This document shows positions 1 through 64,000 of a stretch of 64,000 nucleotides of DNA, piece by piece. The DNA is from Eunapius fragilis (Eukaryota; Porifera; Demospongiae; Spongillida; Spongillidae). The stretch is from positions 4,890,122 to 4,954,121 of the forward strand of contig OY811983.1 of NCBI GenBank assembly GCA_963681505.1. Direction: 5' to 3'. Position numbers and translations under genes: made by a program. The notes beneath the pieces are model-generated. The model searched no databases. It was given only the letters and a program-made list of their open reading frames with translations, and was not told where the DNA came from. Position 1 is the stretch's first letter. Each line of letters begins with the position of its first letter.

Positions 1-631
1 AGATCTGAGCACTTGGTGTCATTTGAAGTAGGTTTCTGGATCGTAGTGGCCTGGGCAGTGCCACTTTCAAAAGGCAATCCAGTATGTATAAGTCCAGTAC
101 ATGCAACAACTGGTGTGTTGTATGTATTGAACCAACTAACATACATGTACATTCCATGGTGTTAAATGGGAGACTTTGCGTTTGGTCATAGCAAACATCC
201 TGTGTGTGTGTGTGTGTGTGTGTGTTGTGTATATGTGTGCATGTGTGATATGTATAGTGATATACATGTGTGCATGTGTTTATATGCATGAGCAAATAAT
301 TAACTAACACACATGAAGCCAGCTGCTGCTCACCTAACAGTACAGAAGCAGCCCATTAGCAGAAGAGCGATAACATGCACAATGCACACACATCTAATGC
401 ACACAAACACATGCACATATTCTCAACAGACATATATGATATATTCTCAACAGACATATGCACACCCACACACAATGCGTATGATCTAGCTAGCTCCCCT
501 TGTGTATGATCTAGCTCCCCTTGCTTGAGAGGTCCAGCTAGTTGATACTTGGGCTATATTGAGCCCCACTTATAACATGCAGAAATGTTATAAAAACACA
601 GAAATGCACAAATACATACTCCAGACATATA

Positions 632-632
<1 letters not shown>

Positions 633-697
<65 letters not shown>
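633..697. repeat. (AC)n microsatellite
   Basis: About 32 uninterrupted AC dinucleotides. It lies close to shorter TG/AC tracts at 201-224 and 853-887. Confidence 0.95.
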
Positions 698-702
<5 letters not shown>

Positions 703-852
703 AAACAACGTACATGTACATGTACATGAACAAACACCTCTAGCTTGAGAGGTCCAGTTCCAATCCAGCTTGCCCAAATACTAGACTACTGAGACTTATG
801 TGAGTGTATGAATGAAGTGACCCAAATGAACACACAAGTACAATATCCACAT

Positions 853-889
<37 letters not shown>

Positions 890-1109
890 TTCGCATGCAT
901 ATACACATGCACACAAGCATACACATGCATGCACACAAGCACACACATACATATGGCACCAACACTTTTGTGATGGAAACTGATCCAACAACTAGACAAT
1001 ATCACACTGTTAGGCCTATACAGTTGTATAGGCAGGCTGGTTGTAGGCTATTTCAAATGTTGTTTAGTTCTTAGTTTGGCGGGGTCTGGTAAATATACAA
1101 GATATTATT

Positions 1110-1747
1110 GAGTCCAGTCTGAAGCGTACGGCACCCCCCCCCCCCCCCCCCCCCCCCCCGCTTTTCGTATCGGGCCTGAAGCGGACAGCACCACCACCCC
1201 CACCACCCCACCCCCGCTTTTCGTATCGCGGCAGTGACGTAGTGTGAGTGTTGAGCGCCCGGGGAGGTGGGGGGGGCTGTCGGCTTCTGGCCCGATGGGG
1301 GGGGGGGGGGGTACCTAGCGGAAAAGAGGGAAGGGGAGGAGCCTTATATTATATGAACGCGTTTACAACTGACCCCTGTATCTGCCGATGCGTTCGTGAG
1401 TTCTCGTTGACGCGATAATTAATTATCTCTCGTCTACTTCGACGCCCCCTCAACCCTGCGCCCGGGGACATATGTCCCCCCCCCCCCCCCCCCCTCTCTC
1501 TACACCACTGTATCGCGGGTCTAAACCTCCCTTTTGGAAATTTCTGTATCCGCCCCTGGAGAGGGTGCTCCAGGTGCTTTTGAGCACCCCCCTCGGTCAA
1601 AATTGTAACCGTTAGTTATTAAATATAACGACAACGTGTGCCAAAGGCCTCCACTTTTCGTATCGGACTTGAAGCGGACTGCATCCCCCCCCCCTCCCAC
1701 ACACACACACTCACTTTTTATATCAGACCAGAAGCGGGCCCTCCCCT

Positions 1748-1780
<33 letters not shown>

Positions 1781-1830
1781 AGTATTCCTGACCTTAAGCA
1801 CCCCCTCGCTGAAATTCTGGATACGCCACT
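1110..1830. repeat. GC-rich dispersed repeat with poly-C tracts
   Basis: The short motif CTTTTCGTATCGGGCCTGAA followed by a GCGGACAGCAC-like segment recurs several times, separated by poly-C runs (1134-1159, about 1749-1780) and poly-G runs (near 1295-1313). The same motif appears inverted in the polyubiquitin units at about 33960-34165, 36115-36320 and 42540-42760, next to a segment resembling AATCCTGTATC. It is therefore a dispersed repeat. No coding potential or transposon ends were found. Confidence 0.7.
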
Positions 1831-2442
1831 GTATATATACTACGTATGTGGGTCAAGCTATGGTTGTTACGCACATGTAGAACGCCTATAAGCACCTCAG
1901 ATGTAACATACCTGAGTGAGTCACACAGTGGCAGAGCCCGTATTAAAACGTCCATTACGTCATGCAAGTGGAAGAATTAATAATGGGACATTCAGTACCT
2001 AACACCACTGAAGTGACTCTGGAACCTTGAAAAGTAGAGGAAAGAGTGTTTTATGGTATCTGGCCCCTTCCTCGATGATCTGGCTAACATTTTAATCACT
2101 GATTCTTACTGCAACTATCACAGATCCTGAGAAAAATGCACAAACATCTTGACAAAACCCAAATTTCTACACAATTTCTACATGTGTCTATGGACGTGTT
2201 GTTTTAGGGCCATGGAACCTACAGATAGACCCTGAATTTTTTTGTTTCATCAATAAAGCATAGTGAAAGATGTTCTTAACTATATTTTTGACCGCCTTCC
2301 TTTTTTCTGACGATTCCTGATTTATACTGAACAGAAATGCACTTTGTTCCATACATGTCAATGGACGCGTGCGCGGAAAATTAACGGACGTTTGCATTGA
2401 CGCGTCAGGAATACGTAATGAGCGTCCGAAATTTCTGGTAAT

Positions 2443-2962
2443 GGTATATGTAGTGACAGTACAGTCACTTGAACTTAAAAGCCTGCCAACTGAAGTTCGA
2501 ATTGCATCAAATACATTGAACGATAAAAAGTCACGGGTCGAAATACGGGAACATTTGCAAGTTCCTTTAAAATCAATAGCGTGTAGTGAGAAGCATATGC
2601 ACACAACTATACAGAACACAACCTGTTCCAAACAGTGCAAGCGCTTATATAAAAAAGCCATGCAATGTCTAAATTATATAATATTATACTATACTTGCAC
2701 GTTTTTTTTTTTTTTTTTTAAAGGTATATGTAGTGACAGTACAGTCACTTGAACTAAAAAGCCTGCCAACTGAAGTTCGAATTGCATCAAATACATTGAA
2801 CGATAAAAAGTCACGGGTCGAAATACGGGAACATTTGCAAGTTCCTTTAAAATTAATAGCGTGTAGTGAGAAGCATATGCACACAACTATACAGAACACA
2901 ACCTGTTCCAAACAGTGCAAGCGCTTATATAAAAAAGCCATGCAATGTCTAGATTATATAAT
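2443..2962 (+). repeat. Tandem duplication, about 240-bp unit, 280-bp spacing
   Basis: The segments 2443-2682 and 2723-2962 are nearly identical. Both start GGTATATGTAGTGACAG and end just after the motif GCCATGCAATGTCT. They are separated by about 40 bp that includes a poly-T run. The second copy is also the outer end of the large inverted repeat (partner around 12840-13085). The frames open through it do not resemble a known protein. Confidence 0.9.
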
Positions 2963-3126
2963 GTCAAGCCTAATGTTGTTGTACTCTGATCATTGTTTCA
3001 ACCTCTTTAATTGGTTCCAATTTCCAGGTCATCATGCAGAAAATTCTTCCCCTGTCATCATATGTACATAAAACAAAAACAATAACATATTGTGGAATGA
3101 ATTAAATCATTTAACTCACCACTTAC

Positions 3127-3266
3127 CGCTCCCTGGCTTCAACAATCCTGTTATCCAAGATTATCTTCAGTGTCTGCTGATCTGTCATGTGCCAGAACCA
3201 CACACCACTTTTATGGTCAAAATGTTTGTGTTGAAGTGCACGTGACATGTGCTTTTGCAGATTCAC
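3127..3266 (-). other. Candidate exon (left-arm copy)
   Basis: On the minus strand an open frame includes HKHFDHKSGVWFWHMTDQQ and ends at a good splice donor (GAGCG|GTAAGTGG; last exon base 3127). The inverted partner at 12545-12686 keeps the same peptide with a few conservative changes and also ends at a donor (GATG|GTGAGT). Retention of both reading frame and donor suggests a real or recently real exon of an unrecognised gene. In this copy the upstream side is interrupted at 3266/3267 by the 1.17-kb repeat, so it is probably broken. I do not recognise the family. Confidence 0.35.
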
Positions 3267-4433
3267 TGATGTCCCCTTTATAGCTGCCCAGTTTATAGTT
3301 GCTTTAAACAACATTCCCATTTCTATTTATTGCACACCTTGATATTGAAGGTGATAATGAAGCACTTTTGTCCCACATATGGGCAAGGTAACACGCCTTA
3401 TTCAACATACTAAATTTAGTACTGACAGAAACATAACAAGCAATCAATGCACTACAAAGGCATATGTATAACTCAGTTTATTTAATATTGATATTGAACT
3501 TATACAACAATAAAAACAACCTTAATCTTTACAATACATGCAGCTACCTTTGCAAGTAAAATATACTACTTTTGTTTCCTGCTTCAACTGAACTCTCAAG
3601 GCCAAAATATGCTTATTGTGAATCAACGATGACATTGTATCTGTTGCAAAGTTGCATAGGTTGTATTTTATATAGATAAGGTTAGGACTTGTGCTTAGGA
3701 AATATAGGCAATACATGTAGAACACTCGTGTATGGCCGCCCACATCCCTCAAAAGTTCAAATCAGCAAAAAAAAACAATTATTACAAATCCTCAACATAG
3801 AATTAAAGTGTCCCAAATCATGTAAAATTTCATCTTCATGCATGTGACCAGGGGAAATCACTCTCTCACGTGACCAAAACCAAATAAATACATTAATAAT
3901 CATGTGACCAACCCCCCCCCCCCCCATTTCCCTTTAATGCAAGGTGGAAAGATGCTTTAAATGTGTCGTACTCGTTGTGTCCTTCTAGGCAGTCGCAGGG
4001 TTGGATTACAAGTGGATGAAGTCGACAAAAGATTCTAAGTTTGCAGAGTCTATCGTCGATACAATCCGAGGCAGTGAAAAAGATCATTATATCTTGAAGG
4101 CTGCAATCCCGCCACTGCCAGCTGCGGAAAAAGGTAATGACATTTCAAAATTAAAAACATGGTAATGTATTGTAATGAGATTGGTCAGTTTCCGCAAAAA
4201 TGAGCTCGCTATATATATAATTATATAAAGTTATAAAAATGATTCGCTTTGAAATCGCTACATCTCCAGAACGGTAAATGCTATTGACTTTCTATTTTCA
4301 ACACTTCATACTCATCATTTCTCTCTGGTAAACTCGATTATGGGCTCTTGCATTAGCTTAATTCGTGCCAGTGTTACAACGTCCGATACCCCTTGGAGTT
4401 CAAACCTGCCATATCTTTCGCAAGAAAATTCAA
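3267..4433 (+). repeat. 1.17-kb anonymous interspersed repeat, copy 1
   Basis: It starts TGATGTCCCC and ends AAGAAAATTCAA. A second copy in the same orientation lies at 13223-14414 and is about 96% similar by eye. The right arm of the inverted repeat lacks it (site near 12540-12544), so it is a discrete insertion. There are no terminal inverted repeats. The flanks are ATTCAC and TTCAC, while the empty site reads ATTCAC-ATCAA-TTCAC, so there is no clean target duplication. The class is unknown. Confidence 0.7.
3989..4133 (+). other. Exon-like segment inside the 1.17-kb repeat
   Basis: A pyrimidine-rich acceptor (GTGTCCTTCTAG) precedes an open frame starting AVAGLDYKWMKSTKDSK, which runs to a donor-like AAG|GTAATG. 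In the second repeat copy (from about 13970) a 2-nt difference shifts the frame, and a stop follows after about 36 codons. At least one copy is therefore not functional. It may be a captured exon or a relic of a host gene. No family is recognised. Confidence 0.25.
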
Positions 4434-5115
4434 TTCACTCCTAATTTGGTTTGTAGAGGGATCCTGTACCTATTCTGTTTGTTATTTTTTTTCTTTATCC
4501 GTTACGGGGATACAACTGTGCAAAGTAATCGCATATTTCCAGGTCGTTTCGCGCCATTTACCTATTACGACTGGCATGGTCGTTTAGAAATGCAATTACT
4601 TCCTGTTAAATAACTACGTCTCCGCCCATCTAAACACTATACAACAAGTACGGCTTCTTGCAAACGTCTGGTTCTGTTCCCCTTCTTGGCTTCTTCAACA
4701 TAGCGAGCAGAAGCTAAAGATTCGTAATACGTGGATTCAGCTGCCATCAGCCTGCACAACACGGTACGTACTCTGTAGGCCTACTAGTACGCGCATGCAC
4801 GTAGAAATCGAGCGTGTTGACTCGGTCAAACCAGAGATTATCTCTGGTCAAACTGCTTGAGTTCCAATTCATTTATGCGTGCACAACGCTGCAGAGCATG
4901 AAAGTGCACGGTGTCTAGGGTTAGCTTAATCTGAAACGCAATCCTTCCTTTTTGACTTCTACACACGCACAGATCATGCACCCCCTTGTAGCTACATGTA
5001 TTTACCAACATGTAGTACTCTCATTGGCCTATTAAAACCTCTTTCTTGTCTTCATTGGTGAACCAATTATATTTGGTTCTACAAAATAATATCCATACAA
5101 AATAAAATCCATAAG

Positions 5116-5116
<1 letters not shown>

Positions 5117-5168
<52 letters not shown>
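5117..5168. repeat. (AC)n microsatellite
   Basis: Pure AC dinucleotides. The inverted counterpart is the longer (TG)n tract at about 11769-11856, so the two arms have diverged in repeat number. Confidence 0.95.
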
Positions 5169-5170
<2 letters not shown>

Positions 5171-5519
5171 CACACACTCACATCCATACGCAACCTCAGA
5201 TCAGAGCAATTGGTGTCATTTAATTCTGTCAGAATGCTCCCACATGCTTAGTTTGCAATTGGTGCGTGCTTGGCATAGTTGATTGTTTGCCAAAAGGGGT
5301 CAGGCGATAGTGGGTGTGCTGTCCCCCTACCCTGAGTGTGACTGGAACCAAGGTGACCATTTGGTCAGCCCACACCTTGACGCTGGTCAAGGTAAGGTGG
5401 TTAGGCCAGGGTAGAAGCCAAAAGGGTGCTACCTGCTATTGATGTATAAACAATAACACCTGTAGCAATACATGTATAAGCAACGCAGTTGGCATTTAGC
5501 TGGAGTGCATCCTTTATCT

Positions 5520-5539
5520 GAACCTGCGGCAGCAGGTTC
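5520..5539 (+). other. 5'-terminal hairpin of copy A
   Basis: GAACCTGC and GCAGGTTC form an 8-bp stem with a GGCA loop, starting 3 nt inside the element end. The stem is identical in copies B, C and E. In copy B the loop is changed but the stem is intact. A subterminal ATATAGGATTGA follows immediately and also occurs in both arms of the 3' palindrome. Confidence 0.8.
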
Positions 5540-6038
5540 AATATAGGATTGATTGAGGGTTTATGAATGTCATTAATAAAACTTCACTAGCGTCTGGAGG
5601 GACAACGGAGAAACGGATCGCTTATCTCTTTATCGCGATGGAATGAGAGCACAACGATCTACAGTTCTACGTTTGTTCCGTGTCATAAAACGGTGCGGTT
5701 ATAGAGAAACAAACAATTTCCTGTTTCTCGTGCCCAGTCCTAAAATAATTCTCCATCGTCGTCGTCGTCGTCGTCGTCGTCTTCTTCTTCTTCTTCTTCT
5801 TAGGAAGGTATAACTCGAGCTAGGAACGGTTTTGGAGGACGGGAATAGTACCAATCGCTTCGAAATTTACCGGCACGTTATCCTTACATGTCATATAGAC
5901 ATACATATATCAAGTTCTATTTATTAATAATTTTAGGCAGTTATAAATACTCTAACCTGCACTAAATTTATTTGGTTGGTGTTCCAGTTTAATATATTAG
6001 TTGTTACTTTGGCTAATAGTGAAGTTCTTTTTCTAAAA

Positions 6039-6640
6039 ATGCAAAAGAAGAGATCTAAGCAACGAGCGGAATACCTCCAAAAGCAGTACGAGAACAAAGC
6101 TAAAGCCCGAGCGCTCTACAAGGCCAATCCCCCCCAAAAAGAAGGCCTCTGTACGCGACAGCTACAAGGCCGATCCCGAAATGAAGAAGGCCTCTGTACG
6201 CGACAGCTACAAGGCTGATATTGAATCTAAGCGATCTGCTAAAAGGTGGCGGCGATACGAAGAGGACCCCAAGGAGAACCGTGCTGCTCAAAGGCGGCGA
6301 TATGAAGAACCTCGAGGAGAACCGTGCTGCTCAAAGGCGGCGATATGAAGAACCTCGAGGAGAACCGTGCTGCTCAAAGGCGGCGATATGAAGAACCTCG
6401 AGGAGAACCGTGCTGCTAAAACTAAAGGCGGCGATATGAAGAGGACCTTGAGGAGAACCGTGCTGCTAAAAGGCGGCGGACCTCGAGGGAAATCGCGCTG
6501 CTAAAAGGGAGAAATATCAGCTACTATTAAGCATCTGAAAGGAGTCGGTATTGGAATGATCCCGCTGTCCGATTGGCTAAATGTGCTGCCGAGAGGACGC
6601 GGTACCGCAGGGGTCACAGAACTACCACTACCACCCAAAG
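6039..6640 (+). pseudogene. Basic 15-residue-repeat gene of copy A, exon 1, frameshifted
   Basis: It begins ATGCAAAAGAAGAGATCTAA, encoding MQKKRSKQRAEYLQKQ. The frame is broken around 6126 (a CCCCCC tract in place of the GATCCCG of the other copies) and meets a stop at about 6218. The 45-bp repeats are irregular, and several are shortened to about 40 bp. The exon end CCCAAAG|GTATGT at 6640/6641 is preserved. The intact homologue is on the minus strand at 28354-28940. Confidence 0.7.
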
Positions 6641-6698
6641 GTATGTTGTGGCATGTTGTATTAACATTAAAAAGCTGTGCATGCAACATTTGTACAGC

Positions 6699-6779
6699 AT
6701 AGTCGGGCGGCCCTACTACCGCGTTTCGTCGGGTTTGTCACCCTACTACCTGCGGGTAGTATGGCCCGCCCGACTATGT
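6699..6779 (+). other. Intronic compound hairpin, copy A
   Basis: An outer inverted repeat (CATAGTCGGGCGG with CCGCCCGACTATG) encloses an inner one (CCCTACTACC with GGTAGTA). It sits about 60 bp after the exon 1 donor. Equivalents lie at 28221-28297, 30715-30791, 31220-31296 and 63882-63968. In each, part of the stem has changed but pairing is largely kept. Confidence 0.65.
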
Positions 6780-6991
6780 ACACCACGGATCTGCACAAAA
6801 CCATTCACTTCACATGCATGATGACTCAACTGTGTGTACAGTAGTGTCTATTGTTTTAATCTGATAAAGCTTCCTTATCTGAAGACTTCCTCGTCTAGCC
6901 ATGTACTGTGAATGTTGCAACTGTATGAATATAGTTACAGTTGCAAGGGCTGAGAACTAAATAGCTGCAACTATATCCTTTTCCCATATAG

Positions 6992-7092
6992 CTACTCCTT
7001 GTATGAACCCAAATCTCATGCACCAATGGAGTATAATGGTGGTCTTGAAAAAGCTATTCCTAGGGGTAGTGATCTGCCTGTGCAGCAGTAAG
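6992..7092 (+). pseudogene. Exon 2 remnant of the basic-repeat gene, copy A
   Basis: After the acceptor TTTTCCCATATAG the sequence encodes YSLYEPKSHAP-EYNGGLEKAIPRGSD. It then jumps to GCAGCAGTAAGTAAG, missing about 75 bp that is present in copy C. It is a deleted relic of the exon seen whole at 27652-27970 (minus strand). Confidence 0.6.
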
Positions 7093-7460
7093 TAAGATAA
7101 GCCACCATTAGGTACTTCTAGCAGCACACTCACATTTATGTAGTGAAATAAAAACAGACCTTCTGCCCACACTCATAAAGCTGCAGACCCTGTCCACAGA
7201 TATTACCTCACATGAGAACATATCCTTATCGATCGATCTACATGCTGCCATGTAGTTCACTTCCTTAGTTCCCACACTACCCATCTATACAACTTAACTG
7301 CATATAGGCTACACCTCCATGTTTAGATGGGACCATTTTTACTGGATCAAATTTGACCAATAGAATTTTAGCACAACTGACACGTATACACCCCTTCCCT
7401 CCCTGTCATTAATATGATGGAATTGGACTCACAGTCTGCACACGTGTTAAGGCTTTGCAG

Positions 7461-7469
7461 GTATAAAAG
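7461..7469 (+). promoter_or_regulatory. TATA box for the proline-rich gene, copy A
   Basis: GTATAAAAG follows the conserved CACGTGTTAAGGCTTTGCAG. The same block precedes the gene in copies C and D. About 35 bp downstream is AAAAAGAG|GTAAAA, and ATATGTAG directly precedes the ATG, which suggests a 5'-UTR intron ending at the start codon. Confidence 0.6.
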
Positions 7470-7611
7470 CCACTCATCCGCTGAATAGTGCACTTAGCAA
7501 AAAGAGGTAAAATTTTTATAATACTCTATGTGCATGTGTAAAGGCTTTGCACTTTGCTTTAAAAAATAAAGAAGTAAAAATTTAATCATACTCTCTGTTA
7601 CGTATATGTAG

Positions 7612-7881
7612 ATGGCTGACGACCTTTGCGGGTTTTTCACCAACGAGGGGTCGGAGGAGGAACAGTACATTCATCCTTCAACTCCTCTCCCCTTCACCTC
7701 ACCACCTCCAGAAGCCCCGCTTCTGCCACCACCACCAGCAGCACAGCCCACACCACTACCAGCAGCTACTCCCGCCGGCACCACCAGCGCTGCCCCCACC
7801 GGCGCTCCTGCCTGCACCATCAGCCCTGCCCCCACCACCAGCAGTACTATTAAAGTTATTTGTTCTTGCATTAAGAGATAA
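7612..7881 (+). CDS. Proline-rich protein of the mobile element, short copy A version
   Basis: An 89-residue frame starts MADDLCGFFTNEGSEEE. It has the same acidic start as copies C and D (which read ADDLTGFFNQEGSEEEE and AEDLTGFFNQEGSEEEE), followed by Pro/Ala/Thr-rich sequence. It lacks the Arg/Gly-rich tail found at the end of the copy C protein and ends in a different frame after a shortened repeat tract. The ATG is chosen because CATGTAG/TATGTAG|ATG is conserved in all copies. It is probably decayed. No known domain is recognised; the acidic, proline-rich build resembles a low-complexity linker or activation-type region, but that is only composition. Confidence 0.45.
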   Translation: MADDLCGFFTNEGSEEEQYIHPSTPLPFTSPPPEAPLLPPPPAAQPTPLPAATPAGTTSAAPTGAPACTISPAPTTSSTIKVICSCIKR

Positions 7882-7960
7882 AGGGGATCATCCATCCTCT
7901 TCCTACATTTGATTATTGACTATGATACTGCTATGACACGGTGAAAAAAAACTTATGAAA

Positions 7961-8249
7961 CAAGTAAATAAAAACATTCTCTAACGAGAGAGTTGTTGGT
8001 ATATAGGATTGACCAATGGTGGTGTAAAAAGCATGGAAACAAGAGTGACAGAAATATTATTGGAAAATTGAAATAGGCCTATATTTAGCACACAATACAA
8101 CACACATGCCTGAATAATGGGCTAAATATAGGCCTATTTCAATTTTCCAATAATATTTCTGTCACTCTTGTTTCCATGCTTTTTACACCACCATTGGTCA
8201 ATCCTATATACCAACAACTCTCTCGTTAGAGAATGTTTTTATTTACTTG
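7961..8249. repeat. Terminal palindrome of copy A
   Basis: The arms 7961-8089 and 8121-8249 are perfect reverse complements (129 bp) around a 31-nt loop. The outer end CAAGTAAATAAAAAC...TTTACTTG coincides exactly with the 3' boundary of the whole element. Copy A differs from copies C and D at three arm positions, and each change is mirrored in the other arm. Confidence 0.95.
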
Positions 8250-8429
8250 TATATACTTGTGTGATCTGGAACCATACCAGGTGTCAATATTTTGGGGAGA
8301 TGGGGTATAACCGAAAATGAGGGAATTAGTTAAATGGAGGTGAGGCTTTCCCAGACTTTTAGGCTCAGGGTAGAATGAAAGTGAGGTTTTCCCAGGGGAT
8401 ACTCCAGGCTAGAATTTAGCTGGGAATTT

Positions 8430-9030
8430 AGTGTTGCCTTGTGCACTTACACACACACACACATGCACCCACACATGTGCATGCGCACGCACACGCACAC
8501 GCACACACACACACACACACACACATACACACACACACTATGGCCAGTCAGTCATTCACACATCAACATCAATGCTTTGCTATTGCAATTTATTTTATTT
8601 TCTAATTGTCGACCTACATACAAACATTAAACTGCCTTTAGCTGTCATCCTCATGCACACACCCACACACTCACATACCTACTCTCACACACCAGAAATA
8701 ATACATACGCACACGCAACACACTTGCATGGTGTGTGTATGTGTGTGCATGATAAAAGTGCACAAGATGATTTAGAAAAAGCAAAGGCTCCAATAGAAAT
8801 ACAAATGTAAATGCAAAAGAGAAACAGGATGACTGAGGCAGTTTTATGTTTGTATGTGGGTGGACAATTAGGAAACAACAGCAAAGCCCGGACGTTGATG
8901 TGTGAATGACTGACTGTCCATGGTATTTATGTGTATCCGTGTGTGTGTGTGTATGTGTGTGTGTATGTGTGTGTATGTGTGTGTGTATGTGTGTGTATGT
9001 GTGTGTGTATGTGTGTGTGTGAAGTGCACA
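8430..9030. repeat. AC/TG-rich nested inverted repeat
   Basis: The segment around CAGTCAGTCATTCACACATC and the CAAACATTAAACTGCC part at 8536-8650 recurs inverted at about 8836-8925. The same pair appears again in the right arm (about 10725-10830 and 11030-11135). AC tracts at 8493-8523 and TG tracts at about 8940-9020 flank them. The long Thr-His or Cys-Val frames here are microsatellite artefacts. Confidence 0.75.
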
Positions 9031-10329
9031 TGGCAACACCAGACATTTGTTACCAGATGTTTAAAAAATAGGTTCAAGACCTGTTCATCATCTGTCGATT
9101 TAACTCCCTAACAGCGAGGCTACCCAGGCCACAAAGGTCCAAATGTGTACTTTTAGTGTTTGTTTACGTAGATGTATAAAATGTTTGGTGAATGGGAACA
9201 ATAGCAAGTGCTTAATTCAGCTAATTCACACCTACAGCCTGGGAAAACCTCACTTCCATTCAAATTCTACTAGCTCAGGGGCCGCCCTCCAGTGCATCCA
9301 GGGAGGAACCAGTCTCAAGAGAGCCACACTCAAGGAAGCCACACTCAAGGGAGCCACTCTCCTCTGGAGCAGACAGAGAGGCATCACACTCAAGAGCCCA
9401 CAGAGTATCCCATGATCTCCAATCGGATATACATGTACCACTGACAACACCTAGGGTTGGCCAGCCCATGCAATGGATGGGCCGATAACATTAATGGAAT
9501 CCAGAAACTTTGTATTGTACATGTATACCACGTGATTTATATATGCTATTATAATGAATCAGTGTTCAAGTAGCACCTGAATGACGTAGTTATTCTATTC
9601 AGAACGAGGGTAAAAGAGACCGGACTGGAACATGGATATGGGGCAGTATTGGTCTCCAAGTATTACCCAAAGGGGGGGAAATCCCTTAGTTGGTTCAACA
9701 TTAATTTCATATAAGTTGAACACTGTAAATAAATTCTCTAGTAATGAACATGCTTCTGCAAGTTGTTGTAATAAGGTGCAGACCACATCTGCCTATAGAT
9801 GTACAGGCACGTTGCTCAGTGTGATCATGTATGCATGACAAATACAACTTGACTACATTATTACCCTGTACATGTTTCACATTGTCACACATATCACTGC
9901 ATGTAATCTGAATTACACAAGCCATTAAAGTGAGTGAATTGAATAAAGTTTCAACACCTATCATTACTGATAGTGGTTTGTAATTTCTATTAGATAAAAT
10001 GCAAGCTGACAGTACATGTATTCACATCCCACCATTGGAGATATCAGATACAAGCATATTTTTGCAGGGACTTAACATACATGTACATGTAACAATACCG
10101 CTGGCATTGAATGCTGTTGCTGTACACACACTCAAAAGACGATGAGGCATGAGAAGTGCCCTAATACCCCCCCTCCCTCACTTCTCAACCAACACTATAA
10201 ATTTCCTATCAGCTGATTATGAAATTGAAAATACAATCTAACATTGCACATTTCAACATGGAGTTTAAGCCAAAATATCAAAATTTGGTCCTTTGACAGA
10301 TGGTGATCATAAATGATAACAATACCTGC

Positions 10330-10380
<51 letters not shown>

Positions 10381-10589
10381 CTGGCATGCATTGCTGAAAG
10401 TTGAGGTGAACATAAATGTTCACACGTTCATTTCACATTGCTCATGTCCTTCCTACATGTATGTATGTATGTAAATCTGTTGTGTGTGTGTAACATTACA
10501 TCCACACAGTTACACCCAAGGAAGGACTATTCGCTTTTACGTAGACTTTTGCATGAGAAAACAAAGTCTTGTTTGTACCCACTCCAGTT
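9031..10589. other. Spacer between the inverted-repeat arms
   Basis: No gene is recognised. Within it, 9297-9372 holds several diverged copies of a short unit (GAGCCACACTCAAGG-like). An (AC)n tract lies at about 10336-10380. Confidence 0.6.
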
Positions 10590-11762
10590 TACAGCCCACA
10601 CATGCACACACACACACACAAACACACACAGCACACACACACATACACACACATACACACACATACACACACATACACACACACATACACACACAGACAC
10701 ATACACACACACACGGATACACATAAATACCATGGACAGTCAGTCATTCCCACATCAACGTCCGCGCTTTGCTGTTGTAATTTTATTTCCTAATTGTCCA
10801 CCCACATACAAACATAAAACTGCCTCAGTAATCCTGTTTCTCATTTGCATTTACATTTGTATTTCTATTGGAGCCTTTACTTTTTCTAAATTATCTTGTG
10901 CACTTTTATCATGCACACACATACACACACCATGCAAGTGTGTTGTGTGTGCGTATGTATTATTTCTGGTGTGTGAGAGTAGGTATGTGAGTGTGTGGGT
11001 GTGTGCATGTGATGAATAGGATGACAGCTAAAGGCAGTTTAATGTTTGTATGTAGGTCGACAATTAGAAAATAAAATAAATTGCAATAGCAAAGCATTGA
11101 AGTTGATGTGTGAATGACTGACTGGCCATGGTGGTGTGAACACGTGTGTGTGTGTATGTGTGTGTGTGTATGTGTGTGCGTGCGCATGTGTGTGTGTGTG
11201 TGCATGTGTGTGTGTGTAAGTGCACAAGGCAACACTAAATTCCCAGCTAAATTCTAGCCTGGAGTATCCCCTGGGAAAACCTCACTTTCATTCTACCCTG
11301 AGCCTAAAAGTCTGGGAAAGCCTCACCTCCATTTAACTAATTCCCTCATTTTCGGTTATACCCCATCTCCCCAAAATATTGACACCTGGTATGGTTCCAG
11401 ATCACACAAGTATATATAAAGGATGCACTCCAGCTAAATGCCAACTGCGTTGCTTATACATGTATTGCTACTGGTGTTATTGTTTATAAATCAATGGCAG
11501 GTAGCACCCTTTTGGCTTCTACCCTGACCTAACCACCTTACCTTGACCAACGTCAAGGTGTGGGCTGACCAAATGGTCACCTTGGTTCCAGTCACACTCA
11601 GGGTAGGGGGACAGCACACCCACTGTCGCCTGACCCCTTTTGGCAAACAATCAACTATGCCAAGCACGCACCAATTGCAAACTAAGCATGTGGGAGCATT
11701 CTGACAGAATTAAATGACACCAATTGCTCTGATCTGAGGTTGCGTATGAATGTGAGTGTGTG

Positions 11763-11857
<95 letters not shown>

Positions 11858-13116
11858 CTTATGGATTTTATTTTGTATGGATATTATTTTGTAGAACCAA
11901 ATATAATTGGTTCACCAATGAAGACAAGAAAGAGGTTTTAATAGGCCAATGAGAGTACTACATGTTGGTAAATACATGTAGCTACAAGGGGGTGCATGAT
12001 CTGTGCGTGTGCAGAAGTCAAAAAGGAAAGGTTGCGTTTCAGATTAAGCTAGCCCTAGACACCGTGCACTTTCATGCTCTGCAGCGTTGTGCACGCATAA
12101 ATGAACTGGAACTCAAGCAGTTTGACCAGAGATAATCTCTGGTTTGACCGAGCCAACACGCTCGATTTGTACGTGCATGCGCGTACTAGTAGGCCTACAG
12201 AGTACGTACCTTGTTGCGCAGGCTGATGGCAGCTGAATCCACGTACTACGAATCTTTAGCTTCTGCTCGCTATGTTGAATAAGCCAAGAAGAGGAACAGA
12301 ACCAGACGTTTGCAAGAAGCGAAGACGCCGTACTTGTTGTATAGTGTTTAGATGGGCGGAGACATAGTTATTTAACAGGAAGTAATTGCATTTCTAAAAG
12401 ACCATGCCAGCGTAAATGGCGCGAAACGACCTGGAAATATGCAATTACTTTGCACAGTTGTATCCCCGTAACGGATAAAGAAAAAAAATAACAAACAGAA
12501 TAGGTACAGGATCCCTCTACAAACCAAATTAGGAGTGAATTGATGTGAATCTGCAAAAACACAACATGTCACGTGCACTTCAACACAAACATTTTGACCA
12601 TAAAAGTGGTGTGTGGTTCTGGCACATGACAGATCAGCAGACACTGAAGATGATCTTGGATGACAGGATTGCTGAAGCCAGGGATGGTGAGTTAAGTGAT
12701 TTCATTCCACAATATGTTATTGTTTTTGGTTTATGTACATATGATGACAGGGGAAGAATTTTCTGATGACCTGGAAATCGGAACCAATTAAAGAGGTTGA
12801 AACAATGATCAGAGTACAACAACATTAGGCTTGACATTATATAATCTAGACATTGCATGGCTTCTTTATATAAGCGCTTGCACTGTTTGGAACAGGTTGT
12901 GTTCTGTATAGTTGTGTGCATATGCTTCTCACTACACGCTATTAATTTTAAAGGAACTTGCAAATGTTCCCGTATTTCGACCCGTGACTTTTTATCGTTC
13001 AATGCAATAATTTATTTGGTGCAATTCGAACTTCAGTTGGCAGGCTTTTTAGTTCAAGTGACTGTACTGTCACTACATATACCTTTAAAAAAAAAAAGAA
13101 ATACGTGCAAGTATAG
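10590..13116 (-). repeat. Right arm of the large inverted repeat
   Basis: It is the reverse complement of the left-arm blocks. At 11416/11417 it runs straight across the site where copy A sits in the left arm. At about 12540-12544 it runs across the site of the 1.17-kb repeat. It therefore supplies both empty sites. It includes (TG)n at about 11769-11856. Confidence 0.85.
12545..12686 (+). other. Candidate exon (right-arm copy)
   Basis: The open frame encodes MSRALQHKHFDHKSGVWFWH, then MTDQQTLKMILDDRIAEARD, and ends at a donor GATG|GTGAGT. The left-arm homologue differs at only a few residues (Lys-Ile and Asn-Arg-Ile-Val in place of Lys-Met and Asp-Arg-Ile-Ala) and also has a donor. A small upstream frame at about 12272-12361 (start MLNKPRRGTEPDVCKKRRRR) is likewise partly conserved in the other arm. 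Together they could be 5' exons of an unidentified gene. No known family is recognised. Confidence 0.35.
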
Positions 13117-13222
13117 TTTGTACAAGGCACAGAATTGATTCGTAGGGCTTACCAGGTTAATATAACTGCACCACGGTGACGAATAAAGACTATCCATTTC
13201 TTGACCACTTATCAACTATAAC

Positions 13223-14414
13223 TGATGTCCCCTTTATAGCTGCCCAGTTTAGTTGCTTTAAACAACATTCCCATTTCTATTTATTGCACACCTTGATATT
13301 GAAGGTGATACATGAAGCACTTTTGTCCCACATACGGGCAAGGTAACACGCCTTATTCAACATACTAAATTTAGTACTGACAGAAAACATACTGGCAGTC
13401 AGTGCACTACAAAGGCATATGCATAACTTTATTAATATTGATATTGAACTTATACAAAAAAAAACAACCTTAATCTTTACAATACATGCAGCTACCTTTG
13501 CAAGTAAAATATACTACATTTGTTTCCTGCTTCAACTGAACTCTCAAGTCCACAAGGCCAAAATATGCTTATTGTGAATCAACGATGACATTGTATCTGT
13601 TGCAAAGTTGCATAGGTTGTATTTTATATAGATAAGGTTAGGACTTGTGCTTAGGAAATATAGGCAATACATGTAGAACACTCATGTATGGCCGCCCACA
13701 TCCCTCAAAAGTTCAAATCAGCAAAACATAACAATGCAGTTAATTTATTACAAATCCTCAACATAGAATTAAAGTGTCCCAAATAGTGTAAAATTTCGTC
13801 TTCATGCATGTGACCACTCTCTCCCGCGACCAAAGCCAATTAAATACCTTAATTATCGTGTGACCACCCCACCCCCCCCCCCCCCCCCCCCCCCCCCCCC
13901 ATTTCCCTTTAATGCAAGGTGGAATAATGCTTTAAATGTGTCGTACTCGTTGTGTCCTTCTAGGCAGTCGCAGGGTTGGATTACAAGTGGATGAAGTCGA
14001 CAAAAGATTCTAAGTTTGCAGAGTCTGTATCGTCGATACAATCCGAGGCAATGAAAAAGATCAATATATCTTGAAGGCTGCAATCCGCCACTGTGCCAGC
14101 TGAAAAGGTTAATAAAAAAAGGTTATGACATTTCAAAATGAAATAATGGTAATGCATTGTAATGAGATGGGTCAGTTTCCGCAAAGGTGAGCCTTCGCTA
14201 TATACAAAAAGTTATAAAAATGATTCGCTTTGAAATCGCTACATCTCCAGAACGGTAAATGCTATTGACTTTCTATTTGCAACACTTCATACTCATCATT
14301 TCTCTCTGGTAAAATCGATTATGGGCTCTTGCATTAGCTTAATTCGTGCCAGTGTTACAACGTCCGATACCCCTTGGAGTTCAAACCTGCCATATCTTTC
14401 GCAAGAAAATTCAA
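13223..14414 (+). repeat. 1.17-kb anonymous interspersed repeat, copy 2
   Basis: It has the same start (TGATGTCCCC) and end (GAAAATTCAA) as 3267-4433, in the same orientation although the surrounding arms are inverted. That supports independent insertion or separate rearrangement. It contains a longer poly-C run (about 13872-13900). The exon-like segment from about 13970 is frameshifted relative to copy 1. Confidence 0.8.
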
Positions 14415-15173
14415 AGGTCTAGAGCATTTTAAATACATGATTATTCGGAATTCACCAAACTAGCTATGTAGTCTCCAGAAAAAGGGGCGCGCTTATTAGA
14501 GCACGATTGATTCGACGCAGGCTACCAAGCTAGGTATGTAAGAATCGGTTTACCAGGAAAAGTAACTCCAGGCAGAGAAAAGAACGGTATGGTACTGAGC
14601 CAGATATAGTATTACCAAGTGTATTATAAGATATACGGTAAGATCAAACAGCTTCGCACAGCACGCGCTGCATAGAAACGCGCTGCACAATGGCTTGCGG
14701 TGTTGCGGGTTTCGATAACAGATTTTGCGTGTAATTTTGGCACAAATGTATGGGGTGTGATTAGTGCCAAAAGTCGGTCACGCGCAGCGCAACGACAGAT
14801 GACGCAGCGCAGCGATCTCGTGCCCAGAAATCGTACGTGTATCGAATATGTAATAATCGATGTGCTGAGAAAAACATTATTAGATGGTGGTCGGGCTGGT
14901 TGACATGGCCCTATACAGCTAGGTGCAGAAAAAAAGACAGCCCTACATCATTCTATGAACAAGGTATCGCTACCAGTAGGCCTTATCTGGCCATTAATAC
15001 CAAATGATTACTAATAATGGTACGTCTATTCTATTTTTTATTCTATTTGATGCTCATCCATGTTGTTACGGCAGTGGCTTGAGGTGTAAACTGCAGTTCT
15101 TTTCGAGAGGCAACTTGTGATGGAATTTCAGGCGACCGATGTAGTGGTTACTCATAAGCAAGCCGCCCCCCCT

Positions 15174-15305
15174 TTTTATTATTCAGTACGAATAATTAAA
15201 CAAGTTATCAAAACGAAAGCGGCTCCTTATAAGGCCTTATTTTATTATTCAGTACGAATAATTAAACAAGTTATCAAAACGAAAGCGGCTCCTTATAAGG
15301 CCTTT
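15174..15305 (+). repeat. 66-bp direct duplication in an open frame
   Basis: Two essentially identical 66-bp units give twice the peptide FYYSVRIIKQVIKTKAAPYK inside an 81-codon open frame (15117-15362) that ends DYKILQDWKKYGYFN. The length is a multiple of three. There is no recognisable homologue and no promoter evidence, so coding status is unproven. Confidence 0.5.
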
Positions 15306-16060
15306 AGCCTTATCGATTATAAAATTCTTCAGGATTGGAAGAAGTATGGCTACTTTAATTGACCTCACCTGAAAGAATACTAAGTGGTGTGGTGTGGTTG
15401 GGTCTGCCCTTATATTCAAATTTCTGCACAGTAGCATACCAGCCGGACTCAACGGCTAGGAGGCTAGTTCATTATCCACTTACCTTCATGTAATTCTATG
15501 GCGGGTCAAGGGAGGGAGGCTGTGCCTCAGTAAGAACTCTAATACTTTTCGGACCAAGACTAAGCCTATAATACCCCCTAGCGAGGTGGAAAAGGACCAC
15601 ATTTTTATTGCTTGGAACTGTTACAGTTGTTTAGCTGCATCTCAAGGCAAAACACACCAAAACTATAGGAAGGATCAATTAATGGAGACTGAATCAAGCA
15701 GTTGATGTTTTAAGTGCTCATTTATTTGTTTGCATGTGTAACTGAGAGTTTGTGTCATGTATTTGTGCATGAGTGATTGAAAGTTTGAATATGCACGTGT
15801 ATGTACCTAAGTTTAATCTGATTCATCTCATAGTTGCAAGTTCTCTACATGTATACCCCCACACTCCTACTGCTTGCCCTCCTGGTTGCATGTCCATGTG
15901 TCTGGGTCTGCTGAGCAGAAAACAACATTCTAATGTTTAACACCCAAGGTCCTCCAAATTGTGACATCACCTCACTATTACATCACCCTCATCACTGAGA
16001 CATCACCCTCCAATCTTCTTACCCCTCCTCCCTAGGTCCCTGATACAATTCCTCCTTTAT

Positions 16061-16122
16061 CTCCTCCTCCTCCTCCTCCTCCTCCTCCTCCTCCTCCTCC
16101 TCCTCCTCCTCCTCCTCCTCCT
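16061..16122. repeat. (CTC)n microsatellite
   Basis: About 20 CTC trinucleotides in a pyrimidine-rich region. Confidence 0.95.
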
Positions 16123-16798
16123 TCCTCACTATATTGCAATCACAAAATACATACAATAAGATTTCAATATCTCTTCACAATACACACGGAGACCTAACAC
16201 TGACCCTTGCACCCTCACACAAACACCATTTTGATCACTGGATGCAGAACTTGGTCTCATTAACTTGGCATTCCTGACCACTCCCATATGCTCCTCCCCT
16301 GCAGAGAACATGTGATGGGATGTGCCCATGGGGTAGACCACACCTTCATGCCTGTTCCCTCTTTGTACATGCTGCACCCTGCCATTGTATGCGACACTAA
16401 CATGATAATCCGTTTTATGCCTTTTGCTAAGGTTTCTCCTGTCTAGATCACTGTGCAGCAGGTAATGGGACTAATTGGTAAAGAAATTAATTGATCTAAA
16501 AACAATACGATTACCCAACCGTCTACCCGCTGGGAATTTACTCTAGGGAGGCATTTAGCTAATATTGTATTACTAGGTGGTTGTAGTACAGCGTTAAATA
16601 GAACCTCTCTGTTTGGCATAGTGCACAGCTGATAGTGCAGTATATGCACGCTCATATTGAGCTAGGTTCCTGCCCTCTGCAGTATTGGAACCTATGGGAG
16701 TAGGTTCCATATAGGAATTCTGCAGTATGATGTATGTCATTTTTTTAAACATCATAGGTAAAGGGTGAATTAAGCAGCATATATAGTTTAATGGGCGT

Positions 16799-16847
<49 letters not shown>

Positions 16848-17070
16848 GGAGCATAGTGTATGTGGTCATGTCTTATGAGTACATGTGGCATTTTTGAACA
16901 TAACAACTCTGTCGACCTCTGAATGAGGTTATATCGAGCATCTACAGTCGCCTCAGCCTCACCCTCATGAGGCAGAATGCCAGGGCAATTTTGGCCAGAT
17001 GTGTCTCACCAAACACTTGCTGTGACTTTTAGTTATTTATAGTGCTTATGTTTTAAATTAATATATTCTA

Positions 17071-17839
17071 CAAGTAAACAAAAACATTCTCTAACGAGAA
17101 AGTTGGTGGGCATATAGGATTGACAATGTTGGTGTAAAAAGCACGGAAACAAGTGTGACAGAAATGTTACTGGAAAATTGAAATAGGCCTATATTTAGCC
17201 CATTTTCTCAGGCGTGCGCTGCCTAAATGTGACTGGGCTAAATATAGGCCTATTTCAATTTTCCAGTAACATTTCTGTCACACTTGTTTCCGTGCTTTTT
17301 ACACCAACATTGTCAATCCTATATGCCCACCAACTTTCTCGTTAGAGAATGTTTTTATTTACTTGTTTCATAAGTTTTTTTTTCTTTTTTTTTAATTAAG
17401 AACTTGCTAGAACTTGCTAGATGGCCATAGAACTTGCAACAAAATAGGGTATTTCTCGCTGTAGTTTCTTTCTAGATGTGATATGTGTCCAAATGACATG
17501 CTAGGATAACGTGCCGGTAAATTCTGAAAAGATTGGTACTATTGTCGTTCTTTAAAACCGTTCGTAGCTCGAGTTATACCTTCCTAAGGAAGACGACGAC
17601 GACGACGAACATTTTTTGGGGGAATGGGCACGAGAAGCAGGTTCTTTGTTTGTCTGGAAGCGCATAGTTTAATGACATGAAACTAGCATGAAAACGTAGA
17701 TCTTGGTGTTGTCGTTCGATTGCTGCAACGAGATAAGTGATCCGTTTCTCCGTTGTCCCTCCCGACGCGATTTAAAATTTTTAATGACTTCATCATTCCT
17801 CAATCAATCCTATATTGAACCTGCTGACGCAGGTTCAGA
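17071..17839 (-). mobile_element. Helitron-like element, copy B (769-bp deletion derivative)
   Basis: Read on the minus strand it has the 5' TC-hairpin end (17839 down) and the GAC/GTC trinucleotide tract, then jumps to the 3' terminal palindrome. Both genes are missing. The flanks are A (17070) and T (17840), as in the other copies. Its palindrome (17071-17365) differs from copies A, C and D at about eight places, all mirrored in both arms; I found one unmirrored difference (AAAC versus AAAT near the outer end). Confidence 0.8.
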
Positions 17840-20800
17840 TACAACTGTATTCACTATTAAAATAATTACATTGTGAAGAACATGAGTTGTACCAAAGATG
17901 GGAGAATCGAGCCCATGGGATTGATCATATCTCCTATCTCCATGTCATCTCATACTGCCTGGAGGGCATTTCTCTATCCTTCACATTGCTTGAGGCAGCA
18001 CTCAATTCCTCAATCCCTTCTAGGTTATGCAGCCAGACTTCTGCTGGACCAGCTCTCCCTTCTAAGCGGTGCCGACATCCTCTATGTGCATCCTCCTCAG
18101 TGAATGTGAACGCACTATATTGTGGAGGGATGAACATGCCAAGTGTGTGTGGTGCTAATTATAATGTGTTAAGCATGATGCTTGTGTATGCACGTGACAA
18201 TTTGTGAGAATGTGATGGGATGTAGATGGTGCAAGTATGATCATATATGTAGCATAACAGCGTCACTGAATTTGATTTGTGGATCCATGGAACATGTACT
18301 CATGCAGTGAATGTATGTGGGTGTGGGATGTGAGTGTGTGTGCTGGTTAACCTTAATTTACTCCTGCTCCTGGCATATCTACTGTCATCAATTTTGTTCT
18401 GTTTGCCTGCTATGGCAAAAGTTTGCATGTGAGCAACCGACAGTACTTGCTCCCTTTTCCAAAGTAGCTAGGTTTGAGATTTGGATGAATACTGACTTTA
18501 CTAACCTCACCCTGACTGCAAAAGTGTTGTGCCCAGTTGGATGCTATAATCACTCTCCGTTTCCTCAGAGCTCAGAGTCCTAAACTGAATAGAAAGTACA
18601 AACACATGATTTAGTGAAAGACAACACATGTCAGTTCTGACTCTAACCCCACTTTTTTAATGAACCAGTTTTAATTTGATGGGTTACACATGATTATCAT
18701 CTCACTACGTACTTAAAATCCCATTTTTGCCATGCATTATTTGGATGGGTGAGATATATCATGCATACCTTTGTTGCATACATGTGCCTGCCTCGTAGAT
18801 CATCAATGAATGCGCTCAATGCCCAGTTTTCGCGGCCTGCATTCATTCAAGCACTATGATGTTGGGCAATGTAAAGTTGTATATCCACTAGTATTCACTT
18901 GTGGATTGAGAATGATTGTTAATGCACTTCTGTACTGTGCCATTTAAAAGGTAGAGTCACAGCAATTATTAATTGAAGGTCACGGAGGAGAGTTATTGGT
19001 GAGGTGCTTTTCTCGGATCTGTACCTTCACCACTGTTCTACAATGATTTATAAGTAGGTTATAACTCTAATTAGTAGACAACAGCTATACACAATTTCCA
19101 CATTCTGATTGGTTAATTGCAGGTACATATATTAAATTTTTAAAAAACACAGTAGAAATTTTATAATTAAGAGAAGATTCCCCATTGTTGGCACCTATAA
19201 TTCCAATGTGCAATATTTCATATCAGCTCGGCACAGTTTTTATTTGTACACCATGTAATTATATGTTGAACTTCTGCATGAGTCCTTGGTGCTGTAAACA
19301 TTCTATTGTAATGGGTTACTACCCGGTATAATATGGTTTGGATCCTTTATGTCACCACGCCTTAACATGCAAGTACATGGAGATGTCACATTAGAGTCAG
19401 GGATTTCCTTTTATAATCTTGCCAATAGACTAGCCTGGATTCCCATGTTGAAGCAGAAAGTGGTCTGGGGTTTGAAGGACATCAAACATGGCTTTTCTCC
19501 TGTTGGTTAGCACGCAAACCCTTTAAAAGTAATATCCCACTCAAGAAAATAAGAGGTACAATCATTTGCCATTGTGCATGTGATTCCTTATTTTGAAGGG
19601 CTTTTTAAAAATACAACTCAACAAATGTAGTATCACATGGTGCAGCTGGTATGAAAATCATGAAAGCATCATTGTACAAAGTTATAGCCGGGAGGGGGGC
19701 AAAGGGGGGGAGGGGGGGGGGGTTGAACAACACCCAACACCCCCCCCCCCCCCCCATACACACACACACACAAACACACACTTAAAGAAAAAATGTTATT
19801 GTTCAAACCACATTTAATAAAAAAAGATTATCATACAAACACTATACATGACCATTCATGGGAAGATATATAAAAGCACTTCATTCATTGTACACATATA
19901 TGCCTTAAATTGTACAATGGAATTGGCGTGAAAAATATTGTGTTACAAGTTCAATGTTAAGATGCATGATGTTTTAGTGCTAGTAATGAAGCTGGTGGTG
20001 TGTGCATTGTTATTACCAATATATTCATACCTGGCTATACAGATAGACGTTAGGCTCCCTCAAATTTTCACGAGCAAATCTCATTCAGGGGGGAGTCAGG
20101 AACTCCCTTATAAAACACTCTGATCAACCTAAGCATTGGCCCTTTATTTGGGTCTGGATCAAGACATACAGTACACGGGAGTCTAGTGTTGATATGAACA
20201 TGAGCATGATAGTTATTGCAACTATTTTATAAAGGTAAGTGAGATACCTTGGAAAAAATATTGTTTTCAGTATCACGGTATATGGTTGTATGTTCTCTCC
20301 AATTAAAACAAAGGCAGGTCTTTGAGTTTTATATACTACTATGCATGCTGGAAATGACTTCACTGAGTCCTCATCATGCATCAGTTACTACCCCACCCCC
20401 CCCCAAAAAATAAATAAATAGATATTCTTGTCATGATCTACCATTGGCGAGTGTGTGTTTTGTGAAGTGGGCCTTGCAAACATCAAGGCCATGCAACTTG
20501 AAAATGTTGATGTCTCTCACATAGTCCTCCACACAGTACAGGAGTTAGCTGCAAGTGCAGACAGTATGATGGAGTATGCTTTCATGTACAACTGAATCCT
20601 CCATGAATAACCTGACTTGCTAATCCAACTCCAGACACACCAGGCAGTATTTGCATTCCATCCAATACGATGAAAAACAATAAGGACATAAAGATGCATT
20701 AAAATGAGCATTTACACAGACCAGGTACAGGTATACAGAAACAATTACACCAAACAAAATAACATATGCAAAAGTATTCCTTGACTGAACAATGTCCAGA

Positions 20801-21689
20801 TTAGTAATGTGACATGACTGTGAAGGGTAAAAAATCAAAAATGTTGCAGGCTAACTCCCCAGACCCAGATTAACCATAGGACTGACTAGGCTAAAATCTG
20901 GGGCTAAGCTACAGCCTATAGTCTAGGGCCCCTGGCATTATGTGGGCCCTCCATGGCCAGGAATGCTATGCCAAATGACGCAATAACTAATCTAATGGTT
21001 CTAACCCAATTCATGCAGTAGAATCTTTATTTAAAATCAGATTGACCGTATGAATTGATTGGTGGAGATATGGGCCCCATGCATATAGGTTTTTAGTCTA
21101 GTGCCCAAGTATCTTAATTGGGCACTGACTATCCCAATTAATTGCTAGCTACAAATGCTAACTATACTGATGAATTTTAATCCGCTGACTTTTTCAAAGA
21201 AGTTTGTGGGGCCAGCCTTCCTACCCTTAGCTGGACTGTTAACAAAAGCACTGTATCTGCCCTTGCAGTATAAATCTTTAGAGCCAATCTTTTGCTGTCT
21301 CAGCATAGATTATATAATCCATGGTGGCATCCAGGTACATGCATTTTTGTCTCACTGTCTTTTGTTCTGGTCCATGCATGCATAGTTTTTATAAAACCTA
21401 TGGCTGAACTAATAATGGCAGGGTGGGGGGCAATTGAACTCACATCTATCTCAGAGGGTCCGAGCTTTCCTCCCGCCTCACCTATTTTATATAAAGGGGG
21501 AGGGGAGTGCTACTTAAATTGCCAAATATAGCCCGCCCCCCCCCCCTCCCAGCCAATAGACACGCTGTATTATACCCCCCCTTCCCCCCACCCCGACCCC
21601 TTCCTTCTTACACGTAAGATAACTTATATACTTCTACCAGTTCACAACACAACGTATTCTTAAAAATCGCGCATAATTCCTTGATAACA
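17840..21689. other. No recognised gene
   Basis: Short frames of 60-106 codons exist (for example 17887-18207 and 18311-18583), but none has a recognisable domain, repeat conservation or splice context. A G/C homopolymer-rich patch with AC repeats lies at about 19690-19780. Confidence 0.55.
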
Positions 21690-22961
21690 CTGTCTCAACA
21701 ACATCTGGAAATTTCTGAGTTCAGATTATGAAAATTGTAGTAGTACGTCGAACATGACAAGTGTTTAGGTCCTAAACCATAGTTTAGGTACTAAACTATA
21801 ATATGGTTTAGGACCTAAGCAAGCAATGCCCATGTATGAGTTCACATGTTAATGAATATGACATGACATATGTTTTATTGTATGGTAACCCTACATGGGA
21901 AGATGGGAGGGGTCAAAAAAGGGTCACATTACTGTTGTTTAGTAGTTAACCCTTTGGATGCCATATAAGTATCCTTATAGCTCCATATAGAGTGCCAATC
22001 AAACTGTAAATAGCCTTGAAGTTGCTGACTAATGGTATCTATATACGTCCATGTGTTCGGCACCTGTGGCTACATAAAGAGGGTGATGACCAATTGGAGC
22101 TAGAGATCCCTCAGTCCCCTGGAGTTATCCTAGTGCCCAGGCCTCCATGGAGTGGTCCCTGGTTCCCATGTCTCATGCAAGTGGCCCTGTAGGACTCCAA
22201 GTACTCAGTAGTGCATTATTTAGAACGAATATTCACACCTATGCTGACTGCTGACTCATACATACATCCATGCATTAAGCCAACATGTCGCCTCTCCCCC
22301 TGTGCAAACCAAATGGAGTGTTGTGCTAACAGTTTAGGTAGTACCATAGGAATGTGCAAGGTGGTATTAAGCACAGCCCTTCACACACAACTCCCCCAAA
22401 TCCAAGTCCATATCATCCCTCTATGGGGTGCTTGTGTATGTGCATGTGTGCGTGTGCATATGGTGTAGGGGTGTGCATGTGTGTGAGCATGTGTGTGTGC
22501 ATGTAGGGTGTGTATATGTGTGTGCATGTGTGTGTATGGTGGTGTATGGGTGTGCATGTATTGGTATATTGAGATCTTGTGGGACATATTTATTGTGAAC
22601 AAGAAATAAGCAATACATCTAAATATATTAACCAATGGGTGTGTGTGACATGTGTGTAATAATGGAACTTAAACATCAAACCAAGCAAACTGTATGAAAA
22701 TGAGTACACATTGGAGTCACACACATAACTTCTATGCATATGAAAACATGCACACATGTTAATAAACATACACCTATTCATGTGCACACACACCACTTCT
22801 AGTTTATATGAAGGGTTCTTTACACATCAGTATAAAGTTTTTGAGGTTGTAGTGGTACACAGTAAACAGCCAATCAAATCAGCATGTAGGTCAGCTGTTA
22901 CAAAGTCCACCTCTTTAAACACCAAACCAACCAATCACATGTATTTACCAGTCTCTTTCCC

Positions 22962-23161
22962 NNNNNNNNNNNNNNNNNNNNNNNNNNNNNNNNNNNNNNN
23001 NNNNNNNNNNNNNNNNNNNNNNNNNNNNNNNNNNNNNNNNNNNNNNNNNNNNNNNNNNNNNNNNNNNNNNNNNNNNNNNNNNNNNNNNNNNNNNNNNNNN
23101 NNNNNNNNNNNNNNNNNNNNNNNNNNNNNNNNNNNNNNNNNNNNNNNNNNNNNNNNNNNNN
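22962..23161. other. Assembly gap (200 N)
   Basis: Exactly 200 N, a conventional placeholder size. It sits at the centre of the inverted repeat and abuts (GA)n. Confidence 1.

Positions 23162-23245
<84 letters not shown>
23162..23245. repeat. (GA)n microsatellite
   Basis: About 42 GA dinucleotides directly after the gap, followed by GATA units. It probably extends into the gap. Confidence 0.95.
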
Positions 23246-23247
<2 letters not shown>

Positions 23248-25120
23248 GATAGATAGATGGGAAAGAGACTGGTAAATATATGTGATTGGTTGGTTTTGGT
23301 ATTTGAAGAGGTGGACTTGGTAACAGCTGACCTACATGCTGATTTGATTGGCTGTTTACTGTGTACCACTACAACCTCAAAAACTTTATACTGATGTGTA
23401 AAGAACCCTTCATATAAACTAGAAGTGGTGTGTGTGCACATGAATAGGTGTATGTTTATTAACATGTGTGCATGTTTCCATATGCATACAAGTTATGTGT
23501 GTGACTCCAATGTGTACTCATTTTCATACAGTTTGCTTGGTTTGATGTTTAAGTTCCATTATTACACACATGTCACACACACCCATTGGTTAATATATTT
23601 AGATGTATTGCTTATTTCTTGTTCACAATAAATACGTCCCACAAGATCTCAATATACCAATACATGCACACCCATACACCACCATACACACACATGCACA
23701 CACATATTACACACCCTACATGCACACACACACATGCTCACACACATGCACACCCCTACACCCTATGCACATGCACACATGCACATACACAAGCACCCCA
23801 TAGAGGGATGATATGGACTTGGATTTGGGGGAGTTGTGTGTGAAGGGCTGTGCTTAATACCACCTTGCACATTCCTATGGTACTACCTAAACTGTTAGCA
23901 CAACACTCCATTTGGTTTGCACAGGGGGAGAGGCGACATGTTGGCTTAATGCATGGATGTATGTATGAGTCAGCAGTCAGCATAGGTGTGAGTATTCGTT
24001 CTAAATAATGCACTACTGAGTACTTGGAGTCCTACAGGGCCACTTGCATGAGACATGGGAACCAGGGACCACTCCATGGAGGCCTGGGCACTAGGATAAC
24101 TCCAGGGGACTGAGGGATCTCTAGGTCCAATTGGTCATCATCCTCTTTATGTAGCCACAGGTGCCCAACACATGGATGTATAGATACCATTAGTCAGCAA
24201 CTTCAAGGCTATTTACAGTTTGATTTGCACTCTATATGGAGCTATAAGGATACTCATGTGGCATCCAAAGGGTTAACTACTAAGCAACAGTAATGTGACC
24301 CCTCTTTGGCCCCTCTCCTCTTCCTCTGTGAGAAATGCCTTGGCTTTGCTGCATGAATTGGGTACACCAATAGATGTAATCTGTAAAATCAACTAACCTT
24401 TATTGTAGAAATGACGTTTGGTGCACTACTCATGTTTATATCGGCCCTCAATACTAGTACTATCTCTGTCTATAGGCCCATGCAGACCAAATACTCCTTA
24501 TTTAGCTAGAGCCTGGTCCATGAGAGATGGGACATAAATCCCTAAGGGTTACCATACATATGTCATGTCATGTTCATTAACATGTGAAATCGCCCATACA
24601 TGGGCATTGCTCAGTTTAGGTCCTAATCCATATTATAGTTTAGTACCTAAACACTCTTTATGTTCAAAAATTTTCATTCAGAAATTTCCGGATGTTGTTG
24701 AGACAGTGTTAGGTACGAAATTCTGAGATGCCAAGTTGAGCAGTAATACTTATTATTCACAATGTAACTATGGCACTGCCTGAGTGCCAAATAATACTGT
24801 AACCACAACATCAATCACCTCAAATTCAACATCACCACGGGGTTGCCTCACGAAAAGAACTACAAATACATGGACGTGCATCAAATAGAATAATACACAG
24901 ACGTACCATTATTAGTATCGCTTTGTTATGACCTGTAGTGGGAGTGGGCAGTTAAGGACTCCCATGCAGTTACTGATAGCGTTCATAGAATGCTGTAAGC
25001 TTCATATATTCTTTCATGTATTCTTTTAGGCCTACTTTTTTTTTTCTGCACCTAGCTGTATAGGGCCATGTCATCCAGCCCAACCACCATCTAATAATGT
25101 TTTTCTCAGCATATTTTCGA

Positions 25121-25409
25121 CAAGTAAATAAAAACATTCTCTAACGAGAGAGTTGTTGGTATATAGGATTGACCAATGGTGGTGTAAAAAGCACGGAAAC
25201 AAGAGTGACAGAAATTTTACTGGAAAATTGAAATAGGCCTATATTTAGCCCATTACTCAGGCATGTGTGTTATATTGTGTGCTAAATATAGGCCTATTTC
25301 AATTTTCCAGTAAAATTTCTGTCACTCTTGTTTCCGTGCTTTTTACACCACCATTGGTCAATCCTATATACCAACAACTCTCTCGTTAGAGAATGTTTTT
25401 ATTTACTTG
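25121..25409. repeat. Terminal palindrome of copy C
   Basis: The 129-bp arms are perfect reverse complements around a 31-nt loop. When both are read in element orientation, the sequence is the same as that of copy D (33087-33375), loop included. Confidence 0.95.
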
Positions 25410-25867
25410 TTTCATAGGTTTTTTTTCACCGTAGTCGATGAAATGTAGGAAGAGCACATAGAATTTGGACGATCCCCTTTAATTCTTAATGCAATAACAA
25501 ACAGAAAACATGCCAGCAATGACACAAAGTGCTCAGAGCTTGGGTGTGTGTGTGTACCTTTGGCAGTTGAGGTTTATGGATGTTGGGGTCAAGAAACACA
25601 GACAAACTTTTCTCAACTGGCAGCGCGCCTGGCAATTAGATCAAATTGTTGCAAGTCCCAGGCCACTTCGGCTCTCTATGGCAGGTTAAACTTGGTCCTA
25701 GTTAGAGCGAATGCCAGAGCTCTGCTGTCCCGTTCAATGGCAACTGGATGTTAGTCTCCTCACCTTCTCCGTTTCAGTGTATTGTTTTTTGTTTAGTAAA
25801 ATTGTGTAGCTTAAAACTGTAAATGTTGTATATGTAGTATCATTTCAATAAATAACTTTAATAATAA
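25410..25867 (-). other. 3' region of copy C with unidentified insert
   Basis: 25410-25500 matches copy D just before its palindrome. About 25505-25790 has no counterpart in copy D and no recognisable product. 25793-25867 is the left copy of a 75-bp direct repeat flanking the retrocopy. Confidence 0.5.
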
Positions 25868-25869
25868 GA

Positions 25870-25910
<41 letters not shown>

Positions 25911-26634
25911 AGGTAATAATAAAGTTACAAGAGATTACATGAAAGGAATAAATGCACATACAGAACTACATTATTATATAAACTAACATATATGGCTAAC
26001 AACAACACAACCTAACATATACAATGTACTGGCACACTAACACACTCGATCACTCGCACACAGAACTAAAAGTCATCTAAACCATCAAAGGAACTTAATG
26101 TTCCCAAGACGGAGGTAGAATTTCCTCTCTGGATTGCCACAGAAAGGCGCTGGAGTAAGAATTGGTAGGATTGTGAGTCTCCAGTGGTTTTGTGCAGACG
26201 ATGGCCAAGGTCCTTAAGAAAGGACAATGTTTCAGCACCAAACACACCAAGAGACTCACATGCTATGGGAACAAAGAAGTATTTAGCTCCAAGAGAGGAA
26301 TACTTCTTCCTCTTTTGAGATTCAGCCTCTGCTGCTACCAATCCTGGGCCTCTTTCAGCAGTGGAGAGATATGATGGTGCCAAGGTGTCTCTGCATGTAG
26401 CATCCCACACAAGGAGTTTCCCCTCTTTCCAGGGAACCATTGAAATTCCATCTGGCCTTTTATAATTATATGAATTTGTACTATTAATTATTGGTTGTCC
26501 TCGCCCGCGCCCTCGTCTCCTGCGGGGACGTCCTCCTCCCCGGCCTCCCCGCCATGCTGGGTTCTGCCAGGGTGGCAGTGGCCATGCAGGCCAGGGAGGG
26601 AGCACAGGCGGCGGTGGCAGCGGGGGCAGCGCTC
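25868..26634 (-). mobile_element. 5'-truncated polyadenylated retrocopy inside copy C
   Basis: It is flanked by identical 75-bp direct repeats (25793-25867 and 26635-26709). On the minus strand it ends in 46 A (T at 25873-25918). It starts within a second copy of the proline-rich gene's tail and continues in frame into a new domain (26066-26605). These are the features of a LINE-type target-primed insertion of a transcript, with an unusually long target duplication. An alternative is an unequal tandem duplication, but that does not explain the poly-A. Confidence 0.65.
26066..26605 (-). CDS. RGG tail fused to an RPDG...WDAT domain (retrocopy frame)
   Basis: The frame is 179 residues. Residues 1-48 repeat the Trp/Pro-rich and Arg/Gly-rich tail of the proline-rich gene (motifs PLPPWQNPAWRGGRGGGR and RRRRGRGRGQ). 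About residues 49-160 form a different domain with RPDGISMVPWKEGKLLVWDA early and LGHRL, SYQFLLQRLSVAIQRGNSTS late. Domains of this pattern recur, to my recollection, at the C-terminus of repetitive-element proteins in invertebrates. The RPD plus WDAT spacing resembles PD-(D/E)XK nuclease motifs, but the catalytic Lys is not assignable by eye. The frame is 5'-truncated; the first Met is internal to the parent protein. Confidence 0.5.
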   Translation of the reverse strand: MLPPWPAWPLPPWQNPAWRGGRGGGRPRRRRGRGRGQPIINSTNSYNYKRPDGISMVPWKEGKLLVWDATCRDTLAPSYLSTAERGPGLVAAEAESQKRKKYSSLGAKYFFVPIACESLGVFGAETLSFLKDLGHRLHKTTGDSQSYQFLLQRLSVAIQRGNSTSVLGTLSSFDGLDDF

Positions 26635-26709
26635 TTAGTAAAATTGTGTAGCTTAAAACTGTAAATGTTGTATATGTAGTATCATTTCAATAAATAACTT
26701 TAATAATAA
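26635..26709. repeat. 75-bp direct repeat, right copy
   Basis: TTAGTAAAATTGTGTAGC through TTTAATAATAA is identical to 25793-25867. It overlaps the stop codon of the proline-rich gene (26700-26702). If the insert and one repeat are removed, the 3' untranslated region becomes continuous, as expected for a target-site duplication. Confidence 0.8.
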
Positions 26710-27251
26710 TAATTATAATTATATGTACTATAAATTATTTGTTGTCCTCGCCCGCGCCCTCGTCTCCTGCGGGGACGTCCTCCTCCCCGGCCTCCCCGCC
26801 ATGCTGGCCACTGCCAGGGTGGCAGTGGCCAGGGAGGGAGCACAGGCGGCGGTTGCAGCGCTGGTGGTGCCGGCGGGGGAAGCGCTGGTGGTGCCGGCGG
26901 GGGTAGCGCTGGTGGTGCCGGCGGGGGCAGCGCTGGTGGTGCCGGTGGGGGCAGCGCTGGTGGTGCCGGCGGGGGTAGCGCTGGTGGTGCCGGCGGGGGC
27001 AGCGCTGGTGGTGCCGGCGGGGGCAGCGCTGGTGGTGCCGGCGGGGGCAGCGCTGGTGGTGCCGGCGGGGGTAGCGCTGGTGGTGCCGGCGGGGGCAGCG
27101 CTGGTGGTGCCGGCGGGGGTAGCGCTGCTGGTAGTGGCGGGGCTTCTGGAGGTGGCGGGGTGAAGGGGAGAGGAGTCGGAGGATGTATGTCATCCTCTTC
27201 CTCCTCTGACCCCTCTTGATTAAAAAACCCCGTAAGGTCATCTGCTGCCAT
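26700..27251 (-). CDS. Proline-rich RGG-box protein of the mobile element (copy C, intact)
   Basis: The frame is 183 residues. It has an acidic start (MAADDLTGFFNQEGSEEEED), then about 11 repeats of an 8-residue Pro/Ala unit (PPAPPALP, 24 bp each), then a Trp/Pro segment (VLPPWPLPPWQWPAWRGG) and an Arg/Gly tail (RPRRRRGRGRGQ). It ends in a Tyr/Asn run. An RGG box suggests RNA or single-stranded DNA binding, which is inference. The ATG is fixed by the conserved CATGTAG|ATGG, probably an acceptor of a 5'-UTR intron. Copy D has the same layout with a frameshift, and copy A a short form. Repeat number varies between copies. Confidence 0.65.
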   Translation of the reverse strand: MAADDLTGFFNQEGSEEEEDDIHPPTPLPFTPPPPEAPPLPAALPPPAPPALPPPAPPALPPPAPPALPPPAPPALPPPAPPALPPPAPPALPPPAPPALPPPAPPALPPPAPPALPPPAPPALPPPAPPALQPPPVLPPWPLPPWQWPAWRGGRGGGRPRRRRGRGRGQQIIYSTYNYNYYY

Positions 27252-27406
27252 CTACATGTACGTGACAGAGACAGAGAGTATGATTTTAAAAAATTTTACC
27301 TTATTCTTTTTTCAAGCAAGTTTACACGTGAATCCACATAGAGTATATTATTAAATTCTTACCTCTTTTTTCAAAGTGCACTATATTTCAGCGGGTGCAT
27401 GACTGA

Positions 27407-27416
27407 CTTATATACC
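27407..27416 (-). promoter_or_regulatory. TATA box for the proline-rich gene, copy C
   Basis: The minus strand reads GGTATATAAG after CACGTGTTAAGGCTTTGCAG, matching copies A and D. A donor-like AAAGAG|GTAAGA lies about 45 bp downstream. Confidence 0.6.
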
Positions 27417-27651
27417 TGCAAAGCCTTAACACGTGTGCAGACTGTGCTATAATTCTATTGGTCCGATTCCATCATATAAACGGCATGTGCTAAAATTTTA
27501 TTGGTCAAATTTGAAAATGCTCCAATCTAAACATGGAGGTGTAGCCTACATGAAGTAAAGATGGATAGTGTGAGAACTCAGGAAGTGAACTACATGACTG
27601 CATGTAGAACTGGGATAACATGGCACCATGTAGATTGATAAGGATATGTTT

Positions 27652-27970
27652 TCAGGTGAGTGTGGACCGGGTCTGCAGCGTTATGAGTGTTTCTCCTATT
27701 TTCATTCTATTTATTTCACGGATAGTTTTTAGCAATGACCCTGCTTTTGCTCTTCGTACACTTAGTGCTTTAGAAACCAATGCCTCTGCCCCAATCTTAC
27801 TTACTGCTGCACGGGCAGATCTAGTAACAACCTTTTGAGCTAGCAATGGATGAGACTTACAAAAGGCATCATTTACTTCACTTAGAAGCTCACTATCCCT
27901 AAGAATAGCCTTTTCAAGACCACCATTATACTCCATTAGTGCATGAGATTTGGGTTCATACAAGGAGTAG
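27652..27970 (-). CDS. Basic-repeat gene, exon 2 (copy C)
   Basis: The acceptor TTCTCCCATATAG precedes exon base 27970. Joined to exon 1 (which ends with two bases of a codon) the reading frame is continuous and gives Gln-Ser-YSLYEPKSHALMEYNGG. It then contains SELLSEVNDAFCKSHPLLAQ and VSKIGAEALVSKALSVRRAK and is open to 27652. The true 3' end is unclear: GCAGCA|GTAAGT inside it could be another donor. Copies A and D retain parts of it. Function is unknown. Confidence 0.5.
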
Positions 27971-28220
27971 CTATATGGGAGAAGGATATGGTTGCAGTTA
28001 TTGTCATTTCACCTATAGTTCTCAGCCCTTGCAACTGCAATTATATTCATACAGTTGCAACACATGTACATGGCTAGACAGATAAGGAAGCCTTCAAATA
28101 AGGAAGCCTTTTTATACATCAGATTAGTAAAACAATAGACACTATTACTGTACACACAGTTGAGTCACCATGCATGCTTTACATGTGAAGTGAATGGTTT
28201 TGTGCAAATCCGTGCTGTAC

Positions 28221-28297
28221 ATCGTCGGGCGGGCCCTACTACCGCGTTTGGTCAGGTAGAAGGGTGACAAGCCCGACCAAACACCGCCAGACTATGC
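28221..28297. other. Intronic compound hairpin, copy C
   Basis: The outer arms GTCGGGCGG and CCGCCAGAC, and the inner arms CCTACTACCGCGTTTGGTC and GACCAAACACC, give alternative foldings. It lies in the intron of the basic-repeat gene. Confidence 0.55.
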
Positions 28298-28353
28298 TCT
28301 ACAAATGTTGCATGCACAGCTTTTTAATGTTAATACAACATGCCATAACATAC

Positions 28354-28940
28354 CTTTGGGTGGTAGTGGTAGTTCTGTGACCCCTGCGGTACCGCGTCCT
28401 CTCGGAAGCACATTTAGCCAATCGGACAACGGGGTCATTCCAATACCGACTCCTTTGAGATGCTTTAATGGCAGCTGAATTGTCCTCGTATTTCTGCCTG
28501 TTAGCAGCGCGGTTCCCCTCGAGGTCCTCTTCATATCGCCGCCTTTTAGCAGCACGGTTCTCCTCGAGGTCCTCTTCATATCGCCGCCTTTTAGCAGCAC
28601 GGTTCTCCTCGAGGTCCTCTTCATATCGCCGCCTGTTAGCAGCGCGGTTCCCCTCGAGGTCCTCTTCATATCGCCGCCTGTTAGCAGCGCGGTTCCCCTC
28701 GAGGTCCTCTTCATATAGCCGCCTTTTAGCAGCACGGTTCTCCTCAAGGTCCTCTTTATATCGCCGCCTTTTAGCAGATCGCTTAGATTCAATATCTGCG
28801 TTGTAGCTGTCGCGTACAGAGGCCTTCTTCTTTTCGGGATCGGCCTTGTAGAGCGCTCGGGCTTTAGCTTTGTTCTCGTCTTGCTTTTGGAGGTATTCCG
28901 CTCGTTGCTTAGATCTCTTCTTTTGATTACGCGAAGGCAT
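28354..28940 (-). CDS. Basic-repeat gene, exon 1 (copy C, intact)
   Basis: The exon encodes 195 codons plus two bases and starts MPSRNQKKRSKQRAEYLQKQ. Residues about 1-50 are Lys/Arg-rich, with the units YKADPEKKKASVRDSY and YNADIESKRSA. Six repeats of a 15-residue unit ([KN]RRRYEEDLE[EG]NRAA, 45 bp) follow, then a conserved end with RSRYWNDPVVRLAKC and RYRRGHRTTTTTQ. It looks like a charged helical or coiled repeat, probably nuclear and nucleic-acid binding. To my recollection similar Lys/Arg-Tyr repeats precede helicase regions in some invertebrate Helitron-like proteins. The exon end CCCAAAG|GTATGT is conserved in all four copies that keep the gene. Upstream TTG codons are not used as the start; the ATG has the context AAAAATGCC. 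Confidence 0.65.
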
Positions 28941-29192
28941 TTTTAGAAAAACAACTTCACTAGCCAAAGTAACAACTAAACTGCGATAGGAACACCAAAT
29001 ATTTTTTGTGCAGGTTAGAGTATTTATACTGCCTAAAATTATTAATAAATATCTATTACATACATTATTAAATAGAAGTTGATATGTGTCTATATGACAT
29101 GTATGGATAACGTGCCGGTAAATTTCGAAGCGATTGGTACTATTCCCGTCCTTCTAAACCGTTCCTAGCTCGAGTTATACCTTCCTAAGAAG

Positions 29193-29217
29193 ACGACGAC
29201 GACGACGATGAAGAATT
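29193..29217. repeat. GAC trinucleotide tract, copy C
   Basis: A GAC/GTC tract is kept at the same place, next to GAAGGTATAACTCGAGC, in copies A, B, C and E with different lengths. Confidence 0.8.
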
Positions 29218-29447
29218 ATTTTAGGACTGGGCACGAGAAACAGGAAATTGTTTGTTTCTCTATAACCACACCGTTTTATGACACGGTACCAACGTAGAAC
29301 TGTAGGTCGTTGTACCCTCATTCTATCGCAATAAAGAGATAAGCGATCCGTTTCTCCGTTGTCCCTCCAGATGCTAGTGAAGTTTTATTAATGACATTCA
29401 TCAACCCTCAATCAATCCTATATTGAACCTGCTGCCGCAGGTTCAGA

Positions 29448-29675
29448 TACACATGATTTCTGGGCACGAGATCGCTGCGCTGCATGTAAATCGCTGCGCT
29501 GCGTCATCAGTCGTTGCGCTGCGCGTGACCGACTTTTGGCACTAATCACATCCCATATACGCCTACCACTTTTGATCCCGTAACATATAGTGTAACATAT
29601 ATCGGTACAGGATGTTTACGGTAATCGATCCAACATTGTTACAGGCACCGTAACAGGAAAAAATTTCTTGTTGTG
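29448..29675. other. Host flank of copy C and junction to copy D
   Basis: 29448-29575 is the inverted paralogue of about 14745-14841, recognisable by the repeated CGCTGCGCTGC. About 29580-29675 is unrecognised and joins directly to the internal sequence of copy D. Confidence 0.6.
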
Positions 29676-29723
29676 TATCGCAGTTTAGTTGTTGCTTTGG
29701 CTAGTGAAGTTGTTTTTCTAAAA

Positions 29724-30657
29724 ATGCCTTCGCGTAATCAAAAGAAGAGATCTAAGCAACGAGCGGAATACCTCCAAAAGCAAGACGAGAACAAAGCTAA
29801 AGCCCGAGCGCTCTACAAGGCCGATCCCGAAAAGAAGAAGGCCTCTGTACGCGACAGCTACAAGGCCGATCCCGAAAAGAAGAAGGCCTCTGTACGCGAC
29901 AGCTACAAAAGAAGAAGGCCTCTGTACGCGACAGCTACAAGGCCGATCCCGAAAAGAAGAAGGCCTCTGTACGCGACAGCTACAACGCAGATATTGAATC
30001 TAAGCGATCTGCTAAAAGGTGGCGATATGAAGAGGACCTCGAGGAGAGCCGTGCTGCTAAAAGGCGGCGATATGAAGAGAACCTCGAGGAGAACCGTGCT
30101 GCTAAAAGGCTGCGATATGAAGAGGACCTCGAGGAGAGCTGTGCTGCTAAAAGGCGGCGATATGAAGAGGACCTCGAGGAGAACCGTGCTGCTAAAAGGC
30201 GGCGATATGAAGAGGACCTCGAGGAGAACCGTGCTGCTAAAAGGCGGCTATATGAAGAGGACCTCGAGGAGAACCGTGCTGCTAAAAGGCGGCGATATGA
30301 AGAGAACCTCGAGGAGAACCGTGCTGCTAAAAAGCGGCGATACGAAGAGGACCTCGAGGAGAACCGTGCTGCTAAAAGGCGGCGATATGAAGAGGACCTC
30401 GAGGAGAACCGTGCTGCTAAAAGGCGGCGATATGAAGAGGACCTCGAGGAGAACCATGCTGCTAAAAGGCGGCGATATGAAGAGGACCTCGAGGGAAACC
30501 GCGCTGCTAACAGGCAGAAATACGAGGACAATTCAGCTGCCATTAAAGCATCTAAAAGGAGTCGGTATTGGAATGACCCCGCTGTCCGATTGGCTAAATG
30601 TGCTTCCGAGAGGACGCGGTACCGCAGGGGTCACAGCACTACCACTACCACCCAAAG
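29724..30657 (+). pseudogene. Basic-repeat gene, exon 1 (copy D, frameshifted)
   Basis: It starts MPSRNQKKRSKQRAEYLQKQ as in copy C. It leaves the frame near 29908, where one DSYKADPEKK unit lost bases, and runs through about 11 of the 45-bp repeats in a second frame reading MKRTSRRTVLLKGG. Because 45 is a multiple of three all frames stay open, which gives a misleading 348-codon frame. The exon length leaves phase 1 instead of phase 2 at the conserved donor, confirming the net frameshift. Confidence 0.65.
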
Positions 30658-31027
30658 GTATGTTATGGCATGTTGTATTAACATTAAAAAGCTGTGCATG
30701 CAACATTTGTAGAGCATAGTCTGGCGGTGTTTGGTCGGGCTTGTCACCCTTCTACCTGACCAAACGCGGTAGTAGGGCCCGCCCGACGATGTACAGCACG
30801 GATCTGCACAAAACCATTCACTTCACATGTAAAGCATGCAACTGTGTGTACAGTAGTAGTGTCTATTGTTTTAATCTGATGTATAAAAAGGCTTCCTTAT
30901 GTGAAGGCTTCCTTATCTGTCTAGCCATGTACATATGTTGCAACTGTATGAATATAATTACAGTTGCAAGGGCTGAGAACTATAGGTGAAATGACAATAA
31001 CTGCAACCATATCCTTCTCCCATATAG

Positions 31028-31165
31028 CTACTCCTTGTACGAACCCAAATCTCATGCACTAGTGGAGTATAATGGCGGTCTTGAAAAAGCTATTCTTAGG
31101 GATAGTGAGCTTCTAAGTGAAGTAAATGATGCCTTTTGTAAGTCTCATCCATTGCTATCTCAAAA
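31028..31165 (+). pseudogene. Basic-repeat gene, exon 2 first copy (copy D)
   Basis: The acceptor TCTCCCATATAG is followed by YSLYEPKSHALVEYNGGLEK, and the sequence continues to FCKSHPLLSQK. There it is cut by the start of the duplicated intron segment. A second, further deleted copy starts at 31520 and reaches VVTRSAHAAVSKIGAEALVS. Confidence 0.5.
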
Positions 31166-31519
31166 GGTTATGGCATGTTGTATTAACATTAAAAAGCTGT
31201 GCATGCAACATTTGTAGAGCATAGTCGGGCGGTGTTTGGTCGGGCTTGTCACCCTACTACCTGACCAAACGCGGTAGTAGGGCCCGCACAACTATGTACA
31301 GCACGGATCTGCACAAAACCATTCACTTCACATGTAAAGCATGCAACTGTGTGTACAGTAGTATAGTGTCTATTGTTTTAATCTGATGTATAAAAAGGCT
31401 TATTTGAAGGCTTCCTTATCTGTCTAGCCATGTACATGTGTTGCAACTATGAATATAATTGCAGTTGCAAGGGCTGAGAACAATGACAATAACTGCAACC
31501 TTATCCTTCTCCCATATAG

Positions 31520-31690
31520 CTACTCCTTGTATGAACCCAAATCTCATGCACTTATGGAGCTTCTAAGTGAAGTAAATGATGCTTTTTGTAAGTCTCATCC
31601 ATTGCTAGCTCAAAAGGTTGTTACTAGATCTGCCCATGCAGCAGTAAGTAAGATTGGGGCAGAGGCATTGGTTTCTAAAGCACATGTATC
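31520..31690 (+). pseudogene. Basic-repeat gene, exon 2 second copy (copy D)
   Basis: YSLYEPKSHALMELLSEVND shows an internal deletion of about 16 residues relative to copy C. The sequence then continues to AEALVSK before losing homology at ACATGTATCAATTC. Confidence 0.5.
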
Positions 31691-32194
31691 AATTCATGAT
31701 ACATGCAAAAGTGTGGTATTCACCTAACTTAAGCCAATCTCATGTACATTTCAAGTGCTTTGTCCATTGTACACACCACCAGCACTAGCAGCAGACTTTC
31801 GTGCCACCACATGCCGCCAATAGTCTTGTACTTTTGCAAATCAACTTGTTATAGCTACCATAAGGTACTTCTACTCTCACATTTATGTAGTGAAAAATTC
31901 AGACATTCTGCCCACACTCATAACATGCAGACCCTGTCCACAGATATTACTCATCTGAAAACATATCCTTATCAATCTACATGGTGCCATGTTATCCCAG
32001 CTCTACATGCAGTCGTGTAGTTCACTTCCTGAGTTCCCACACTATCCAGCTTTACTTCATGTAGGCTACACCTCCATGTTTAGATTGGAGCCTTTTCAAA
32101 TTTGACCAATAACATTTTAGCACATGCCATTAATATGATGGAATTGGACCAATAGAAATATAGCACAGTCTGTACACGTGTTAAGGCTTTGCAG

Positions 32195-32203
32195 GTATAA
32201 AAG
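32195..32203 (+). promoter_or_regulatory. TATA box for the proline-rich gene, copy D
   Basis: GTATAAAAG after CACGTGTTAAGGCTTTGCAG, the same arrangement as in copies A and C. Confidence 0.6.
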
Positions 32204-32357
32204 TCAGTCATGCACCCGCTGAATTATAGTGCACTTTGCAAAAAGAGGTAAGAATTTAAAATATACTCTATGTGGATTCACGTGTAAACTTGCTTGAAAA
32301 AAGAATAAGGTAAAAATTTTTAAAATCATACTCTCAGTCTCTGTCACGTACATGTAG

Positions 32358-33013
32358 ATGTCAGCTGAAGACCTTACGGGTTTTTTTAATCAAGAGGGGT
32401 CGGAGGAGGAAGAGGATGACATACATCGTCCGACTCCTCTCCCCTTCACCCCGCCACCTCCAGAAGCCCCGCCACTCCTACCACCACCAGCAACACTGCC
32501 CCCACCACCACTACCAGCAGCGCTACCAACGCCGGCACCACCAGCGCTACCCCCCCCCCCAGCACCACCAGCGCTGCCCCCGCCGGCACCACCAGCGCTG
32601 ACCCCGCCGGCACCACCAGCGCTACCCCCGCCAGCACCACCAGCGCTGCCCCCGCCGGCACCAACAGTGCTGCCCCCGCGGCACCATCAGCGCTGACCCC
32701 GCCGGCACCACCAGCGCTACCCCCGCCGGCACCACCAGCGCTGCCCCCGCCGGTGTTCCTGGCGGAACAACAAGCAGGGATAATCCCGCCACCACCACCA
32801 CCAGCTGCGCTCCCGCAGGTACCACCGCCGCCTGTGCTCCCTCCCTGGCCTGCATGGCCACTGCCACCCTGGCAGAATGCAGCATGGCGGGGAGGCTGGG
32901 GAGGAGGACGTCCCCGCAGGAGACGAGGGCGCGGGCGAGGACAATTAATAATAAACACTACTACTTCATATAATTATAATTATTATTATTTAAGTTATTT
33001 GTTATTGCATTAA
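32358..33013 (+). pseudogene. Proline-rich RGG-box gene (copy D, frameshifted)
   Basis: It starts MSAEDLTGFFNQEGSEEEED, with Pro/Ala repeats to about 32690. Near 32676 a lost base (CCGCGGCACC where neighbours have CCGCCGGCACC) shifts the frame to a stop at 32696. The correct frame resumes by 32753 and holds AEQQAGIIPPPPPP, the Trp/Pro segment and GGRPRRRRGRGRGQ. A segment of about 20 residues (FLAEQQAGIIPP...) is absent from copy C. Confidence 0.6.
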
Positions 33014-33086
33014 GAGATAAAAGGGATCGTCCAAATTATATATGCTCTTCCTACATTTCATCGACGGTGAAAAAAAACCTATGAAA

Positions 33087-33375
33087 CAAGTAAATAAAAA
33101 CATTCTCTAACGAGAGAGTTGTTGGTATATAGGATTGACCAATGGTGGTGTAAAAAGCACGGAAACAAGAGTGACAGAAATTTTACTGGAAAATTGAAAT
33201 AGGCCTATATTTAGCACACAATATAACACACATGCCTGAGTAATGGGCTAAATATAGGCCTATTTCAATTTTCCAGTAAAATTTCTGTCACTCTTGTTTC
33301 CGTGCTTTTTACACCACCATTGGTCAATCCTATATACCAACAACTCTCTCGTTAGAGAATGTTTTTATTTACTTG
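33087..33375. repeat. Terminal palindrome of copy D
   Basis: The 129-bp perfect arms and 31-nt loop match copy C. The upstream AAACCTATGAAA is also shared with copies A and C. Confidence 0.95.
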
Positions 33376-34466
33376 TGAACAAATTAGAACAATATAATCG
33401 GGCGTTAAAAAACAATTGGACGTTTTATAATGCCGATTACGTATTGTCATCATGCTTTGGAACTTTCTTGAAGGTTCCGGGGGTACCTACTCCAGTTAAC
33501 ACCCCTTCACGAGACAACCCTCACGAAAGTTATACATATATCAAATTGGCCAGACTTGGCATATGTGGGAAGGCAGGTGCTCAACCCAACGAAGGTAACA
33601 CTTGGCAGCCATTTTATTGCAATCAAAACACCCCATCTGCCCTCAAACCCGCACAGAGGACATGGACCTTGACACCATTGGCTTATGAATCCAACACCAC
33701 TTGGACACTGCTGGCATTCCCCATCCAACATCCATCTGTTCATCCCTTAGAGATGCACTCAGTGCCTGTGTGCACCTGTAAAGGAGAAGGATGCTTAATT
33801 CTATCAATCACTTCAGTTAAATTTCATGTTCTTCTGGTTCTGAAAAGATGTTCATGATCTGAGAAAATGCATAAACTGCTAAACATTGAGGTGATGAAGA
33901 TTTTGCATGCTCCAGAGTGACATGTGCAAAGTATCTAGTATTGTCTCCAGCAGGGGTAGATACAGGATTTTTGAAAAGGGGAGGTTTCAGGTCAGACCTC
34001 ATACGAAAAGTAGGGGGCGGTGCTGTCCGCTTATGGCCTGATATGAAAAGTAGGGGGGAGGGGGGGGGGGGGAGGAAGTGCTGTCCGTATCCAGCCTGAT
34101 ACAAAAAGTGAGGGGTGCTGCCGAGTGCAGGGGTGGGGGGGGTACCTAATGGGAAAAGGGGAAGGGCGAGCATCAAGTTACTTTGCTTTGATTTTGCTGG
34201 ACACTGTTCTATACACAGAATATATCCATATTGATTTGCAATGCATGGGTGAAAGGCTACTATAACAACAGTGTATCTATACAAATTGAATACAACACTG
34301 GGAGATGTTGTGATGAAAACTATGTGTTCAAATATGAAATCCCAGCTGGATTCTCTAGTTAGCCATGAATCTCATAAACAAATGCATTGGCCACACAAAT
34401 ACATACAGCACTGCAAGTAACAATCCCAACATGGCAAAAGGACAATACAATGGTTCGTCATCTCTG
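33376..34466. repeat. Polyubiquitin unit 1, non-coding part
   Basis: It is homologous to units 2-4. It includes GTCGGGCGTTAAAAAACAAT, the GGACACCATTGGCTTATGAA region and the GC-rich repeat with poly-G (about 33960-34165). It then jumps to the ubiquitin 3' flank without a minisatellite, so unit 1 is internally deleted or older. A 187-codon frame (33294-33857) starts inside the palindrome and is not kept in the other units, so it is not called. Confidence 0.7.
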
Positions 34467-34952
<486 letters not shown>

Positions 34953-34974
34953 TTAGAGAGTTGTTGCGGACTAT

Positions 34975-34983
34975 CCTTATATA
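34975..34983 (-). promoter_or_regulatory. TATA box, polyubiquitin locus 1
   Basis: The minus strand reads TATATAAGG, about 60 bp before the ATG. The segment from there to AAGCTTTTGAAAAGAAAA is conserved in all four loci, as is GTTTAAATTTAGA upstream in loci 1-3. Confidence 0.7.
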
Positions 34984-35047
34984 CACGTCTAGAATCTAAA
35001 TTTAAACTAACCTGGTTACGTCATACGACGCGGCACATACACGATAT

Positions 35048-35278
35048 GAATAGACAACTTCACGATCTGATTATTTTGTACTCCGGATGTGATGTCATCT
35101 AGACACTACGAAGAAGTCCGTTGTTGTCTCTAGCTTTTATTGGGCCCCACAACGATGTAACTATATGAGGCCCAGTAAAAGCTAGAGACAACAAAGAGAC
35201 AACAACGGACTTCTTCGTAGTGACTAGGTGACATCACATCCGGAGTACAAAATAATCAGATCGTGAAGTTGTCTATTC
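35048..35278. repeat. 231-bp palindromic insert upstream of locus 1
   Basis: GAATAGACAACTTCACGATC pairs with its reverse complement ending at 35278. The arms are about 100 bp and also contain CGAAGAAGTCCGTTGTTGTC. Units 2 and 3 have no counterpart at this place. It is MITE-like, with a GGGCCC-rich centre. Target duplication was not determined. Confidence 0.8.
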
Positions 35279-35580
35279 CTAAGGTCGGCGCTTGTTTAAA
35301 CTCCCTCATACGTACTGGGTGATGCTAATCAGAATATAGCTACTGAACACATGCAACTTGCCCATAGTTACATATTCCAAGGTATGAACAAATTAGAACA
35401 ATATAGTCGGGCGTTAAAAAACAATTGGCCATTTTATAATGATTACGTATTGTCATCGTGTGTGCTTTGGAACTTCCTTGAAGGTTCCAGCTGGGGTACC
35501 TACTCCAGATAAAACCCCTTCACAAGACAACCCTCACGAAAGTTATACCTGTATCGAATTGGCCAGACTTGGCATGTATA

Positions 35581-35732
35581 GGCGACCATACACTAGGCAA
35601 CATTTTGCGTGCAACACTATGAATTTTTGTAAATTTCTAGTAAAATTCAGTAAACTAATGTTTTACTGAAAATATAATTGCATTCATTGAGTTGCACGCA
35701 ACATTGTTGCCTAGTGTACTAGTATGGTCGCC
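35581..35732. mobile_element. MITE-like insertion with inverted ends (152 bp)
   Basis: The ends GGCGACCATACACTAGGCAA and its near reverse complement (with a CTAGTA difference) close at 35732. GTAT lies on both sides (35576-35579 and 35733-35736). Units 1, 3 and 4 read straight through as CATGTGTGGGAAGG or CATATGTGGG, so the insertion is specific to unit 2. It is a non-autonomous DNA transposon; the superfamily is not assigned. Confidence 0.75.
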
Positions 35733-36779
35733 GTATGGGTAGGCAGGTGTTCCATCCAACAATGGTAACACTTGGCAGCCATTTTATTGCAATCAAAACA
35801 CCCTATCTGCCCTCAAACCCCACACAGAGGACATGGACCTGGACACCATTGGCTTATGAATCCAACACCACTTGGACACTGCTGGCATTCCCCATCCAAC
35901 ATCCATCTGCTCATCCCTTAGAGATGCACTCAGTGCCTGTGTGCACCTGTAAAGGAGAAGGATGCTTAATTCTATCAATCACTTCAGTTAAACTTCATGT
36001 TCTTCTGGTTCTGAAAAGATGTTCATGATCTGAGAAAATGCAAAACATTGAGGTTATGAGGATCTTGCATGCTCCAGAGTGACATGTGCAAAGTATCTAG
36101 TATTGTCTCCAGCAGGGGTGGATACAGGATTTTTGAAAAGGGGAGGTTTCAGGTCAGACCTCAAACAAAAAGTAAGGGGTGGTGCTGTCCGCTTATGGCC
36201 TGATACGAAAAGTGGAGGTGGGGGGAGGAGTGCTGTCCGCATCCAGCCCAATTGATACGAAAAGTGTGGGGTGCTGTCCTGTGTGGGGGTGGGGGGTACC
36301 TAATGGAAAAAGGGGAAGGGGGAGGAACCATACATGAATGAAGGGGTTGCAACCCCCCCCCCCCCCCCCCCCTCCTCGCCACCCCTTATCAACCCATGCT
36401 CCAGGCAAGCTCTAGCTATTCTCTGAACATGCCATCTACTTCACAGAGCTTCAAATCTGGGTATCTTAGTGTGTTATGGCACATCCATTCTCTGACGCAG
36501 TGGGGCATAAAGGTGAATTGTGAGCTCCTCAGTCTGTCAAAATGGCATGAGTACAATCCCACCTCTTAATAGTACACTTTCCAAATTTGGACACCCTTGG
36601 AGCTCCCATTGGGGCTATATGTTCTGTGCTGGCTACATAGCTCTAATATTGCTGCAGAAGACCCCCCACCCACCCACCTAATACTATTATGCATGTGCTG
36701 CCTTCATTGGATGCACCCTTCAGTTTTAGGGAGAGCACCACATCCATTCCAAAAGCTGATATACATGCTTATGAGTAGC

Positions 36780-37055
36780 CATATAGTCATGTAAGGAGGG
36801 CATATAGTCATGTAAGGAGGGCATATAGTCATGTAAGGAGGGCATATAGTCATGTAAGGAGGGCATATAGTCATGTAAGGAGGGCATATAGTCATGTAAG
36901 GAGGGCATATAGTCATGTAAGGAGGGCATATAGTCATGTAAGGAGGGCATATAGTCATGTAAGGAGGGCATATAGTCATGTAAGGAGGGCATATAGTCAT
37001 GTAAGGAGGGGTAAGGAGGGCATATAGTTATGTAAGGAGGGTATATAGTCATGTA
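36780..37055. repeat. 21-bp minisatellite, unit 2 (about 13 copies)
   Basis: The unit starts CATATAGTCATGTAAGGAG and is 21 bp. The copies are almost identical, with one 8-bp partial duplication near 37009-37017 and two variants at the right edge. Confidence 0.98.
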
Positions 37056-37308
37056 TCAATGATAATTCTAGCTACCAAGCTGATGCCATTGTTTGTATAC
37101 TTCAACATTGTCCTTATGTAGACCATGCTCGTTAAATAAAGATGATTGGATATTCAATAACTTTATCAATATTGCGATGTTCACGTGCACAGTACAACAC
37201 ATGTACAATATATGCATATGATGTGTAAAATCACTCTAAGCCATATGTGCACATGCCTGTTTGGATAATGGTATGGGTCCTTACATCATAGTGGCCAAGG
37301 AAGAAGTG

Positions 37309-37329
37309 GTTATAGCTATGTAAGGAGGG
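37309..37329 (+). repeat. Cryptic single minisatellite unit, unit 2
   Basis: GTTATAGCTATGTAAGGAGG plus one G matches the minisatellite unit at 17 of 21 positions. It is preceded by GCCAAGGAAGAAG, which resembles the GCCACGGAAGAAG bordering the arrays in units 3 and 4. Confidence 0.7.
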
Positions 37330-37855
37330 GGCTATGGCTAAGTCTAGTCTGCTAGCAATAAATTTTTGTCATTTATTGTAACATGGGAAAAATCACCCTT
37401 CTAGATAGTTTTTCAAGTTTTCAAATTCCGAGAACTCCATAATGCCTCTATCATATGGTCCCTACGCATCCTGAATTGGAATATCTATCATAAAGTTATT
37501 AGGCACTGAATTTATAATTAGCCATACATTTCAATGCGAGAGTTACTTTACTTTGATTTTGCTGGACACTGTTCCATATACAGAAAATATCCATATTGAT
37601 ACCTTTTTGCAATGCATGGCCATGGGTTAAAGGCTACTATGACCACAGCGTATTAATCTACAAATTGAATACAACACTGGGAGATAATGATGTAGTGATG
37701 AAAACTATGTGTTCAAATAGTTCAAATATGAAATCCCAGGATTCTCTAGTTAGCCATAAATAAATAATGAATCTCATAAACAAATGCTTTGGCCACACAA
37801 ATACATACAGCACTGCATGTAACAATCACAACATGGCAAAAGACAATACAATGGT

Positions 37856-38335
<480 letters not shown>

Positions 38336-38390
38336 TCAAAAGCTTGCTTGTTCGACTTTAGTAGTTGTTGTTACGCAGTTTGCGAACTAT

Positions 38391-38399
38391 CCTTATATA
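38391..38399 (-). promoter_or_regulatory. TATA box, polyubiquitin locus 2
   Basis: TATATAAGG on the minus strand, 68-76 bp before the ATG, in the same conserved promoter block as the other loci. Confidence 0.7.
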
Positions 38400-39681
38400 C
38401 ACGTCTGGAGTCTAAATTTAAACTGACCTGGCTACGTCATACCACGCGGATTATACGACACAGCAGAGTACAAATACGACATGAATTCCTAACGTCGTCA
38501 TGACGCGTCAGTATCATGTGCGCTTGTTTAAGCCCCCTCACACGTACTGGGTGATGCTAATCAGAATATAGCTACTGAACACATGCAACTTCATGTTTAC
38601 ATATTCCAAGGTATGAACAAATAATTTAATATTATTGGGTTACATTTATTTGTAGTCGGGCGTTAAAATTATTGTGATTACGTATTGTCATCATGCTTTG
38701 GAACTTTCTTAAAGGTCCCGGGGGTACCTACTCCAGATACAACTTCTTTACAAGACAACCCTCACGAAAGTTATACCTATATCAATTTGGCCAGACTTGG
38801 CATGTGTGGGAAGGCAGGTGCTCCACCCAACGAAGGTAACTCTTGGCAGCCATTTTATTGCAATCAAAACACCCTATCTGCCCTCAAACCCACAGCTATC
38901 AGCCATGACTTTTACATCAGGGGACATGGACCTGGACACCATTGGCTTATGAATCCAACACCACTTGGACACTGCTGGCATTCCCCATCCAACATCCATC
39001 TGCCCATCCCTTAGAGATGCACTCAGTGCCTGTTTGGACCTGTAAAGGAGAAGGATGCTTAATTCTATCAATCACTTCAGTTAAATTTCATGTTCTTCTG
39101 GTTCTGAAAAGATGTTCATGATCTGAGAAAATGCATGAACTGCAAACATTGAGGCAGAGATAATATATATTATCTCTGATTGAGGTGATGAAGATTTTGC
39201 TAGATGTGTGCAAAGTATCTACAGGATTATTGAAAAGGGGAGGCTTCAGGTCAGGTTGCCCCACCCACCCCATCCTATATCAACCCATGCTCCAGGCAAG
39301 CTCTAGCTATTCTCTGAACATGCCATCTACTTCACAGAGCTTCAAATTTGGGTATCTTGGTGTGTTATGGCACATCCATTCTCCGGTGCAGGGGGGGGCA
39401 TAAAGGTGGATTGTGAGCTCCTCAGTCTGTCAAAATGGCATGAGTACAATCCCACCTCTTAATAGTACACTTTCCAAATTTGGACACCCTTGGGGCTCCC
39501 ATTGGGGCTATATGTTCTGTGCTGGCTACATAGCTCTAGAAGACGCCCTCACGCCCTCAGTAGCTTCACACTATTATGCCTTCATTGCATGCACCCTTCA
39601 GTTTTAGGGAGGACACCACATCCATTCCAAAAGCTGATATATATGAGCACAGCAATAGCTATTAGTAGCCACGGAAGAAGG

Positions 39682-39905
39682 GCATATAGTCATGTAAGGA
39701 GGGCATATAGTCATGTGAGGAGGGCATATAGTCATGTAAGGAGGGCATATAGTCATGTAAGGAGGGCATATAGTCATGTAAGGAGGGTATATAGTCATGT
39801 ATGGAGGGCATATAGTCATGTAAGGAGGGCATATAGTCATGTGAGCAGGGCATATAGTCATGTAAGGAGGGTATATAGTCATGTAAGGAGGGCATATAGT
39901 CATAT
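39682..39905. repeat. 21-bp minisatellite, unit 3 (about 11 copies)
   Basis: The same 21-bp unit as in units 2 and 4, with variants GTGAGG, GTATGG and GTGAGC. The left border is AGTAGCCACGGAAGAAGGGC. Confidence 0.98.
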
Positions 39906-40159
39906 ATCAATGATAATTCTAGCTACCAAGCTAATGCCATTGTTTGTATACTTCATCCTTATGTAGACCATGCTCGTTAAATAAAGATGGATATTCAATA
40001 TTAAGCAATACCTTTATCAATATTGCGATGACCACATGCACAGTACAACACATGTGCAATATATGCATATGATGTGTTAACGCACTCTAACCCATATGTG
40101 CACATGCCTGTTTGGATAATGGTATGGGTCCTTACATCATAGTGGCCAAGGAAGAAGTG

Positions 40160-40180
40160 CTTATAGCTATGAAAGGAGGG
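40160..40180 (+). repeat. Cryptic single minisatellite unit, unit 3
   Basis: CTTATAGCTATGAAAGGAGG plus G, after GCCAAGGAAGAAGTG, at the equivalent place to 37309-37329 and 60681-60701. Confidence 0.65.
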
Positions 40181-40714
40181 GGCTCTGGCTAGGTCTGCTA
40201 GCAATAAATTTTTGTCAGTTGTTGTAACAAGGGACAATGTCCAGCAAAATCACCCTTCTAGATAGTTTTTCAAGTTTTCAAATTTTTAGATCTTCCGAGA
40301 ACTCCGAAATGCCTCTATCATATGGTCCCTACGCATCCTGAATTGGAATATCTATCATAAAGTTATTAGGCACTGAATTTATAATTAGTCATACATTTCA
40401 ATACGAGAGTTACTTTACTTTGATTTTTCTGGACATGTTCCATATACAGAATATATCCATATTTGATACCTTTTTGCAATGCATGGCCATGGGTTAAAGG
40501 CTACTATGACAACAGTGTATCTATTGAATACAACACTGGGAGATAATGATGTAGTGATGAAAACTATGTGTTCAAATAGTTCAAATATGATATCCCAGGA
40601 TTCTCTAGTTAGCCATAAATAAATAATGAATCTCATAAACAAATGCTTTGGCCACACAAATACATACAGCACTGCATGTAACAATCACAACATGGCAAAA
40701 GACAATACAATGGT

Positions 40715-41650
<936 letters not shown>

Positions 41651-41713
41651 TCAAAAGCTTGCTTGTTCGACTTTAGTATTAACTCGAGAGTTGTTACGCA
41701 GTTTGCGGACTAT

Positions 41714-41722
41714 CCTTATATA
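41714..41722 (-). promoter_or_regulatory. TATA box, polyubiquitin locus 3
   Basis: TATATAAGG on the minus strand about 80 bp before the ATG, in the shared promoter block. Confidence 0.7.
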
Positions 41723-41932
41723 CACGTCTGGAGTCTAAATTTAAACTGACCTGGTACGTCATACGACGCGGATTATATGACACAGCAGAGTACAAATACG
41801 ACATGAATTCCTAACTGAATCCTAAGGTCGTCATGACGGTGCTATCATGTGCTCCCTCACACGTACTGGGTGATGCTAATCAGAATATACCTACTGAACA
41901 CATGCAACTTCATATTTACATATTCCAAGGTA

Positions 41933-43300
41933 TGAACAAATAATTTAATATTGTTGGGTTACATTTATTTGTAGGCTAGTTGGGCGTTTAAATTATTGTG
42001 ATTACGTATAGTCATCATGCTTTGGAACTTTCTTGAAGGTCCCGGGTGTACCTACTCCAGATACAACTCCTTCACAAGACAACCCTCACGAATACCGGCT
42101 GCCCGAATACCTGTATCAATTTGGCCAGACTTGGCATGTGTGGGAAGGCAGGTGCTTAACCCAACGAAGGTAACCATTGGCAGCCATTTTATTGCAATCA
42201 AAACACCCTATCTGCCCTCAAACTCCACAGCTCATGACTTTTACATCAGGGGACATGGACCTGGACACCATTGGCTTATGAATTCAACACCACTTGGACA
42301 CTGCTGGCATTCCCCATCCAACATCCATCTGCTCATCCCTTAGAGATGCACTCAGTGCCTGTGCACACCTGTAAAGGAGAAGGATGCTTAATTCTATCAA
42401 TCACTTCAGTTAAGCTTCATATTCTTCTGGTTCTGAAAAGATGTTCATGATCTGAGAAAATGCATGAACTGCAAAACATTGAGGTGATGAAGATTTTGCA
42501 TGCTCCGGAGTGACATGTACAAAGTATCTAATATTATCTCCAGCAGGGGTGGATACAGGATTATTAAAAAGGGGAGGCTTCAGGTCAGACCTCATGTGAA
42601 AAGTAGGGGGTGGTGCTGTCCGCTTATAGCCTGATACGAAAAGTGGAGGGGGGGGGGGGGGGGCGATACAAAAAGTGGGGGTGCTGTCCAGTGGGGGGAT
42701 GGGTGGGGGTGTGGTACCTAGTGGAAAAGGGGGAAGGGGGAGGAACCATACATGAATGGGGGAGGGGGGGGGTGGGTTGCACCCCAACCAGTATCCGCCC
42801 ATGCTCCAGGCAAGCTCTAGCTATTCTCTGAACATGCGATCTACTTCACAGAGCTTCAAATCTGGGTATCTTGGTGTGTTATGGCACATCCATTCTCCGG
42901 TGCAGGGGGGGGCATAAAGGTGGATTGTGAGCTCCTCAGTCTGTCAAAATGGCATGAGAACAATCCCACCTCTTAATAGTACACTTTCCAAATTTGGACA
43001 CCCTTAGGGCTCCCATTGGGCCTATATGTTCTTTGCCGGCTACATAGCATCACTGCAGAGTGATTCGGAAGCAGAAAAGCTGTTGACGATATGAGCTAAT
43101 ATTGCTGCAGACGACCCCCCCCCCCCCCCCCCACCGTGGCTTCACACTATTATGCATGTGTGCTAGCTTCAAGCTTCATTCATGTGCTGCCTTCATTCAA
43201 TGCTCCCTTTGATCTTCAGTTTTAGGGAGGGCACCACATCCATTCCAAAAGCTGATATACATGTGCACAGCAATAGCTATTAGTAGCCACGGAAGAAGGG
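41933..43300. repeat. Polyubiquitin unit 4, non-coding left part
   Basis: It is homologous to the left parts of units 2 and 3, with the GC-rich repeat and poly-G (about 42646-42663), poly-C (about 43116-43133) and an insert around 43050-43080. No gene. Confidence 0.8.
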
Positions 43301-46300
43301 CATATACAGTCATGTAAGGAGGGAATATAGTCATGTAAGGATGGCATATAGTCATGTGAGGAGGGCATATAGTCATGTAAGGAGGGCATATAGTCATGTA
43401 AGGAGGACATATAGTCATGTAAGGAGGACATATAGTCATGAAAGGAGGACATATAGTCATGTAAGGAGGGCATATAGTCATGTGAGGAGTGCATATAGTC
43501 ATGTAAGGAGGGCATATAGTCATGTGAGGAGGGCATATAGTCATGTAAGGAGGGCATATAGTCATGTAAGGAGGGCATATAGTCATGTAAGGAGGACATA
43601 TAGTCATGTAAGGAGGGCATATAGTCATGTAAGGAGGGCATATAGTCATGTGAGGAGGGCATATAGTCATGTAAGGAGGACATATAGTCATGTTAGGAGG
43701 GCATATAGTCATGTTAGGAGGGCATATAGTCATGTAAGGAGGACATATAGTCATGTAAGGAGGGCATATAGTCATGTAAGGAGGGCATATAGTCATGTGA
43801 GGAGGGCATATAGTCATGTAAGGAGGGCATATAGTCATGTAAGGAGGGCATATAGTCATGTAAGGAGGGCATATAGTCATGTTAGGAGGGCATATAGTCA
43901 TGTTAGGAGGGCATATAGTCATGTAAGGAGGGCATATAGTCATGTAAGGAGGGCATATAGTCATGTAAGGAGGGCATATAGTCATGTGAGGAGGGCATAT
44001 AGTCATGTAAGGAGGACATATAGTCATGTTAGGAGGACATATAGTCATGTTAGGAGGGCATATAGTCATGTTAGGAGGGCATATAGTCATGTAAGGAGGG
44101 CATATAGTCATGTTAGGAGGGCATATAGTCATGTTAGGAGGGCATATAGTCATGTAAGGAGGGCATATAGTCATGTAAGGAGGGCATATAGTCATGTAAG
44201 GAGGGCATATAGTCATGTGAGGAGGGCATATAGTCATGTAAGGAGGGCATATAGTCATGTGAGGAGGGCATATAGTCATGTAAGGAGGGCATATAGTCAT
44301 GTAAGGAGGGCATATAGTCATGTAAGGAGGGCATATAGTCATGTTAGGAGGGCATATAGTCATGTTAGGAGGGCATATAGTCATGTAAGGAGGGCATATA
44401 GTCATGTAAGGAGGGCATATAGTCATGTAAGGAGGGCATATAGTCATGTGAGGAGGGCATATAGTCATGTTAGGAGGACATATAGTCATGTTAGGAGGGC
44501 ATATAGTCATGTTAGGAGGGCATATAGTCATGTAAGGCGGGCATATAGTCATGTTAGGAGGGCATATAGTCATGTAAGGAGGACATATAGTCATGTTAGG
44601 AGGGCATATAGTCATGTGAGGAGGGCATATAGTCATGTAAGGAGGGCATATAGTCATGTAAGGAGGGCATATAGTCATGTGAGGAGGGCATATAGTCATG
44701 TGAGGAGGACATATAGTCAAGTTAGGAGGGCATATAGTCATGTAAGGAGGGCATATAGTCATGTGAGGAGGGCATATAGTCATGTAAGGAGGGCATATAG
44801 TCATGTGAGGAGGGCATATAGTCATGTAAGGAGGACATATAGTCATGTTAGGAGGACATATAGTCATGTTAGGAGGGCATATAGTCATGTAAGGAGGGCA
44901 TATAGTCATGTTAGGAGGGCATATAGTCATGTAAGGAGGACATATAGTCATGTTAGGAGGGCATATAGTCATGTTAGGAGGGCATATAGTCATGTAAGGA
45001 GGGCATATAGTCATGTAAGGAGGACATATAGTCATGTAAGGAGGGCATATAGTCATGTAAGGAGGGCATATAGTCATGTGAGGAGGGCATATAGTCATGT
45101 AAGGAGGACATATAGTCATGTTAGGAGGACATATAGTCATGTTAGGAGGGCATATAGTCATGTAAGGAGGGCATATAGTCATGTTAGGAGGGCATATAGT
45201 CATGTAAGGAGGACATATAGTCATGTTAGGAGGGCATATAGTCATGTGAGGAGGGCATATAGTCATGTAAGGAGGGCATATAGTCATGTGAGGAGGACAT
45301 ATAGTCAAGTTAGGAGGGCATATAGTCATGTAAGGAGGGCATATAGTCATGTGAGGAGGGCATATAGTCATGTAAGGAGGGCATATAGTCAAGTTAGGAG
45401 GGCATATAGTCATGTGAGGAGGGCATATAGTCATGTGAGGAGGGCATATAGTCATGTAAGGAGGGCATATAGTCATGTAAGGAGGGCATATAGTCATGTA
45501 AGGAGGGCATATAGTCATGTAAGGAGGGCATATAGTCATGTTAGGAGGGCATATAGTCATGTGAGGAGGGCATAGAGTCATGTGAGGAGGGCATATAGTC
45601 ATGTAAGGAGGGCATATAGTCATGTAAGGAGGACATATAGTCATGTTAGGAGGGCATATAGTCATGTGAGGAGGGCATATAGTCATGTAAGGAGGACATA
45701 TAGTCATGTAAGGAGGGCATATAGTCATGTAAGGAGGGCATATAGTCAGGGCATATAGTCATGTAAGGAGGACATATAGTCATGTAAGGAGGGCATATAG
45801 TCATGTAAGGAGGGCATATAGTCAGGGCATATAGTCATGTAAGGAGGACATATAGTCATGTAAGGAGGGCATATAGTCATGTAAGGAGGGCATATAGTCA
45901 TGTAAGGAGGGCATATAGTCATGAAAGGAGGGCATATAGTCATGTGAGGAGGGCATATAGTCATGTAAGGAGGACATATAGTCATGTAAGGAGGGCATAT
46001 AGTCATGTAAGGAGGGCATATAGTCATGTAAGGAGGGCATATAGTCATGTGAGGAGGGCATATAGTCATGTAAGGAGGACATATAGTCATGTTAGGAGGG
46101 CATATAGTCATGTAAGGAGGGCATATAGTCATGTAAGGAGGACATATAGTCATGTTAGGAGGGCATATAGTCATGTGAGGAGGGCATATAGTCATGTAAG
46201 GAGGGCATATAGTCATGTAAGGAGGGCATATAGTCATGTAAGGAGGGCATATAGTCATGAAAGGAGGGCATATAGTCATGTGAGGAGGGCATATAGTCAT

Positions 46301-49300
46301 GTAAGGAGGACATATAGTCATGTAAGGAGGGCATATAGTCATGTAAGGAGGGCATATAGTCATGTAAGGAGGGCATATAGTCATGTAAGGAGGGCATATA
46401 GTCATGTAAGGAGGACATATAGTCATGTTAGGAGGGCATATAGTCATGTGAGGAGGGCATATAGTCATGTGAGGAGGGCATATAGTTATGTAAGGAGGGC
46501 ATATAGTCATGTGAGGAGGGCATATAGTCATGTAAGGAGGGCATATAGTCATGTAAGGAGGACATATAGTCATGTAAGGAGGACATATAGTCATGTAAGG
46601 AGGGCATATAGTCATGTGAGGAGGGCATATAGTCATGTAAGGAGGGTATATAGTCATGTAAGGAGGGCATATAGTCATGTAAGGAGGGCATATAGTCATG
46701 TAAGGAGGGCATATAGTCATGTAAGGAGGGCATATAGTCATGTAAGGAGGGCATATAGTCATGTAAGGAGGGCATATAGTCATGTAAGGAGGGTATATAG
46801 TCATGTAAGGAGGGCATATAGTCATGTAAGGAGGGCATATAGTCATGTAAGGAGGGCATATAGTCATGTAAGGAGGGCATATAGTCATGTAAGGAGGGCA
46901 TATAGTCATGTAAGGAGGGCATATAGTCATGTAAGGAGGGCATATAGTCATGTAAGGAGGGCATATAGTCATGTAAGGAGGGCATATAGTCATGTAAGGA
47001 GGGCATATAGTCATGTAAGGAGGGCATATAGTCATGTACGGAGGGCATATAGTCATGTAAGGAGGGCATATAGTCATGTAAGGAGGGCATATAGTCATGT
47101 AAGGAGGGCATATGGTCATGTAAGGAGGGCATATAGTCATGTGAGGAGGGCATATAGTCATGTAAGGAGGGCATATAGTCATGTAAGGAGGGCATATAGT
47201 CATGTAAGGAGGGCATATAGTCATGTAAGGAGAGCATATAGTCAGGGCATATAGTCATGTAAGGAGGGCATATAGTCATGTAAGGAGGGCATATAGTCAT
47301 GTAAGGAGGGCATATAGTCATGTAAGGAGGGCATATAGTCATGTAAGGAGGGCATATAGTCATGTAAGGAGGGCATATGGTCATGTAAGGAGGGCATATA
47401 GTCATATGAGGAGGGCATATAGTCATGTAAGGAGGGCATATAGTCATGTAAGGAGGGCATATAGTCATGTAAGGAGGGCATATAGTCATGTAAGGAGGGC
47501 ATATAGTCATGTAAGGAGGGCATATAGTCATGTAAGGAGGGCATATAGTCATGTAAGGAGGGCATATAGTCATGTAAGGAGGGCATATAGTCATGTAAGG
47601 AGGGCATATAGTCATGTAAGGAGGGCATATAGTCATGTAAGGAGGGCATATAGTCATGTAAGGAGGGCATATAGTCATGTAAGGAGGGCATATGGTCATG
47701 TAAGGAGGGCATATAGTCATATGAGGAGGGCATATAGTCATGTAAGGAGGGCATATAGTCATGTAAGGAGGGCATATAGTCATGTAAGGAGGGCATATAG
47801 TCATGTAAGGAGGGCATATAGTCATGTAAGGAGGACATATAGTCATGTAAGGAGGGCATATAGTCATGTAAGGAGGGCATATAGTCATGTAAGGAGGGCA
47901 TATAGTCATGTAAGGAGGGCATATAGTCATGTAAGGAGGGCATATAGTCATGTAAGGAGGGCATATAGTCATGTAAGGAGGGCATATAGTCATGTAAGGA
48001 GGGCATATAGTCATGTAAGGAGGGCATATAGTCATGTAAGGAGGGCATATAGTCATGTAAGGAGGGCATATAGTCATGTAAGGAGGGCATATAGTCATGT
48101 AAGGAGGGCATATAGTCATGTAAGGAGGGCATATAGTCATGTAAGGAGGGCATATAGTCATGTAAGGAGGGCATATAGTCATGTAAGGAGGGCATATAGT
48201 CATGTAAGGAGGGCATATAGTCATGTAAGGAGGGCATATGGTCATGTAAGGAGGGCATATAGTCATATGAGGAGGGCATATAGTCATGTAAGGAGGGCAT
48301 ATAGTCATGTAAGGAGGGCATATAGTCATGTAAGGAGGGCATATAGTCATGTAAGGAGGGCATATAGTCATGTAAGGAGGACATATAGTCATGTAAGGAG
48401 GGCATATAGTCATGTAAGGAGGGCATATAGTCAGGGCATATAGTCATGTAAGGAGGGCATATAGTCATGTAAGGAGGGCATATAGTCATGTAAGGAGGGC
48501 ATATAGTCATGTAAGGAGGGCATATAGTCATGTAAGGAGGGCATATAGTCATGTAAGGAGGGCATATAGTCAGGGCATATAGTCATGTAAGGAGGGCATA
48601 TAGTCATGTAAGGAGGACATATAGTCATGTAAGGAGGGCATATAGTCATGTAAGGAGGGCATATAGTCATGTAAGGAGGGCATATAGTCATGTAAGGAGG
48701 GCATATAGTCATGTAAGGAGGGCATATAGTCATGTAAGGAGGGCATATAGTCATGTAAGGAGGGCATATAGTCATGTAAGGAGGGCATATAGTCATGTAA
48801 GGAGGGCATATAGTCATGTAAGGAGGGCATATAGTCATGTAAGGAGGGCATATAGTCATGTAAGGAGGGCATATAGTCATGTAAGGAGGGCATATAGTCA
48901 TGTAAGGAGGGCATATAGTCATGTAAGGAGGGCATATAGTCATGTAAGGAGGGCATATAGTCATGTAAGGAGGGCATATGGTCATGTAAGGAGGGCATAT
49001 AGTCATATGAGGAGGGCATATAGTCATGTAAGGAGGGCATATAGTCATGTAAGGAGGGCATATAGTCATGTAAGGAGGGCATATAGTCATGTAAGGAGGG
49101 CATATAGTCATGTAAGGAGGACATATAGTCATGTAAGGAGGGCATATAGTCATGTAAGGAGGGCATATAGTCAGGGCATATAGTCATGTAAGGAGGGCAT
49201 ATAGTCATGTAAGGAGGGCATATAGTCATGTAAGGAGGGCATATAGTCATGTAAGGAGGGCATATAGTCATGTAAGGAGGGCATATAGTCATGAAGGAGG

Positions 49301-52300
49301 GCATATAGTCAGGGCACATAGTCATGTAAGGAGGGCATATAGTCATGTAAGGAGGACATATAGTCACGTAAGGAGGGCATATAGTCATGTAAGGAGGGCA
49401 TATAGTCATGTAAGGAGGGCATATAGTCATGTAAGGAGGGCATATAGTCATGTAAGGAGGGCATATAGTCATGTAAGGAGGGCATATAGTCATGTTAGGA
49501 GGGCATATAGTCATGTAAGGAGGGCATATAGTCATGTAAGGAGGGCATGTAGTCATGTGACGAGGGCATATAGTCATGTAAGGAGGGCATATAGTCATCT
49601 AAGGAGGGCATATAGTCATGTAAAGAGGGCATATAGTCATGTTAGGAGGGCATATAGTCATGTAAGGAGGGCATATAGTCATGTAAGGAGGGCATGTAGT
49701 CATGTGACGAGGGCATATAGTCATGTAAGGAGGGCATATAGTCATCTAAGGAGGGCATATAGTCATGTAAGGAGGGCATATAGTCATGTAAGGAGGGCAT
49801 ATAGTCATGTAAGGAGGGCATATAGTCATGTGAGGAGGGCATATAGTCATGTAAGGAGGGCATATAGTCATGTAAGGAGGGCATATAGTCATGTAAGGAG
49901 GGCATGTAGTCATGTAAGGAGGGCATATAGTCATGTAAGGAGGGCATGTAGTCAAGTAAGGAGGGCATATAGTCATGTGAGGAGGGCATATAGTCATGTA
50001 AGGAGGGCATATAGTCATGTAAGGAGGGCATATAGTCATCTAAGGAGGGCATGTAGTCATGTGAGGAGGGCATATAGTCATGTAAGGAGGGCATATAGTC
50101 ATGTAAGGAGGACATATAGTCATGTTAGGAGGGCATATAGTCATGTAAGGAGGGCATATAGTCATGTAAGGAGGGCATATAGTCATGTAAGGCGGGCATA
50201 TAGTCATGTAAGGAGGGCATATAGTCATGTAAGGAGGGCATATAGTCATGTAAGGAGGGCATATAGTCATGTAAGGAGGGCATATAGTCATGTAAGGAGG
50301 ACATATAGTCATGTTAGGAGGGCATATAGTCATGTGAGGAGGGCATATAGTCATGTGAGGAGGGCATATAGTCATGTAAAGAGGGCATATAGTCATGTAA
50401 GGAGGGCATATAGTCATGTAAGGAGGGCATATAGTCATGTAAGGAGGACATATAGTCATGTTAGGAGGGCATATAGTCATGTGAGGAGGGCATATAGTCA
50501 TGTAAAGAGGGCATATAGTCATGTAAGGTTGGCATAAGTCATGTAAGGAGGGCATATGGTCATGTGAGGAGGGCATATAGTCATGTAAGGAGGGCATATG
50601 GTCATGTGAGGAGGGCATATAGTCATGTAAGGAGGGCATATAGTCATGTAAGGAGGGCATAGAGTCATGTAAGGAGGACATACAGTCATGTAAGGAGGGC
50701 ATATAGTCATGTAAGGAGGGCATATAGTCATGTGAGGAGGGCATATAGTCATGTAAGGAGGGCATATAGTCATGTAAGGAGGGCATATAGTCATGTAAGG
50801 AGGACATACAGTCATGTAAGGAGGGCATATAGTCATGTAAGGAGGGCATATAGTCATGTGAGGAGGGCATATAGTCATGTAAGGAGGACATATAGTCATG
50901 TGAGGAGGGCATATAGTCGTGTATGGAGGGCATATAGTCATGTAAGGAGGGCATATAGTCATGTAAGGAGGGCATATAGTCATGTAAGGAGGGCATATAG
51001 TCGTGTAAGGAGGGCATATAGTCATCTAAGGAGGGCATATAGTCATGTAAGGAGGGCATATAGTCATGTAAGGAGGGCATATAGTCATGTGAGGAGGGCA
51101 TATAGTCATGTAAGGAGGGCATATAGTCATGTAAGGAGGGCATATAGTCATGTGAGGAGGGCATATAGTCATGTAAGGAGGGCATATAGTCATGTAAGGA
51201 GGGCATATAGTCGTGTAAGGAGGGCATATAGTCATGTAAGGAGGGCATATAGTCGTGTAAGGAGGGCATATAGTCATGTAAGGAGGGCATATAGTCATGT
51301 AAGGAGGGCATGTAGTCATGTGAGGAGGGCATATAGTCATGTAAGGAGGGCATATAGTCATGTAGGAGGGCATATAGTCATGTAAGGAGGGCATATAGTC
51401 ATGTAAGGAGGGCATATAGTCATGTAAGGAGGGCATATAGTCATGTAAGGAGGACATATAGTCATGTATGGAGGGCATATAGTCATGTAAGGAGGGCATA
51501 TAGTCATGTAAGGAGGGCATATAGTCATGTAAGGAGGGCATGTAGTCATGTAAGGAGGGCATATAGTCATGTAAGGAGGGCATATAGTCATGTGAGGAGG
51601 GCATATAGTCATGTAAGGAGGGCATATATTCATGTAAGGAGGGCATATAGTCATGTAAGGAGGGCATATAGTCATGTAAGGAGGGCATATAGTCATGTGA
51701 GGAGGACATATAGTCATGTAAGGAGGGCATATAGTCATGTAAGGAGGGCATGTAGTCATGTAAGGAGGGCATATAGTCATGTAAGGAGGGTATATAGTCA
51801 TGTAAGGAGGGCATATAGTCATGTATGGAGGACATATAGTCATGTAAGGAGGACATATAGTCATGTAAGGAGGGCATATAGTCATGTGAGGAGGGCATAT
51901 AGTCATGAAAGGAGGGTATATAGTCATGTAAGGAGGGCATATAGTCATGTAAGGAGGGTATATAGTCATGTAAGGAGGGCATATAGTCATGTAAGGAGGG
52001 CATATAGTCATGTAAGGAGGGCATATAGTCATGTAAGGAGGGTATATAGTCATGTAAGGAGGGCATATAGTCATGTAAGGAGGGCATATAGTCATGTAAG
52101 GAGGGCATATAGTCATGTAAGGAGGGCATATAGTCATGTAAGGAGGGCATATAGTCATGTAAGGAGGGCATATAGTCATGTAAGGAGGGCATATAGTCAT
52201 GTACGGAGGGCATGTAGTCATGTAAGGAGGGCATATAGTCGTGTAAGGAGGACATATAGTCATGTAAGGAGGGCATATAGTCATGTAAGGAGGGCATATA

Positions 52301-55300
52301 GTCATGTAAGGAGGGCATATAGTCATGTAAGGAGGGTATATAGTCATGTAAGGAGGGCATATAGTCATGTAAGGAGGGCATATAGTCATGTAAGGAGGGC
52401 ATATAGTCATGTAAGGAGGGCATATGGTCATGTAAGGAGGGCATATAGTCATGTAAGGAGGGTATATAGTCATGTAAGGAGGGCATATAGTCATGTAAGG
52501 AGGGCATATAGTCATGTAAGGAGGGCATATGGTCATGTAAGGAGGGCATATAGTCATGTAAGGAGGGCATATAGTCATGTAAGGAGGGCATATAGTCATG
52601 TAAGGAGGGCATATAGTCATGTAAGGAGGGTATATAGTCATGTAAGGAGGGCATATAGTCATGTAAGGAGGGCATATAGTCATGTAAGGAGGGCATATAG
52701 TCATGTAAGGAGGGCATATAGTGATGTAAGGAGGGCATATAGTCATGTAAGGAGGGCATATAGTCATGTACGGAGGGCATATAGTCATGTAAGGAGGGCA
52801 TATAGTCATGTAAGGAGGGCATATAGTCATGTAAGGAGGGCATATGGTCATGTAAGGAGGGCATATAGTCATGTAAGGAGGGCATATAGTCATGTAAGGA
52901 GGGCATATAGTCATGTAAGGAGGGCATATAGTCATGTAAGGAGGGCATATGGTCTGTAAGGAGGGCATATAGTCATGTAAGGAGGGCATATAGTCGTGTA
53001 AGGAGGGCATATAGTCATGTAAGGAGGGCATATAGTCATGTAAGGAGGGCATATAGTCATGTAAGGAGGGCATATAGTCATGTAAGGAGGGCATATAGTC
53101 AGGGCATATAGTCATGTAAGGAGGGCATATAGTCATGTAAGGAGGGCATATAGTCATGTAAGGAGGGCATATAGTCGTGTAAGGAGGGCATATAGTCATG
53201 TAAGGAGGGCATATAGTCATGTAAGGAGGGCATATGGTCATGTAAGGAGGGCATATAGTCATGTGAGGAGGGCATATAGTCATGTAAGGAGGGCATATAG
53301 TCATGTAAGGAGGGCATATAGTCGTGTAAGGAGGGCATGTAGTCATGTGAGGAGGGCATATAGTCATGTAAGGAGGGCATATAGTCATGTAAGGAGGGCA
53401 CATAGTCATGTGAGGAGGACATATAGTCATGTATGGAGGGCATATAGTCATGTAAGGAGGGCATATAGTCATGTGAGGAGGACATATAGTCATGTATGGA
53501 GGGCATATAGTCATGTAAGGAGGGCATATAGTCATGTAAGGAGGGCATATAGTCATGTGAGGAGGACATATAGTCATGTATGGAGGGCATATAGTCATGT
53601 AAGGAGGGCATATAGTCATGTAAGGAGGGCATATAGTCAGGGCATGTAGTCATGTAAGGAGGGCATATAGTCATGTAAGGAGGACATATAGTCATGTAAG
53701 GAGGGCATATAGTCATGTAAGGAGGGCATATAGTCAGGGCATATAGTCATGTAAGGAGGGCATATAGTCATCTAAGGAGGGCATATAGTCATGTAAGGAG
53801 GGCATATAGTCATGTAAGGAGGGCATATAGTCAGGGCATATAGTCATGTAAGGAGGGCATATAGTCATGTAAGGAGGGCATATAGTCATGTAAGGAGGGC
53901 ATATAGTCAGGGCATATAGTCATGTAAGGAGGGCATATAGTCATGTAAGGAGGGCATATAGTCATGTAAGGAGGGCATATAGTCATGTAAGGAGGGCATA
54001 TAGTCATGTAAGGAGGGCATATAGTCAGGGCATATAGTCATGTAAGGAGGGCATATAGTCATGTAAGGAGGACATATAGTCATGTAAGGAGGGCATATAG
54101 TCATGTAAGGAGGGCATATAGTCATGTAAGGAGGGCATGTAGTCATGTAAGGAGGGCATATAGTCATGTAAGGAGGGCATATAGTCAGGGCATATAGTCA
54201 TGTAAGGAGGGCATATAGTCATGTAAGGAGGGCATATAGTCATGTAAGGAGGGCATATAGTCAGGGCATATAGTCATGTAAGGAGGGCATATAGTCATGT
54301 GAGGAGGGCATATAGTCATGTAAGGAGGGCATATAGTCATGTAAGGAGGGCATATAGTCATGTAAGGAGGGCATATAGTCATGTAAGGAGGGCATATAGT
54401 CATCTAAGGAGGGCATGTAGTCATGTGAGGAGGGCATATAGTCATGTAAGGAGGGCATATAGTCATCTAAGGAGGGCATATAGTCATGTAAGGAGGGCAT
54501 ATAGTCATGTAAGGAGGGCATATAGTCATGTAAGGAGGGCATATAGTCATGTATGGAGGGCATATAGTCATGTGAGGAGGGCATATAGTCATGTAAGGAG
54601 GGCATATAGTCATGTGAGGAGGGCATATAGTCATGTGAGGAGGGCATATAGTCATGTAAGGAGGGCATATAGTCATGTAAGGAGGGCATATAGTCATGTA
54701 AGGAGGGCATATAGTCATGTAAGGAGGGCATATGGTCATGTAAGGAGGGCATATAGTCATGTAAGGAGGGCATATAGTCATATAAGGAGGGCATATAGTC
54801 ATGTAAGGAGGGCATATGGTCATGTAAGGAGGGCATATAGTCATGTAAGGAGGGCATATAGTCATGTGAGGAGGGCATATAGTCATGTAAGGAGGGCATA
54901 TGGTCATGTAAGGAGCGCCTATAGTCATGTAAGGGGGGCATATAGTCATGTAAGGAGGGCATATAGTCATGTAAGGAGGACATATAGTCATGTTAGGAGG
55001 GCATATAGTCATGTAAGGAGGGCATATAGTCATGTAAAGAGGGCATATAGTGATGTGAGGAGGGCATATAGTCATGTAAGGAGGGCATATGGTCATGTAA
55101 GGAGCGCATATAGTCATGTAAGGAGGGCATATAGTCATGTAAGGAGGGCATATAGTCATGTAAGGAGGACATATAGTCATGTTAGGAGGGCATATAGTCA
55201 TGTAAGGAGGGCATATAGTCATGTAAGGAGGGCATATAGTCATGTAAGGAGGGCATATAGTCATGTAAGGAGGACATATAGTCATGTTAGGAGGGCATAT

Positions 55301-58300
55301 AGTCATGTAAGGAGGGCATATAGTCATGTAAGGAGGGCATATAGTCATGTAAGGAGGGCATATAGTCATGTGAGGAGGGCATATAGTCATGTAAGGAGGG
55401 CATATAGTCATGTAAGGAGGGCATATGGTCATGTAAGGAGGGCATATAGTCATGTAAGGAGGGCATATGGTCATGTAAGGAGGGCATATAGTCATGTAAG
55501 GAGGGCATATGGTCATGTAAGGAGGGCATATAGTCATGTAAGGAGGGCATATAGTCATGTAAGGAGGGCATATAGTCATGTAAGGAGGGCATATAGTCAT
55601 GTAAGGAGGGCATATGGTCATGTAAGGAGGGCATATAGTCATGTAAGGAGGGCATATAGTCATGTGAGGAGGGCATATAGTCATGTAAGGAGGGCATATG
55701 GTGATGTAAGGAGGGCATATAGTCATGTGAGGAGGGCATATAGTCATGTAAGGAGGGCATATGGTGATGTAAGGAGGGCATATAGTCATGTAAGGAGGGC
55801 ATATAGTCATGTAAGGAGGGCATATAGTCATGTAAGGAGGACATATAGTCATGTAAGGAGGGCATATAGTCATGTAAGGAGGGCATATGGTGATGTAAGG
55901 AGGGCATATAGTCATGTAAGGAGGGCATATAGTCATGTAAGGAGGACATATAGTCATGTAAGGAGGGCATATAGTCATGTAAGGAGGGCATATAGTCAGG
56001 GCATATAGTCATGTAAGGAGGGCATATAGTCATGTAAGGAGGACATATAGTCATGTTAGGAGGGCATGTAGTCATGTAAGGAGGGCATATAGTCATGTGA
56101 GGAGGGCATATAGTCATGTAAGGAGGGCATATAGTCATGTAAGGAGGGCATATAGTCATGTAAGGAGGGCATATAGTCATGTAAGGAGGGCATATAGTCA
56201 TGTAAGGAGGGCATATAGTCATGTAAGGAGGACATATAGTCATGTAAGGAGGGCATATAGTCATGTAAGGAGGGCATATAGTCAGGGCATATAGTCATGT
56301 AAGGAGGGCATATAGTCATGTAAGGAGGGCATATAGTCATGTAAGGAGGGCATATAGTCGTGTAAGGAGGGCATATGGTCATGTAAGGAGGGCATATAGT
56401 CATGTAAGGAGGGCATATAGTCATGTGAGGAGGGCATATAGTCATGTAAGGAGGGCATATGGTGATGTAAGGAGGGCATATAGTCATGTGAGGAGGGCAT
56501 ATAGTCATGTAAGGAGGGCATATGGTGATGTAAGGAGGGCATATAGTCATGTAAGGAGGGCATATAGTCATGTAAGGAGGGCATATAGTCATGTAAGGAG
56601 GGCATATAGTCATGTAAGGAGGGCATATAGTCATGTGAGGAGGGCATATAGTCATGTAAGGAGGACATATAGTCATGTTAGGAGGGCATATAGTCATGTA
56701 AGGAGGGCATGTAGTCATGTAAGGAGGGCATATAGTCATGTGAGGAGGGCATATAGTCATGTAAGGAGGGCATATAGTCATGTAAGGAGGGCATATAGTC
56801 ATGTAAGGAGGGCATATAGTCATGTAAGGAGGGCATATAGTCATGTAAGGAGGGCATATAGTCATGTAAGGAGGACATATAGTCATGTAAGGAGGGCATA
56901 TAGTCATGTAAGGAGGGCATATAGTCAGGGCATATAGTCATGTAAGGAGGGCATATAGTCATGTAAGGAGGGCATATAGTCATGTAAGGAGGGCATATAG
57001 TCGTGTAAGGAGGGCATATAGTCATGTAAGGAGGGCATATAGTCATGTAAGGAGGGCATATGGTCATGTAAGGAGGGCATATAGTCATGTGAGGAGGGCA
57101 TATAGTCATGTAAGGAGGGCATATAGTCATGTAAGGAGGGCATATAGTCGTGTAAGGAGGGCATGTAGTCATGTGAGGAGGGCATATAGTCATGTAAGGA
57201 GGGCATATAGTCATGTAAGGAGGGCACATAGTCATGTGAGGAGGACATATAGTCATGTATGGAGGGCATATAGTCATGTAAGGAGGGCATATAGTCATGT
57301 GAGGAGGACATATAGTCATGTATGGAGGGCATATAGTCATGTAAGGAGGGCATATAGTCATGTAAGGAGGGCATATAGTCATGTGAGGAGGACATATAGT
57401 CATGTATGGAGGGCATATAGTCATGTAAGGAGGGCATATAGTCATGTAAGGAGGGCATATAGTCAGGGCATGTAGTCATGTAAGGAGGGCATATAGTCAT
57501 GTAAGGAGGACATATAGTCATGTAAGGAGGGCATATAGTCATGTAAGGAGGGCATATAGTCAGGGCATATAGTCATGTAAGGAGGGCATATAGTCATCTA
57601 AGGAGGGCATATAGTCATGTAAGGAGGGCATATAGTCATGTAAGGAGGGCATATAGTCAGGGCATATAGTCATGTAAGGAGGGCATATAGTCATGTAAGG
57701 AGGGCATATAGTCATGTAAGGAGGGCATATAGTCAGGGCATATAGTCATGTAAGGAGGGCATATAGTCATGTAAGGAGGGCATATAGTCATGTAAGGAGG
57801 GCATATAGTCATGTAAGGAGGGCATATAGTCATGTAAGGAGGGCATATAGTCAGGGCATATAGTCATGTAAGGAGGGCATATAGTCATGTAAGGAGGACA
57901 TATAGTCATGTAAGGAGGGCATATAGTCATGTAAGGAGGGCATATAGTCATGTAAGGAGGGCATGTAGTCATGTAAGGAGGGCATATAGTCATGTAAGGA
58001 GGGCATATAGTCAGGGCATATAGTCATGTAAGGAGGGCATATAGTCATGTAAGGAGGGCATATAGTCATGTAAGGAGGGCATATAGTCAGGGTATATAGT
58101 CATGTAAGGAGGGCATATAGTCATGTGAGGAGGGCATATAGTCATGTAAGGAGGGCATATAGTCAGGGCATATAGTCATGTAAGGAGGGCATATAGTCAT
58201 GTAAGGAGGGCATATAGTCATGTAAGGAGGGCATATAGTCAGGGTATATAGTCATGTAAGGAGGGCATATAGTCATGTAAGGAGGGCATATAGTCATGTA

Positions 58301-60284
58301 AGGAGGGCATGTAGTCATGTAAGGAGGGCATATAGTCATGTAAGGAGGGCATATAGTCAGGGCATATAGTCATGTAAGGAGGGCATATAGTCATGTAAGG
58401 AGGGCATATAGTCATGTAAGGAGGGCATATAGTCAGGGTATATAGTCATGTAAGGAGGGCATATAGTCATGTGAGGAGGGCATATAGTCATGTAAGGAGG
58501 GCATATAGTCATGTAAGGAGGGCATATAGTCATGTAAGGAGGGCATATAGTCATGTAAGGAGGGCATATAGTCATCTAAGGAGGGCATGTAGTCATGTGA
58601 GGAGGGCATATAGTCATGTAAGGAGGGCATATAGTCATGTGAGGAGGGCATATAGTCATGTGAGGAGGGCATATAGTCATGTAAGGAGGGCATATAGTCA
58701 TGTAAGGAGGGCATATAGTCATGTAAGGAGGGCATATAGTCATGTGAGGAGGGCATATAGTCATGTGAGGAGGGCATATAGTCATGTAAGGAGGGCATAT
58801 AGTCATGTAAGGAGGGCATATAGTCATGTAAGGAGGGCATATAGTCATGTAAGGAGGGCATATGGTCATGTAAGGAGGGCATATAGTCATGTAAGGAGGG
58901 CATATAGTCATGTAAGGAGGGCATATAGTCATGTAAGGAGGGCATATAGTCATATAAGGAGGGCATATAGTCATGTAAGGAGGGCATATGGTCATGTAAG
59001 GAGGGCATATAGTCATGTAAGGAGGGCATATAGTCATGTGAGGAGGGCATATAGTCATGTAAGGAGGGCATATGGTCATGTAGGAGCGCCTATAGTCATG
59101 TAAGGGGGGCATATAGTCATGTAAGGAGGGCATATAGTCATGTAAGGAGGACATATAGTCATGTTAGGAGGGCATATAGTCATGTAAGGAGGGCATATAG
59201 TCATGTAAAGAGGGCATATAGTCATGTGAGGAGGGCATATAGTCATGTAAGGAGGGCATATGGTCATGTAAGGAGCGCATATAGTCATGTAAGGAGGGCA
59301 TATAGTCATGTAAGGAGGGCATATAGTCATGTAAGGAGGACATATAGTCATGTTAGGAGGGCATATAGTCATGTAAGGAGGGCATATAGTCATGTAAGGA
59401 GGGCATATAGTCATGTAAGGAGGGCATATAGTCATGTGAGGAGGGCATATAGTCATGTAAGGAGGGCATATAGTCATGTAAGGAGGGCATATGGTCATGT
59501 AAGGAGGGCATATAGTCATGTAAGGAGGGCATATGGTCATGTAAGGAGGGCATATAGTCATGTAAGGAGGGCATATGGTCATGTAAGGAGGGCATATAGT
59601 CATGTAAGGAGGGCATATAGTCATGTAAGGAGGGCATATAGTCATGTAAGGAGGGCATATAGTCATGTAAGGAGGGCATATGGTCATGTAAGGAGGGCAT
59701 ATAGTCATGTAAGGAGGGCATATAGTCATGTGAGGAGGGCATATAGTCATGTAAGGAGGGCATATAGTCATGTAAGGAGGGCATATGGTCATGTAAGGAG
59801 GGCATATAGTCATGTAAGGAGGGCATATAGTCATGTGAGGAGGGCATATAGTCATGTAAGGAGGGCATATGGTGATGTAAGGAGGGCATATAGTCATGTG
59901 AGGAGGGCATATAGTCATGTAAGGAGGGCATATGGTGATGTAAGGAGGGCATATAGTCATGTAAGGAGGGCATATAGTCATGTAAGGAGGGCATATAGTC
60001 ATGTAAGGAGGACATATAGTCATGTTAGGAGGGCATATAGTCATGTAAGGAGGGCATGTAGTCATGTAAGGAGGGCATATAGTCATGTGAGGAGGGCATA
60101 TAGTCATGTAAGGAGGGCATATAGTCATGTAAGGAGGGCATATAGTCATGTAAGGAGGGCATATAGTCATGTAAGGAGGGCATATAGTCATGTAAGGAGG
60201 GCATATAGTCATGTAAGGAGGACATATAGTCATGTGAGGAGGGCATATAGTTATGTAAGGAGGGCATATAGTCATGTAAGGAGA
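43301..60284. repeat. 21-bp minisatellite, unit 4: expanded array of about 17 kb
   Basis: About 800 head-to-tail copies of the 21-bp unit starting CATATAGTCATGTAAGG. Common variants are GTGAGG, GTTAGG, GGAC for GGGC, ATATGG and ATGTAG. Truncated junctions reading TATAGTCAGGGCATATAG recur from about 45746 onward. The part 43.3-46.6 kb is variant-rich, 46.6-49 kb is very uniform, and after 53.1 kb there is a higher-order duplication. Because 21 is a multiple of three, reading frames up to 843 codons stay open; these are not genes. Confidence 0.98.
53099..60284. repeat. Higher-order duplication inside the minisatellite
   Basis: The block beginning at 53099 is repeated from 56925 with the same order of variant units at an offset of 3826 bp. 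After about 58.1-58.4 kb an extra segment raises the offset to about 4171 bp. Rare units (GGAGCGCCTATAG at 54912 and 59083, GGAGCGCATATAG at 55101 and 59272, GGTGATG at about 55700 and 59871) confirm the match. Confidence 0.85.
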
Positions 60285-60977
60285 GTACTCTTGGTTCATT
60301 TTGTCATGTCTTTGGCTATAAGTTGAGCATAGATATGACAGTAGCCAAACTTCGTCATCGTGTTTACATGTTGTGATATCCAGAAAGAAGTGTATCATAA
60401 GTTGATAGCCTGTAGCAGCTAGTGATAATTCTAGCTACCAAGCTAATGCCATTGTTTGTATATTTCATCATTGTCCTTATGTAGACCATACTCGTTAAAT
60501 AAAGATGATTGGATATTCAATATTAAGCAATACCTTTATCAATATTGCGATAACCACATGCACAGTGCAACACATGTGCAATATATGCATGTGATGTGTA
60601 AAAGCATTCTAAACCATATGTGCAAATGCCTGTTTGGATAATGGTATGGGTCCTACATCATAGTGGCCAAGGAAGAAGTGCTTATAGCTATGTAAGGAGG
60701 GGGCTCTGGCTAAGTCTCCTAGCAGTAAAGATTTTGTCATTGTGTTTACATGTTGTAATATACTGAATATATCCATGTTGATACTTTTTTGCAATGTAGT
60801 TGGTGAAAGGCTACTATTAATGTCTACGAATTGAATACAATATTGAGAGATAATGATGTAGTGAGGAAAACTATATCCCAGGATTCTCAAATAAATCATA
60901 AACAAATGCTTTGACCACACAAATACATACAGCACTGCATGTAACAATCACAACAGGGCAAAAGACAATACAATGGT
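60285..60977. repeat. Polyubiquitin unit 4, 3' flank
   Basis: It is homologous to the flanks at 37056-37855 and 39906-40714. It includes an extra segment at about 60290-60420 and the cryptic repeat unit at 60681-60701 (CTTATAGCTATGTAAGGAGG plus G, 18 of 21 matching). No gene. Confidence 0.8.
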
Positions 60978-61530
<553 letters not shown>

Positions 61531-61649
61531 CACGACCGCGACGCGTAGAAATCTAACTGGTTACGTCATAAGCTAGGAGTATATTATACATATTATACGA
61601 CACAGCAAAGTGAATTCTCCACGTCGGCATGACGCTGCTGTGTCTCCCC

Positions 61650-62225
61650 CCTCACACGTACTGGGTGATGCTAATCAGAATATAGCTACTGAACACAACT
61701 TCATTTGTACATGTACATCTTTAAAAGGAACATCCTTACTTGTAACAAGGTATAACAACGCACAATTACTTATGTGTGATATGTGTGGTTACGCACAATT
61801 ACATGTGTGAAGCTGTTAGTCGGGCGTTAAATAACAATTGGACGTCTTATTATGACTACGTATTGTCATCACTCTTTGGAATCTTTCTGCCCAAGATACA
61901 ACCCCTTCACACAAGACAACCCTCACGGAAGAGTGAGAAGTTATATACCTATATCATATTGGCCAGACTTGGCATGTGTGGGAAGGCAGTCATTTATTGC
62001 AATCAAAACACCCTATCTGCCCTCAAACCCCGCAGCTATCAGTCATGACTTTTACATCAGGGGACATGGACCTGGACACCATTGGCTTATGAATCCAACA
62101 CCACTTGGACACTGCTGGCATTCCCCATCCAACATCCATCTGCTCATCCCTTAGAGATGCACTCAGTGCCTGTGCACACCTGTAAAAGAAGGATGTTTAA
62201 TTTTTATTTTTTCAATCACTTTGGT
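61650..62225. repeat. Partial fifth polyubiquitin unit
   Basis: TACTGGGTGATGCTAATCAG, GTCGGGCGTTAAA and the GGACACCATTGGCTTATGAA region follow the order of units 1-4, with deletions. Homology stops near CAATCACTT at about 62220, before any minisatellite or ubiquitin sequence. Confidence 0.75.
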
Positions 62226-63146
62226 ATCAGCCAGAAAATTATTAACACTAGGATATAAGTATGCCCTCACGTTAAAATTGCTATCCACAACATCTCCAGG
62301 CAGATTCTCATCATCCTACACTGTATGCTTGTGCTAGATGAAAATGTACACTATGTTCATAAAACCATGTGACGGTTGATTTCAAAAGCGCATTGATGAT
62401 TAATTTAAAGAGGGCTAATCTCTTCCATGAGGTTAGTCACACTTGCACTTCATTACCAGACATTTAAGAAATACGTGCACCGGACAACAATGACACAGTA
62501 GACATAGCATACATCATTGTTCACAGGTCAACAAGAGTAGGGTTGTGGCAACAGGCTGACTGCTTGCTAAAGGTCAAATGCAGGTACAATACAAAAACAA
62601 GGATGTCCCTTTTATTCGTCCATCAGGGAGTTGCAACATGAGCTGGACTAAGCCATCTGTGCACAATGTCATCTATTGAGTACTCTAGATGAATCTCAGT
62701 GGACTGTGGCTATCATTAAGGAAGAAGAGAAGTGTTGGTTAGACTATGCATATATTACAGCAGCACTTCAAAGCAAAACTAAAGGTGACCACCAAAGGTA
62801 ACCATGTTAAAGAGACCCACCCACACCACATGCCCCCACATACACCCATACAGTTAAAAATAGAACTAAGGATCAACGTCAATCCAAACTTTGAATTGGC
62901 CTATGCCCTGCACGTGGCAATCCAAAAATGGATTTTAATGCAATTGACATAAAGGCCAAGAAATTTGGATTATTATTCAATCCCCGAAGATTGTGGATTA
63001 GAAATAAATCGAACTCTAGACTTGCAGCTTCACTAACACAAGTTTACCTCCACATTTGAACCGTTGCTACATCATAACGCTGAAAAAAATTCGCCTCCAC
63101 AATTGCTTCACACATAAGTGTTGATGCCCATTGTGCATGCATATAA
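62226..63146. other. Unrecognised sequence
   Basis: No convincing gene or repeat. A 68-codon frame (62746-62952) has no recognisable features. Confidence 0.5.
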
Positions 63147-64000
63147 TCTGAACCTGCGGCAGCAGGTTCAATATAGGATTGATTGAGGGTTGATGAATGT
63201 CATTAATAAAACTTCACTAGCGTCTGGAGGGACAACGGAGAAACGGATCGCTTATCTCTTTATCGCGATGGAATGAGAGCACAACAATCTACAGTTCTAC
63301 GTTAGTTCAGTGTCATAAAACAGTGTCGTTATAGAGAAACAAACGATTTCCTGTTTCTCGTGCCCAGTCCTAAAATAATTCTTGGTCGTCGTCGTCGTCG
63401 TCTTCTAATTCTTCTTAGGAAGGTATAACTCGAGCTACAAACGGTTTTGAAGAACGGCAATAGTACCAATCGCTTCGAAATTTACCGGCACGTTATCCTT
63501 ACATGTCATATAGACAGATATATATCAAGTTATATTTAATAATGATAAACAATACATTTTTATTAATAATTTTAGGCAGTATAAATACTCTAACCTGCAC
63601 TAAATTTATTGGTGCTCTTAGTATCGCATTAGTTGTTACTTTGGCTAGTGATATTGTTTTTCTAAAAATGCCTAAAGGAAGAGGACCTCGGGAAACCGCG
63701 CTGCTAAAAAGCAGAAATACGAGGACTGTCATTAAAGCATCTGAAAGGAGTCGGTATTGGAATGACCCTGCTGTCCGATTGGCTAAGTGTGCTGCCGAGA
63801 GGATGCGGTACCGCAGGGGTCACAGAACTACCACTACCACCCAAAGGTATGTTAACATAAAAAAGCTGTGCATGCGTACAGCATAGTCGGGCGGCCCTAC
63901 TACCGCGTTTGGTGGGCTTGTCACCCTACTACCTGACCAAACGCGGTGGTAGGGCCCGCCCGACTATGTACAGCACGGATCTGCACAAAACCATTCACTT
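63147..64000 (+). mobile_element. Helitron-like element, copy E (runs off the window)
   Basis: The 5' end TCTGAACC with the hairpin (63150-63169) follows host A (63146). The GTC tract (about 63387-63405), the start of the basic-repeat gene and the intronic hairpin follow in the usual order. Confidence 0.75.
63668..63846 (+). pseudogene. Basic-repeat gene, exon 1 (copy E, internally deleted)
   Basis: The frame MPKGRGPRETALLKSRNTRT, then IKASERSRYWNDPAVRLAKC and RYRRGHRTTTTTQ, ends at the conserved donor with phase 2 intact. Nearly all the 15-residue repeats are gone, and the segment GPRETALLKSRNTRT is the wrong frame of the repeat. The exon is open but lacks its main body. Confidence 0.6.

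Follow-up and report, generated by a model that had tools for sequence, protein, structure and literature searches.

Helitron copies in the window

The window is a 64,000 nt stretch of the Eunapius fragilis genome (contig OY811983.1, positions 4,890,122 to 4,954,121 of the forward strand) and carries several copies of a Helitron group whose 3′ ends are long palindromes. Copy A is a non-autonomous Helitron at 5517..8249 on the + strand, with TC...CTTG termini and inserted at A^T; its 5′ end reads TCTGAACC... and its 3′ end ...ATTTACTTG (5517 starts TCTGAACCTGCGG... and 8249 ends ...TTTACTTG). It sits in the left arm of a large inverted repeat spanning 2794–13004, the arm blocks of which are 2794–3034/12764–13004, 4653–5543/11390–12320, 8247–8475/11191–11419 and 8652–8878/10783–11009. 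The inverted duplicate of the host repeat in the other arm (11381..11430, − strand) reads ...ccttta^tatatac... without interruption, and this empty site indicates that A inserted between A and T without a target duplication. Long runs of C were noted by eye in this part of the window, as were (CA)n/(TG)n microsatellites (~1134–1159, 1749–1780, 630–697 and 11765–11856).

The other copies in the window vary in length and completeness. A short Helitron at 17071..17839 on the − strand has a B-type palindrome (17071–17365) and its 5′ end at 17839, and copy C occupies 25121..29447, also on the − strand, with its palindrome at 25121–25409. Copy D (palindrome 33087..33375, + strand) carries a C-type palindrome but lacks its 5′ part, with similarity to C from ~29658. 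Copies C and D (25121–33375) are arranged head to head, ~210 bp apart, with their 3′ palindromes outward; an origin as one recent inverted duplication was considered and dropped, the bodies being 2–9% different in most of the longer aligned blocks. The 5′ part of a further copy lies at 63147..64000 (+ strand) and runs past the window end. All four of the 5′ ends in the window start with TC. Another long inverted repeat at 22042–24182 has arm blocks of 458 and 413 bp (98–99% identical) with 368 nt between the inner blocks, and may represent a different long-hairpin element.

The terminal palindrome of copy A

The palindrome of copy A is composed of a left, body-side arm (7961..8089, + strand) and a right, terminal arm (8121..8249, + strand) that are perfect reverse complements of 129 bp each, separated by a 31-nt loop (8090..8120, + strand) that in other copies faces the opposite way relative to the body; one further pair is present beyond the arms, at 7960/8250. 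The original prediction described a 289-bp terminal palindrome, and its 129-bp perfect arms are as described, although the palindrome is not uninterrupted since the loop splits the arms. Single-stranded DNA of the region 7930–8262 is predicted to fold at −155.1 kcal/mol, whereas 100 shuffled sequences average −27.3. The right arm ends in CTTG, which is the 3′ end of the element, and a T follows directly in 77 of 78 independent copies (see below). On the − strand, the outer end of the left arm reads CTTG and then T, and the base preceding this arm is A in 77/78 copies. RepHel may thus be able to cut at this second CTTG^T end too, judging from its sequence.

Two much smaller palindromes were noted by eye. 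One is a hairpin nested within the right arm (8219..8232, + strand; TCTCT-CGTT-AGAGA) with a 5-bp stem 17 nt before the end, near the usual place of a Helitron terminator hairpin but inside the long palindrome; canonical Helitron1 elements have their short hairpin at 10–12 nt. The second is at the 5′ end of copy A (TGAACCTGC-GGCA-GCAGGTTCA, 5519..5540, + strand), where this 22-bp palindrome is the only one seen by eye and nothing comparable to the 3′ palindrome is present. The expectation that Helitron 3′ hairpins are usually short agrees with Helraiser, in which the terminator is a 19-bp palindrome located 11 nt from the end (PMC4778049).

Relationship to RepHel-encoding elements

A relative of copy A at another locus (L069) has a 1995-codon RepHel frame with matches to Helitron_like_N (2.9e-25), PIF1 (1.3e-20), DUF6570 and OTU domains, and among its motif matches are HYH at 827, YVTGY at 968 and a Walker A sequence, GVGGTGKS, at 1280. 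A proline-rich protein is also encoded in L069, without a Pfam match at E 0.01. Copy A retains remnants of the flanking ORFs and lacks the RepHel core; its alignment to L069 matches up to ~1556 and from ~1633, flanking most of the 1995-codon frame, and copy A is therefore an internally deleted Helitron. The 5′ end of L069 was not found, its 5′ part being truncated against another repeat, and the 5′ motif was not found in a further locus (L169). The ORFs of these Helitrons also contain short coding repeats of variable copy number (RRRYEEDLEENRAAK-like and PPAPPAL-like; 26700–27251, 28299–28967 and L069:7980–8513).

The group has an HUH/Y2 Rep joined to an SF1 helicase, insertion at A^T without target duplication, and a 5′ TC, all of which are expected of a Helitron. 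The canonical 3′ CTRR of Helitron1 is not present, and because the end is CTTG (in 75/78 copies) we file the group as Helitrons with a non-canonical end rather than as canonical Helitron1. Palindromes of similar form lie downstream of two further RepHel frames, one with 131-bp perfect arms separated by 25 nt (L170) and the other with 134-bp perfect arms separated by 35 nt (L171); the arms share 75% (L170) and 61% (L171) identity with those of A, and both palindromes are tied to the RepHel frames by position and orientation only. At a fourth RepHel copy (L172) no palindrome was found in 3.5 kb at the expected 3′ end. The palindrome is thus present at three of the four RepHel copies inspected, with the end of the fourth possibly lying outside the segment and missed.

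Abundance and sampling of the palindromes

In the 218.9-Mb genome (24 contigs) the outer 32 bp of the arm has more than 3,000 matches (1661 + 1682) at ≤3 mismatches, and the body flank immediately before the palindrome has 372 + 360. The A palindrome is identical at 40/40 scored places (40 scored among 982 candidates), and the F palindrome is likewise identical at all 40 scored places. A total of 111 distinct palindrome copies were collected, mostly by a matching 32-bp arm end or as best matches to A, B or L004 and with a single set of loci chosen by flank, so the sample is non-random. Ten were removed before counting (three cut or containing N, and seven with a poorly covered or replaced arm), and from the remaining 101 we set aside 17 copies designated G′, three others (L086–L088), two with a replaced arm and one with a duplicate flank, leaving 78 independent copies; loci L130–L172 are outside this set. 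In the reference palindromes of subfamilies A, B, C, E, F and G, the outer stem is perfect over 129–132 bp. One identical B palindrome is found on different bodies (L102–L109 and L130–L160), joined at the same A-rich stretch, as if elements exchange 3′ ends.

Mirrored changes in the palindrome arms

As noted in the original prediction, the arms have no differences in copies A, C and D, and one in copy B. Copies A and C differ at three columns that are mirrored in both arms, with no one-sided columns. The changes between B and C are mirrored too, although their number was put too low at about eight; there are 13 mirrored columns between the B-type and C palindromes, including gap columns. The unmirrored base of B is private to that copy, with the other 39 of the 40 scored places sharing one state that is one step from B. 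We read all 39 of these, and whole-palindrome inversion aside there are no differences from the perfect B reference. No arm difference is present in 40 of the 78 copies, and 38 have arm differences. An assembly or polishing artefact copying one arm onto the other could be suspected where arms are near-identical and close together, but the retention of differences in these 38 copies and the identity of subfamily palindromes at 40 scored places each make this barely credible.

Six haplotypes occur in at least two copies and five of these have perfect arms. All ten pairwise comparisons among the five show mirrored columns (3–40) and no one-sided columns. The sixth (L056/L057) runs against this pattern in sharing an uncorrected arm difference of seven alignment columns, though one adjoining the loop. 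The pattern is different in the single copies, where changes are mostly one-sided. A parsimony reconstruction (78 copies, 49 haplotypes) gives 35 mirrored, 11 one-sided, 9 pairing-restoring and 1 other substitutions on internal branches, and 30 mirrored, 132 one-sided, 2 restoring and 3 other on terminal branches; event counts vary with tie rules, and the contrast between 35/11 and 30/132 mirrored to one-sided changes has a Fisher p of 7.8e-13. We tentatively ascribe the 30 mirrored changes on terminal branches, which tell against the model, to unsampled subfamilies. A comparison of all 156 arms is not decisive: the arm's own partner is strictly nearest for 27 and there are 85 ties, and the 44 for which another copy's arm is nearer weigh against arm correction but are also what private decay predicts.

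Deletions are mirrored in several copies. The same 11 bp are missing from both arms of L079, L162, L163 and L166, and 8 bp from both arms of L164; with L079 as query there are two further places at 100% identity and several size variants. One-sided deletions are also present, in the left arm of L165 (11 bp) and L167 (10 bp) and in the right arm of L168 (~11 bp), and, falling on either side, they favour neither arm as the template. Ordinary compensatory mutation, with selection alone keeping the arms paired, might be entertained because Helraiser transposition is reduced by deletion of its terminal hairpin (PMC4778049). It is very improbable here, however, given the mirrored 8- and 11-bp deletions and the lack of any one-sided difference between the perfect amplified haplotypes; under selection, one-sided intermediates should have transposed.

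Decay after insertion and probable passenger palindromes

We compared 43 singleton haplotypes, with gaps excluded, to the nearest perfect haplotype. Thirteen of them have more than three one-sided changes and together contribute 106 one-sided, 9 mirrored and 4 other changes. The other 30 have three or fewer one-sided changes each and contribute 32 one-sided and 32 mirrored changes, 11 of the mirrored ones coming from the F copy. The number of mirrored changes per copy is thus no higher in older copies. Old copies with as much divergence between their arms as between copies had been named in the original prediction as evidence against it. Old copies do have diverged arms, but this does not count as a refutation, since correction only at transposition predicts it.

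Two sets of palindromes that were set aside from the 78 are informative. In the 17 G′ copies the sequences flanking the palindrome on its two sides are alike, and these copies are therefore probably carried by another repeat. They contain 38 distinct changes, none of which is mirrored, over the 85 positions of the inner stem that can be compared in these palindromes, whose left arm lacks its outermost 36 bp; four of the changes are common to 2–3 copies. Similarly, L086–L088 share 16 one-sided columns common to all three, and all 15 columns that vary among them are one-sided. Because the changes are unmirrored in passengers and mostly one-sided in old copies, arm correction seems to be tied to the transposing lineage, with the arms equalised there and decaying after insertion.

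These data bear on the alternative that host template switching or gene conversion acts between the arms of resident copies at any time, independently of transposition. Template switching in yeast is reported to make the arms of inverted repeats alike and to invert their spacers (PMC8604942), and the process has been proposed for RNA hairpins (PMC8794818). Both signatures, arm homogenisation and spacer inversion, are present in the Helitron palindromes. Resident copies nonetheless accumulate mainly one-sided changes (106, with 9 mirrored, in old copies, and 0/38 mirrored in the inner stem of the passengers), which is not the behaviour of a process acting on resident repeats without transposition, and we consider this explanation unlikely.

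Inversion of the loop

A new finding here is that many copies have the loop turned round with respect to the body. In 42 B-type copies, 39 of which have distinct 3′ flanks, the loop is in the normal orientation in 17 and flipped in 25. Both orientations are found with body type b1 (15 normal, 4 flipped) and b3 (1 normal, 7 flipped), and the loop is flipped in all six b4 copies and all eight b2 copies, some of the latter having equal flanks; L145, L151 and L159 are counted as b2 rather than b1 because they have the b2 motif further upstream. In L130, which has a mixed flank, the loop is normal. Flips among the 78 copies include 1/24 in A, 4/13 clear cases in C and 1/22 clear cases in E, and the G loop matches the reversed F loop with a score of 8.2 (maximum −3.8 over 500 shuffles). 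For the A-type, 21 of the 40 identical places are cross-readable and all 21 are in one orientation. The mixed B-type flips and the stable A-type together indicate that inversion recurs, although not in every round.

Spacer inversion is the second hallmark of template switching, and two loop orientations are also seen in parvoviruses. Parvoviruses such as AAV have terminal hairpins, two loop orientations and an HUH-type Rep. Rolling-hairpin replication of this type in every round, with the 3′ end self-priming and RepHel resolving the hairpin at a site in the left arm, would account for the 17 normal and 25 flipped B-type loops, and in nearly all copies the left arm does offer CTTG^T on its opposite strand. 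We regard it as improbable, since the 21 cross-read A-type copies share a single orientation and nothing like the 3′ palindrome is seen by eye at the 5′ end, such that neither inversion in every round nor hairpins at both ends are seen; moreover, hairpin transfer alone would swap mismatches rather than remove them.

Proposed mechanism

The proposal that, in connection with transposition, one arm serves to re-copy or convert the other is supported by the mirrored-only differences between amplified haplotypes, the mostly one-sided changes in single copies, the absence of mirrored changes in passengers (0/38), the mirrored deletions and the loop inversions. Snap-back synthesis, the route given as an example in the original prediction, is consistent with this re-copying but is not separated by the data from hairpin mismatch repair or template switching. 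On balance we favour, with some reservation, transposition via a hairpin of single-stranded DNA, with one arm correcting the other or serving as its template. The palindrome forms the 3′ terminus of a Helitron group that was active recently, and displacement of the element strand by RepHel would allow the 129-bp arms to fold as a full-length hairpin. Where the arms differ by a base or a small loop, one arm would then be corrected or re-copied from the other; the outcome is evident in the amplified haplotypes, and the molecular step is what we propose. Correction at the hairpin stage would mean that new lineages begin with identical arms; after insertion the arms mutate independently, as is seen in the single copies. 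Occasional inversion of the whole palindrome, which flips the loop, is also observed and could arise by crossing over between the arms, by intermolecular template switching, or by a RepHel nick at the second CTTG^T end. Speculatively, the hairpin could also serve as a terminator or second-strand origin.

A more elaborate scheme is a hybrid rolling-circle/rolling-hairpin Helitron with a 3′ hairpin end, in which RepHel can cut at CTTG^T on either strand, and the arms are made equal and the loop turned round as the hairpin is resolved. This would constitute a self-maintaining terminus linking Helitrons to parvovirus-like replicons, although we think it quite doubtful.

Relationship to known systems

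Helitrons are assumed to have a single-stranded DNA stage, for which there is little direct evidence. Under our preferred reading of correction in a transposition hairpin, this large natural family seems to record the hairpin step, with arms equal at birth and diverging later. The mismatch between its arms would in that case date each insertion from its own sequence, and the chemistry of transposition could be read from how arms are corrected and loops inverted. Long palindromes are usually unstable, and the family also illustrates how a eukaryotic genome can retain one that is long and perfect.

The group shares with Helraiser and other Helitrons an HUH and Y-xxx-Y Rep, a Pif1-type helicase, the 5′ TC, A^T insertion without target duplication and a 3′ hairpin. 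It departs from Helraiser, with its 19-bp palindrome and CTAG/CTRR end, in having a ~130-bp hairpin, a CTTG end, co-evolving arms and a flipping loop. Compared with parvoviruses, the palindrome is at one end only and does not flip each round, the likeness lying in a terminal palindrome with two loop orientations and an HUH-type Rep. Rolling-circle plasmids have single-strand origins in which a long hairpin forms in the single-stranded rolling-circle product, and the Helitron palindrome would resemble these in its long hairpin. Helitrons of Fusarium carry asymmetric inverted repeats, and their terminal hairpins are short (PMC5148889).

Arm homogenisation and spacer inversion are shared with template switching at inverted repeats, which concerns short inverted repeats in resident DNA (PMC8604942; PMC8794818), in contrast to the ~130-bp arms tied to a transposing lineage here. 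Perfect inverted repeats with concerted arms of up to 142 bp and paired substitutions are described in mitochondrial genes of Nematomorpha (PMC6649704), although these are in mitochondrial coding DNA with no transposon, and here the palindrome is a Helitron terminus. Arm homogenisation is thus an already known process. A long self-homogenising Helitron terminus is not announced in the surveyed literature: titles and abstract openings, largely of papers outside subscription journals, mention no Helitron with such a long terminal palindrome or concerted arms.

Palindrome-ended elements are also found as tail-to-tail pairs, 53 bp apart at L069:9225–9865 and 11 bp apart at L050:1522–2110, and such pairs are a possible route by which a palindrome of this kind first arose.
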